Assembly: GCA_020736575.1 (NCBI GenBank)
Contig: JAGPYM010000027.1
Location: 124,001-188,000 of the forward strand
From: Thelonectria olida
Taxonomy: Eukaryota > Ascomycota > Sordariomycetes > Hypocreales > Nectriaceae
DNA: 64,000 nt
Direction of reading: 5' to 3'
Shown here: positions 1-64,000 of the stretch, piece by piece
How the letters are laid out: each line of letters starts with the position of its first letter
Numbering within the stretch: the stretch's first letter is position 1
Notes under the pieces: generated by a model
What the model saw: only the letters and a program-made list of their open reading frames with translations
Told to the model about the DNA's origin: nothing
The model's database searches: none
Position numbers and translations under genes: made by a program

Positions 1-582
1 GCAGACGAGGAAAACATGAGAAGTCAATGCTACCCGACGACATAACTCCCCACTCTTCCTTATCTCGACAAAGGATCCATTATCGCTTCGAGCGTCCTAA
101 TTTGACGAGGCTGGAGGCTTGTTCCCAACTAGCATCCTCAGAGCGGAGAGTCGACAGCTGGCCTCGGCACAGCGTTTCCGCGATATCTCACTTTCAGCCC
201 TGGTCCTGGATCAACAATGACTCGCTCCCAGCCCCCGCAGTTGCGCTCCAATCACCGTCACACTTGGACTTACCCATCAGGTGATGATATCTTGATTGCC
301 GGCTAAATTCCTGTCTTATACCCACCCCGGCGAACCTCGGTGAAACGGCCGGACTCGACCATCTGGGAAGGTCAAAAATGGTAATTCCGGACGCTTCTGA
401 GTCTCGACATGGTCAATCGGGACCGGGAACTCCGACTTGGCCGATTCCGAACTCACGCTCCAGACATCTAATTGCATTGCCTCTGCTAATTATGCTTGCG
501 GACGGGCTGAAATGGTCGTTTCCTCTCCTTCTGTTGCTCTCCCCTGGTTCTGTCCCCGCACATCCATCACGTCTAGCTATCG
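1..582. other. Upstream region of hexokinase-like gene
   Basis: No supported gene. Short open frames on both strands show no recognisable family and no continuation. The stretch most likely holds the 5' UTR and promoter of the gene starting at 583; an in-frame TAG at 574-576 precedes that start. Confidence 0.5.
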
Positions 583-2320
583 ATGATGCGACTCGCGTCC
601 TCTGATGATTTGCTGGTTCGGGCAGAGGAAATTGCTGGCCTGTTTGATATTGGGACAAAAGATGTCACTAAGATAACGAAGCATTTTGTTCAGCATATGA
701 GTACGTATTTCTCAATCCTTGCTTCTGTGAGAATTGAGAGCGCCCGCTAACACACTAATAATGCTAGAAAACGAGCTGAGCAATAATGGAGCCACACAGA
801 TACCAACCTTTGTGACAAAGATGCCCACTGGCTGTGAAAAGGGTCTGTTCCTAGCCGTGGACTTGGGCGGGACAAATTGTAGAGTCTGCTCTGTCGACTT
901 GCATGGCGATTCTAGCTACACATTGCGACAGTCGAAGCAAACTATTCCAAGACATGTCATGGTTAACCGCAGTCACAAGCCGCTCTTCAATTTCGTGGCG
1001 GAAGAAATAAAGTCGTTTCTCCATGCAAGCCACAGCGAATATGCAACTCTACATGCTCCCGATCAAAGACCAACGCTCAAATTAGGCTTCACGTTTAGCT
1101 TCACGTATGAGAATACCTCTCTATCACACGGAACCATGCTACAGTGGGACAAAGGGTGGGATATTCCTGATGCTCTCGGCCGAGATCCTTGCGAGATGCT
1201 GCAAACTGCCATCGACGAACTGGCATTACCAGTTCAAGTGTCAGCCCTGGTGAGCGATAGCGTCGGCACTCTCGTGTCGCGTTCATACACTTCTCCAGCA
1301 AATTCAGAAACTCTGATTGGAGCCATCTTTGGAACCGGCACCAATGCCGCCTACGTTGAGCGCTTGTCAAACGTGCACAAACTCGACAACCACGAGCAAT
1401 TCCAGGACAGCGAACCACAGAAAATCATGATAATCAACACGGAATGGGGTGCTTTTGATGAGAATATGGTCGTCTTGCCTTCAAATGACTTTGACGACAT
1501 GCTGGATGCGGCTTCATCGAACCCAAAACGCCAAATATTTGAAAAGAGAGTGTCTGGACTGTACTTGGGCGAACTACTCAGATTGGTCATCGTGACTCTG
1601 ATGGATAAGGAATTGTTCCAGATGGCGATGAACGGAAACTCGCCTTTGACGATAGCTTATGCGGTTGACAGCTCCTTTCTGACCTCTCTCGCACGAGAAA
1701 GTAGCGAAAACTTGGTCAATGCAAAGACGCAAGTTGAAGAAACCTTGAAAGTACAAGGCGTCTCTCAAGGAGATGTCCAAGCAATACGGATGATGGCCAG
1801 AGCTATTGCGCGTCGGTCCGCGAGACTTGCGGCTGCGGCACTCGCGGCTACCATCATTCAATCAGGGAGGCTTACTTCTGTGGGTTCGAGTCCATGTTCA
1901 AGTACAACGTCGGTCAATGGGACGAAGAAGAAATCTATGCGTGGAGATGCAGAGGTTTCCCGTAAGAGCCTCAACGGCTTCCGCAAAGCATTGTCGCACA
2001 TCAACCGCCTTGTACGCAAGATCTTGGGTACGCTGAGACTTTTACCCACAGATACCTCCACGCAAGGATCATTCGCTGGAAGACCCGAAGGGAAACATTG
2101 CGGACCACGGGAACAACTAATCGATATTGGAATTGATGGTTCCCTTTTCGAATTTTATCCCGCTTTCGAAGACGATATTCACGAAGCGCTCCGAGAGGTA
2201 CCAGATATTGGAACAGAAGGATTAAGGAGAATCACCATGGGGCTTACGAAGGACGGATCAGGCGTGGGCGCAGCTCTGGTAGCTCAGTTGGCTCACGAGG
2301 TTGAAACATTAGACAACTAG
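583..2320 (+). CDS. Atypical hexokinase family protein
   Basis: Two-exon gene: 583-700 and 768-2320, intron 701-767 with GTACGT donor, GCTAAC branch site and TAG acceptor; 556 residues against about 490 for classical fungal hexokinases. Seen: the phosphate-1 loop DLGGTN at residues 71-76, the sugar-binding LGFTFSF segment, the catalytic Asp at 203 inside SDSVGTL (usually NDTVGTL), GTGTNA, NTEWGAF and the adenosine segment GSGVGAA (usually GSGKGAA). A serine- and basic-rich insertion at about residues 405-490 separates the last two blocks and is absent from classical enzymes. Known: filamentous ascomycetes carry divergent hexokinase-like proteins, such as the Aspergillus XprF/HxkC type, that act in nutrient signalling rather than glycolysis. 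Inference: the substitutions plus insertion place this gene in that group; kinase activity is uncertain although the catalytic Asp remains. The start is the first ATG after an in-frame stop. Confidence 0.85.
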
Positions 2321-3244
2321 AATCATAGAGTAGGAAAGCTGGTGCACAGCATATAGGAATGTGGCATAGATAAATGACTATACAGGGGCCAAAAAGACGA
2401 AGGGTTTTTGTTGGATTCTTTTAAAACAAGTCTCTAGCACTATAACGAACGTGGGACGCTCCGGATAATTGTGGACAAGGAACACGCAAGCCGTCTATCC
2501 GTAAGACCCTGGCTACTCACGAGAAGCCTTGGAGTAAGGCACCAGAAGGAGTTGAATATGCGGCACGGTCCCTGGGTTATACTCGTTGCAGAACCGAGCG
2601 ACTGGTCGATAATTGGCATCGCTAATTACAAGCATCGAGTACAAGAACTGAACAAACCGTCGGTACATAAGACTATCAGTTGGCCCCGAAGACATGCCAT
2701 GGTTGTGGTTCAACATCAACTGCGTTTCTCTTCTCTCTTTGGCATTTGCAACGCAAGACTGTCTCAACGAAGGTGTGACAACCGCCAATCAAGACCATTT
2801 CAGCATGCAGTTGGCTGGAAACTGTAAAGGACTCGAGAAATCCTATCGTGAGCAATGGCATCACAATCATCAAAACTACTGGAGCTTGGGGAGTTCCAGC
2901 CGGTGGGCCATTCAGGTGCTGTTCTCTGACAATGAGCAAGGACTGAGAGTGAGAACAACTAGAATCTGCTTGCTTACTACATGGGCCAGCTGGTCGAGTC
3001 TTGGCAGACCGGTGCTTCAGAGACCAGCGAGCAACTGTTCAACGGAAGTGCATCGAGCATCACCGTATTTCAGTCGTCAAGGCGAAAGACATGTCCTTCT
3101 GAGCTTGCCGGAACGTATCTTTGAGGTTGACAATCGTTTCTTTGTGCCATGCCAACGAAATCACCGAGTCTCGCCCCTTGCCTCGATTAACTTACCGTAC
3201 ACGATTTGGTGCAATTCACTAATAACAGCTTGTTTTTTTTGAGA
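2321..3244. other. Intergenic, no supported gene
   Basis: A plus-strand frame at 2694-3242 begins with a hydrophobic, signal-like stretch, but it resembles no family I recognise and lacks convincing splice continuations. The right edge may hold eroded 3' sequence of the serine hydrolase remnant on the minus strand. Confidence 0.4.
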
Positions 3245-3639
3245 TAGTGCTGCTTAGCACATCGTTCTGTAGTCACACCGTCTGGCATCGGTGGGATGCC
3301 GGTGCGGTGAGACTATGCATTTTCGACGGTAGTAGTCTCCTTGCCGTTGGTACCGAACTCTGGCCAGTACTTGACAATTGGATCATCGAGGCGGAGAAGA
3401 CCACGATCGGCTTGAATGTGAACCGCCAGAGCAGTGATGCCCTTTGTAACTGAAAAGACGGGGAAAATCGTGTTGGAAGTGACTGGGCTCTTCTCTGCGA
3501 CACCCGCATGTCCGGCGGTCCCTTCCGCGATAAGGCGACTGCGATAGTATGCGGCTACAGATAGTCCTGCCTCCCCGCGGCTCAGAACCGTTTGGAAAGC
3601 CGCCGCAAGGCGTGGATCCGAAGCAGTCATGTTAGACAT
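3245..3639 (-). pseudogene. Beta-lactamase-related serine hydrolase, truncated
   Basis: The minus-strand frame reads as the N-terminal quarter of a class C beta-lactamase/esterase-like protein (about 400 residues when intact). It shows the catalytic Ser-x-x-Lys tetrad SVTK within a VFSVTKGITAL block, followed by the usual DRGLLRLDDP and YWPEFG segments. After ENA at 3316 the frame meets a TAG and then continues with SHRTGIPPMPDG, which is exactly what follows in the family (the SH-x-SG/TG block). The stop is therefore an in-frame nonsense mutation. Beyond about 3240 no family resemblance can be followed, so the C-terminal two thirds are missing or unrecognisable. Family enzymes hydrolyse esters or amides, often on small secondary metabolites. 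It is most likely non-functional. Confidence 0.65.
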
Positions 3640-4782
3640 GTTGGCGTCTTGAAGTCTCGTGAATTGAAGGCGCTCGGTCCGACTTTGATTATGATTGCAT
3701 CAGCATCCTCGAATTCGAGAACGCAGAGGGATTCGGCACAATTTCCACGCTACTTGCTAGCCCTGAACTCGCAAAATAAGTAGGCGAGGATTGCGCGGCG
3801 TTCATGGATGCGGCCAAGACGAAGGCGGTGGTGATGGAAGAAACAATAGAATCACGACGTTGATATCTGGAACACCTATGCGTGGCCAATCGCAGTGACG
3901 GTTACGATTGCTAGGTACGCGAGATGAATATTGATCACATCAGCTGTTTTCATGCATGTATAGGAGCAGGCTGTAAGACTCCCAGAGCTGCATGAGAAAC
4001 TCTTGCAGGTGCAAATAAGTCAGGACAGCATCAGTCGCAATACAGGCCATTTCAGTAAACTCAAAGTAATATTCAATTTTTTTTTATGCATTATGGCGAT
4101 GAATTTCTTGGTCAAAATAAGATTTCCGAGGAGTTCTTAAATAAACCACGGCCACTCTGAACGATGCTGCTTTATCAAGAGGAACCGTGGCGTCGAGACT
4201 TTGCAGACTACGCTGGGGAACTCAGAATCTTGATAGGGGGTAGAGATAACAACCCGAAGTTTACGGACATGATGTGAAAGACAGAAATATACAAATGAAC
4301 GTGAAAAGCAAGCTAGTCGAGACGAGACTGACACAACGGGTGGCCCCGCGGAACCCGCGCGTCGCTTAGCATATGGACAAACATGGATCATGAGCCAAAT
4401 CTTAACGGCCATGTGATACTTCTATAGGGTTATGCATGGCAGCCTGGACAGCCCGACTGTTCCGAATTTGCGTCGAGCGGCACTGCCACCAGACTCGGTT
4501 AGATCCAGGTGGTCAGGACGATTTGGTCGCGTAAACCCCTAGGGTCTCGGGGGTATGATCTACATACTGAGGTCTCGGGATACGACAAGTGCCGAGTTAC
4601 TGACACGTAGTAAATAGCCTGCTACGTAAGCAACTGTCTGCGTAGATAGCCAACATCTTGTCTTGACACATCACCTCGCATTTCTCAATGACCTATCTAT
4701 TTCCAGTTCTCACCACCACCACCACTGGCTGCAGTATCCATTTCAACTGTGGACAATGTGTATGTACTTGCGTGTCTCGACG
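3640..4782. other. Intergenic, no supported gene
   Basis: I see no family-like open frame on either strand. It probably holds the promoter regions of the two neighbouring remnants, which point away from each other. A short A/T run occurs near 4075-4085. Confidence 0.4.
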
Positions 4783-6447
4783 ATGAATACATCTCCTTCT
4801 CAGTTCAGAATATGCACGCGAGGTCTCACAAGACTGCCTCGACTTCAATTTCATCCCTTGCATTTTCCCAATGCTGCCGGGCCTCGTTACTTGGCCACCC
4901 GTGCAATTGAGCAAAAGCCAGATCTGATCGTGGTCGGCGGCGGAATAACTGGACTATCAGCAAGCATAGAAGCTGCTGAGAAGGGCGCTTCGGTACTCTT
5001 GCTGGAGCGATTTCATGGTGGTGGCACCACAGCCTTATCAGGCGGTGTTGTCTATGCTGGGGGAGGAACGCGCTAGCAAAAGGAGGCTGGTTATGACGAC
5101 ACCCTGGACAACATGCTTGCGTACCTACACCAGGAGGCAGGAGATGCTGTTAGCGAGGGAACTTTTAAGAGATTCTGCGATACGAGCGTTGAGCATCTCG
5201 AATGGCTTGAGAAGCACGGCGCACAGGTATCAATGTGTCCATATAAAACAAGCTATCCAACTAACCGGCATTGCCTGTATTATTCGGGGTCGGAAAAGGC
5301 ACATCTATTTGCCGAACTTGCAAACCTGTCCCACGAGGCCATCGCATGGTTCATCCTAGCTTTTTCGTAGGTGGTCTTGCCAAAGTTCTCCTTGATTCTG
5401 CAAAACGATTGAACGTTCGACTCTTGCCTGCGAGCAAAGTTGAGGAGATCGTTACGAATTGGAAAGGTTCTGTTAAGGGAGTCAAGTACCGGACTTTGGG
5501 AGAGGAAACTCAAGGGTTTGTGAAGCACAAGAGACTCACCCAGAAGGCTCTCAAGTACCAGCTAATGCTCCCCCCTTCGGCTGCGTTCCTCCATAAACGC
5601 GCCTACAACTTCTGGCAACGCCACCTTCAGCTGTCTCTACTGAGGCACCGGTTGTCATCCTTGCCGCAAGCGGCTTCACTTTCAATCAAGAGATGCAAAA
5701 CTAGCATCTTCCCAAGTTTTCCGGTGTTGACACTCTCGGCACACCAGCCAATAATGGAGCCGGGATCAACCTAGGCATCGCAGCTGGGGGTTCGACATCT
5801 TACATGAACCGCATGTCAGCTTGGCGTTTTCTGTATCCGCCAACAGCTCTCCTTGAAGGCGTTGATGTGTCGAAGAAAGGAGAGCGCATGGGAGCTGAGG
5901 ATGTTTATGGAACTATATTGACAGAAAAGACGATTCTAGATTTCCAGTCCCGGGGCTTCTTGATTTTAGATTCTGCTCAATGGGCCAAGGCTAAGAAGCA
6001 GCTCTCAGGGCAGACTGCCTCATTGGTGAGGCTACAGAGAACTCATTGGCTATATTGGTGTCACAAAAAGGCCAGTTCCCTTGCGAAGCTGGTAGAGAAA
6101 TCTTGAATCTCAACACCAGGTTTTTCAATGCCTATAATGAAGCCATCGAGAAAGATGAACCGGATCCGATGCACAAGATGTCCGACACATGCTCGCCTAT
6201 TCTGAAACCACCGTTCTATGGCATCGATGTCTCCGCAATGCCAAACATGAGACCACAGGCAGTCCTAGGTCTCACACTAGGTAGTCTGAGGGTCGACGAA
6301 GACACAGGGCTTGTTCTCAGTGATGGCGGAAAGATAATCAGAGGTCTTTATGCCGCTGGACGAACTGCTGTAGGTGTTTGCTTACAGAGGTATATCAGCG
6401 TCTTTTCAGGAAGAAGGGCGGCCCAGCACGCTATATTGAGTATGTAA
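4783..6447 (+). pseudogene. FAD-binding ketosteroid-dehydrogenase/fumarate-reductase-like flavoprotein, broken
   Basis: All segments of a KstD/fumarate reductase-type flavoprotein are present in order on the plus strand but no single frame carries them. The N-terminus has a basic, presequence-like leader and the dinucleotide-binding motif VVGGGITGLSA followed by TTALSGGVVYAGGG. An in-frame TAG at 5074-5076 interrupts it, yet the family-like sequence resumes directly (QKEAGYDDT). The frame shifts near 5350, near 5520-5640 and near 6010-6040, and a second TAG sits at 5701-5703 between NQEMQN and HLPKFSG. The C-terminal FAD-closing block (GGKIIRGLYAAGR) is recognisable at about 6320-6365. Two nonsense codons and at least three frameshifts rule out splicing as an explanation. 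An intact copy would be a FAD enzyme introducing or reducing a C=C bond next to a ketone. Confidence 0.8.
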
Positions 6448-7159
6448 ATAGAACGTGTATCTGTGAATTGACTTTTTTGTAGTCAATCTTAAGTCTACTG
6501 GTCTCAATAAGTAAGTTATATTTCTTCAGATTCGTGATCCGACTACTGTTGGACACGATACCTGTGATCGAATGACCATTGACCGTGCGGTATCCAACAA
6601 CAAGGACATGGCTCCATGTGCCCAACCTCGGCTGCGGGGTACCTCGCACTTGAATGAATTGCGATTAGCGATCTCCACTCCACACCCGTGTGAGCAACCC
6701 AAGCCTAAGCTGGGGCGAGATACGTCGGTCGACGGACTTTACGAGCTCCTTTCCTTATTTCCGTTCATGAAAGTTCACGGCCGGAACGATAACTTAGTCC
6801 TTGGTTCCGGTCTGGACTGTTCGGGCCTTTCAATGGCCAACTTTGTCCTTACCACTATGATTTGATGAGTCTCAGCGCGGAGCTGAAGGGACTGGCGTTG
6901 AGCCGTCGGCTTAACTTTGGGCCAGAGTGCATCTGTAGCGAATATTTCACCGCTGGCGTTGTTCCCTCATTCCTCCTACAGCCGGCTGCTCGTAAGGTGC
7001 AACACTGCGGTGACGTTAGTTCTCTCTTTTACACCAAGGAAGGAAAGAATACATAGAAGTGGCTTTGGCACCTCTTCGCCACCTACTCCTCGCACCAAAC
7101 CTCCCTTCTACTCCCAAGTACATCACGAAATCATATTTTACCCACTCCCGCACGACAAC
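6448..7159. other. Intergenic / SDR promoter region
   Basis: No supported gene. The SDR frame stays open for 81 codons upstream of the chosen ATG, but that stretch lacks family similarity, so it is treated as 5' leader. Confidence 0.45.
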
Positions 7160-8092
7160 ATGTCTTGCTCCGGCGTCTCGTTCAACCCCGATCAGGATAT
7201 GCCTGACCTCTCTGGGAAGGTTGTCCTCGTAACCGGAGGCAATGCTGGCCTGGGGTTCGAGACTATCCGGCAGCTGTCGAAACATAACCCGGCACTCATC
7301 TATCTTGCGGCGCGATCTCAAGCAAAGGGAGAGGAAGCTATCAAGAAACTCAACGAGCTGAACCCCAAAGCTCCGCCGATCAAATTTCTTAGCTTAGACC
7401 TCGCCTCATTCGACAGCATTAAAGCCGCAGCCCGAACCTTTCGACATGCATCCGATCGGCTCGATATCCTTATCAACAATGCCGGGATCATGATGACACC
7501 AGAAGGCCTCACGAAAGAAGGATATGAGATCCAATTCGGAACCAACCACATGGGCCCTGCTCTCTTTACCCAACTCCTGCTTCCAACGTTGAAGCATACC
7601 GCTACTATCAACCCTGACGTACGCGTCATTTTCCTCTCATCGAATCTATCGGCTTCCGCACCCAAGAACACCTATCAGCTGGGGGAATTGAAGACTACTA
7701 TGCCCAATATCGCAACTAGGCACCGCTACGGGATTTCTAAAGTTGCAAACATCCACTACGCTGCTGCATTTGCTGAGAGACATAGGGAACTGAAGTGCAT
7801 CAGCGTGCATCCTGGCATCGTCCTAACAAATCTCACTAGACCATTACTCGACAGCTATCCCGGACTCGTCCGTAAGGGCATTGAATTGGGCTTGAAAGCG
7901 ACTTCTGTAACTGTTGATGAGGGCGCTTTGAACCAACTTTGGGCAGCAACTAGTACTGAAGCGAAAAGTGGCGTCTTCTACTACCCGGTTGGGATGACTG
8001 GCAAAGGGTCAAAACTGAGCGAGAACGAGGAACAGCGAGAGAAGTTATGGAGTTGGACTTTAAAGGAGCTTCAAGACCATGTCGAGCTGTAA
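7160..8092 (+). CDS. Short-chain dehydrogenase/reductase (WWOX/retinol dehydrogenase-like)
   Basis: Intronless, 310 residues, the usual size of a classical-to-extended fungal SDR. Seen: the Rossmann motif TGGNAGLG at residues 25-32, the structural NNAG motif, the family NHMGPALFTQLLLP segment and the catalytic YGISK with Tyr190 and Lys194 (YxxxK). The SHPG-like block appears as SVHPGIVLTNL. Known: these enzymes oxidise alcohols or reduce ketones/aldehydes with NAD(P)(H), often in detoxification or secondary metabolism. The ATG at 7160 was chosen because similarity begins about 15 residues later and the preceding open sequence does not look coding. It lies between a dead flavoprotein gene and an OYE gene, but no biosynthetic core enzyme is nearby, so a pathway cannot be named. 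The substrate is unknown. Confidence 0.9.
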   Translation: MSCSGVSFNPDQDMPDLSGKVVLVTGGNAGLGFETIRQLSKHNPALIYLAARSQAKGEEAIKKLNELNPKAPPIKFLSLDLASFDSIKAAARTFRHASDRLDILINNAGIMMTPEGLTKEGYEIQFGTNHMGPALFTQLLLPTLKHTATINPDVRVIFLSSNLSASAPKNTYQLGELKTTMPNIATRHRYGISKVANIHYAAAFAERHRELKCISVHPGIVLTNLTRPLLDSYPGLVRKGIELGLKATSVTVDEGALNQLWAATSTEAKSGVFYYPVGMTGKGSKLSENEEQREKLWSWTLKELQDHVEL

Positions 8093-8387
8093 ACTCCTAT
8101 ATGGTATAGAACAGATACTGTGCAGGCATGTTTATTACAGATTTGTAGGTCCCTGCATAAGTTAGCTATTATGGATGTCTGGATTTAATTTAGAGTTAAT
8201 ATTAAGCTAACCCGAAGAATAAAAACCACCACGTCTATGTGTTAGTGGCATCTATTCCTCTGAATATTATATAGTAATAGCTTCGTACAGTATGCGGCCA
8301 TAAGTCTGCGACCACCGACGCGAGTCAAATCGCAAATTTCTTCCCAACCACCCCGATTTCTTCCATCTTTAACAACATCACAATAAA

Positions 8388-8807
8388 ATGCCTCCGAGAC
8401 GCAGTTTTAGTCTAGAGATATCAGGGAATCGCTAAAAACATTATGAGTTTTCTCCCCAGGTAAAAGCAGCCATTTTGACTAAGCTAGATACTGGTCTTTT
8501 TGCTGGGGCAGTTTCTTAAGAGTTTAACACTATACACTCAACTGTCCTAATAGCACTCAAGGAACACTACTGTCCGAATAGGATACAAGATAGAACGATT
8601 AATGGCAATATAGCAGACAAATGTAGTATAACGACGGCTTATTAAGCCATCGGAGCATGTACAGTGGGCGTGCTCGCTAGAGTTACAGAATCATGTCCTA
8701 GGTCAGGTTCATTCAAAGTAAAAATTGTCCATAAAATTCTTTGGACAAGTAAAATGATTCAACTCGGAGGGGCTTGCTAGGATTGCCATCAATTGCCTGA
8801 GCCTTAA
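8388..8807 (+). mobile_element. RIP-mutated Tc1/mariner transposase remnant
   Basis: A frame starting with MPPRRS at 8388 reads as the N-terminal helix-turn-helix part of a Tc1/mariner-type transposase (EISGNR, KHYEFSP, KAAIL, STV blocks). It is broken by TAA codons at 8433-8435 and 8517-8519 and further stops downstream. Both stops sit where a glutamine is the natural residue, so CAA-to-TAA changes (C to T in CpA context) explain them. No catalytic DDE region or terminal repeats could be made out; the surrounding 8.1-8.9 kb is AT-rich and featureless. It is inferred to be an old, RIP-inactivated element fragment. Confidence 0.55.
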
Positions 8808-8926
8808 CCCTATTAGAACAACAGTATAATTGCGACCGTCACATATATTATATAAACATACCGCAGGACTCATCTTCTCTCGATTGATAATCCTTCCAAT
8901 AACCGTCTCAAGTATTGTAAACTAGG

Positions 8927-10388
8927 CTAGGATTTAGCCATTTTCCGAATCTGTTCACCGTACCAAGACTACGAATTTCGTTAGCAAATCACTATTAACC
9001 CGGAAAGAATGACAAGGCTTTGCCACGAAAATAAAAAATGAAAACTGACCGTTTCAGCGCTGGCGCCGATTGCTTGCGCGCCCACGAATCTAGCGAACCA
9101 TGTTTGACGAATTCTCCGAGCGTACAACCTCGCGTCCTGGTCCTGTGTTTCCGGATTCAGAACAACATTTTTGGGTAGCTTAGGATTTAAAACAGACGGC
9201 CTAGCGATGCCAGCCATTTCACATCCGCCATTTACAATAGCGGCATCTATGCCTTGTCGAGAACGAAAGCCGCCCGTCACCATCAAGGGAACATCGGGGA
9301 TCTCTTTTCGAACTGCAGCTGCGAAGTCCAGGAAAAATGCTTCACGTCCTTTAGTCCGAGTTGATTCCTCGTTTTTCATATCGCTCACACCCAACATCAT
9401 CTGCGTTGGTCACCATATCAGAAAGAGCACAAGATATTTTCTTTGGGTAGAAGTAATGAACACAAAAATGAGACGACGTACTGTTGGTTTTTCGTAGGTT
9501 CCGCCACTGACTTCCACGAAATCCACTCCAGCAGCAGTGATGAGCTTCAGCTGTTCCATGCAATCACTAAACTCGGTTGGGGATTGATGATCAACTGAAT
9601 TGAGCTTGATGCCAAGGCAAAAGCTCTTTGGGACAACGGCCCGAATCCCACTGATGATGTCTAAGACAATTTTCGTTCGGGCTGCTGGAGATCCGCCATA
9701 TTCGTCTGTTCGCTTGTTCGACTTGTTCGATAGGAACTGCGCCAGCAAGTACCCGTGGGCTGCATGTAACTCGGCTCCGGAGAAGCCTGCTTCTGCTGAC
9801 AGTCGAGCAGTATCCACAAACCGAGAGATAGCGTACTTGATCTCCTGGGTGGACATTTCCTTCGGTGTTCCAAAGATCATGTGGCTGAATGCGCAAGCGA
9901 GGAATCCCCCACCAAAGTCCATGGGGATAGCACTAGGAGCAATGCTCTTCTCAAAGAAACCCCGCGTTCCAGCCCCAACTGGAGACTGCCTTCCAGGGTG
10001 ATTGACCTGAACAATGGTAGGAGTGCCGTTGCGAAGACATGTAGCAGCCCAAGGCTTCCATGCCTCTAACTGTTTATTATACCCGATTGTGTCGTTAAAT
10101 GCAACGTCTAATGGTCCGCCGAGATATCTCAGGTCCACTTGGACGTTCCCTAGAATGTCGCTTGTCAGTGGAAGTTGATTTAGGGCATTTCTTTATCTAC
10201 AAACCTGTGATAATCATGCCCCATCCTCCATCAGCCCACGGCCCATACGAGGATATCAGGCTTTTGGTTGGAAGACCGAGCTTATCGGCCATATTCTCGG
10301 CCATTGCCGCCTTGACAAGGCGATTCGGTAACGTGAGGCCACATTTAAGCGTGAGTGGCTGCGCGAGGTGCAATTTTGACGCGGTCAT
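8927..10388 (-). CDS. NADH:flavin oxidoreductase, Old Yellow Enzyme family
   Basis: Four exons on the minus strand: 10388-10205, 10149-9482, 9400-9050, 8968-8927; all three introns have GT..AG ends and keep frame, giving 414 residues. Seen: N-terminal [12 protein letters not shown] and [13 protein letters not shown], the substrate-site pair in [16 protein letters not shown], the [13 protein letters not shown] active-site segment (the H-x-A-H-G block), the [10 protein letters not shown] segment and the phosphate-binding [10 protein letters not shown]. The last exon of 14 codons supplies the usual WYGEQI ending and a stop; without it the frame would run on into non-family sequence. Known: FMN enzymes of this class reduce activated C=C bonds with NAD(P)H. 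It may act on electrophiles for detoxification or in a lost pathway; the substrate is not readable. Confidence 0.9.
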
Positions 10389-11802
10389 AGTGGATTGTGA
10401 TGAGTTGTGTTTTGGCGCTGCTCGCTTCTAAGATCGCTGACGAGTTCGAAATTGAAAAGAGATATAGAGCAAGATCGTTCCTAACCTCTAATCGTCACAA
10501 AACTCGGCTTTTTATAAAAAGAGGCAGTGTGTAATTTGAGTCTCGAGGGATATGCCAGGAAATTGTTCATTTCCGTGCTGGCTATCAATTACACCGACGT
10601 CCGATCAAGTTTCTGCCGAGGCTCCGTCGGGATGCTTGGACTCCCTCGGTAGCACCTCCTAGTGCGTCTGGGCTTTTCTGGTAATAACTCCGCACATATG
10701 CGTATGCGCGATGCGGATTTCATCGCAGTTACCAGCACTTAACTCCGCACTTTGTGTCAATGATGCGACAATGAACTGCAAGTCTGAATTTAACGCGTAC
10801 GTGGTTCATCTGTTGATAATGCCAGGTATGGAGCAAATCGAGATTGAACTGGTCGGACCACTTGAACCACCCACCATACTGTGGCGGAGGTGGCTGATGT
10901 TTGGGGAATTCAGCAGATGGCGCTAACTAATTCTTCTCGACTCACCCTCCTCGATGCCGCGGTCGAATCTCCGCAGAGGCCCAAACCGAAATTGGAACTG
11001 GAATGCCTTTGGGGTGTCAAGTGCCGTCGCTGTAAAGCCACTCAACGCCATATTAGTCCATGGCGAAGTCTGCCTGGAAGTTACGCTGAGACAGTCTGCT
11101 ATACTTTACCGCATCTAGTCTGAGTGGCTTGTGCAAGAGAACTCTCTGCCAATAACATTACGACAATTTAGGTGATGTCGGGGCGGTCGACCATGAGCTC
11201 AGCCGCTCACACAAGACAGCGCCGACTTGGCCTTGCACCCTATATTTCCACTTGATCGGGGACTGTCTTGGAACTTCAAAGTCCCATTCGCCCGGTAACT
11301 CCCGCTTCGTGACTTGCTGCGCTGTTTGCTTCGTCATAGGGCCAGATTGGTGGCCGGGGTGGTTCGCACGTGCCAACCTGACTGTGGTCCCCACGGAAGA
11401 TGCCGCTGCTGAGAGTTGGTGAAGTGTCTTCTGTGCCTTGCCAGGTGCCCAGTCTAGTTCATTGACGAAGGTGCCGCGAGCCTTGCTACAAATACTAGGC
11501 CGATATATCTTTAAAATGTATCATTACTGGGTAGTGTTGCTAACTATAAAGATGGTTGCGGTCGAGGTCCGCTGCCCGCAGCTAGGGCCGTCCTCGGAAC
11601 GAGAGATCGACCAAGAGCCGCAATCGAGCTGCGGTCCTGTATTGTGAGTTTGTGGAAGGTATCTGGCCTGACACCTAATAACCTTCGTCGGCTGGCCAAG
11701 CGACGAACTGCGGCGGGGGAATCGGTTGTGTGAGGCGCTTGGAGGAAAGGTTGCCAACCACAACCAAAAGGGAGGCTGTTTGGCTCCATATTCTGCAACT
11801 CT
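10389..11802. other. Intergenic, no supported gene
   Basis: Contains the divergent promoter side of the OYE gene. Several frames of 60-100 codons exist but none has family-like sequence or matching splice sites. Confidence 0.4.
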
Positions 11803-12030
11803 GAACACTTGTACATTTGGCCGCATTAAAGGGGCTTGTTTGAGGTTATTAGAATGATGTTCGAGTTATCAAATCCCGATAGCAGTATTAGTAATAATAA
11901 TAGCTTAATACTAATATTAATAGTATTAATAGTAGGTATAAGAAGGTTATAAAAATTCCAAAATGGACTATTACTTAAAAAAAGATATTAATAAGATAAA
12001 GAGATATAAATATAATATATTAAAGTAAAT
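11803..12030 (+). repeat. RIP-degraded copy of the 3' end of the NACHT-ankyrin gene
   Basis: This AT-rich block aligns co-linearly with 21448 to about 21690, the last ankyrin repeat, stop codon and 3' flank of the NLR gene downstream. The first 80 bases are nearly identical (TTTGGCCGCAT, AATGATGTTC, TCCCGATA shared). Further on almost every difference is C to T or G to A: CAGCGTGAGTGATGACAAC at 21527 corresponds to CAGTATTAGTAATAATAAT at 11883, where six of seven changes are such transitions. Similarity fades after about 12030. This is the signature of repeat-induced point mutation acting on a duplicated segment. No upstream part of the gene is recognisable. Confidence 0.85.
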
Positions 12031-12842
12031 TTGTATTTTATAAGTAGTTAGAACCCTTATCTTTTAATAGGGCAAGTCACGAGCGTATACAAATTCAAAG
12101 GGTTATACTATAAGATTCTATAGATTATAGCTAAGGTAAGAATACTAATATCAAGTTTATTACGCAATCTCTAAAAGAGGCGTCTCTCAGCCGCACGTTG
12201 ACGCGAATATAGGATGTCAGAGCAAGCCTGTAGTGTATTTCGAGCCCACTTACTCACGGAAGCACAGGGAAGCCAGTTCGCACTGCCATGGGGCTGAGCA
12301 AAACTGAAGTCTCTTGGCCTTTGGGGGGTTTTTTTTTTTTCAAGACTCTGAGCCTCAATCTACTATTGTACAAGCCGTCCGCTCCATCAAGCACAGAATG
12401 CTTGCACACACGAGGGCAAAAGAACGAGCACATTGTTTCCACAATTTTACTCAATCTACCATTCGGAACAGCTCTTTGCGCTGCGCAAACCATGCATGCA
12501 CCTCGCCTCCACAGGAGAGGCCTGCCTTGTCCCTCATATCCACACACACCCATGCGGGTGGTCAGACGAGCCGCCTCACCCGAGTTTGATCCTACGCAAT
12601 TGAGAAGGTGAAAGCATCTCGAGTTGAGGAGTATCGCAGTCCACCATTGCGAATATCGTTGCTTGACGAATCCAAAAATTCACTGTAGACTCCAAGCGTG
12701 CAAGTTGACTGTGCTCGAATTCACTAAGTTGGTAACTGACAAGAACTCCCAGCTCCAAGAAGTGACTGACCTATTTGAGCTCGCTCGACGAATCATGGAC
12801 TGTTTGCTTTCTCGAGCTCTTCCCAGCCTTCGACCTTCCGTG
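12031..12842. other. AT-rich flank and intergenic
   Basis: AT-rich to about 12180, possibly a further unalignable part of the RIP-mutated repeat; then ordinary intergenic sequence with a T11 run near 12330. No gene supported. Confidence 0.4.
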
Positions 12843-14131
12843 TTATCCAAACACTAAATTGCCATGGATCACTTGCGAGCCGTTCACAATGCTTGACTGA
12901 ACAACACTCCCACATATCGTTATCCCCCCAAGTGCAATTCCCCCGTGACACTGTTCTCGCGGCTGCTCAGCGAATCTATTGATTTCTCCCAGATCCGAGC
13001 GGATATCATTTATCCATCTCAAGAGTTCATTCAGAACACTCAGAAATCCAGGATCGGTAGGGCTTGTGAACTTGGCCATATCTCGGTGGTCGCAGTGAAT
13101 GCCTATCGCCGGATATGCTGGAAGGATAGCGGATGATTTGGGTACAACCTAAGTCATGACTGTATTAGCGACATTGAACCATGCCACCAGATTGCGTTGC
13201 AAGAATGATCTATACCTCGCGAAATCGAGGGATTGGTAGTTCTTCGTAGAAGCAGGTGATGGAGACTTTCGGAAGCTCCTCGTTCGTTCTTGATTCTAGT
13301 AAGGAGTGGAAGCCGCTTTGCACTCGAGAAAGAACCTCGGAATCGCGAGAGAGAACTTTGGCGACCCTGGTGTTCACTTGCCGGGTATTGGCTATCCACT
13401 GTACGATTCGGTCTACGGATGCTGCGAGATCAGTGCCGGAGTGAGGAGTGCCGAGAAAAGCGATGCCCCGTGTACATCGACTGATCTGCTTGAGGTGCTC
13501 CTCTGCGCTCGCTCTGGAAGTAACCAAGGCCTGCAGTTCGTGGTAATACGTTAGTCGTTAGGGCATATTGCTAGAGAAATAAGCACTAACATCCTCGCAC
13601 ACAAGACCTCCTAGGCTATGGGCAACAAAAATGATGGGCCGTTCGTTCTAATCATAATCATCAGCAATTCATTTTTTGCCCAAATTGCTCAAGCGACAAA
13701 GTCACATTTTGGCCCTTTTCTCGGTAGGTCGCCAGGGCGGAGAGAAAGTTCTGTGCGTGCTCCCCAAGTCGACTGTTTGAGATTGGAGAGTCGGCTCGAA
13801 TAATATTCGCATCATACCCATAGGTTAATATTCGAGCTTCTGGTATTTCAAGCGCCAAAAAGTCTCGAGGCCAAAAGCCAGATCCATTTTTGACCGTCCA
13901 GGTGCGCTCGCGGTGTCCGCGCAAGCCATGTATGAAGACGATACTGAACGGTAAGTCAGGTCCGTCTACACGCTGATCGCTGTCTACTTACTCGACAATG
14001 GCGCCTTGGGGCTCGGTCCAGGCCATTATGCCGTACTTTTCTTCGCTGGCTGCCTTCATCTGTCGCTGTGGCCAAAATTTCGCCATCTTATCGCTCAGGC
14101 ATTCCATGCCTCGAAGAAAAATATTGGGCAT
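12843..14131 (-). CDS. SesB-like alpha/beta hydrolase effector with C-terminal amyloid-like motif
   Basis: Five exons (14131-13992, 13943-13706, 13647-13591, 13530-13216, 13148-12843) in consistent frame, 351 residues. Seen: the strand and oxyanion segment DIVFIHGLRGH just after residue 47, LTYGYDA, the nucleophile elbow AHSLGG with Ser137, FLGTPHSGTDLAA, and a C-terminal CDHRDMAKF with His271 as probable catalytic His. This is the lipase/esterase fold (DUF676/PGAP1-like, called SesB in fungi) that normally sits at the N-terminus of NLRs or stands alone as an effector. Here no NACHT domain follows. The protein ends with about 33 glycine-punctuated, beta-prone residues (319-351) that resemble the N-terminus of the NLR at 18433. 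Known: stand-alone fungal effectors of this type carry a C-terminal prion-like motif through which a partner NLR triggers them. Inference: a membrane-lipid-targeting cell-death or defence effector controlled by that neighbour. Confidence 0.85.
12846..12944 (-). other. Candidate amyloid-signalling motif, effector copy
   Basis: Residues 319-351 of the hydrolase, directly before the stop. Pattern: GG-[I]-T-I-C-G, then QSSIVNG, then a close with NLVFG. It is beta-prone, glycine-spaced, lacks charged residues, and is preceded by a charged linker after the hydrolase fold ends near residue 295. I cannot place it with certainty in the published HET-s, sigma or PP motif families from memory; its last half has the V-x-x-GN spacing also seen in HET-s repeats. 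Confidence 0.6.
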
Positions 14132-16026
14132 AGAGTCAATGACGGGAAGGATTGTCTTTTTGTGGGAGCGATGAACGCGCCTGGTGAACTGGGCAGACAG
14201 ACAGAGGCATGCGCCCTAACCGCCCTTCAAGTCGTGTCCCTCGTAGAAGGGGCTGGGTCGGGCTGCTTCCGGGCGCCTCGCCGCCTGACTGAGTAGAACT
14301 TGACGAGAAAGGTGATGTTTGATGAACTGCCAACCCGCCCATTTTCAGGTGACACCTCCAACTGAGAGCGTGATTCAGTACAAGTCCCTTTATTATTACC
14401 TCAGGTCTATATCTCAAGCACAAAACTCCACGGTATCTACTACAACCGCGAGTGCAACAAGCGACTTCACTGCAGCGCCACCGACGACGATATCCGCCTT
14501 CCTATCCCCATAGCAGTTGTCGTTCCTTGGTTCGTTGGACTGTAAATTGTCAGACCCAATGGTGGCGGATCTACCGACCTGGACATTCCATGCCTACCTG
14601 GGCTTTGGATGGCTGGACAGAGCCTGCTACATCAAAATCAGCCCCAATCGCCCATTTCCTGACCATTTGCTCTGGGACAAGGCCTACAGAATTTGACGCC
14701 TGATTTGATTGTCACATGTTTGGAAACAAGTGATTGGGTGACATCTCTGACCGAAATTGACTCTTCCTTGGCCTGTTGCTCGGTTTCCTCGAGGGAGCCT
14801 CAGTACAAAACAGCCTCACCGTACCACAAGTGCACCGCAACCACATACCTTCGCAGGGGGTGGGGGAGGAACTGCCTCGCCACTCAATTTTCTGCCGTGC
14901 TGTCCAGTTCCATGGTTCGGCACAATTACCTGTGTGGCGGGGGCGGAACTTTTGCCATAAGACATAACATGGGCCATCTTTACAGCCCGAGAAGATGATG
15001 TTCTGGAGCTATGAATATCCGTACACTCGTGTTAAAAGTTGCAAAAGATGTAATATGTTAACAGTGGCTGGCCCAGGTTACCTCAGATGTCTAGGATGCG
15101 CCGTTCCCGTATATAACTCTCGTCGGCGCACAGAGGTTAGTCAAGGCATGTCTACTACCGTGCCTTACTGAGGCGAACCGTTCGCAATCTGCCTGACGCA
15201 TTTCTCAGAGACGGTGGGTGCGCCGACGACGCTTGAAGCTGCAGGGCATCATTCGTGGCCTTGCATGATTGGTAGTCCTTGCATTCAAGTGGTGTGGTTC
15301 TGCACCCTTCCCTTAGAATCATGTCGAGCTGAACAGAGGAGGCTTGGTCGCGACCCATCGCTCAGCGCCTCTCAGTTATTCGTACTCTGCCGCATTGAAG
15401 CGTCACATTCGAAGTAGTTGTGTATCCGATTGACGAGACCGGCCAACCGAGACGGAGGAAAGTGGTAGCCGAGACGTGAATATTGCATGGGGACAGCGAT
15501 AAGCAGTGATGTGTGAGAGATCTCTCAACAGGTCAGTTCCATTGCATTGCTTAATGATTTCCGCATTAAAGGATTTCTCCTTTTCCATACACGTATATAC
15601 TCCGGGAGGAGGTCTCCGCGCATGACCGCGAAGGAAGGATGCAAACCGATCAATTCAAACAACCGAACCCATGAGTGGGCGGAAGTGACAGGCATTGGTA
15701 CGCGAGCTTCCCGGCCCCGCATGTTCCTCCTTGCACATTCGGGGGATGCCTCGACGGTGATGCCGGTGAGGTTCGACGCGGCGAAGGCAAAGGTGGTCGC
15801 AAATGGGCATTCCCCCAGTGAGCACCCGCTTCAAGAACGCGTGTGCCTTGCGGCTGCCTTACCAAGGTTGAGTTTGCCTCTCACCCGTAGGTGAAGCCTC
15901 AGACGTCAGTCAGCCCGTCTTGCAAATGCGGCTCCGTCTCCATAACTCCGATGGTTTGTAGATTTTCGATCCAGCAGTTTCGGATTTCTTACTCTCTTAG
16001 CCGTACTTTCGGATGATTAAACAACC
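14132..16026. other. Intergenic between effector and disordered protein
   Basis: Shared 5' side of two divergent genes. Frames of up to 115 codons (for example 15547-15894) show no family resemblance. No gene supported; it probably contains both promoters and long leaders. Confidence 0.4.
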
Positions 16027-17331
16027 ATGGAATTCAATCAGGCCCCAAATTATCCCTATGGAGTTGGACCAGCGTACCCTCAATCTCAATATCATGACTT
16101 CAATCCCAGATTCAGAGATCGCCCACCGCCTGGTCTACATGTCGCACCACTTGCCCAACCGCCGCCGATGAGCCACGAACGAGCGAACTGGTCAAATTCA
16201 TATAATGGCTATGCCTATGGCTACCCCCCTGATCATTCGACGTGGGCGTCCTCGACCTTTGGAACGCAACATCCTGGGCTACCGGCTCAACCTCCCCCTC
16301 CGAGCGTAGTCAGGCCGACATTTTATCCCGATCCTGTCGACGAGTGGCAGGCCATGAGAGCAGATTGCAACGCCTTCTTTGACAGTCGCCCGCCATTGCA
16401 ATGGCAGGCGACGAGAGAATCCCAACAGTCTCAGCGGAAACCAACTATCATCAAGATTAACACGCCCCAAACAAGAGTAGAGGTGAAAATGCCATCCCAG
16501 AACCATGATTTCCACGAGGAGGCCCGAGATCAAACAGAAGAAACGCCAACAGCCCGCCGGCCGCGTCAACAACGAAATCCAAACACGTTTGTCGACGAAA
16601 GGGTGTCGACAACAGGAAGCATCGATTACGGATCTTATGTGTCTTCCAGTGATGACCGACAACCTCGCCAGCCTACTGTTGGAGATTACGAAGGCAGTTC
16701 TGTCCATCCCGCCACGGCCATCCCCCGGGAAGAGGCTCGTCAACCAGGTCGTGTGCCCCGGGAAAGCCGACCACGTATGCATCCAAGCTCAAACGAACAG
16801 CCCTTTGATGGCAGCGGGCACTTCGGTTTCCAGCGCGATAATGCTGGTCCAGCCGCCAACATATCTCAATTAAGGGATGAAGGTGGCAATGCGCATCATA
16901 ATGCCAGACTGGACCACCGCCAGAGAGGTTCCGTGCCAACCCCGGCTCGCGAGAGACGTCGCCAGCCTGCAGCCCCCGAGGCGCCTAGCTACAGATATGG
17001 GAATTTCCGCAATCGAGGCGGGGGAGGACGGCGGGAGACAGACCAACAGATGCGGGAAGCCACGGAACACATGCACGCCACCGACCCCTATGTGCACGTT
17101 GAACCGCCCAGGGGCGTGGACACTGGTCATCTGGTCGCACAAATAAGGTCAATAGTGGATCAGTATGGCTCTGAAAAGGACAGGATCAGTTCTCCTTCTC
17201 AGCGATCCCAGACGTCGAGAGACCCCGACGATCCTAACGCTCTCAAATTATTGCTTTCTCTGGTAGATATATGTGGCAGGCATTTGGATGCAAGAGACAG
17301 AGCGGAAAGTACCATGTCGTCGTTCAGGTAG
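16027..17331 (+). CDS. Uncharacterised low-complexity, probably disordered protein
   Basis: Single open frame of 434 residues; I do not recognise a family. The N-terminal third is rich in Pro, Tyr, Gln and Asn, the middle in Arg, Gln, Glu and Pro with several RRQ/RQP-type clusters and a Gly-rich RGGGGRR stretch. Only the C-terminal about 50 residues look ordered, with a hydrophobic helix (LKLLLSLVDICG) followed by a charged helix. No signal peptide or membrane segment. It lies between the lipase effector and its presumed NLR, on the NLR strand, about 1.1 kb upstream of the NLR start. Composition resembles RNA-binding or scaffolding disordered proteins, but that is only a resemblance. Open length, an ATG in good purine context and an even amino-acid pattern argue that it is a real gene. 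Confidence 0.55.
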   Translation: MEFNQAPNYPYGVGPAYPQSQYHDFNPRFRDRPPPGLHVAPLAQPPPMSHERANWSNSYNGYAYGYPPDHSTWASSTFGTQHPGLPAQPPPPSVVRPTFYPDPVDEWQAMRADCNAFFDSRPPLQWQATRESQQSQRKPTIIKINTPQTRVEVKMPSQNHDFHEEARDQTEETPTARRPRQQRNPNTFVDERVSTTGSIDYGSYVSSSDDRQPRQPTVGDYEGSSVHPATAIPREEARQPGRVPRESRPRMHPSSNEQPFDGSGHFGFQRDNAGPAANISQLRDEGGNAHHNARLDHRQRGSVPTPARERRRQPAAPEAPSYRYGNFRNRGGGGRRETDQQMREATEHMHATDPYVHVEPPRGVDTGHLVAQIRSIVDQYGSEKDRISSPSQRSQTSRDPDDPNALKLLLSLVDICGRHLDARDRAESTMSSFR

Positions 17332-18432
17332 GCTGGAACTTTCGATCACGGGAGAGTGATAATGGGTGTGCGTAGATACTTATAAATACTGATACAGGTA
17401 CCATCTGTCGAGTTAGGGCAGTAATTAATTATTGGATATAAACACACATGTAGCAATTAATAGATTACAGAGTCCAGAAGTATAAAACGAGGGCAGAGGG
17501 CACTATGGCCAAACCATTCATTTCTCATCGGCTCAAACTACAATCATCTTCATCACGTTACATATGTACTGGTGCAAGCGTTGGGGGAGGTCAAGGTACG
17601 GCGTAGGTCGCTTGTGTTGGCGAGCTGTGGAAGAGCTATTAGCCGCGATTCCTCGAAGTTGCTCATCGAGCACCTTCCACCAAGGGACAAATAAAACAAG
17701 TAGGGATCAGTCTAGTCTCTTCATTAACCTTCGTCTTCTTGTCAATTCGAGAATTTAACCCCGAGTCTCCGCAGCTGAGCTGTGGTGGTCTCGACTTGAC
17801 ATTTCCTTCGAAACCGCCTGGGAATCTGAGGTTTGCCTGGTGGGCTTGTGTTTGCTGACCACATAGCGAATCCGACAGCCTGCATGATGCAGTGCCCGAA
17901 ACGGTGCACAGTGGAGTCTTTCAACCTGCAAGATGAGCTGGCAATTGCCTAACGGGCTCTTCACCATCTTCAGCAACAGTACAGTACATACCCGTGGCTC
18001 GCGTCAGCGTCGTCGAGTCCAATCAGGGGGGCCTCTGATTGTGTTACCAGACTACCATGGTCCACGATGAGCCGCCACGCCCTTGGCGTTCTTCGTTTCA
18101 TTCGACAGTGTGATGCGCTGTTGCATTTGCCCGAGTCATCTTATGCTATCAATGATCTCATTTTCTAACCAAGCCCCCGGTTGCCGTACTGGCCCCTCTG
18201 CAAATCCTGTGCCCCGGCCCCAGCCAAGTGTCACCCAGCCGTGCTGAACCCCGCGCCATTTGAGGCTATTTCTTCGTACGGCCTAGTGGTGGATGAATCT
18301 GGACTTCCCATGAACCATGATTGGAAGTTTGACTCACGAGAGCCTGTCCATGATACGGCCCAAGAAGCCTCTCCACTACGAGCTACCTTTCCTGTATGCT
18401 ACCCGATATTGGCCGCGCCTGACGAACCTGCC
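17332..18432. other. Intergenic / NLR upstream region
   Basis: No independent gene supported. The NLR frame is open upstream to about 18181, with an in-frame ATG at 18310 that could start a protein 41 residues longer. Confidence 0.4.
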
Positions 18433-21400
18433 ATGACTCAGCAACCCAACTCTCAGCGAGCGGCTAGTGAACGCATGGGAGGAGGTGTTGTTATCACCGG
18501 AGATGCAACCAACAGTATCATAGCCGGGACACTAGATGCAAAGTCCTTGATATATGGTGGTATGTGAACTTTTCTCGTCGAAGCCAAGTGCTGGGATCGA
18601 CTCTGACGGCACTCACTATTTCTTCCAGACACTTCCAAAACCGATAATGAAGTGGTGAAATGGCTCTATCAAAGGTCCAAACTCCAGTCGGAGTCTGGAA
18701 TTCATTCAGTGTATTGCGAAGACCTGGAGAATCTACTTCGACTGTCTTCAACACAGCCAACGAGGGGTGCGTTGCTACTTAACAAACCCATTAGGGAATG
18801 GATTGAAGGCACTTCGAGCAAACTTTGGCTGGTTGGGTCGTGTAAGTTGCGATCAGAATATGAACCCCGTCTAAATATTCATGCCAACTAAAGGTTTTCA
18901 GCTGGCGTTGACAAATCAACTGTTTCGTGAGTAATCCCCATTCCCCAAGGATATGTTCTAGAAAGTATGGTTTTGACGAAACGGCCGAGCGCAGGGCGAC
19001 TCTGATCCATGATCTGCTGGATCATGGTCGGAGTTCCCAGAACTCTTCCGCCTGCGTTTATGCCTTTCTCGGGAGAAGGCGGAAGAACCTGCAGACCCCG
19101 GAAAATGTCATGAAGAATCTCCTCGCGCAATTGGTGAGCCAAAGATCGAAAGTGTCGATAAAACTTAGGAGTACCCACCAGGACTGGCAACAACGTGGTC
19201 AGTTCACAATGGAGACTGTCGTTTCACTCATGAAGTCGGAGGCCGAAAGTTTTAAGAAGATATTTCTCGTTCTGGACGTCTTGGATGGGTGCTGGAGTAC
19301 CGATGGCAATAACGCAACTCCATGGGCCGATTTACTTGCCAACATCACACGACTATCTCCTCGATTCAATATTCTTATTGTTTCAGCCGAGGATCGGGCT
19401 ATCCAGAGCAAGTTTCTTGACGCCAAGCAAGTGCAAGTAAACAAGCTTTCAAACGCACCACTCAGGAAAGATCAACTATATAAGCTGGCCATTTCCAAAA
19501 TCGAGAGGCAAGATATCTCTACACGGGATCTAGTTATCAGGGCTCTAGTTTGGCTCACTTTCGCCGAACGTTCACTCACCATGACCGAGATGTACTACGT
19601 GCTCTCGACCGGTGGAAATGACGAGTGCAGAACACCAAGAGACCAGCTCTTTCAGATAATTCGTGGATCTCTGGCTCAGATGTGCGCCAACCTTGTTGTT
19701 GTCGAAGGGGAAACTGGGGAAACTGACCGCACGCGTGTGAGACTGGTGGACCCTACCGCGAGAGACATTCTCAAGCCATGGCTTAACACAGTCCGTAAGA
19801 GCCCAGAGTCCATTATCGCAAAAGAATGTCTCCAGTGTATTCTTCATGACAATCTCAGGGGAAGAAAGTCGGAAGAAGAGCTCAATGCGCTCATTAATGG
19901 GGCTGCACTACTCAAGTATGCAAGCAGTCACTGGTATCAGCATGTCGAAAGCTTTCAGGCGAAGGAAGGAGAAGACTGTCCTCTAACTCGCGTGGAAGAA
20001 CGCATCTTCGACGATACCACAGCTTCAAACATTGCAAGAGCCATTAGTGGGCTAGAGCATGAGAGGGAAGTCACAGGTATCCATCTTGCTAGCTTTTGGG
20101 GCATAGCGGATATGATTGACGGGCTTCACAAGCGGGCAATTGAGCAAGCTGAGCTCGGGCGTGGATTATACCCAGAGGAGAGCCGATTAGTCGACAAGAA
20201 AACGAGGAGAGGGGGAACTCCGCTGCATTTTGCCGTTGCCCAAGACCATTGTGAGGTCATTGAACGGTTGATTAATTTGAGAGCAGACGTCAAAGCAAGT
20301 GACAGCCTCGGCAGGACTGCCCTGCACCAGGCAATCGTGAGTGGGCACAATCTTCCAGTTCTCACCCTACTGAAAGCAAACCTCGACGTTAATGCTACCG
20401 ACAAGAATGGAGATACGCCGCTGATCAGTGCCGCTAAGAATGGCATGATTGACGCTGTGAAGTATCTCGTCAATCACAGGGCAAAACTCGACAATGAAGA
20501 CAGGTTCGGGAGCACTGCTTTGCGCAATGCTACTGAGGGTAACCACAGCGACATCGTCTGGTATCTCTTAGAGAAGAGGGCGCAGTGGAAGAGCCGCGAT
20601 AGGGAGTGGTCGCTGTTCTACTGGGCAACCACACAGGGTCAGGCCGACATATTGGATTTTCTCATCAAACAGGGAGAAGACGTCAATATCACGAGGCCGG
20701 GAATGGACGGGACTCCCCTCATGGATACCGTTCGCTACGACCACTGGAAGGCTTCGTGGCTACTGGTCCAGTCAGGCGCAAGGTTGGAACTCTCGGATGA
20801 GAAAGGCGACACAGCTCTCCACGTCGCCATTCGATATCAGAGGCAGTCGATCATGTGGCTGCTACTTCAGAGCGGTGCCAATCCTAACCAGCCAAATAAG
20901 GCTGGCATGACAGCCCTTCACGGGCTCGCCATGACTCCAGACAGCTCGTCCTCGCAGTCGGTCGCCTGGCTCCTGGTAATGCAATTCGGGGCCAAGGTGG
21001 ATGTCCAGAACAAGAATCAGCAGTCGCCTCTCCACCTGGCCGCCAAGTATGGGCACGCGTCCCTTGCTAGCTTTCTAGTCACTACTGGTCAGGCAAGCCT
21101 CAAGATTCGAGATTCGGTGGGGCGCACAGCTCTGCACGTCGCTGCGGACAATAATAGCAACGATGAAGTGGCTCGGATTCTCATGGCTAAGGCCGATAGC
21201 TCTGACCTCAAGCTTCTTGACACAAGAGGGGAGTCGGCGTTACACATTGCGGCCGCACGCTGCAACGGGGCCCTATTCCTAGCACTCTGCAAACCTGAAA
21301 TCATCGATCAAGAGGACGGGAGTGGAAGAACTGCCTTGCAACGGGCTATTGATGGCTACGACAGCGACTCCGAGGAGGCTCGGTGGATGGTGTGGTGTTT

Positions 21401-21653
21401 GATTCGTCGCGGCGCCGACGTGAACAGGAAGACTGGTGACCGAGGCCGAACACTCGTGCATTTGGCCGCATCAAAGGGGCTTGCTGAGGTTGTTGAAATG
21501 ATGTTCAAGTTATCAACTCCCGATATCAGCGTGAGTGATGACAACGGCTTGACGCCAATGTCAGTGGCATCCGACGGTGGGCATAGGAACGTTGTGGAAA
21601 TCCTGAAACGGAATGTCCCCTCCAGCAGACGTCAACAGGAAAAAGAGACCTGA
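18433..21653 (+). CDS. NACHT-ankyrin NLR with N-terminal amyloid-like motif
   Basis: Four exons: 18433-18559, 18629-18841, 18902-18926, 18962-21653; frame kept at each junction, 1018 residues. Residues 17-42 form a glycine-spaced motif matching the C-terminus of the lipase at 12843. Then a linker with NKPIREWIEG, the usual lead-in to a fungal NACHT, and the P-loop at residues 112-120, read as GSSGVDKST: the last glycine of GxxxxGK[ST] is Asp117. The P-loop is carried by a 25-bp exon. Walker B appears as FLVLDVLDGCW, followed by a winged-helix-like block (ALVWLTFAERSLTMTEM). About a dozen ankyrin repeats fill residues 540-1005 (GTPLHFAV, GRTALHQAI, GDTPLISAA and so on). Known: NACHT oligomerisation templates the N-terminal motif, which then converts a partner effector. 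The start at 18433 was chosen because it leaves the motif near the N-terminus; 18310 is the alternative. Confidence 0.85.
18481..18558 (+). other. Candidate amyloid-signalling motif, receptor copy
   Basis: Residues 17-42 of the NLR. Pattern: GG-V-V-I-T-G, then NSIIAG, closing with SLIYG, against GG-I-T-I-C-G, SSIVNG and NLVFG in the effector. With one or two single-residue gaps most hydrophobic and glycine positions coincide. The intron follows immediately, so the motif sits on its own exon. Confidence 0.6.
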
Positions 21654-22775
21654 ACATAGCATAGCACTAAGAACCCAGTTTGTATACACGTATCTTAACC
21701 TTTTTGTCGCACATTTGCCTGCTCCAACTGCGCCGTCAGCCTGTGTCTGGACTGCGCGCCGGCTGGACGATCGCGTAGGCCCAAGAGTTCCTTGAACAAC
21801 CGGGAGGTATAAGCGGAGAATACGGCGTCCGAGTGGGACGATGGCTCTCAATAACGGCTGTTATTAGCCCGGTGAGAGGACTTTGCGTTTGCTAAACTTG
21901 TGCAAGCCGTAATCAGGCTCATACTGGCAGTGAAAATCATGCTAGTGCGTAGGGAGTCGCATCAAGGTGGAAACTGCCCGAGCTTAAATAAAAGGCAAGG
22001 AGAATCGACAAATGAAAACGATGGAAACGGTGAAAGAATGACATTGATGCCATCTCGCCAAGCTTCGCCCCCGCACCCCATGGGGAGATTCCGGCTATCC
22101 AACATGGCGGGACACATCTCGGACCGGACGCGGACCGGACATCGGACCGCTTCAAATGCGGGGAGATGACCTTAATCAAACGACATGGCGGGTGAATGGG
22201 GAGCCACGCGCAACCTAATCTACGCCTCTCTGGCCCCAAACAGGATCTTCTTGCTGCAAGGGGGCAATCTGTTGCTACACTCTAGGTCTATTCGAGATGA
22301 GTGACCGAGGAACTGCTCAGAAAGAAGTCGCCTTGGCGTTAGCAGTGCTTTCCTTGCCGGGCTTGACTCGAGCAATTGTGAAGTTTCCGCTTTTACCCCT
22401 ATACCGTGAGACTTGGCTTGGTTAGGGAGTTCATCAATGAGGGGTTCCCCTAAGCTCACCGAGTCACCACCAGGCGCACTACACTGGAAGTTAGCTGCTG
22501 CCCCTCCCTTTTCTCGGTCTTAGTTTGGGAACAAGGAATCGCACTTGTTGTTGCTCCTCGGTTATGGCCAACACCTCAGCTCATTTCTACATCTTGTGGC
22601 TGATGCTTGGCAAGACTTGACCTGGGATTAGGGTATAAATAAGTCTTCTCAGATCCCATGCCTAATCGCTTGAAGACCATCGTCTGGGAACAGCAGCACC
22701 GGGGTTCTATACTTCACCATCGTTTCCTTATCTACTCTTTCACCTTGCATAAAACACCTCCGAACCCATTCCAAC
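21654..22775. other. Intergenic
   Basis: 3' flank of the NLR (whose first bases are duplicated in the relic near 12.0 kb) and promoter of the MFS gene. A TATA-like TATAAATAAG lies at about 22634. No gene supported. Confidence 0.4.
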
Positions 22776-24443
22776 ATGAAAAAAGACGAGCCCGGCAGCG
22801 CTGCAGCAAGCGTCCAGATTACTGAAACGGCTGATGGGATCGTCTCTTCGGACAAAGTAGTGTCGACCGAGAATGCTGGATGGAGTGAGGCAGATACGAA
22901 GAGGTTGATCCGCAAGATCGATTGGGCCATCATCCCATTTGCGGCCTTGCTTTATCTTCTCTCCTTCTTGGATCGCACTAACATCGGAAATGCTCGCCTC
23001 GATACTCTAGAAGCTGATCTTGGAATGACGGGCCTCATGTTCAACAATGCTCTGGCCATCTTTTTCCCGTTCTACGTGCTCGCTGAGATCCCTTCCAATA
23101 TGGGAATGAGGAGGTTCAAGCCATGGATCTGGATTCCCACCATGATGGTCGCCTGGGGCATTTGCTGCACTCTAATGGGCATCGTCCAGAACTACCACGG
23201 CCTCCTCGCTGCACGAGCCGTCCTGGGACTCACTGAAGGTGGTCTGTTTCCTGGCGTCTCCTACTAGTATGTATTTTCACGCATTCCTTGGCATTTAAGC
23301 GCTGTTAACCCTGAGGCTTTCTCTAGTATCACCATGTGGTACCGACGCCATGAATGCGGCTTTCGGATGGCTGTTTTCTTCTCCGCCGCCACAGCTGCTG
23401 GTGCATTTGGCGGCTTCCTCGCCCGCGGTATAATGGAGATGCGTGGTGTAGGAGGCCTGGCTGGCTGGCAGTGGATTTTCATCATTGAGGGTCTCGCTAC
23501 TGTCGTGGTCGGTAAGGCGCCTCAAAGACTCTCTTCCGTGCCAGCATGAACCGCGCTCACTGACCTTGTCTCAGCACTGGCCTCGTACAAGATGATGAGC
23601 GACTACCCTGACAGAGCGAAATTCATCAATAACGAAGAACGTGCCCACATCGTCGCTCGTCTCAAGCTCGATCGATCCTCGCTCGCCGACGAGTTTGGGA
23701 TGAACTTCTTCTGGGATGCCATCAAGGACTGGAAGATCTGGGTTCACATGTTCATGGCATTCGGCACTTTCGCTGGAGTATACTCGTACTCTCTATTTTT
23801 GCCTACGATTATCCGCGATCTTGGATACACTAGCACTACCGCCCAACTTATGAGCACACCGCCATATCTGGTCGCATGCCTCCTCTGTGTCAGCGCAGGC
23901 TGGTACGCGGACAAGCTTCAGCAGCGCGGTATCTTCATGGTATTCTTTTGCGGGCTGGCGTACGTACTTGCCTCTCCGTCTCCGACAAGAAGTGCATGCT
24001 GACATTACCTTAGTGGAGTCGGACTCATCTTGCTGATGGCGGTCAGAAATGCTTCGGTCAGGTACTTTGGGTGCTTTCTTCTTGCCGCAGGTCTCTTTCC
24101 CAGTGTGCCGCAAGGTATTGCTTGGAACAGCAACAACATCGGTGGTTCCATGAAACGAGGTGTCGGAATTGCAATGCATGTAGGATTTGGCAACTTTGGC
24201 GGCACCATCGCGGCCTACCTTTTCCTGGCCAAGGATGGCCCAAGGTACTTTCCGGGCTTCGGGACACTGCTTGGCTTCCAGGCCATGGCCTTTACGCTCG
24301 GAATTTGGATGATGGTCTACTTGCGACGTGAGAATGCCCGAAGAGACCGCGAGCACAAGGATCCCAGCGAGTACAGCGAGGAGGAGAAATCGGCAGAGCG
24401 GGAGCGCGGGGATCATGCCACCTTTTTCCGCTACACAGTCTGA
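22776..24443 (+). CDS. MFS transporter, anion:cation symporter (ACS) family
   Basis: Four exons: 22776-23266, 23327-23511, 23575-23959, 24014-24443; 496 residues, the usual size. Seen: a charged cytosolic N-terminus ending in KRLIRKIDWAIIP, the signature of the Dal5/allantoate-permease-type ACS family, then LLSFLDRTNIGNAR, twelve predicted membrane spans, the loop between spans 2 and 3 (EIPSNMGMRRFKP), the ARAVLGLTEGGLFPG segment and a hydrophilic C-tail. Known: this family imports small organic anions such as allantoate, nicotinate, pantothenate or sugar acids with protons. The substrate cannot be read from sequence. It is convergent with the secreted protein gene at 25266, so a shared catabolic role is possible but unproven. 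Confidence 0.9.
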
Positions 24444-25265
24444 TGTGATGTCTTGGATACTATCTGGGGGAAGAAAATCTTGACTGGAATTTTACCTTTC
24501 TTTTATAGCATAGGGAAGGTAGAGGGTTTCTGCTTTATTTGACGTGTCTTCGTCATGATGCTTGGGGGCGGACGGAGCACATAGAGGATGCATAAATGTG
24601 TGACTCTGTACCTGGATACCTAAGGTATTAAGAGATTACTTCCATCATATAAGCTAGTATCATGAGATAAAACATACAACCGAGATCCCATTTCTTGCTA
24701 ATTTAATCAAGCCTTTTAATAATAGATTTAATCTGTCTTGAACTAACTAGTTGGTAATTGAATACTATGGATTTGGGGGGAGAAGGTTGGTTCTCATGCA
24801 AGGAATGTGGGTCTTGGAGATAACCTCAGTCTGGGGCACGTGCGGGGTACAGCTACCGGGGTACCTGGGTACAAAGTGACATCTAGGCCGTCAATGGAAG
24901 GGTGCGCGAAGCATCAACGGGCAGTTTCATCAAGGATCCAAAGCCGTCAAAATCGAAGGCGATAACTACAAATTCCGCAATAAAACCAATAGCGGGTATT
25001 AGTTTATTATTGGACTTTTTTGATTTGATGATGTAGTGCTGCATAAACTCCCAAAGACTTCCTCCTATGATATGTAATTACGGCAAGTCTCGATTCCATC
25101 TACCCCGTACCAACACACTACCCAACCTAACCATACTCTGTACGGAGTACCAAATCACTATCCAAACAGTACTGACCTCCTCACCGTCCCTCGACACAAA
25201 GCGTCATTGCTAACCCTCACAATTCATCGCCCAACCCACCCGCGATGGTGTGATTCCGCGGGGGA
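24444..25265. other. Intergenic between convergent genes
   Basis: 3' flanks of two convergent genes. AT-rich around 24590-24760. No gene supported. Confidence 0.4.
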
Positions 25266-27225
25266 TCAACACGTGTACTTGAATTGGAACTCCATCTTGG
25301 GCACACCTTTAAACCCATCGGGAACCACATAGGAAATATTGTAGATCATGTGGTTCCGGTGCGTGTCGCCGTACGTCACCGGCTGCTTGATAAGCCCCGG
25401 CGCGTCCACCTTGACATCGAGACAAGGGAGGCTCTCGAACCCATCGATGACGTGGTTGCCCGAGATTGTCCAGCCAGGAGGCACATTCGAGAGGGCGTAG
25501 GTGAAGATTCGAGCACCCTCCTGCGCGGGATTTGGGTATGACACCGTCAGGCTGTTGCGGCCGGCGACGGCATCAATAGTTGCCGCCGACGGGTAAAGAG
25601 AGAAGAAGCTGACGTAGGGCCAGGGGGCGTGCATCTTGTCGCTAGCCCAATGCACAATCGCAGGGACAAACCGCTCGTCGCGTGTTTCATCCTCGTCAAT
25701 GGGCTGAACACCAATCGTGAGGATTATGGACATCCATGAACTCGCAGTGCGACGAGTATGCTTTCCAAGCCCATCAGAAACTGTTCTGTTCACGAATTTC
25801 CATCCCTCCCAGGCTGTTCGGTTCGTCAGTGGCTCGAATGTCTCCCTGGCCATGAGTTTGCTGGTCGTTTCCATGACGAGCGCGAGACTGGCGCCCTGAG
25901 TACCATCGCGGAGGAAGCCCAGCTCGCCCCTTGGTATTTGAGGGCCGTACCCGTAGCCAAAAATTCCCCAAGAAAACAGGGCGATCTGGATAGCCTGGGT
26001 GGACAGGTCTCGAGTGTACGAGTTGTCATACGGAGCCACCAAATTGCCCAAGTAGGGATTCCAATGGGCTGCAACGTCTCTCCACAGTTCTGTCATGATG
26101 TACTGGGCACCGTGTGTCATAGTCGAATCCGGGGGCCCGTACTTGATATTGGCAGCAAGGGCCCATAGATCCAAGCCGTAGTATGACGGCAAACCGGACT
26201 CGGAGAGCGCATCCTCGCCGAGCTCGCCATTGTCCTTGAAGAGGTTCAGAATCTGGCTGCCTTGGGAGTTGGCAAAATCGATGTACTCCTTGTTGTTGAG
26301 GCGGCGACCGATCCAGCCCACGACCAAGGATCGCACAAGCGCAGTGTTGATATAGCCAACAGTCAAATCGTCACCCTCTGGAAAGGTACCATTGCGACGC
26401 ATGGCTGCGGCTGCGGTAATCTCGAGGGCGTCTTTGATGGCCCATTCATGTTGCTTGCCTAAGATGCCCTCAAATTCTTCCATTAGTTGGATGAGCTCAG
26501 TTCTGTCACACGGTCTGGTTAGTTAGGTCTCGGCTGCTGCGTCGATAGGGAATACATACGCAACGAGCTCTCTCGAAGTTGGATCTTGTGAGCCCTAAGT
26601 GCTGGTCAGCTACCATTCCAGTCAACACGATGAATTCGACTCACATAAGGCCTAGGGTAATACAGAGGAGAATCTTTCGTAGGAAAAGGCTCGTCTGGAG
26701 ATAGCTTGAAGGTTCCAGCCCACGCTGGGCCGTAGGTGTCATTCAGCTGAGCCTTTAGGCTATAGGTTGTGTCAGTAAAAGCAAAAGAACTTGTTTTGCG
26801 GGGTCATGGTAAAGACGTACATATTGTCAATCGCACGGAAGGCCTTGGAGTCATCGCGAGTACTAGTAGGCCTTTGATCATCGGCGCTCCGATACCGATG
26901 CAGAAGGGCTGCTGCGTACCAGGCAGTGGATCGTATGGACCAAGGGCCCTGCTCTGGATGCGTGACCAAGTGGTAGGCTTCATCCCACCGGTTGTCTCCA
27001 ACTGCTATAGAGTAGTCGAATAAGCCCTGTGCAGCTACCGGCAGAGAATGAAGTCAGCCCGTGTGTCAACACCATGGCAACAGGTGTGCATATCATGGGA
27101 ATTGGGAACCGAAACTTACGCAAAGGGACCCGTTCCTTGGGGATATGAACGCCTATCCCCGTGTATCGAGCCTGAGCGAAAGTTGCTGCGTAGGCTGCAG
27201 CTGTGAGAAGTTTGGAGAACCGCAT
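25266..27225 (-). CDS. Secreted protein, possible six-hairpin glycosidase-like fold
   Basis: Five exons on the minus strand (27225-27120, 27034-26821, 26759-26645, 26594-26560, 26502-25266), 568 residues. The N-terminus MRFSKLLTAAAYAATFAQA is a clear signal peptide. The body is rich in Trp/Tyr-bearing helices (RSTAWYAAALLHRY, YYGLDLWALAANI, HWNPYLGNLVAPYDNSY, ALFSWGIFGYGYG) typical of alpha/alpha-toroid glycan-active proteins. The C-terminal 130 residues look beta-rich (TISGNHVIDG, FQFKYTC). Several N-glycosylation sequons are present. I do not recognise a named family; an (alpha/alpha)6-like hydrolase or lyase is an inference from pattern only. No membrane anchor is visible. The fifth exon alone holds a 405-codon frame; the upstream exons were joined because each junction has consensus splice sites and restores one frame beginning with the signal peptide. 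Confidence 0.75.
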
Positions 27226-28427
27226 GTTGCTCACTCGTTCGTTTCGTGCAAATCCGGGGCACTCTGCGTCGTGTTGTTTGTAGGACGAGAAAAAGAAATA
27301 GCAGGATCGTGTTGGATGTTGTCAAGTTGACCAGTTGCCACTTTGACCATGCAATGACGTGTTGGTGGACGGCTCAGCCAAGGAGTCTTCGTGTGGTTCT
27401 TGTCGAAAGTGCAATGCTGATGGGATGTTGGGGTTGAGAGAAGGTGATTGTTTACTTCCTGGATGAGAGGACTCGAAGGGGCATTTTATTATGCCTGGCC
27501 CGAGCCTCGCATAAGGTTGCGCAGGTAAAGTTTGCTGGAATATTGCAATCATAACAATGGAAGACGCTTTTTTGTTTCGAGATCATTTGCTGCAGCTCGC
27601 GCGTAATAATAGTGTTCCTTTCAATGGTATCCGCTGCAAAGGATGAAAAGTGGTGAGAATAGTTCGGTATTTGGCAGCAGTGGTTTGGACATCACGGTTG
27701 GGCGATTTGTTTCTTCTCCTATGCCGATGGTCCTCCTGACTCGCAGTATTATCTATGTTTAGCCGAGTGATGACATTCTGACACTTGACAACTTTTGCTC
27801 AGAGTAAGATTGAACCACTGTGACATTGCGATCCTGCATTCTGTATCCCGATCACCCTCTTTCAGAGGTATTACCCCAAAGTGGCCTGCGGGTGAGTGCA
27901 GTTTACCCAGGACAATCTCATCGTTGCTCGTCACGATATCCTCCTGGCTCGGCCCCGCTTCTTAAAGTCCTTGCATGTCTAGGTTTGAAAATGCACTCCT
28001 TTTTTTTTACTTTCCCTTTCAGTGCCAGGACGTTGTTGCTACGCAGATTCGTGAAAGGCCCTTGCGGCGTTCGCCGAGGGATGCAAGGTTGATGGCTCGC
28101 GCGAAAGTCATGGATGTTTTGATACCACCAGCGCTTGTCGCGCAAATTGAGGATGTATAGAATAAAAGCAGTCAAATTTCGGAAAAGAATTACCCAGCAG
28201 TGCGTAGTGGTGGCTTAGGGATAGCCTAACGGCTATCGTGTTCAATTCGTGGATCCCCTGCTGTCTATGAACTCCCCATGGAGGCACTTTCCAGCCACCT
28301 GTAACATTCTATATCAGTTGATCGCTGAGGTCGTGAGAGAAGTTGTCTGCATCGTTTAATAAACCAAGTGTGCAAGCTCTGGTAGAAATTGTTGGTAATC
28401 TCTTCGACCCCATCAGTTTGCTGACTT
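27226..28427. other. Intergenic
   Basis: 5' flank of the secreted-protein gene, then 3' flank of the carrier gene. A tRNA-like stretch at 28200-28262 was examined and does not fold. No gene supported. Confidence 0.4.
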
Positions 28428-29896
28428 CTAAGAGCTCGTCTCCTTGTCCCAGCTGGAATCCTCCCGTCAGCGAGAAACTATTTGAGAGGGGCGACCGACT
28501 TACAGATCAAGAAAGAGCTTCCACAGAATGGAAAATAGCAAGCCTTGCAGACCGTTGGCCAAGATTCGCGTCTTGAGTCCACGACCGAAAAGCCCGATGA
28601 CGCCGTCTTGGCGGACAACCGCTCTCGCTGCTTCGGCTGAAAAGGAATTGCGATTAGTCATGGCAAAGTTGCCACGCATGTCAAGGGAATGCTCACTATA
28701 GGACACCTTGGTATCATTAACCTGGCGGTAGGTTTTGATGACCCTCAGGGAGTTGGAGATGGAGTCTGACACTATAGAGGCACAGAAGCCAATGAAAGCC
28801 AGACGCAGCAGCCACCAGGCAAGGGGGTGCTTTGGTGGTTCTGTGAGAAGTTCTGATAGGAGGTTGTACTGCGTGATAGTTAACACTTGATATTCGACAG
28901 ATGGTCATCACTCGTCAGATTCGGGCACGTACGGTAGCAAACCAAGGGTAGTGTCCGACAAACGTAGCAGCTGCTGTAGCCAGCGCTCCCCACCACAGGC
29001 TGCCAAGACCGTTCGTTTTGATGCGGCGGCGCAAAAGCGACGTCCCGCGGGCACCTTGAGCTTGCAGGGTCGTCTTCAGCGTGTCAATCGGCGTGAGAAG
29101 CATGCGGAAACACGCGGCGCTAACACAACACGGTCAGCCACACGGATTGCACGGCCAGAGGGGGTTTGAGTTACCAAACAGAGGCGAAAACGGTTTTAAT
29201 GGGCGAAGGCAATCTGTTCATGGTCGAATTAGACTCGAGCAAGGCCAGGATGCCTGCGTTGGCTGCCGTGTCGCCAAATCTCGAGACCGGACCTGGCAAG
29301 TTAGACATTTCCATAGAAGGGAATTGAACTATTGCGTACCTTGAACAAGGGCTGCCCCGATTCCTTGATAATACCGCCGAATTCCACCTTCTTCAAAGAG
29401 AGTCCGGGTGGCGACAGTGAATGGCGTTCCGTAGCGGTATTGGTAGTTCATAATTGTGCGCAGCGGCTTCGACTCACTCAGTCATGACCTTGGTTCACAG
29501 CGGAAGGATAAAGACTTACCATGAGAAGCAGCACCTGTAAGATCATGGCTGCAGCTCCGCTCAGACCCCCTCCGAGGGCCTTTTTGAGTGCCCCTTTGAG
29601 ATCAAACTAGCCTGACTGTTAGTGCGTCAAGTAATACATTGATCCAAGTTGGCGATACTCACGTCTGTGTCCTTGGCATCAATCCAAGCCTTGATGAAGG
29701 TGGCCAGTACAAGGATGGCAACAACCGCCCAGAAGATGCGCCAGGCGTACCGATACCGGGACTTATCCTCGCTTTGCGGGTCTGATTGGACAGGCTGTGC
29801 TTCCTCCTCATCGTCAATAGGACGCTGCGAGCCACCCAGGAGCGGACTCTGCTCATCGTGAGTCGGAGAACTCGGCTGATCTCTGTCTGAAGCCAT
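28428..29896 (-). CDS. SLC25-type carrier with extra N-terminal membrane anchor
   Basis: Eight exons on the minus strand: 29896-29663, 29606-29520, 29466-29340, 29292-29175, 29119-28933, 28868-28697, 28636-28504, 28452-28428; total 360 residues in unbroken frame. Seen: carrier signature variants PLRTIMNYQYRYG and PIDTLKTTLQ (the P-x-[DE/R]-x-x-[KR] motif at the end of odd-numbered helices), GLFGRGLKTRI near the end and YYQGIGAALVQGPV. Ahead of the carrier fold there is an acidic 47-residue leader with an ESPLLGG-like acidic di-leucine (EQSPLLGG) and a hydrophobic span (IFWAVVAILVLATFI, about residues 52-68). Canonical mitochondrial carriers have no such leader. Known: members on peroxisomes or the outer mitochondrial membrane deviate in this way. 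Location and substrate are open; the di-leucine hints at vacuolar/endosomal sorting. Confidence 0.8.
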
Positions 29897-30759
29897 GCTG
29901 CTGTCGCTCGATGTCTAAACCAGATAATGAAGAGTCAAGAATGGTCCGTCGGCGTGACGGAGTTGTGGTGGATTATTCCCCGCAGCTTGTTGATAACGAA
30001 TTAGTCAGTGACTTGCGTGCTTAACTCGCTGATGGCGTATCGCCGCAATATCCGATCTCCGAGATGGGCGCGCTAAATCTCCCGCTCGGCTCCAGGTCTC
30101 CAGATCTTGGCTGCACTCAGATCTGGAGAGATCTGTTAAGAAAGCGAGGAAGATGTTGCGGCTCGTCTATCAATCGGTACGTGAGTGACCTGCGATCAAT
30201 ACTTGTTTGCATTCGGAGTCGGCTCGCTGAGGGTTTGATCTGAGCTGGTGTCACAACTCTTCACTATTAGTCAGCAGAAGTTGTTGATGCCTTGATTGAT
30301 AAGCCGGAACGCCAAACTGGGAAAAGACGGGAATAAGACAAGGCGGGGTGATGCAGCTCATTGAGTCCTGCATCTTCTCCGCATGGTTAGATAGTTTGAG
30401 TGATTTGACACGCACCTTGGGGATGAGACTAGATCTGCCCCCTTTTTCCACGTTGATTGCATCTCGTGTTTTATTTTCGTTGATGGATCTCATACCGTTT
30501 TTTCATGATTGAAAGCTGGCGTCGAAAATGACAGGAACAAGTCCCGATAGGGGTAATAATTAAAGGAAATCCGTGTGTGACTGTTATGTTTATTTACATT
30601 CTTATCGCTCGCCCACGACAATCGGCCACCCAACGTTAATGCACAGCGCCAGAAGTTTCCCCCAAAACAAAACTCGGAATCGTGTCCACCTATTGGGCCG
30701 TCCGCATTCGCGACAAGTCCTCATCGATCCCAACTACTATCTGGCCTTTACCAAGGTGT
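29897..30759. other. Intergenic
   Basis: Promoter side of the carrier gene and 3' flank of the MFS gene. No gene supported. Confidence 0.4.
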
Positions 30760-32454
30760 TTAGTGGTGGACCGAGACTTCACTATCCCTGGATCCTTGCG
30801 CCAATATGTCGCGTTCGGCCTTTGTAGCAGGTTGTTTTGGAAGGAAGCGAAACAATAACGGCATGGATAGAGACACAAGAGCCGCTGTTCCACAGAGGGA
30901 AGCCATTGTAGCAAACCCAATGACGTGACGAGGAGCATCCGCACTCGGCCACAGGTAGCTTCCGTAAATCATCGATAGATTGCAGAAGCTGTTGATGAAA
31001 GCAATCGCGACAGATCGTTTTTTGGTTGGGAACGAGATGCATTCGCTCGCCCAGTTCAGAATAAGAGGCAGTGCAGTGTAGAGGCCTCCGATAAAGAGAC
31101 ACATCATCACATACTTTACTACTGTGTTCGAAACAAAGAGCGAAACAAAGCAAGCTGCGACGGGCACTAGATGCAAAAAGGTAAGATGCCAGCGACGGTC
31201 TTGCGTCTTGTCCGATGTGTAAGAAAAGACCAGCATCGAGATGGCTCCTGTGATGTAGATCGGGACAGTCATCCACTGCGCCGAAACCTTTGTGTAGCCA
31301 AGCGTTTTCAGGATGGTGGGAATAAAGTAGGTGATGGTAGTGCAAGTTCCGTTCAAGTTGTACAAGACAAGAAACACCCAAGTCTTCCAGTCCGCCAGCA
31401 CAGCCAACAGGGCCTGGCGTGAGGTCAAAGTGCTGTGGTCGAGAGTAACATTGATGTTCCGGTCGTACATCATTCGGATTTGCGCCAATTGGCGTTGTTC
31501 TGCGGTGAACCGTCTTGAGTTGCGAGGGTAGTCTGGTATGAGGAAGAAGAGGCATCCGGAACAGAAGACGGTGATGAGCCCTTCAATGAGAAGCAGCCAT
31601 CGCCATCCGGGCATGCCCCTCACACCGTCGAGGCTCCTAATGATGGCGCCGGCCATGATGCCACCGAGCGCCGGAGCCACACATCCTGAAGTAAAGAAGA
31701 CACAGAATCGTTTGCCTGATCACGACTAGTTAGATAAAGATGATGTAATTGGCCGAGCAGACTCGGAGATCCGATTCAATACATACCGACTTCCTTCTTG
31801 GTGTACCAACAAGTCAGCACAAACAATGCGCCGGGAAACATGCCGGCCTCTACACAGCCAAGGAAGAACCGGCCAACGAGGAAACCCCTCAGGGTCTTGG
31901 ACTGGGACATGCCACTGACAATGCATCCCCAGCAGAAGACAATAGTCGACAGATAGATGGAAGGCCTGATCTTGACCATGACCAGGTTTGACGGGACCTC
32001 GAAGATGAAGTAGCCGACAAAAAAGACGGAGATGAACAGAGAGTATTCTACACTTGATTGTTAGAGAAGTTGCGGAATGTTGAAGTGCAAACGAGCGAGG
32101 CTCACCGTTGTCAGTGAGACCCAAATCTTCACTCAACCCTGCCGCATTTGCATTTGCCTAATGCCGTCGTGCGTTAGTGCCACAATCCTAATTCAACGGC
32201 GAGGGAGGACTAACAATATTTCCTTTGTCCAGATAGGCCAGGATGTACATCCACCACAAACATGGCAGCAGGACCATGTCGATCTTTCGTACGAGGCGTC
32301 TCTCCTCTGGAGTGTCTGGGACATAATTCTTGAGTGCAACGGCTAGCTCTGCATCGTCCGAAGTGGCGGCAGGAGTGGCGGGATCCAGTGAGCTCACTGA
32401 TACATCAGGCCCCCGGATCTTGGGGGAAGTACTCTGCTGGGGAGCCGCATCCAT
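30760..32454 (-). CDS. MFS transporter, ACS family (second copy)
   Basis: Four exons: 32454-32215, 32157-32106, 32047-31787, 31715-30760, giving 502 residues. Seen: the ACS lead-in ERRLVRKIDMVLLP, the LAYLDKGNI segment at the end of the first span, FFVGYFIFEVPSN, LVGRFFLGCVEAGMFPG, GWRWLLLIEG and twelve predicted spans. Sequence differs clearly from the transporter at 22776 (for instance LDKGNI versus LDRTNI), so this is not a recent duplicate. Known relatives take up organic anions including vitamins, allantoate and tartrate-like acids. The substrate is not deducible. It lies tail-to-head behind the carrier gene on the same strand, with about 0.9 kb between them. Confidence 0.9.
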
Positions 32455-34836
32455 GGAAGGTATAGTGCTGAGAGAGATCGTAGGGGTGGTAGTCCAACAA
32501 GGTCGATACTAGTGCAATGAAATGCCACTATTCTGTAACACAGAGCAAGAAAAACGGTCTGAAGGCGAGGGAATTACGTCTCAAAAGTGAACCAAGTATT
32601 GCTACAAGTACAAGTACGACTTCAACGAAGATAACCATGTCGATCGTCCATGATACGAGGAATATTTATGCATCATTAATCGCAACATGGCCATTGGCCA
32701 GTTTTCCATCAGTTGGGGGTCTCTAAAATTTTCCATAGTGGGTGCAATGTCGGTGCGTGAGGGCGAAGCAGACCATCAAGGTTCACCGGCGGACAGGGTA
32801 TCGTGTGAGGTATTATACTGTTGCATCTCATTGTCGTATGTTGACGATTGGGTCTCACACACAAAGCAGATGTCAACTTTCACCGGTCGATACACGCGTG
32901 GGGTCGGGTCCTCGAGTAATCTGCTCAGCATGGGGGTTCGACGGGCCCAAGCATTCGGCATCGCGTAAAAGGAGATGGAGTATTAGCTATGGCACTCAGA
33001 CTTTGAGGATTCGGGGGAAAGCTGGTGACGAGTCTCTTCCCCCCATGGACGAGGCAGAGGAACGGGATCCATCCTCCGAGTCACTATCTACGGTGTTCCT
33101 TGTTTATGTGGATGAAGGAAGTCAGAGTCCCCATGGCAATCGGTCATCCGAACCAATCAATACCCGCCCTTAGCAATGTGTGGTTGGCGCATTCTTCCCC
33201 GATGGGGCAGGCCATAACGTTCTCGGCACGGAGTGCTACTCCCCACGCCGACTCCATATCGGTGGACGATTGTCTTGGCAAAGTTCTCACAGGCCTTCTC
33301 TTGGCTCGCTCTCACGGTTTCGGTGGTTCTCGGTGTGAGAAACAAATCTCTTTGATCGTGCTCAAGTTTGACCTCAACCCTCGTAAATCGCGAAGGATTC
33401 CTGTGAGTAGCCCGAACCTCACCTTTCTCATATTATCGCTTACGACATGTCGTTTCACCGGTATACTTCGAAGTCGTGGACCCTGCAATGACTTACGAAG
33501 CCAAATCCCCCCACGCCAAGCAACCGGCAGCTGGTGGATTAGGAGAGGCGGAGTTGATGATTCAACCCGAATCTCGACGCAACCTATTGCCGCTTTAGTG
33601 GCATGCGACCTGGCCCTAATCAGCCTTCATCACCCCGAACTCACCCTACTCGCGGAGCCACAGCGTGGACCTCACTGAGTCCTCGAGGTTGGACGCATGG
33701 TACAGGTGTTGGCTGGCTCGTCAGCTCGAAGCAGCTCCAGCTCAGAGGCATGGCCACAATGGAAAGAGAAAATTCTAGTTTGATCTCGTACAAGAGATGG
33801 AAATAACCGAGAGGTCGACGGCATTGTTCGAGATTTCGAGTTCCCTCGCCATCTTGCTTGTCTGAGGCAAATCGCAGTGTCAAGAGAGGCAGAGGTGCAG
33901 CAGTGACAGGAGTAGGATCAGTTAAATTGGTAAACAAGATCCAAGCCTGAATCTAAAACATATATGATCTGCAAAGAGTTGCATGTTCGAGGTAAGCTCT
34001 TCCCGCGTTTTCATGTCTATTCCCGTCACAAAGGTACAAGCACAGGTTATTGGTTCTGGCGAGTCTCTTGCCTTATAAAGGGGTAAAGAAAATAGCTTGG
34101 AGGGAAAGTAAGCTGACCTAATCCAATTCTCTTTCTACTTTATTGAGTAGACCATCAAGCCTTCTAGATCGACAAGTGGTAAGTTTGGATATACGTGTTT
34201 CGAGGTTTCCTATTATTGCCCACTAAGTTTTACTTGGACGCTCGGAGGTAATTTCTAAGCTATGTTTTGTCTCATCTATTAGCTTAAATATATAAGGCTT
34301 CGCAAGATATAACTTGGTAAAATAGGAAAGTGTAAGTAATATGTAGTGTTATTATTAACAATGCCTATAAGTAGGAATTATTAAGTAATATATATATTCC
34401 TTCTTCTATACGAATGAAATATGTTCCTATGTTATTAGCGATCGACTCGGGAAGTATATAGAGGTTTCTTCGGAACCACTATTGTAAAGGGGATGTTGGA
34501 GCGTTTAAGCTGTTGCAAACTCTCAAGTAGAATGGGGAGGAAGAGTTCCTTAGGTTTGTGATATAGTTCGGGCTCGTCCGAGCTTATAGCTGTGGTCGAA
34601 TTGGGGCCTGCAAATCAAATTGAATCAGAGCATGGATTCTTCCGGCGGCTGAGGTGGTCTGTATAAATCGTGAGGGATTCAATGCCAGAAAGTGGGCAGA
34701 CCTTGCTATCGCTACCATCCTCGGATATATAGTCCCCGATATCAGGGCATTCGGGCGGGCTTGGGGGTTCTAGACTGCCTTCAGAAGCTCCACAACTGGC
34801 TTTGCCCTCCCCATGCACCAATTGCCACTCGATATA
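32455..34836. other. Long intergenic stretch with AT-rich island
   Basis: An open frame of 217 codons at 33025-33678 (plus) has no family-like pattern and is probably chance. From about 34130 to 34450 the sequence is AT-rich and repeat-like, consistent with an old element, but I could not recognise its origin. No gene supported. Confidence 0.4.
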
Positions 34837-35374
34837 TTACGTGCTCGAATCGTCTCGTTCCGTAAAGTAGGCATCCATCTCCTCGAAGTAGGTGGCAATC
34901 TTTGTCAGGTCAACTCGCCCGCTGTGCTCGAACCATTTCTGAAACATGAAACCCCATCTCCAAGGTGCATTATGATTCCATCGGTAGGGCTTGGTGTCGA
35001 GCATGAATCGCGATGGGGCAAGTCGCGGCAGGTCGAGCATCACCTCGAGACAAGGGACGTTATAGGAATCGCCAAATGCAATGTCGACGAGGATTCGATG
35101 CCTGAGTGTGGCTGCACGGAAGCAGGCTGTAGTCTGTCTGCTGGCAACGCTGAAGGAGGAGCGTCATTCTCGGATCTTGGTCCAACTGTCGCCGGAGCTG
35201 GGCCCCGTCCTCTTCCATCTTCTCCTGAGGTGCAAGGCGATCGCGTCTCGCTTCCTCGGCTTCCGTAGCTTCAATCTGATTGATGTAGTACGCTGGGGGA
35301 TACCTATTTCGTCCCCCGAGTGAAGAGGTAGATCTCTTCCGGCCACTGGGTCCTCGATAGTTTCTGTTCGACAT
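34837..35374 (-). pseudogene. Unrecognised short gene, frame-broken or with unmapped intron
   Basis: On the minus strand a frame from MSNRNYRG at 35374 runs through charged, helical sequence (QIEATEAEEARRDRL) to about 35130. A second frame then continues without a start codon through RHRILVDIAFGDSYNV and LDTKPYRWNHNAPWRWGF to a stop at 34837. The two parts overlap on opposite phases and together look like one protein of about 170 residues, but I found no convincing GT..AG pair that joins them. No family recognised. Either a frameshift or an intron with unusual borders separates them. Confidence 0.3.
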
Positions 35375-35992
35375 TGCTCAATAGGGGTTAAGATTTCGAT
35401 CAAACTGGCTGCTTCAAAATAGAATTTGAGCAAGGATGGTAAGCATTGATAGACCAGTTTGTAGAACGTGGCGAGGCTCATCAGAAATGGTGGATAAGAA
35501 GGGAGCAACCCTTTGCGCAATGAATAACCGCCGCTCGATCTCTGATCGCCGTGGCTTTAGCTACTCTGATGCGCGGGGTCGGCCAACCTCAAGCATGCAA
35601 GTTTGGGCAACCAATCATTGACTGATAATTGCCGCCGCCGAGGCTTTGAGCTTGTTACCGTAAGCCTTTGTTATTGATTGATTGGAGGGTTTGCTAGGTT
35701 GTTGGTCGTTGTGCTGCATGCGAATTGTATTGCGTGTCAGTCCTTGTTAACTGCCTCACTCTCACGGATGGCATGTTGTTTGTGCCGGTTATGTATCGCT
35801 TGAGTTTCATCTGATAATACCAAAGTAATCTACCTAGGTAGCCTAGAGTACAAGTATCTCAGCTCCCATTCTAACCCTCATTTAGTCCCAACCATCTAGT
35901 GCCTTCGTATCATAACGAGTAGCTGCCTTTCAAGGGAATTTGAGCTATCCAAGTTACATGTACAAGATAGAGCCCGGCAATGGGTATTTCTA
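35375..35992. other. Intergenic
   Basis: 3' flank of the metacaspase fusion gene and upstream flank of the broken short gene. No gene supported. Confidence 0.4.
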
Positions 35993-38900
35993 TTACATAA
36001 TAAACGGCAAGTTCGTATCTGTAGATATTAGTACTGGCGTGCATGCTAAGGTAGAGCGCTTTACAAGGACATACCGAGAGGGTGACTGCAGGAGAGTTGT
36101 GGCTTCTGGGCATAGCGGGTTGCGAGCTCATCGCGAACGCTGTGGAGGAGCTGGATGTAGCTCTGCTGGGAGTTCTTCTTGAGGGCGGAAACAAAGGCCC
36201 AGGACATGCCGCCGGTCGCGCCATCGGAGCTATAAGGATAGTTAGCTTCTGTTGCTCTGCCGCGTATATGGACGTTATGCAACAGGGGAACTCACGAAGC
36301 CTGGTCGTCCTTGCTACCGGACAACAGGATGACGTCGGCACGGGAGGTCTTAGCCATAGGGTCCCGAGCACCATCACCGTTGGCAGCCTTTTTAATAAAA
36401 CTCAAAACGTTGCTCGACACGTCACCAAGGTCGCCTTGGCTGTATGCGGAGATCACGCCAAGCAGGCCTTGGCCGGCTACCTTAGCAAGGTTGGGTTCCT
36501 TGAGGATGCCTTGTGTCGAGTAGATATAGGGCAGGTTGAGGGCCGTTCCGGAATGGCAGGAGTCAAAAAGAGCTGTCAGACGAACCCCAGGCAATAAGGG
36601 GTTGACCATAATATGCTGCATCTCATCATCACTGATGTGACCGGCTTGTCGGAAGTCGACAGGGTAAATAACCTCATTAAAGCTATCCTCCTCATCACCG
36701 TCCAGATTCTTGGCTTGACCACCATGGCCTAGGGCTGTCAGCAAAATGAAGGACCACGAGGCGGGGTTATGATGCCGCATTTGTACCTGAGTAATGGAAG
36801 AACAAAGAGTCATTAGGTTGAGCGTCTTTCACCAGCCAGCCCATAGCATGCAAGATGTTCTGTTTTGTAGGCTGGCATATAGGACCCTGATCATCGGTAA
36901 GAATTCGGATATCCTCGCGTTTATAGCCAAAGTCCTCCGAGAGGTAAACGGCCATATTGCGGACATCGTTAATGCAACCACGCAGCTGACCACGTTGGTC
37001 AAAGTAGTTGATACCAATCAACAAGGCTTTCTTCCTACCAGTGCAGCTAGAGTATGTGAAGCGAAAGCTGTTCGGGGCGCCGTGGCCGAATTGCTGAGGT
37101 GCTGAGGGGGGAGGAGGGGGGCCAGTCGGTCGAGAGCGATACGCCGTGCTTGGGGAAGGCTGAAAGAAGATATTGGAAGGCGAGGCTCCGGGGCTGAGGG
37201 TCTTTTGAGAAAGCGGCGATGGATGTTGGAGGGTGCAACTCAGATTCTTCATGCTAGCGAGCGTGTCGGGATGTTCTTTGCCCAGCACTGTCTGCCTCAA
37301 CTCAAGTGTTTGCCGATGCAACTGCTCTGCCTCATCATACATCCCCCTGCTATCAAACAAAAGTGCGAGGTTATTCATACTGGCAAGTGTATCAGGATGA
37401 TCCGGGCCTAGGACTTTCTGCCGTAGCTCGAGTGTCTGCCGGTGTAGATCTTCGGCCTCCTGGGATCGGTCCTGACGTTGCAGTATATTTGCAAGGCTGT
37501 TCATGCTCATAAGCGTGTCAGGATGCTCTTTGCCATTCGCTCTCGCCATCAGGTCGAGTATCTGTCGGCATGTTTGCTCTACCTCCTCATATCTCTCTTT
37601 ACCATCGAGCAGGTGTGTGAGGTTGTGCATGCTGGCGAGTGTATCGGGATGTTCTTTACCCAACACGGCCTGCCTCAGCTCAAGCGTCCGCCGGTGCAAC
37701 CGCTCTCCCCCTTCATATTTCCCCTGGTTAATGAACAAGAGGGCAAGGTTGTTCATGCTAGCAAGTGTATCTGGATGCTGCTGGCCTAGAACCTTCTGCC
37801 GTAGCTCGAGTGTCTGCTGGTGCATCTCTTCTGCCTGCCAGTATCTGCCCTGGCGTTGGAGGACATTTGCAAGGCTATTCATGCTACTGAGCGTGTCCGT
37901 GTGCTCTGCACCCATCGCCTTCTGCCTCAGCTGGAGGCCCGCTCGATGCGCCTTTTCTGCCTGTTGGTATTTCCCGAGAAGATATAGGCACACGCCAATG
38001 TTGAAGAGAAGACGACTTTTGGCTTCGTCATCATCCACGGCTTCTGATAAGTCCAAAGCGGTCTGGCCATGTGGTAGATACTTCAGCCATCTGTCTCTAT
38101 TTTCGTGCAGTGGACGTGGGAACACAATGGCAAGCCTCCGTACCACTAAGGTGACGCATTCCCCGAGTCTTTTCTCCTTCTCTATCCAGTTTCGCATCGC
38201 GAGCCGGACTAGCCGATGCATGTCGAACAAGTTCGATTCAGAACGCTCAGATACAAATGCATATGCTTTCAAAATGCCGATTGCTTCGTCTCTCTCGATC
38301 TCATCATCCTCGAACTCCTCGTCTGCCGGAGGCAGCAGAGAGGCCGGTACTCCCTTCTCGGCGAGGAAGCACATGAATCTGAGGTACTCCGCGGCAAGTT
38401 TGTTATCTCTTGAAATATGCTCAAACGATATCAACCAAGTTGTGGCTACCGGATTCATAATCTTCTCGTAGCGACCCCGATCCTCGAAGTCCTTGCTGAG
38501 CAACTTGATCAACCTCTTATCGCTCGATCGGCAATACTCGAGATACTTGGCCGTCGAAATCCCCGTCTTGGCCATATAAGCAGACGCTTGCTTGATGGCT
38601 AGGGGTAAATCAACGAGGAAGTCAAGCAAACTAGTTGCGTGCTCGAAGTCGGGAGCTTGGCTCTCTTTTATGTTTCGCTGTAACATCTTGATGGATTCGT
38701 CTCTGCTCATTTCTCCTACCGTGAAAACATTGCTCGTAGGAATGTCCAGCCCCACGGTGACTTCGTGGTTCCTCGTCGTGAACACGATCGAACCATTCCG
38801 ATTGAAAGGTAACCATTTGGCAAGTGATGCGGTTTTAGCATCGCCGAAGAGACTCTCTACGTCATCGGCATTGTCGATGACGAGGAGCCAGCTTGAGGTA

Positions 38901-40333
38901 CTTTCACTCAAGGCAGTCTTGACGAGGATCCCAACATCTGCCTTGGCCTCATCGATGCCATTAACCTTGAGCTGCCGGCCGATCCCACGATAGGCATTCT
39001 CAAAACTAGTGGCATCAACCGCCGGAACCCAGAAGACCGAGCAGTCTGGGTACTCATCGCGAACCCGAAACACGGCCTCCAGCGCGATCTGCGTCTTACC
39101 AACCCCGCCGAGACCTTCGATGGCTATCCTTTGGCAGTCGTCCCCGTCTGCACTGGGGGGGGTCTTCTCAAGAAGTTGTAGAAGAATTGCCTCACGTCCA
39201 ACAAATTCCCTGTTTCGCCCGAAAGGGACCATGAAGTGACGCTCCTGCGAACGTGGGTTGGCATGGCATTGGTTATTTTGCTCGAAGCCGATTTTATGGC
39301 GCTTGGGTACATAGATAGCTTTTGAATGCGCTTCGGCCACGGGTAGCACGTCTAGCAATTCGCTTGCGTATGCAGCCGCGGTTAGTGCAGCATATCTCTG
39401 CCATTTCTTGTTCTTGTGGGAATCTGAGTAGTCGCAGATACCCCGAATTGGGAGGCAAGGAAGAAGATCCATCAGACCGGCAGCCTCCATTTCAAAACAT
39501 ATGACATGCAGTCGTCCAGCAATGTCGTCGCGGGTAATGCCGTGTCTGATTACCTGGTTTCCTGAGGCGATCGCACCATAATGTATCATCGGATCATTAG
39601 ACACCCGCCTGCCTCGTAGCACCAGCTTCGACTGGTCGCACCCATCGCAAGTAGGCGTTGCGGGCTCATGATCGTATGCTGCTTGGAAGAGGCGATCCGG
39701 TGAGCTCGGGCGACCGTACTCGGGGCGTCCTTGAAACCTCTCTCCCAGGATGGATGAGACTTGAAAGGGGCTTAGCTCATGTTTTGACTGTAAGGTAGAT
39801 ATGGCTGTGCCCAGGAATGGCTGAAGAGTCCTGGGGATTGCTGTAGGCTGGATCTGTTTGTCTCCGACAAGCTTCCCTAAGTCGTGTTGTATGACTTTCG
39901 TTCCGACAACAATGTCCCCTAGGCGTATGTCGGCATTGAGCGGCACGCCGCCTCCGATGCCTACCATCAAAGCGAGGTGGATCGACGGAAAGGTGCGGAT
40001 CAGGTGGGTTAACACATTAGCCGCATTGTTCGTTCCGTACTGGGAAGTGGGCAGGCACGCAATGACAATATTGTGATCCTTGATGCTCCCCAGCGTGTAG
40101 GTATTGCTGTCGTTGTCCTGACGGGGCAGGTCGCCGTGGGTCTTGTCTAGCATAGCACGAGCTGCTGCCATCTCTATGTGCAGAGCGCAGATCCAAGCGA
40201 CGGTGTACTCATCGTGGAGTGGAGTGGGCGCATTGCCCAGGTCATGGTCGAAAGCCCTTTGTCGCTTGAGAGGGTGGGATGAGCTTATCGTTGTGCCATC
40301 GTCCATCTCGGCGAAATCTCCATATAGTGACAA
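35993..40333 (-). CDS. PNP-NB-ARC-TPR protein fused to type I metacaspase
   Basis: Four exons: 40333-36787, 36728-36296, 36229-36075, 36018-35993; frame is kept throughout, 1386 residues. In order: a purine-nucleoside-phosphorylase-type domain (about 40-330; [28 protein letters not shown]), common as an N-terminal domain of fungal NLRs; NB-ARC (about 375-650) with intact P-loop GLGGVGKT near residue 405, Walker [23 protein letters not shown] and a MHRLV motif; six 42-residue kinesin-light-chain-type TPRs (about 775-1030); a Pro-rich linker ([11 protein letters not shown]) of the kind found in metacaspase prodomains; then a complete caspase-fold domain from [12 protein letters not shown] at 1100. 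Catalytic His1184 (HYSGHGG) and Cys1240 (DSCHSG) are both present, 56 residues apart as in yeast Yca1. The last 26-bp exon supplies the family's C-terminus. NLR and protease lie on one uninterrupted 3.5 kb exon, so the fusion is not a model artefact. Inference: a sensor that activates its own protease. Confidence 0.9.
37240..38010 (-). repeat. Six tandem TPR units, about 126 bp each
   Basis: The units encode variants of [21 protein letters not shown]. Neighbouring units are nearly identical in protein and close in DNA (GTGTCGGGATG / GTATCAGGATG spacing recurs every 126 bp). Such internal similarity is typical of NLR sensor repeats that exchange and expand. Confidence 0.8.
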
Positions 40334-41887
40334 TTCACAGGCTTTGCTAGGCGTGCAACCGTCGGTAAGGATAGATATTGCTTAGCCACGGAAGGGAAAG
40401 CCTCTAGAGAAGGGCGCTTAATACAAGTTGGTCCGCGGATTGGTATGTGGACGTGGAAGAAATGCCGGTGTCAGGCAGACGAGGGAGGCCTTGGCGATAT
40501 GACTAAGAAAATTGGGGTGAAATGCAGGAAAACCCCGCAACTACCGGAGGAGATCCGTCATTAGGTAGAGTAGTCTGCTATTTCCGCCCAGCCACTGAAT
40601 AAACAGATGTGAAGATGGGCTTGCAAGAATGACTGTATGCAGGTAAGGGATTGCCTCACGAGGTTCAAGACATGAACTCGAATGCCTGTTCTCGTCGGGA
40701 GACGTGGCTTCTCGGAATATCTAGCCGAGGCCGAAACAGAGTATGGTTGTTAGGAACCAGTAAGCATGACACGGATTCAACAAGTAGAAAGTAGATTTCA
40801 CGGGCCGAATCGAAACATGACTCAAAAGTTGAATCAGTTCATCTTACTACCTAGGTAGGTGTTCTTGAATATCTGGACTATGCTTCCGAAAGAAACAAGC
40901 AATACAGAATTCCCATCCATCCTGCCCTAAAGAACCACTACTTACGTTTCGATACCCAGCTTACTGATTCGATTCATACAAAATGGTAGAATAGGCACCA
41001 TTCACAGATGGGTCCATTTGTCAGCGGACGTGTGCAGGGGTCGCAGTCCGGGTGTTTGCATACACACCAAACCTCCCTGTTCACTTTCGGGGCGTCCTTT
41101 GAAGTATCGGTCGCCTTTGCATTCTTGGTGGTCTTCTGCTCACCAGAGGAGTTTGAGGCGTTGTTGGTCATAGTGATAGCAAGTTGGAGTAATTAGATAT
41201 CTAATACTTTTACGAATTGTGAGAGTAAAAGGCTTGTTGAGAAATGTTGGAAGTCTGGTACCTGAACTGCGGGAGGAATTTATACTTTTCCGAGACACCT
41301 AAATCACACAATCTTTTACTGTGTATTAGCCAGATCATCTTGAGAATACATGCTGTTGACATGGGCATATGCACCCCCAATAGAGGTGATAAGGACTCAG
41401 AGTATTAATTTTATCGTTGAGAGATCAAGTTGCATCCTACTCACACGAGCTGAGAGTTTTCGAGTCAACTTGGGAGATTTACGTCAGATATTGCCGGTGA
41501 ATTGCGTGCAACACCTTCGTACTCGCGATTTCATCTCGCCACAGGAATATTCCTTCACTCATTTCCTATCGGTGACTCAATACACCTCCTCACGGATCCA
41601 AGTAGCTTCGAGGCACGCATGGCGAATCATAAAGACATTCACAACACTGGAAAGATATCACGTACTCCTAAAAAAGGTCTTTGACGAAACTAGCATCCCT
41701 GATCAACATATTGTCTCGTGTCCTAGTCAAGTAGGTATGCTTCCGTGGCCACCCACTTGCTCACATGCATGGTCTCATGATCTCATCAACCCATAAAAGT
41801 GTTCTCCCCAGTGTCTGCTCTCGGCTTCAAATGAAATGGTGCTTTTGTGCTGCTTCGAGAGTTGTCTGATGTTATACGTGTAACTAC
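40334..41887. other. Intergenic with one small candidate ORF
   Basis: Promoter of the fusion gene and 3' flank of the regulator gene. Apart from the 65-codon frame at 40974-41171, a 148-codon plus-strand frame at 41350-41796 shows no family pattern. Confidence 0.4.
40974..41171 (-). CDS. Small cysteine-rich protein, hypothetical
   Basis: 65 residues. The N-terminal half is polar and charged (Asn/Ser/Lys-rich), the C-terminal half holds six cysteines spaced as C-x-C-x4-C-x2-C-x10-C-x2-C between CVCKHPDC and EWCLFYHF. No signal peptide, so it is not a classical secreted small cysteine-rich protein. The paired CxC/CxxC pattern would suit a small zinc-binding fold. Support is only the cysteine pattern, the clean ATG and the compositional contrast with its surroundings. 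Confidence 0.35.
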   Translation of the reverse strand: MTNNASNSSGEQKTTKNAKATDTSKDAPKVNREVWCVCKHPDCDPCTRPLTNGPICEWCLFYHFV

Positions 41888-43944
41888 CTAACCCATGAGC
41901 GTGCCAAGGTTTCTCTCATGAGCCACATCGAGCCAATAAACATCCTCCTCCCCTGCATCCAAGGCCGACCAGACGCAATTAATGAGCTCAAAAATGACTC
42001 GGATCTTACGAAGCGGCAGAATGTGTGTGTAGGCCGCCAGCCGAGAACCTACAAACTTGCGAGCCCGCACGACCTCGATCGATGCCTGGTCAATATGAAG
42101 CACGCCCAATTCTTCCTCCCCAGAGTCCGGCGTCTGCGTGTGCTTGGGATCCTGCCTCAGCTCCCCGGACACTGCGACCATGATGAAAGGTTGAACGCTG
42201 CGGGTCCTCGACTCGAACGGAATCTCTCGCAAGATACTGAGGACATGCATGGCGAGCTTAGTCAGCCATGTTTGTCTCTCCTGTGCCGTAGGTATCTTTG
42301 TCGCTGGCGGCGGCCGTAGGACGTGCTCTTTGTTCCAAGGAGCGTACCGCTCGTTTAGGAGATCCGGGAAAACTCGATAGATCTGGAGCAGGCCGGTGCA
42401 CCGATAGGCTTCGTCTATGAGCTGAAGATGGTTGAGGGGTGTCTTGGGATCACCTGGATCTTTGATGTGGGACACGTCGGGTGCGCGATGTGCCAGCAGA
42501 CTGCGTTCGAGGCGACGAGCTTCTCGCAGCGCAACCCTGAATACATCAAGGTCCTTCTCGGTCATGAATTTCACACCGGACATGTGTTTTCGGTACTGAA
42601 AAATCAGAATGCCCGTATCTGTGAGCATTCTGACTGTTTCGCGCGAAATTCCAGAATAGGGATGAGGTTCAATCGCCTTGGTAGGATCTGCTGGTCCTAC
42701 CGAGCGTCGGCGGTAGTCGCCCAAATTGTGGCTATCTGTCAGGTAGACGAGAAGCATCGCCCAATAGTCCATTGTGTCGCTGAAAAAGGCCAAGTGATTA
42801 CTATCATCGGCTTCTGTCGAGGCGTCGTTCAGCATGCCGCAACTCGCTCTGAACATGTCGGTGGCAAGATTCTGCGGATTGAGCCAGCTTGCTGTATGGC
42901 CCAGCAACATGTAGGCGAGTAGCGTGTCTTCATGCAGATTTGGCGACGGGGACTTGGTCTGGATGTACTGGAGTGCCAGGGAATGCTCACTTTTGGCAAC
43001 TGATGATAGGCGAGGAAAGTCTTCGGACAAGCATGAGGCAGCCATGCTCTGAATGGTGTGGTGCAGGACACCGGACGATTGCCACTGATTCTCGACAATA
43101 TTTCGCATCGCGTTGGACTTGCTGTCCCAGGTGCAGTAGAGGGTGATGACTTCGCGGAAGAAATACTCTGAGAGAGCCGTGGGCAAGTTGAACAGCTCTC
43201 GGGGAGGGTCGATAAATGGGTGGTTATTGAACTCGACCAGGACACCGGAATTTGATTCAGTTGCAATGGGCTCCGGTTGGGCTTCAAGCCGGCGGCGTTG
43301 TTTCGTACATGGGTCGGAGGCTGGTGTGGAACTTCCAGTATCGTCAAGAGGCCGTTTCTGGCCGCTTTGTCGCTCTTCTGTGCAGATTGCTGTCGCCGAG
43401 TTGATGCCAGCGACGCCCCAGGCCGTCTCAATCGAGGTTGAGCCCCAGAGTGCAAGATCTGAAGGGATGGGCGACTGCGCTGACATCAAACTCTGGCCCG
43501 TATCGTCCAGTCCAAAGAGGTCCTGCGGCATCAACAAGTCCCATTGAGAGGGCGGGGTCAACCAAGAGTCTACGTGTTGCACCTCTTCACTCGCTGGGGT
43601 GGCGGAGGGCGTCACGACGATTTCATCTGCTTCCAGTTCAACCGACGGCGGCGACAGGTCAACGACCTCTCGTGGACTCTGGTCTGGCTGCTTTGCTGCC
43701 GATTTCTCGGCGCGAGTCTGATGCTTTTGTGACCATCGAACATTGAGCGCATAGCCAGGGCATTGGAAGCCGCGATCCTCACAGCGAGCGCATGCAGGCT
43801 TTCGCTCGTCGCATTTTGTCTATGACGACCCCTGGTCAGTTTTCATTTGGACTCGTTCTCGGGAGGCGGAGTCACCTTTTTGGATTTGCATCGTAGACAC
43901 CCATTTCGTGATTTGAGATGTGGCGTTTTTGATGGCGTTTCCAT
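41888..43944 (-). CDS. Zn2Cys6 transcription factor
   Basis: Two exons: 43944-43876 and 43819-41888, 666 residues. The intron interrupts the zinc cluster: CLRCKSKK on exon 1, TKCDERKPACARC and FQCPGY on exon 2. The six cysteines (residues 16, 19, 26, 33, 36, 43) follow C-x2-C-x6-C-x6-C-x2-C-x6-C exactly. A Pro/Ser-rich linker follows, then a regulatory middle region of the Fungal_trans_2 type (YFFREVITLYCTWDSKSN, LLAYMLLGHTASWLNP, LIDEAYRCTGLLQIYRVFPDLL). Known: such proteins bind CGG-type half-sites and often regulate adjacent genes. It is divergent from the APC permease at 45301 across 1.36 kb, which makes the permease a plausible target. It is nuclear by family. Confidence 0.9.
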
Positions 43945-45300
43945 GATGGTAATTGTCGTATCGTTGCATCAATTCGGTACGTCGATAACTAATTGCTAAA
44001 GTGAAGAGAGCAAGCAGATTCAAGGGGGGAATGGAACGAATGCCGCGACGCTGCCTCAGAATCTATCCCCGTAACCCCGCTCTGTGCCAGACTGCGATAG
44101 GCATGGCTTGATAGTTGGTCTTATCTCTCCCACAGCATCATCCTGGTTTGTGATCTGTCATGTCATGGCAAGACTGTTATCCCCAGACTGGGGATCTTCA
44201 ACTGACCTACTGCACCCCACAACATCATGGGCGACGCTGCCGCTCGTTTTAGGCTTAATCAGTGAGTCTAGGTAATGGATCTCATTTTCGCATGTGCGTA
44301 GTGGCAATGGATATCTACATGCGCCTCAAAGTTGGTGCATTGACCTACCAAGTTTGTGGCTATTTCAAACGGATCATAACTGAGCACTAGAGATCTTACC
44401 TCGTCCCTGTGGTACTACATCCTTCATGACTACGGATGCCTCAGAGATGATTATGGAGGTCTGCAAGCCGTCTTTCCTCCGTCCGGATGGCCATTTACTG
44501 ATCTCCCCTATGATAATACCGAATTGTGTACTCCGTAGGGTGGCTGTTGTTTGTCCTCGTAGTTGCTAAGAGCCTGAGTCGTCCGATGGATCCCCGCAAT
44601 CTCCTTCAAGCTCCTCAAATAGGAAAGTGAATGCGAGCGTGTTCGGCCCATCGCTCAATCAGGCACTTGAATGCGTCCGAAGTTTGTCATAGCATCTTTA
44701 TCACTTGGCAGATGGGTTCCGTGACGGAGACGGCTGGAATATGGGTGGTACAAGGCATGCGATGTTTCCACTGTCGCTAACCTTGGACGAAGGCGGAACG
44801 AAACCCAGCTTCTATGCGTGCGTTGTCCAACTGTAGAACTCTAGAGAAGCAGCCTTCAGTGGCGCTCAACACCTCACGACCAAGCCAATCAGTTATAATT
44901 AGGAGCTGAACAATCCATGCAGGACTGAGTGTATGCATAAATTATGCATAGCGTGAGATCTGACAGCTGCAAGATGAGCGACTGGCCAGTTCGCACCTGC
45001 TTGCCCGATCTTACCTAGCCGCAGCGATATTAGCTAGCGATGCTCCGTCTGTAGGATCACCTGGGCGATCCGATAAACATGCGGATATCCGAACTACCTA
45101 TCATTGAGGCTTGCTATGCAATGTATCACAACTCCTGCACACTACAGGCAAGATAGATAGGAGTGGCCTGCCAGGCAGTGAATGGTATATGTTTGCCATT
45201 CCTTCTTCACCCCGTACGTCCCAAGCAGTGCAAGCACACCGCCACCTCCACCTTTTCCCCTCCTGCACGACAATCTCTACAGGATCTGACTACCGATACC
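43945..45300. promoter_or_regulatory. Divergent intergenic region, regulator/permease
   Basis: 1.36 kb shared upstream region of the Zn2Cys6 regulator and the APC permease. No coding frame is supported. I did not find a compelling inverted CGG pair. Confidence 0.4.
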
Positions 45301-46839
45301 ATGGATCATCCATCATCGCTTGATCAAACCTCCTCATCAAAGACCACCAACAAAGTCTCCATCATGACTGAAAAGTCCGACAAGGAAGCGGGGGAACGTG
45401 AATCCATCTCCCATGGAGACATCACTATTCAAACTCACAAGCCATTCACCACTCTGTCGGCGCTTGGCATTGGCTATGGAACCACCAACACGGCTGTCGG
45501 CTTGTTACTTGTACTCGGCAGCACGTTACCAATGGGCGGCTCGCCGCTCTTCTTCTGGGGGTTTCTACTCATGGCTGGAGTCGGCCTGGCCACCGCAACG
45601 ACGCTTGCCGAGCTGGCTTCCGCCATGCCGCATCCCGGTGGTCAATATATCTGGGTAAACCGACTAGCACCCCCTCGATCTCGCCGATTCCTGTCTTATA
45701 TCACTGCCATCATCAGCTGGGTGGCCGCCGTTGCCACCGGCGCTTCCGCCTGTCTCTCGGTACCTGTGGGGGTTTGCACCACCATCACGCTGCTCAACCC
45801 CAATTTTGTCTACAAGCGATGGATGGGCTTTGTCGGCTTTCAAATCCTCAATGTTCTGACGGTTCTGTGCGCCAGCTTCGAACACGCGCTCCCGAGAATC
45901 TCAAAGGCCATGCTGTTGTTCAGCTGCGTGACCATCGGTGTCATCTTCGTCACCCTGTTCGCCATGTCCGATACGCACGTCGCTGCCAAGGACTTTTTTG
46001 TCACTTCTGTCAATGTTTCCGGGTGGCAAAAGGGTATCGCTTTCATCATTGGCATGAACGGTGCGAATTGGAGCTTTTCGTGTCTGGATGTGGCCACGCA
46101 CTTGGCTGAGGAAATTCCGTCTCCTGGCACCAATATCCCCAGGGCGTTGATGTGGACTATCGTCGTTGGCTTTGGGTCTGGACTTCTTGTCGTACTTTCG
46201 GTGCTCATTAACTTGCCCAGCATTGACGGAGCTGCCGATAATTCTGCTGTGGCCCTCTTTTACCGCATCACCGGTAGCAAGGCTGCTGCTGTTGGCCTCT
46301 GGATCCCCGTTCTGATCACAACAGCTGGTGCTATGTGGTCTATTCAGACCTGGCAGTCTCGTCTCGCCTGGACTATCAGCCGTGAGGGTGGCTTCCCTCT
46401 TCACCGACACCTCAGCAAGCTGGCGCCGGCACCTTTCCACACTCCCTTTTGGTCTCTGCTATGGTCTGCGACTGGAACCGCTATATTCGGGTGTCTTTAT
46501 CTCGGATCAGACCTGGCCTTCAACTCCCTCATCTCGACGGGCATTCTCCTCCAGTACATCAGTTACAGCATCCCCGTCATTCTAGTTCTGCTTCAGGGCA
46601 GGTCTACCTTCCAACATGGGTCATTCTGGTACCCGAAACTTGGTCTGCTTGCAAATGCCGTCATGCTCGCGTGGACTGTGGTTGCCATTATCTTCTATTG
46701 TTTCCCATACTACCTGCCTGCGGTTGCCGACCAGATGAACTACGCCTCGGCAGTTCTTGCAGCGATTGGCATTCTCACTACTGCGCTGTGGTTTTGTTAC
46801 GCAAAGAAGAACTACGAAGTAAAAGAACTGCTAGAGTAA
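45301..46839 (+). CDS. APC-superfamily amino acid/choline-type permease
   Basis: Intronless, 512 residues. Seen: a hydrophilic N-terminus, then the consensus first span (TLSALGIGYGTTNTAVGLLL), ATTLAELASAMPHPGGQYIW (the AELASAxPxxGGxYxW signature of fungal amino-acid/GABA/choline permeases), CLDVATHLAEEIPSPGTNIPRA (the conserved E-E-x-x-x-P before span 7) and about twelve membrane spans. Known: this group imports amino acids, GABA, polyamines or choline by proton symport at the plasma membrane. The frame is open 46 codons upstream, but ATG 45301 is the first good start and leaves a normal cytosolic tail. Divergent from a Zn2Cys6 regulator. Confidence 0.92.
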   Translation: MDHPSSLDQTSSSKTTNKVSIMTEKSDKEAGERESISHGDITIQTHKPFTTLSALGIGYGTTNTAVGLLLVLGSTLPMGGSPLFFWGFLLMAGVGLATATTLAELASAMPHPGGQYIWVNRLAPPRSRRFLSYITAIISWVAAVATGASACLSVPVGVCTTITLLNPNFVYKRWMGFVGFQILNVLTVLCASFEHALPRISKAMLLFSCVTIGVIFVTLFAMSDTHVAAKDFFVTSVNVSGWQKGIAFIIGMNGANWSFSCLDVATHLAEEIPSPGTNIPRALMWTIVVGFGSGLLVVLSVLINLPSIDGAADNSAVALFYRITGSKAAAVGLWIPVLITTAGAMWSIQTWQSRLAWTISREGGFPLHRHLSKLAPAPFHTPFWSLLWSATGTAIFGCLYLGSDLAFNSLISTGILLQYISYSIPVILVLLQGRSTFQHGSFWYPKLGLLANAVMLAWTVVAIIFYCFPYYLPAVADQMNYASAVLAAIGILTTALWFCYAKKNYEVKELLE

Positions 46840-47161
46840 TAGGATAGCCACGTTTCATCCCCATTTATATACATCGCGCTCGTGTCCGAAGAACCAAGAC
46901 TGAAACAACCAATGTGCGTGACCAAAAACGAATCATTATCAGTGAAAGATAAGTGCTGGGTAAGTCGACCAGTATTGCAGCTCTGAACCTCATCGCCCGT
47001 GGCCACATCCCATATCTTGATCGCGTTATCATTCCAATCCGATGCAATGAGTTTGCCATCGCGCGAGAAGTCAGTATTCTCGCATGAGGAAAAAGATCTG
47101 GATTCAGCCCTGCGTGAAAGACTTGGTGAGCCCTCCAGTGACGTGGATTCAAGGAGCCTTG
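46812..47161 (-). pseudogene. WD40-repeat fragment of an NLR sensor
   Basis: A minus-strand frame without start contains FSRDGKLIASDWNDNAIKIW followed by DVATGDEV: the core of one WD40 repeat as found in NACHT-WD40 proteins of the HET-E type. An EGSPSL block ahead of it resembles the EGHS lead of such repeats, and SFTDNDSFLVTHIGC follows. It lies 320 bp behind the stop of the NACHT-ankyrin gene, in the same orientation, and overlaps the 3' end of the permease gene on the other strand. No open link to the NLR frame exists. Inferred to be leftover sensor sequence from an ancestral gene. Confidence 0.5.
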
Positions 47162-47480
47162 AACCATTCCCTCCCGAGGAAGCCCCGATAAAATACCATG
47201 GTATTAGGGGCTATGCATTCCAATGTGGACAACCATTGCTTGCGCGAGGCTGTTCTGGACACACACCAGAGGGCCAACCGAGGGCCATCTAGAAGAGGGC
47301 GGCTTCTGGGCGACGTGTGGGATTTCGTGTACTATTGTCCCCTTCCCTCCAGGGTTTCATCTATCTTATTGCGAATTCTCTTGCCTCCTTAGTCAGTCAC
47401 TCTCTGATGCTCTCATCGTCAACGCTTGAGGTGTCGCTGTCACATTCTTGTTTATCGCTATCGGAGCTCAGCAGTGGTTG
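47162..47480. other. Spacer between NLR stop and WD40 fragment
   Basis: No recognisable coding sequence on either strand. Confidence 0.4.
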
Positions 47481-50400
47481 TCATGTAGCGAAAGATTCGG
47501 CTCCATGCTGGAGGAGGAGTGCTTCGAGCATCTGCCGTTCGTCCTCCGAGTGTACCTTTCTGGACCCATCTTGGCAAATAAACAGAGCGCTCATGCCTTC
47601 CAAATGGTAGAAGTTGCCGAATATGCCAGACCACCGAACACCGTCCGGGTCTCCCAACCTATTTGGATCCGCTCCTGCACGGAGCAGTGTCTCAACTTCG
47701 ACAAAGTCGAAAGCTGCTACAGCTATTTGTAAAGGAGTTATCGCGTACTCCGCTCCATTTGGGTCGCAGCCAAGTTCCAATATACGATTCAACAGCCGCG
47801 GATCGCGGTCACAGCGATCTTCATGGTCTTGGTCACGTCGACATCTCCCAACGTAGGAGTACAGTACTGCCGTAGGATTGTGTAGAGTTGTTCCCTGATC
47901 TAGGATGAATTCGAGACGTTCTCCCATTCCATATCCTCCCGGTGCTTGGGCGAAAAACTCGACCATCCGCCCATTGAACTCACACCATGTGATGTTGTTG
48001 TCAGCGTCTTCTAGCTCCATTCCAAAATGTAACGGCGTGTGCACAAAGTCTAGGCTCTGCTTCATTTTCTGGAAAAGTCCTTTCGCTAGGGGCTCGAAGT
48101 TATCGGCAAGTACGAGAATGGAAAATAGAACCATTGCACACTCGAGGGTCCGGCTGGGTTTATCAGTAGACCTCCAATGCACTGACGTAAATTCGAATGC
48201 GGCCAGGTCATGCACCCCGTTGTTTTCGCTGAGTAGAAGAAGCGAACATTGGCAGAGGTATAGAAATTGCAAAATCGGCCCAGCGTGAGCGCCTAATGGA
48301 TTGAGCATGTCGAACAGGTGGTCGTTGAGGTCCTGGTAACTAATGATCTCGCTCGGATGGGAGGATATAGAGAAAATTGCCGAGACAACACAATATGAGC
48401 GGAAGTTGCCTGTTAAGTTGCGAAAAACATTGACTTTGAGGTCCTCGGAGTCGTCTTCCAGGCTTAAATTTTCGAAGTTCGACGCTCGGAATTCAAGCGC
48501 GGTAAGGAAGATTCTCCGCTGAATATCAAGCTCGATCTGCTTTTCAAGCATGAAAAACGCGACCGCGCTGGTTGATATACGATCCGAATCGAGAAACTCG
48601 CGAACCGTGTAGTGGGCAAAAGAAACAACCGGAATTGCTTCATGTATTAATTCATCGCCCTGGTCGTGAATCTTAAAGCCGTACCCTGGAGAGACATGCA
48701 CCAGGCAACCGCAGATTTCCTTAAGATCTTGTTCGTCATATGGGCACTCATCTTTGGGTTCGCGTTGTTCGTCATTGCTGAACTCGAGGGCTTGGAGAAG
48801 AATAGCGCAAGGGATGTTATTGTCGTATTGTTCATTATGGAAATGAATCCACCTCAAACACTGCCGTACAAATGATCGCTCCTCGTCCGAAATCTCGAGA
48901 AAGATCCTTTCATATGTTTCGTCTAGTGTCCTTGGGAGCGTTGCTAAAGCATGTTTGATAATCCGAGACTCGCCCTTGAGTCGTTGGAGGCGATCGAGTT
49001 GGCAAACAACCCAGCGGAACCTAACGGGTATATCCCCTTAGAAAGATATGTTGACTAGAACATGAACAGGGTTTACTTACATTCCCTTCGCTCTGGTGGA
49101 CAGAATAGTCTCTACCTCACCACGTAGTTGAGAGTTCCAACGCTTGAATTTGGGATTATTTCGTAAGCTCGACCGAACATACAGTAGTATGTCCAGTTCA
49201 ATGAAGGAATTGGACATCGACACCGGCTTAGATATCTCTTCAAACACCCTCTCGATATCGAGGTACTCACGACTCGTGACCAAGAGCTGGATTTTGCTGA
49301 ACCGCGGATCGGTGCCCAGATCCCGGAGGGTTTTGAGTAGGTCGTCTCGGGGCTTGCTCTCATCGACGGCGTCAACAATGACGTAAATGGTTTGGAATCC
49401 ATCAAGAATAGTTGCCAGAGCATTGAGGAGCTTCGGAAGACTCGGTTCACACCTCTGCTTGAAGATGGCATAGGTTTCAGCCGGGACGGCTTCTGCCCGG
49501 CGGCAGAGCTGAGTTACCAGCCATCGCAATAATGGGGCGCTTTCGTCCTGGTTATGACCGAAATAACAATAATAGTAGAGGGCAGCACACTTTGGCCCAA
49601 GCTCATCGTGGCAGTGGGATGCAACCGTGTCGACCAAGTAAGACGCCAATACCGTCTTCCCAGCGCCTGGGATCCCATGTATCCAGAGACACCGGTATGT
49701 TGCGGCGAGCCAATCGGCCCATTCGGGCAATCGCAGCATCCAGTTGCAGGTTCCGTCCTCAACTAGTTTTCGAGATCGATTATGTAGAGGAGACGGATCC
49801 GTACTCTGAAGCCATCGACAAAACTCGTTGCGTTGGCTCTCTAGAATTCCGTCAATCGGTGCCACCTAATCTCCCATAACGAGTTGTCTGTAATGACCGC
49901 CATCACTGGTATCGGGGGTACTACAGGCAACTTGTTGTTCTCATGCAGACTTACCAGTCAACATGTCGTACATCCCTATTGCTTTCTCCTTGATGGTCTT
50001 AATATCCTGGCTAAACCGAGATACAATTAGTTTTTCACGAACCGAGGAACTGAGAACATGAGGGAGCAATCTCCGAGGCTCTTGGCCATGAATGTCGAGA
50101 TACAGCTCAGGCACTTACGTAGACTCAGCAGTTATCGCCAAGGTAATTGCCGTCTTGTACCGACCCAGCTCTTCAAGTAATTTCCGAGCTTTAGGCTCCT
50201 TGAACGGCCACGCTAGCCTTGCCGCCATCGCCGTGACCTTTTCTCTCGCTGAGGAGGAAGCATGTCTCGTCGGCATACCTCCATCTGGAAACAGGTCAAT
50301 TAAGCTTGTCAGTATCCTGTGGCAATGCTCAAGGGGGCCATCGGGCTTTGAGAGGTTACTGAACGCGGCTGATACGGTATTATCGCAGCTGATCAGAAAT

Positions 50401-50558
50401 TCAATGTGTTTGAAGATTGTCTGGAGCATCGAGGTTTCTAGAAGAATGGAGCGGAGATCGGCCGGAGCATCTCGGACTCCTTCAATCCAGTAAACACAGA
50501 GTCCAATGACTCTGTCGGCAAGTTGGACGATGGCGATCAAAGTTCCGACCTCAGCCAT
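47481..50558 (-). CDS. HeLo-like/NACHT/ankyrin NLR
   Basis: Four exons: 50558-50119, 50049-49955, 49840-49081, 49020-47481, 944 residues in one frame. Residues 1-170 are an all-helical N-terminus starting MAEVGTLIAIVQLADRVIGL, typical of the fungal STAND N-terminal (HeLo-like) domain, a membrane-active cell-death domain related to HeLo/4HB. NACHT follows with P-loop GIPGAGKT at 234-241 and Walker B YVIVDAVDES. Then the conserved linker FRWVVCQLDRL and LPRTLDETYERIF, a winged-helix region, a long C-terminal part, and only about three ankyrin repeats (PLQIAVAAFDFVEVETLLRAGADPN, split here by family knowledge, not by exons). The sensor is short against the dozen or more repeats usual in such proteins. 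The third intron acceptor at 49841 was chosen because earlier AGs lead to stops. A WD40 remnant lies just downstream. Confidence 0.85.
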
Positions 50559-52072
50559 CTTATCAACAAGCGGATTGAACGCCTATTGTGAGTCGATCAA
50601 CTTGAGGTTGAATCCAGATGCCCAATCCGAGCACGCACCCGCGGTGAGGTGTTTATGAGCCGAGCGCTCTGCTGCCTAATCTCCCAAGCAAGCCGCTCAC
50701 CAGACTTGCCAGAGCACAGCCACAAAACACTGCCTCCTTCGGGACTGTGAGGTGCGAAAAGTGCAAGTAATGAGAGCTAGACCGGAAATGGATAGACGAA
50801 ACGAGGTGCATCAAAATAGGTTCTCGAACAAAGATGTAGCATTATCTGTCTGTCCTCTCAAGTTCAAATTTTACGCCCATTTGGATTGAATCAGAGCCAT
50901 ACCTTCGCGTTCTGGAGAATTCCTGGACGCTGCTGGTCCCGACTTTAGGCCTTTCTAGGAATTATTTTTGTCAATATTCCTCAGGGATCACAAGCTGACC
51001 CCAGAGACCCCCCCTCCAGACCAAGCCGAAGTCCTCTCAAAGGTTGTGGCAAGAGTGGTCGCTAAAGCTGTAAGAATTGAATGGCCGCCGGGGAGTGTTG
51101 CGTCACATGTGAATTCAGTTCTCCCCAAACAGTTGCAGGGACTAATCGAAACTCATCGAACTGGAGGCCAAAAGGCTCACAACAACCGAGATCAGACATA
51201 GTGGTGAACGGCATTGAAACGTCTCTCCAAGATTTGGACTACCAAAGTCACATGCCGGACCTGAATCTCGAATTAGGACCAAGTATAGCTTCTTCACCCA
51301 GCATGAAGATTGAGATGCGAATGCCAACTTAGACCGAAGCTATTGGGCCATGTTCAGCGCCTTCCAACCCTTTGAGAAATATAAAAAAAAATAAAAATAA
51401 AAATAAAAAAAATAAAAAGAATTCGCCCAGAAGTCTATTCATAGCATGTTTTGCCGTACGGTGGCTTTCGACGTGCCTGTTTCAACCGTTGGGCCACCAA
51501 CGGCGCTCATGCTAATGGCGCTCATGAAACTGGGGAAGATCATGGCATGCGAGACTCGGAGCGCTGGATCAACTTCGCCCAAGGGTGGTTACTGGGCTGC
51601 TCAAGTTTGCGGCAGGTCGCTGGATGACAAGTTAGTTTTGGGTATCGCTAATATTGAATGGAGGATAGACTTCCTCAGGTGTGACTTATCGCAGACGTCA
51701 TCACCACCAGAGTAATGTTCCAAACCTGCTGTTGGGAATATCACCGATTCTTTGCTATTTAGCAGCTTTTACTGGATCCGATGTTCTTAGCTGTAATTTT
51801 CTAGTACGGTCTGCCAACTCTTATATTTATCCCGTGGCTAGGATGGCAGTCTGCGCCTCCTAATGGTTACCAGCCACAAGTTCTCCAGCCGCTGGCCGGT
51901 TGTGTTGTTCCCCTCAGTCGCACGTAAGCAGCTACTGCTACGCCATAATCCCGCTCGATCTTATCCCTGCTGCTTATCTACATGTCCGCCTGGGAAGTAG
52001 GAAACGTCGTCAGTCTGGACGTCTTCTTGTCTAAAAAGATTCCTGGCATCGTCACAAGTGTGGTAGGTCCCA
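50559..52072. other. Intergenic with A-rich tract
   Basis: Divergent region between the NLR and the HeLo-kinase gene. A simple A-rich tract (AAAAT/AAAAAT units) lies at about 51381-51420. Frames of up to 89 codons show no family pattern. Confidence 0.45.
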
Positions 52073-53973
52073 ATGGCCGAGGCCGCCGGTCTTGCTTTCG
52101 GGGTCATCGGCCTCGCAGGCCTGTTCACGGCATGTGTTGAGAGCTTCGATATCGTTGTTCGTGCCCAGGATTTCAGTGAAGACTTTGATCTTCTCTGTAC
52201 GCAGGTGGGTAGGAAAGCAGCGAACTTTAACGCCAGTATACCAACTAATTGCATCAGCTCTCACTTCAGCAGATCCGGCTTGTTCATTGGGGCGAAGCGG
52301 TCGGCCTTGTGCCCAGAGAGGACGGGAAGAAGCACACATACATAAAGGCCATTGAGCGGCCCCATGTCCGGCGTGCAGTTGAAGCTAGTCTGCAGCACTT
52401 GCAAAGGTTACTCTCCAAGGCCGACGATCTGACCGGACGATACGGGCTCCGAGACGCCCACACCATCGAGCTCGACGACACGCAGGCGCCGCCCAAGGCA
52501 GCGACGATATTCCGCGAGAGCTTCGACAGATTCAAGGCGCGCCTCAGGAGGCACCAAAAGCAGCAGTCGACATGGAAAGTGACAAAATGGTCCATCCACG
52601 ACCATAACAAATTTCGGGAACTGGTCACAGATATCAGAGAGATCCTTGATGGTCTGCAAAGTGTCACGAGCTCACTTACAGTCTTGCAAAAGCAGCTAAG
52701 CTTGCTCGACGATGATATGAGCGCCATCTCGGACCGTGAAAGCCTGTTGCTTCTGAAGAAAGCTGGCTCGACAAGTGGTGCCTCGCCAATACTGAAGGCA
52801 ATTTCCGCTAGAGCAAGTCAAAGAATTTCGAACAGCCTCTCCGACAATTGGTCGTTTCACACGGCGGAATGCTACCTATCCATTACGGGGTCTTCCGCAA
52901 GCATAGAAGACGAGAGTCCAGCCCCCCGATCCCGGATGCACCGTCCCAGGGGTGGCGAGAGGACCGTCCCTGACCCCATAACAACCCTTAGGGAGCTATG
53001 CCCCCCTATCGCGGAATATTCTTATCGAGACCTCGAGAATATCGGTTCCGGCGCGTCTGCATCCGTATGGAAAGCCCACGACCGAACTTCAAACCGAGCC
53101 GTTGCCATGAAGCAGGTTGATTTAGGGAAGCAGCTTAGAGTGGATCTGATCGTCAATGAAATCATCGTCTTGAAGGACAACTCACATCCAAACATTATCA
53201 ACTTCGTCAGAGGTCATCTGGAATTAGCTGGTCCAGAGCTATGGATTGTTATGGAATACATGGACGGAGGCCTGTTGACGGATGTTCTAACCTTCAACAT
53301 TATGACCGAGGGTCAGATCGCTTCAGTTTGTCGAGAAACGCTACAGGCGCTTCAGCACTTGCACGCGCAAGGAGTTATCCACCGTGATGTTAAATCAGAC
53401 AACGTTCTCTTGTCAAAAGACGGGAATATCAAGATAAGTCCGTTAACTCCTGCTTGTAACCTTCTCGTATGCTAACGCGACGGCTAGCCGACTTTGGCTT
53501 CTGTGCTAAACTGTATGAGCCGGGCGAAACAAAGACAAGTATGGTCGGAACTCCTTACTGGATGGCACCTGAAGTGATACAAAAGAAGCCCTACGACCAT
53601 AAAGTAGATGTGTGGTCAATGGGAATTATGGCAATAGAGATGATCGATGGCGAACCCCCTTACGTCACTGAAGATCGCTCAAGAGCAATGGATCTCATTG
53701 CCACAAACGGACGGCCGCCGATTGTTTCCGAAGACAGCCTTTCAGCTCGATTCCGAGGCTTTGTGCATTCCGCTCTAACGCCCGATCCAGCAGGAAGACC
53801 GAGTGCAGATGCTCTACTAAAGGTACGTTCTCCAGCACCGTTGACTGAGCCATATGCTCACTCGCATATAGCACGAGTTCATGGCCGAGTGCGTTGTGTT
53901 ATCTGAACTTGCACCATTAGTTCAATGTGCATTAGCTATTCGGGCAGAGGAGAAGGGTCGAAAAAGAGGATAA
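52073..53973 (+). CDS. HeLo domain fused to PAK/Ste20-type protein kinase
   Basis: Four exons: 52073-52204, 52270-53437, 53488-53822, 53872-53973; 578 residues. The N-terminus (GLAFGVIGLAGLFTACVESF, then QIRLVHWGEAVGL) matches the HeLo domain of HET-S-type death effectors, including the spacing between the hydrophobic first helix and the R-L-x-x-W-G-E-A-V segment. A helical connector covers about 80-230. The kinase domain begins near 294 with IGSGASASVW; VAMK Lys325, HRDVKSDN with Asp417, DFGFCA with Asp435 and GTPYWMAPE are all intact, so it should be active. Sequence is closest to PAK/Cla4-type kinases (TDFGFCAKL, MVGTPYWMAPEV), but no CRIB or PH domain is present. Known: HeLo is the fungal counterpart of the four-helix bundle of MLKL, which also precedes a kinase-like domain. 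Inference: a kinase-gated membrane-damaging protein. Confidence 0.88.
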
Positions 53974-54622
53974 AACCCACGTGCAGTCACAAAGGATCCT
54001 ATTAACGCTTTGACATCCCCAACTCTCATATCGCTCTTAGTAACATTTGGTCAAGGTCATTTCTTCCGTGATATGTACCAACGCTGGGGTCCGAGAATGC
54101 AAGAGATGATATCTCATTTACAGCTTTCTTATCTATTTATTTGAGTTGCCCAGTGGCTATGATATCTTGAAAGTTAATAGCCCCATACATATCTGCTATT
54201 ATAAGATGCTTATTCTTATAAGAGAAACTGAGTGCAGATATATACTAGAATTACCTTTACGATCGGTGATTGTTATTATTGTGTAAACTCTTTGGTATAT
54301 TTTGCTGCCTGGTTGCCTTGCTCTATTTCCATATATTGGAGGCCCGGAATAAGGTTCCTTGAGTAAGGTTTACTCGGCAGGGACTTTCACCTTAAGACCA
54401 ACCGTGAGCCCTATTAAGAAGCTTATTATAATAGATATAAGGCTAGGGTTTGGCCTGTATCGACCTCTATTATGTGCCTAGATTATTGGCTTTTTTAATA
54501 ATAATAACTAATTTTACCTGTTATTTTCCTTAAATTTCTATTTTTAACTTTATTTAAAGCTTTAATTAAATTTAATTAATTTTAATTTCCTAGGTTTAAT
54601 GAATTTACATACCACAAGGGAG
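53974..54622. other. AT-rich island between convergent genes
   Basis: From about 54120 to 54605 the sequence is strongly AT-rich with runs such as TTTAATTAAATTTAATTAA. It looks like RIP-eroded repeat DNA; a less decayed portion around 54360-54420 might be matched to a transposon. No gene supported. Confidence 0.5.
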
Positions 54623-57600
54623 CTAAGCTGATAAGCCACGCCCCTCTTCCACATGATGCCATCTTCGTGACGGCTTTCTCTTATTAACCGCCACCTCAAG
54701 ACCGGTCTGCCCCGAACCTGGCTCATCCATACTCGGCTGAACGAGAGTAAGAGAACCGATGGAGCCATGCTTCTTAGTCTCGTCGGTGGTCTTCCCATCG
54801 CCCCTTGCTCCGAATTGACTCGCCCAAAACTCATGGAATCTTTCCGAATAGATCGAATAGGCAGCGAGCGGTAGAAAAATCACGAGGGACACGACAACTT
54901 GGGTGGTTGTGATTAGAAACGAACGCATTCGTTTGGGGGAGAGGGCACGTACAAATAACCACAAAAGCCCACCATGGAGCTTGTTGGAAGGATGCGACAT
55001 CCAAGGCGAACATGGATGAAAGGAAAGACATTGGCAGCTAGGAAGGGGTTTCAGTATCCAGCACGCATCTCTGCATACATGTAGCGAGAGTTACTCACAA
55101 ATAGAATGGTAATCACGGTGAAGACCATGAGCGTTCTTCCCTGTTTCATCCCTTCTAGCCCTTGCTGAACCGAGAGTTCTGCCTGGGAGTTGGCAATTGT
55201 CGCCTGGTAGTTGGCGATCTCACTTTGCTGGAGAGAAAGAGTGGTGTTGACCTTTGGCGTTTGAGGTCAGCGAGTACGATCGAGGCTCGGCGCAAAAGTA
55301 CACGATGGACTTACAGCTGATTGCAGTCTGTCGGCTACATTGTCCATCTCCTCAATATCATTGACGATATAAGAAGCCGTGAGGCCAGCCTGCATGGCGC
55401 GGTCGCCACTGAGCGCATCTTGAATGGGCTTTTGATACTTGGCGGTCGCCTTGAGAATGTTTAGCTCGTCACGGATGTCCTTGATGTGGCTTGAGAGCTT
55501 CTGAGCCTTGATGATGGCTTCTCTGATCTTTTCATCTATCCGTGGGCCCTTCTCCTCGTTGTTCGATTGGCCTTGTATGCGGTTCTGCCGCTTCTTGATT
55601 TCTTTCCGGAACTGCTTGAAGAGGTTGGTTTCGTCTCGTCCCTATCAGCTGGTCAGCTGGCAACTTCTATTCAAGACGTGTACTTGTACGAACGAGGCTG
55701 TTGATGGATTTCGAAAAGATCTGGCGAATAGAGACGCTGCTGTGTAATTCGTCGCAAATATCCTTCTTTGCTGTTGGCTTTCTCTCGTAGGAGCTGACAC
55801 AATGATCAACGATGAATCTGGCCATATCAGTCGGGGTGCGTGGCTGATCTCTTATGCCTCCAGCTTCCGTCTGTTTGTCAAGGTGATTCAGGACCTCCGA
55901 TACCAATGTGGTCGCGCTTCCGTCAAGCGAGTCTGGGCAAGCTGTGATGACCCATTCTAATATAACCGTTAGTCGATGACTCTGCGATACGACGAGGTGT
56001 ACTCAGACATACTGTTGGCAATAGTCCAGATCCATAGCTGGTTGACTCGAATCAGTGGCCAAAACTCCAGCCCCTTCACACTAGCGCTGCCCGATAGGCA
56101 TCTGGTGGCAACCTGGCTCATGTTGCGACTGTCTCTATCCAGAACAGAGTCGTGGTCTACTCCAAAGTGGTAGTACCACTCATCAAGGGTGGAGGATCCA
56201 TGGATAGGATGTCCTTGATAAGATTCCAGAAGCTCTGTATGACTTTTCATGACTTTGATCAGGCGTTCTTTCTCTTGGGGTGTGGGTTGCTTTCGGTTGA
56301 CGGTTCCCATATAGTCCTCATCCTCTGAATCCTCATCATCAATGTTGCCGGGTTCCCGCCGCTGAATTGAGAAAGAGAGATAAGGCATCTTTCTTTCAAG
56401 TCAGATATTGAGGCAAATGAGAAAATTCGGGTGTCAACTCACGTAAACGGCCAATTCGCCCTTGTGCCCCCGATCCGGCCTCTCCGTTGACCTTGTTCTC
56501 TGCCACCTGTCCTCACCCTCGTATCCTTTGTTTGTCCGCTTCTTACCTTCTCCAGTGTCATCTGTGTCTGGGTCTCTCATCACGTATCGAGGCCTCATGG
56601 TTCGTGATGCAGATGTGCTGTCGGGTATTTCTACCCAACTATCTCGGAAAAACGAATTGACCTCGTGGAACTGTTCTTCGTTGCACCCTTCGTCCTTCAT
56701 GATTCGTCTCAAGAGATCCTGTTGGGTCATTAGCGTTTTCTGTACTGCAATGGTACCATTTGCTATCACGCTCACATTCATCCAGACCATCTATCTTTAG
56801 TCAGCGATCTGTTGTAATATGGTAGATGTAACTCTTACATTAGTTGATGGCAAATGCACCCAGGTAAGGTCAGGTTCCATGTTAATAAACCTCTTTTGTG
56901 GGAGGTTGGACATGCCGTCATTGGATGCATTTGCAGTGTCCTCACGGGAGAACACTTTGCCGGAATTCCTCCTCAAATCCGCCATGGCATCCAACCTGAT
57001 CTTCTTCGGCCCCAGGTCATAGATGACATCCTGGACCGTTCGAGTTCTTGAAATGCTGCCTGAATGAGTCCCCGTTTCCAGGAATTGCACAACAGAGGCC
57101 TTGAAGTCTTGCATCAGATTCGACAACCCGTTTTTGTTCTCGAATGATGGCAGATCATATCGTTTCTGGTTCCTGTACGATAGCGCCGTTGGGGGATCTT
57201 TCAAAATGCCAATAATACGGTCCTGAGTCGATTTCTTTGCTGAATTTTCAAGCTTCTCCTCCAAACTTGGCTCCGCTGTATGTGCTGCTTGCGTGGTCTC
57301 TGACTTCTGTGCCGGCTTCTTCATCACCTCCAGCGCGGATAGTAGGGTTCCATCACTGTCTATGGTGGTCCGAGGAGAGCTTGCAATGAGTTTCCAGAGC
57401 ACCTCAGGTAGTTGTTTGTAGACAGCCCACTGGATTGCGTTCCAGTCTTTCGACGCGGCAGGCTTTGTGGTGTCGGAATTCTTCGACAGAAGCAACCTCA
57501 CCACCTCGTGCGTGGCTGAGCTCCCTGCGGCCCAGAGAAGGGCATCTTCCTGTGCCTTGGCTGAACCAAAGACAACCGTAACCAACTTGGCAGACTTCAA

Positions 57601-59334
57601 GAGGCTCTCCAAGGCCATGGCTGGGTTATCCCCATTGAACGCCAGGTCGAGCGCTGTGGAGCCATCTGTGGTTTGAGCCGCAACGTCGCGATCACTCATG
57701 TGTTCGAGAATCAGGTCAATCCTCGAACGATCGCCACACATAGCCGCAAGATGGAGTGCTGTCAGCTGTTCCTTTGTCTTAGCCCCCGGATCAGCCTTGT
57801 GAGCAAGCAGAAGCTTAACCACGGCAGCGTGTCGGCCCGACCTGAAAACGGCCATTCCCTTCTCATCAACTTCAAGGTCGTCAGGCCCCAACGCTTCCGG
57901 ATCCGCTTGAAAGAATTGGTTTTCCCTCGCCTGGCTGGCGAGATGGAGCGGTGTTATGCCGTCACGGTCCTTCGCATCTACTTCGGCTCCCTCTGCAAGC
58001 AGAAGACTGACAATCTTCTCATTGCCCTGTTTGCTCGCTAGATGCAAAGCTTGGCGTCCTCTGGTGTTTTGGACATCTATTTTCGCCTTGTGTGATAAAA
58101 GAAGTGAAGCAATCTTGCTGTGGCCCTGGTTGCTGGCTGTGTGCAGAGCTGTGCCCCCGAGAGGGTCCTGATGGTCAATGTCAAGTTCCTTTCGCTGAAG
58201 CAGGGCTTCAACGATCTCTCGGCAACGCCAATTAGTTGCAGATATAAGTGCCGTTGAATCGGACCTTGCTGAGCTGGTGTTGCAATCTGCGCCCGCAATG
58301 AGCAAAAGCTTCACCCCAGCGACAAATCCATTCACACTTGCATGCATGAGGGGGGTGCGTCCCGATTCATCGCGCTTTTCCAGTTGCAGATCTTGGTCAT
58401 TCGATCGACGAAGCAGCTCTTCCAAAACACCCTCATGTTGCTGTTGGGTTGCCACCATCAGTGGTGTCCGCCCTTCGTGATCCACGATACCCAGTCCCGC
58501 GCCTGCTTCCAGCAGGTCTTTCACAATGCTTCTGTGGCCACGATTGGCAGCGGCATGAAGTGCTGTCCAGCCAGTCGTTTGACTAGTAACATTGAGGGTT
58601 TCAAGACTTGGTACCCCTTTGCTCAAAAGTCTTTTCACCACGTCTCCGTGCCCATTTATGCTTGCCAGCATCAATGGAATCCGTCCCGTTCCGTCCTTAG
58701 TTTGGGAGCTGGCGCCGTTCTCGAGCAGCAGATCGACAGTCTCGAGCTGCCCTCCAAAGCACGCAAGATGGAGTGGAGTGGCCCCGTGCCGTTCTTTGGC
58801 TTCGATTTCCGCATTCTTTTTTAGAAGCAGTTGGGCGAGTTTTGCGTGTCCGAACTGGGAGGCTTTATGTAAGGCATGGTTTCCGTAATCATCTGCTGCC
58901 AGTACGTTGGCCCCTTTCTCCAGTAACAATGTAGCAGCTTGCAACAGTCCTCGTCTGGCAGCAATATGGAGAGCGGTCTGTCCCTGGTGGTCGATGGAAT
59001 CAATGTATCTTTCGTGCAATCTCCCTAGTTCCCAGCGGAAGATCTGGATATCTGCTTGGTTCATGCGATGCGATTCTTCTCCCATTTCCCAGAGAAGGTC
59101 ATGAATGGCCGATATTGCTCCCCCAACGGTCTTTTCGTTGCTCCTAAGAGTTGTGGAATGTGTCTCGCTAGGTTCAGGTGAGTCAGTGACCCCATGACCA
59201 ATGAACTGGCGCCCGTTCATATTGCCTAGACTGGCCAGTTTGGACCCGTCTGCCTCAGTGTTCGCGCTGTTGTCGAGTACTGCCGGCGTTCTTGCAGATC
59301 TCCCGAACTCATCCTTAACCGTCGCTTCAGACAT
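54623..59334 (-). CDS. Ankyrin-repeat protein with C-terminal CorA-like membrane domain
   Basis: Eight exons: 59334-56839, 56790-56443, 56388-56013, 55956-55694, 55641-55315, 55251-55099, 55037-54953, 54897-54623; 1440 residues. About thirteen ankyrin repeats occupy residues 115-600 (GQTALHIAARRG, GATPLHLACFGG and so on). A charged middle region and DUF-like segment (WTIANKWVITACPDSL, typical of fungal ankyrin/CorA-like proteins) precede a long coiled coil (NLFKQFRKEIKKRQNRI, SLQQSEIANYQATIANSQAE) and two closely spaced membrane spans (LMVFTVITILFLPMSF and VVSLVIFLPLAAYSIY). The fold is that of CorA/Mrs2 family proteins, but the GMN signature after the first span reads ALD, so magnesium transport is doubtful. 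The donor after exon 4 (GTTCGT) is weak and that border is approximate. It is convergent with the HeLo-kinase gene. Inference: a membrane-tethered scaffold or receptor. Confidence 0.82.
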
Positions 59335-60078
59335 GGTCGGCTAAAGAAAGGAAACCAGCGGTGCGATGAAAACGAGTTCTAGTTCTGCAGATGATGGCTG
59401 CTTTGTCAGTGGGATTCTGGGAGTACTCAACAACCTCCTGTGCGATTGCGAGACAGGCCGCATCTTGAGGCAATTTTTATTCCCGACCATATTTCAGCCG
59501 CACAGCCTGATTATTTCAGCCCACCTTCCCCCATGTCTCTCTTCCTATGTATCATTGGCTTGCTTACGGTCCTTGACGCCGATCTCCGCTCTTGCTTACG
59601 AGCTGAGCTGCACCTCGCCGAACTAAGCAAGCAAGCCTACGTCGGTAAGTTTGAGCTGATAGATGCCTCAAATCACTGTGCTTGGCTTACGTTGCCGGCA
59701 AGGACAGCGAGGTGCCAAAATTGCATTGGGATGTAGAGGCAGCAAAATTCCATTTACTGATTCACTAAGCGTACAAGTACTAGATTTGAGGTCATTTCAG
59801 ACTAGGTAATTACCTTGATCCTCAGGACATCGTTCAAGAGAAACTTGGAGACTGATTGTGCGGCTAAGCTTAAGCTAGTATCCATTGATGCCTCAATGCA
59901 GGGGGTTGAATAAGTATAATGTCAACATTCTTCTCAGTAAGTAAATGAGTAAAAACAATCGCTGTTGTGTTTAAAATAAATTCATTTAAATAATGTATGA
60001 CTTTGAATAACTCAATAACAAGGCTCCAGTTTCAGAAGAGATTTCTATCAGTTACAGCGCCCTAATTACACAAAAGCA
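59335..60078. other. Intergenic
   Basis: Promoter of the ankyrin/CorA-like gene and 3' flank of the GH16 gene. No gene supported. Confidence 0.4.
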
Positions 60079-61534
60079 TCATAGCCAGAGCAAAGCACAA
60101 CCAGCGATAACAAGTGGCAGAGTGCTGGCACTTGTCCGTATGACTGTACCACCGCTCTGACTTGAGCCCGAACTGCTCGAACTACTGGCGCAATCTTGGT
60201 GGAAGGACGTTGCCTTGCATGAAGTCACATCAGCCGTCTCATCGGCACTGGAGCTGGAGCTGGAGCTGGCACTCGCATCGGTGTCAGAATCACTCTCATC
60301 GCTGTGATCATTGCCCGAAGAGCTGCTTCCCGGGACAGTGTTGGATTTCGAAGACGATTTTGCTCCCTTCTTAGGATTGAGTCCTGTAGCCTGAAATGAC
60401 GAAAGAATCGTACCCTCATTTCCATCGACCACGGTATCATTGGTCCCCTTACTGCTGTTGTAGGTATAGCTCTTGCCCGAATGCGTGCCCGGCGCAGTTG
60501 TGGTGTTGTAGCATTCCATGGTAACCTCGGAGAAAGTTGCAAAGTAGTAACCGTAGTTCTCAATGTCCTCGCTATCCCAGTCAATTTCACCGCCAGCCCA
60601 AGCGATAGTGCCTGCAGCGTTGGTCGAAAGGCCGCCTGGCCAGATGGAGAGCTGGACTCTGGCCGGAGTTTGCGGGAAGTCGAAGTTTTGCGTTGTCTCG
60701 TTCCAAGTCTCGTTCTTGTATAGCGTGTTACCGAGCGTACCGTCGATATACCATTCGACGTAATCTGGAGTCCAGTGAATCTCGTAATCGTGGAAGTTGT
60801 TGAAGCTGTCGCTCATAGTGAGATTGACCTCATGCGTTGGGTCTGCCTCTTGGTCAGCGAATACGTTCATGAAAGAGGGCCGTACCGGAGTCAACCCACA
60901 CGTTGTTATACCCTGAAAGAAGTAATTGGTTTGAGCTGTTTCCAGGTCCACGCCAATGAACTCAAAGTCAATCTCATCCTTGACATCAGAGAACAGAATG
61001 AATGCAGTGACGACTCCTGCCCCACGGCTCGTCTTGAAGCGTGCCTTCACATTCCCGTACCACATATAGACTGTTGAGGATAGAACAGTGCCAGAACTAT
61101 CCGCAGGCATCGTCAACAGCGTATTGCCCTTGTAAAGAACAGGCTCTCCTGATGACATCCAATCAGCTTCAGATGAGTTTCCCAGGTAGTCGCTAATATC
61201 TGCAACGCGATCTAAGGAGTCCATGGTGAGATATCGGTTCTCGCAGACAGGAGCGGGCATGCATGAGTCGAGGGAGTAGGACATGGTAGGATCGCAACCT
61301 CCCAGGCAATAAGCACCAACACCACATTCGCCATAAGCTATGGAAAATATCGTTGATTAGTATCCTGCTCACACCATGGCCATTTATGAAGCGAGAAGAG
61401 TAATGAAGGAAAGAAAATCTCATACTCGAGCAACACGGTGTGTCCTTCGGACAATGGCTACTGGCTGAACATGTCGTTGTCGAAAGAACAAAGCCGGGGC
61501 TGAACAGCGCCACCAAAGCAAGATATCGGAACAT
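60079..61534 (-). CDS. GPI-anchored GH16 glucan-chitin transglycosylase (CRH/Utr2 type)
   Basis: Two exons: 61534-61426 and 61337-60079, 455 residues. Seen: signal peptide (MFRYLALVALFSPGFVLS), a cysteine-rich chitin-binding segment (CPKDTPCCS, YGECGVGAYCLGGCDP), a GH16 domain with the catalytic DEIDFEFIG motif (Glu158, Asp160, Glu162), WTPDYVEWYIDG and WPGG, a long Ser/Asp-rich linker, and a hydrophobic C-terminus (TLPLVIAGCALLWL) after a small-residue stretch fitting a GPI attachment site. Known: Crh1/Utr2-type enzymes cross-link chitin to beta-1,6/1,3-glucan in the cell wall. Length and domain order match the Utr2-like branch with an N-terminal chitin-binding module. The first intron has a TACTAATCAAC branch site. 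Confidence 0.92.
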
Positions 61535-64000
61535 TATAAATAGAGATTAATCCCAGCGATGGGAAAGAATGTAGAAATTGAGCCCGTGTGAAGAGACGGG
61601 TTGTGGTAACAATTAGGTGTGCTGCTGGTCGATGTCGTGATGAGAAAACGAGTCCAGAGAAGTTATCGTCACAATCTTCGTGGTATCTGCACTCAGGAGC
61701 GGCCTGGTAACAAGTAGCTTGTGATATCAGTCAAAGCATCACGTATTAGAGCGTTCAAGCCGGGATGAACAGAATTGTTGGCGCCTTCCAGGATCCCAGG
61801 GTGGCGTGTGGGCTCGAATGGACTCGAGTGCAGTGGACAACCAAGTGTAGTGACAGCTGTCTTGAAAAGAAGAGGGTGACAAAAGTCCACTTCAAATCGA
61901 TGAAAATTCTGTGGACACAGTTTGTTTGCAATGCTGCCAACGAACCCCTTTCAAACGAATGACAAAAGTGAGCTGAAGAGGTTGTACTGTTGTTCCTGAG
62001 AGAGGAGCAACTTCCGCGAGAGGATAAAGGTCAGACACATAGACGAGCAAAGGGGAGAGAAGCAAGGACGACTCAGAGTGTCCAGGTCATGGTCATATGG
62101 ATCATGGGCGCAAATCCTGGGCTGCATTATGGGTCATCGCTTATCCATGTCCCGCCTCCGTCGATGAACGATGAGGGGAGACTGAGGGGGGACGAACAGG
62201 GCATGACAAGGCACGAGACCCAGACAAGAAACTCGATGAGCTGCATCATCTAACATCAAGACCATAATTACTCGAATAGCTTCAGTGTTGGTTCACAAGA
62301 GCGCGTTAGACTGGGGGTGCAGTCCACTCTGAGACGAACCGGGAATACGGCATATTGAGGTGGGGAAGACCGCGTCATCTAAGCTGACGACGACAACGCA
62401 CGGAAAAAGAAAATCAGGGTTATGAAAAGGGAGGAACTCCCAAAAAGAGCTCGGGATGCGGATGGTTCTTGGGCTTGGCTCAAAGAAGAATAAGCAAAAG
62501 ACCATTGTGGCTTTGGTCTTCCAGGTTCGTGGTTGAAAGTGACTTCAAATATACATATGATCTGTAGTTATGTAGGTACGATGAAGACTGCACACAAACA
62601 AACAGTGGACCGATTTAGATGCAAGCAATATGTCCTTGACGAGCAACAGAACATCGGTACACTGAAATCACAGGCTAAATGTCCAGCCGGGCGGGAGGGT
62701 ATCAAATGCATACGACGTTCCTAGAGACGAATATCCACAAACGAATGGAGGAGGAAATTGCCTGATTACGCACACGCTGTGGAGGTGAAGCTGTTCAGAA
62801 GCAAGGAATAGATATGACCCATTAAATAGGGAATAATCCCGCTTATTCGTAAAGGGGTCTCATCGAGGCAGAGGACAGAGATTTTGTTTGCGATAGAGTG
62901 GTGCAACTGGCCCGGCGGTTCACATCCGACAAGTCGCGTCATGTGTTGAAGCAGAGTCGGCCACAGGTGGACACCGATATGAGTGCATGCAGCACATGCA
63001 AGAGATGGATGACGTCAGTGAGAACTGCTGGTCTGACAAGGTTAATAGATTAGATAGATTAGATCACAAGTATTGGTACGTATACAATTAGGTTGACGAA
63101 ATCAAGTTGACGACTGCGAGAACCATCTTGTCGAGGTGCTTCATGAGGTAGTTTGCCAACGAAACGACGTGATCACAACCCCATCCCAATATGAGCCTAG
63201 GCAATTTGACACTTATGTTTCCTTATCCAAAAGCAATTATCTTGATAATCTTCCGTAACTGCGTTGAGCCCGGATTTTGACTGCATAATAGGTAGGTAAG
63301 CTATGGCTCACGGTAATAGTAACGCTTCACGATGCTGGTGCGCCTCGAGACAAGCTGTTGTCTTTGTCAAAGTGGAACAACAAGCTCTGCGTATTAAAAT
63401 GCAATGAGAAAATCTTTTCCACTGTGCTAAAGCTAGGTATTAGACGTCTGCGATAATATTAGAAGGCCTTGTTTTGGATGGGAAGGTGATTTGCGTGTGC
63501 CTGTAGGGTGGCTTCGAATCATCACTCCACGGTAGGTCTGAACGTAACCCCTGATGTTGCCGGTAGGTCAACTTGAAATCTTAGGTATTATAAAGATAAG
63601 CTTTTTCCAGTTTTATTGAGCAGAGAATAGTCACAATAGGAGTTCTCAAGTGTTTTCTTTGCGCAGAACTCAGTTAAAACCTCTGCCACCAGTTGTCAAC
63701 ACCGATTTTGGTTCTTACAAAGCCTGACATTCCAGCAATGCACATGTAAGAAAGGCTTCATCTACGATAACTGGCAGTTTCAATAACAAGGCCAATGTGC
63801 TTTTTGTGATTATTGTTAGACTTGAAACTTGGGGACTGCAGAGTATCCAATGTTATGCAAGAAGATTTAGATACGATCAGAACCTGCAAGTCTATTCATG
63901 TGAAGACGTTCGCGGGTGGGACAGGTATGCGGCTGAAGAGAGGGATTGAATACATGGACGTGGTAATATATGATTACAGAGGAAGTAGTTATCACGTCTC
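61535..64000. other. Long intergenic region, no supported gene
   Basis: Upstream region of the GH16 gene and beyond. Frames reach at most 87 codons and none resembles a family. No tRNA or repeat was recognised. A long promoter suits a cell-wall gene, but much of the 2.4 kb remains unexplained. Confidence 0.45.

What the first reader, a model, noticed from the sequence alone, without database searches (positions are those of the whole stretch)
12843..21653. Lipase effector and NACHT-ankyrin NLR share a candidate amyloid-signalling motif
The SesB-like hydrolase ends with GG-I-T-I-C-G ... SSIVNG ... NLVFG, and the NLR begins, near residue 17, with GG-V-V-I-T-G ... NSIIAG ... SLIYG. Positions of glycines and of branched hydrophobics coincide over about 27 residues with one or two single-residue gaps, although the two proteins are otherwise unrelated. 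One copy is at a C-terminus, the other at an N-terminus on its own exon, which is the layout known from fungal NLR/effector pairs using HET-s, sigma or PP motifs. The genes are divergent and 4.3 kb apart. I cannot place the motif in a named family, so it may be a new one.
Basis: partly seen in the sequence, partly recalled or inferred. Interest (0 to 1): 0.9.

Follow-up and report, generated by a model that had tools for sequence, protein, structure and literature searches.

The report
Unnamed C-terminal motif of fungal SesB-lipases
A fungal lipase-like protein ends in a short conserved motif shared with relatives in other fungi that matched none of the named families we could test, and a nearby immune receptor starts with a weak, partly degenerate look-alike, so this is a promising but unproven candidate for a new prion-like signalling tag.

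Summary
The window is Thelonectria olida. Both segments exist as described. The effector half is solid: a 28-residue motif, about GGITIxG[ND]VxxSxVVxGxQxIxGxLxF, ends 34 of the 120 listed SesB homologues, marks one supported SesB clade, and is nearly as conserved as the enzyme (51% against 56% identity) across a linker at 9%. It matches no relevant Pfam model and none of five published motif patterns.

The receptor half is weak. An effector-only profile ranks the NLR N-terminus second of 9,591 reading frames, but the pairwise score is 40 (32 of 20,000 shuffles), against 100-103 for three NLR-effector sigma pairings in the same genome. The NLR copy lacks the Q-x-I-x-G part, and its NACHT has altered Walker A and B residues. 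A search for NLR-length proteins with the motif found none, although up to 19 of 34 effector versions should have been visible.

Verdict: a new, probably assembly-type, SesB tail motif. Its pairing with this NLR is plausible but unproven, and the NLR may be decaying.

The parts
12843..14131 (-). SesB-like alpha/beta hydrolase gene, exons 14131-13992, 13943-13706, 13647-13591, 13530-13216, 13148-12843, 351 aa; AHSLGG nucleophile motif (S137, in 90% or more of 64 aligned proteins) and invariant H271
   Evidence: spliced model identical to P0001; Pfam DUF676 just over and Abhydrolase_6 just under cut-off; alpha/beta-hydrolase neighbours in the PDB; conserved columns
12846..12929 (-). C-terminal motif 'M' of the hydrolase, residues 324-351
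   Evidence: 47.7-52.5 bits to a profile of 32 foreign SesB tails; motif in 34 of 120 listed homologues
12930..12998 (-). variable linker between catalytic domain and motif (residues 301-323)
   Evidence: 9% mean pairwise identity among the 34 motif-bearing proteins over residues 301-322
18433..21653 (+). NACHT-ankyrin NLR gene, exons 18433-18559, 18629-18841, 18902-18926, 18995-21653, 1,007 aa
   Evidence: GT-AG introns and open frame; NPHP3_N 76.3 bits, NACHT 23.7 bits (cut-off 26.7) on the first 529 residues; ankyrin repeats
18478..18558 (+). candidate NLR-side copy of the motif, residues 16-42, within exon 1
   Evidence: second-best of 9,591 frames to the effector-only profile, 8.6-10.3 bits; pairwise tests
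18835..18926 (+). Walker A region split by an intron (GSSGVDKST; D where 18 of 19 distinct P-loops found in this genome's loci have G), includes 25-nt exon 3
   Evidence: translation; survey of own genome
19266..19292 (+). Walker B region LVLDVLDGC (G where 15 of 16 distinct strings found have E)
   Evidence: translation; survey
16027..17331 (+). intervening 434-codon open frame, no Pfam family at E<=1, no second copy at E<=0.001 in this genome

Best explanation
The hydrolase tail is a conserved self-assembly (probably beta-arch, amyloid-type) docking motif of one clade of SesB-like lipases. The tail is disordered until templated by an oligomer carrying a compatible motif, and assembly then activates the lipase, as proposed for the published sigma and PP systems. 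In T. olida the neighbouring NACHT-ankyrin NLR is the likeliest former or present partner: its first exon holds a partly degenerate copy, and its nucleotide-binding site also looks degenerate, so the receptor side here may be decaying. Shown: the motif, its conservation, its clade, and its failure to match Pfam models and five published patterns. Inferred: assembly, templating, lipase activation and homology of the NLR segment.
For: 34 of 120 listed SesB homologues carry the motif, ending 0-5 residues from the C-terminus in 33 and 11 in one, and no protein scores 5-12 bits (32 of the 34 built the profile, P0001 and P0012 did not). Mean pairwise identity is 56% in the catalytic part, 9% in the linker, 51% in the motif. 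One clade (97/99) holds the 34 bearers and 2 others. Three near-invariant glycines (32, 30 and 31 of 32 rows), hydrophobics at eight positions, Q19 in 28 of 32 rows. The model is poorly ordered in the tail, with two short strands. Sigma-like tails mark a separate part of the SesB tree, and SesB tails are reported to work as tags shared with NLR N-termini (PMC3321046, passages). NLR side: profile rank 2 of 9,591 frames; hhalign to the motif profile P = 0.00067, probability 27%; the 15 foreign SesB tails most like the NLR end are all motif bearers, mean score 35.8 (n=33) against 20.6 (n=86) for other tails; an effector-only sigma-like profile scores the sigma stretches of the same genome at no more than 8.2 bits, so a low cross-species score is not disqualifying.
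Against: Three NLR-effector sigma pairings in this genome score 100, 102 and 103 pairwise (0 of 5,000 shuffles each), the window pair 40. The local hydrolase is not the best match to the NLR (rank 8 of 120), contrary to the within-cluster similarity reported for sigma. The NLR copy lacks Q19, I21 and G23. Shuffles of glycine-rich sigma stretches reach 9.9 bits with the same profile. No protein of NLR length matched five motif variants at E<=10, although up to 19 of 34 effector versions (14 of the 29 not in the query) should have been visible. A published paired screen that included DUF676, PGAP1 and Abhydrolase_6 effectors names PP, sigma, HRAM-like and PNP_UDP-associated motifs only (PMC9815663, sections 24, 54, 55). 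Walker A and B differ from the usual. No amyloid predictor or assay was run.
Confidence: 0.42

Rival explanations
1. The motif is a real SesB tail element that works without NLRs (homotypic oligomerisation, membrane or partner binding), and the NLR resemblance is chance between two glycine- and valine/isoleucine-rich ends.
For: No NLR-length protein with the motif found although up to 19 of 34 versions should have been visible; published paired screen does not name such a motif; pairwise chance 32 to 107 of 20,000 in a window where many ends could be compared; seven foreign tails match the NLR end better than the neighbour does.
Against: Rank 2 of 9,591 frames for an effector-only profile, at the one place a partner would be expected; G7 and S12, the two invariant columns of the profile, are both kept.
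Confidence: 0.38
2. The motif is a diverged sigma motif: same partners (SesB lipase, NACHT-ankyrin NLR, 5' intron), with the QF/TQN rungs lost and the terminal I-x-G-N-L-x-F-G rung kept or doubled.
For: Locus anatomy resembles het-eN/sesB (PMC3321046 passages); one T. olida sigma tail ends ATITGNLNFGSS and scores 6.8 bits to the motif profile, 0 of 500 shuffles as high.
Against: hhalign probabilities 5 and 7% to two sigma alignments; six other T. olida sigma stretches are matched by 19 to 176 of 500 shuffles; no sigma submotif in 34 of 34 tails, though the same test finds one in only 1 (A) and 8 (B) of 18 sigma-like tails; motif and sigma-like tails lie in different parts of the SesB tree.
Confidence: 0.12
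3. The NLR is a pseudogene in decay, so the locus has no working receptor-effector pair now. (Can hold together with the best explanation.)
For: Walker A G to D and Walker B E to G, both unusual among the T. olida NACHT loci in which the pattern was found; degenerate second half of the N-terminal motif; no protein of 554-1762 aa matching residues 1-260 at E<=0.001 in the protein database, not even its own.
Against: A 2.66-kb last exon stays open and all three introns have GT-AG ends; ankyrin repeats score highly.
Confidence: 0.3

Closest known systems
sigma motif system (SesA/SesB/HET-eN, Nectria haematococca; Pfam PF17106)
   Same: SesB lipase with C-terminal tag, NACHT-ankyrin NLR with N-terminal tag cut off by a 5' intron, neighbouring genes
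   Different: none of the QF / GTQN submotifs; 28 rather than about 40 residues; no PF17106 match; different part of the SesB tree
PP motif system (HELLP/SBP/PNT1; Pfam PF17046, named Ses_B)
   Same: tags a putative lipase as well as a pore former; short glycine/glutamine motif
   Different: G-h-Q-h-x-G core absent in 34 of 34 tails; here the order is G-x-Q-x-h-x-G
HET-s/NWD2 (HRAM families)
   Same: effector C-terminus and NLR N-terminus layout
   Different: no Pfam HET-s match; one motif copy, lipase instead of HeLo effector
PUASM and GDQN motifs
   Same: recently described fungal motif families with effector/NLR pairs
   Different: published patterns found in 0 of 34 tails; other effectors (PNP_UDP, SesA)

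Membership tests
sigma motif | repeated A (GxGxQF) and B (GGTQN) submotifs | tested here: not met
   0 of 34 tails and not in the NLR end (the same test finds A in 1 and B in 8 of 18 sigma-like tails, so it is not very sensitive); hhalign 5-7%
sigma motif | match to Pfam PF17106 | tested here: not met
   none, while PF17106 finds nine places over its cut-off elsewhere in the genome. Limited: two sigma-like tails tested (P0025, P0031) also did not match it
PP motif | pseudopalindrome with GLQL-type core / Pfam PF17046 | tested here: not met
   0 of 34 (the pattern was found in no tail of the 120, so it has no positive control there); no PF17046 match, positive control P0085 matches PF17046
HRAM / HET-s | Pfam HET-s models | tested here: not met
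   no such Pfam match among 32 motif rows at E<=10; no positive control for these models was run, and the HRAM consensus itself was not tested
PUASM, GDQN | published patterns FxGxGxQxxGxGxF and NxxxGxQYxxxGxGDQNxVSxxxxQxN | tested here: not met
   0 of 34, no positive control in the set; patterns from PMC9815663 section 24 and PMC12261475 section 12
unassigned NLR34 motif of PMC9815663 (28 aa, Ascomycota) | its sequence logo | not testable with these tools
   logo is in a figure not held; only Table 1 and text seen
fungal amyloid signalling pair (functional class) | same motif on effector C-terminus and on NLR N-terminus of a neighbouring gene | tested here: inconclusive
   effector side clear, NLR side weak
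fungal amyloid signalling pair (functional class) | recurrence of the pair in several genomes | tested here: inconclusive
   no NLR-length protein found (up to 19 of 34 versions visible); no fungal genome other than the window's was searched
fungal amyloid signalling pair (functional class) | fibril formation and prion-like templating | not testable with these tools
   experiment needed
SesB-like lipase | alpha/beta-hydrolase fold with Ser nucleophile and catalytic His | tested here: met
   that H271 is the catalytic His is inferred from its invariance

The most novel reading that the evidence does not exclude
The motif is a new family of fungal amyloid signalling motif, found on SesB lipases in Sordariomycetes and Leotiomycetes, whose receptor side has been overlooked because it sits on a tiny first exon that gene predictors drop, and which diverges faster on the NLR than on the effector.
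Probability: 0.33. Interest if true: 0.7.

Novelty: new member of a known kind. Interest (0 to 1): 0.5.

Why it matters
A 2025 paper counts five fungal amyloid signalling families (HRAM, sigma, PP, PUASM 1-2) and adds GDQN (PMC12261475, passages and section 12). A lipase-specific family shared by many genera would add a separate signalling channel, give a defined set of proteins for cross-seeding tests, and show how receptor sides can be missed when they lie on a small exon. It also offers a case where the tag and the nucleotide site of an NLR seem to decay while the effector tag stays intact.

Tried and rejected
Low-complexity background: rejected for the effector side, because the motif is a conserved island with a bimodal score distribution. 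Identity with sigma, PP, PUASM or GDQN: not supported by patterns and, for sigma, by profiles. Homology with two other SesB tail types that I noticed (called c4 and c5): not supported (hhalign 5.5 and 13.8%). Search for homologues of the NLR N-terminal 260 residues: none of 2,166 candidates at E<=0.001, which suggests that this NLR itself is not in that database in a comparable form. Own-genome searches with the NLR motif and with the effector consensus each found one place only: the NLR exon and the hydrolase tail. Paper search for motif strings: 0 papers. NCBIfam: nothing relevant for two proteins. Pfam PF17046 in the own genome: 0 matches. That I found no report of this motif rests on searches of open-licence papers and on the parts read; figures and supplements were not seen.
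Full report
Identity of the window. The spliced hydrolase (five exons) is identical over 351 residues to a protein of Thelonectria olida on a contig of 587,541 bases, the length of contig C86 of the held genome. The window is therefore T. olida (Nectriaceae, Sordariomycetes).

The two segments. The NLR model needs three GT-AG introns of 69, 60 and 68 bases and a 25-base exon that encodes part of the P-loop. With exons 2 and 3 the NPHP3_N score rises from 46.9 bits (last exon alone) to 76.3 bits, which supports the splice. The motif lies on exon 1. The genes are divergent with start codons 4,302 bases apart, but a 434-codon open frame, without a second copy in this genome and without Pfam family, lies between them.

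The effector motif is real. Of 1,142 homologues, the best 120 were listed; the rest were not seen. A profile from 32 foreign tails (A1) finds the motif in 34 of these 120: the 32 that built it, P0012 (partial) and the T. olida protein. It ends 0-5 residues from the C-terminus in 33 and 11 in one, and no protein scored between 5 and 12 bits. The T. olida tail, not used in the profile, scores 47.7-52.5 bits. Thirteen positions are nearly constant in kind among the 32 rows: G7 and S12 in 32, G23 in 31, G17 in 30, Q19 in 28, and hydrophobics at eight positions in 30 to 32. Among the 34 proteins mean identity is 56% in the catalytic part, 9% in the linker and 51% in the motif. On a tree of 120 catalytic domains the label needs 3 changes against a mean of 29.5 for shuffled labels, and one clade (97/99) holds all 34 bearers plus two proteins without it, P0002 and P0094, whose different ends may be gene-model errors (inference). 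Bearers named include Xylaria, Nemania, Podospora, Rhypophila, Chaetomium, Monosporascus, Neopestalotiopsis, Halenospora and Acephala; Xylaria is in Sordariomycetes and Halenospora in Leotiomycetes. Sigma-like tails (18 of 120) sit elsewhere on the tree, and two further tail types (11 and 5 of 120) were noticed.

It matches no named family tested. Of the 32 rows, none matched a relevant Pfam model at E<=10 (two unrelated families were each matched by one row). Control protein P0085 matched PF17046, the PP model named Ses_B, and PF17106, the sigma model, found nine places over its cut-off elsewhere in the genome. The published PP, sigma A, sigma B, PUASM and GDQN patterns, the sigma ones loosened by me, occur in 0 of 34 tails (patterns from passages or sections read). 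This pattern test is not sensitive: it finds sigma A in 1 and sigma B in 8 of 18 sigma-like tails, and the PP, PUASM and GDQN patterns in none of the 120. Profile comparison with two sigma alignments gives 5-7% probability; one T. olida sigma tail resembles the last rung (6.8 bits, 0 of 500 shuffles), six others much less (19 to 176 of 500 shuffles as high). An unassigned NLR motif of 28 residues in Ascomycota, NLR34 in Table 1 of PMC9815663, could be the same thing; its logo was not available.

The receptor side is weak. For: an effector-only profile gives the NLR end 10.3 bits (0 of 5,000 own shuffles; 1 of 5,000 shuffles of the hydrolase end was higher) and places its frame second of 9,591 frames of 20 or more codons in 313,703 bases: the window and 74 loci, among them 39 from NACHT-type searches and 15 from the NB-ARC search, some overlapping. 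Its E-value there is 0.42; the third frame, at 7.8 bits, matches only nine columns. hhalign to the profile gives P = 0.00067, probability 27%. The NLR end prefers motif-bearing SesB tails to others (35.8 against 20.6). Against: the profile aligns only the first 15 columns; Q19, I21 and G23 are absent. In the same genome NLR-effector sigma pairings score 102 (C13) and 103 and 100 (C81, where the NLR end is placed by its position just before a NACHT match), and the two C81 effector tails score 118 with each other; the window pair scores 40 (NACHT places). Seven foreign tails match the NLR end better than its own neighbour does. Shuffles of sigma stretches reach 9.9 bits with the same profile. 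As a calibration, an effector-only sigma-like profile scores this genome's sigma stretches at most 8.2 bits, so a low cross-species score alone does not exclude a pair.

Search for other receptors. Five natural motifs joined in a query of NLR length returned no protein at E<=10 from 995 candidates. Measured power: if the 34 effector motifs stood on an NLR, 20 would score E<=10, one of which shares no word with the query and so would not become a candidate; that leaves at most 19 of 34, or 14 of the 29 that were not in the query. The T. olida NLR itself would not pass. So canonical copies on annotated NLRs of 494-1571 aa are rare or absent in that database, whereas diverged copies, longer proteins or unannotated first exons would be missed. 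A published paired screen names PP, sigma, HRAM-like and PNP_UDP-associated motifs; it required at least three pairs and took NLRs from Pfam NACHT/NB-ARC, and this NLR scores 23.7 bits against the NACHT cut-off of 26.7. In the sigma locus a 5' intron of het-eN also went unnoticed at first (PMC3321046, passages).

State of the NLR. Walker A reads GSSGVDKST and Walker B LVLDVLDGC. In a survey of 39 loci with a pattern that leaves the tested position free, 18 of 19 distinct P-loops have G before K and 15 of 16 distinct Walker B strings have E (the exception looks like a chance match). Seven of the 39 loci gave no P-loop and 12 no Walker B string, so other degenerate copies may have been missed. 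Change of both suggests impaired nucleotide handling or decay; that is inference.

Enzyme. The hydrolase has weak Abhydrolase_6/DUF676 matches, conserved S137 and H271, a model with a confident core, mean pLDDT 75.5, and a poorly ordered tail with two short strands in the motif, and serine-hydrolase neighbours in the PDB (best E 1.3e-07, TM 0.46 by query and 0.61 by target).

Mechanism. I take the motif to be an assembly tag that keeps the lipase off until its tail is templated by an oligomer, by analogy with sigma and PP. Steps shown: the motif, its conservation and position. Steps inferred: assembly, templating, activation, and the partnership with this NLR.

Noticed in passing
window 36770-40381 (-): Large NLR-like frame of 1,204 aa combining PNP_UDP_1, NB-ARC, TPR repeats and a C-terminal caspase (Peptidase_C14) match.
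   Followed up: no
window 52249-53472 (+): HeLo domain fused to a protein kinase domain in one open frame.
   Followed up: no
window 49080-49865 (-) and 56800-59340 (-): Another NACHT frame and a large ankyrin-repeat frame: the window holds several immune-type genes.
   Followed up: no
SesB tails P0054, P0063, P0074, P0088, P0090, P0091, P0093, P0102, P0112, P0119, P0120 (c4) and P0036, P0045, P0055, P0083, P0084 (c5): Two more recurrent SesB C-terminal tail types (about GGNxISGx...GKxxQGx.. and ITQGGSxxxGxTTVNGGSLFQGN). In the one example of each scanned (P0091, P0084) no Pfam model matched the tail over its cut-off. Possible further tag families.
   Followed up: partly
genome G000, C81:46916-48682 and C13:298367-299132: Sigma-type effector/NLR clusters in T. 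olida with strongly matching tags.
   Followed up: partly
genome G000: 152 places match the NPHP3_N-type NACHT model (exons counted apart), pointing to a very large NLR repertoire.
   Followed up: no
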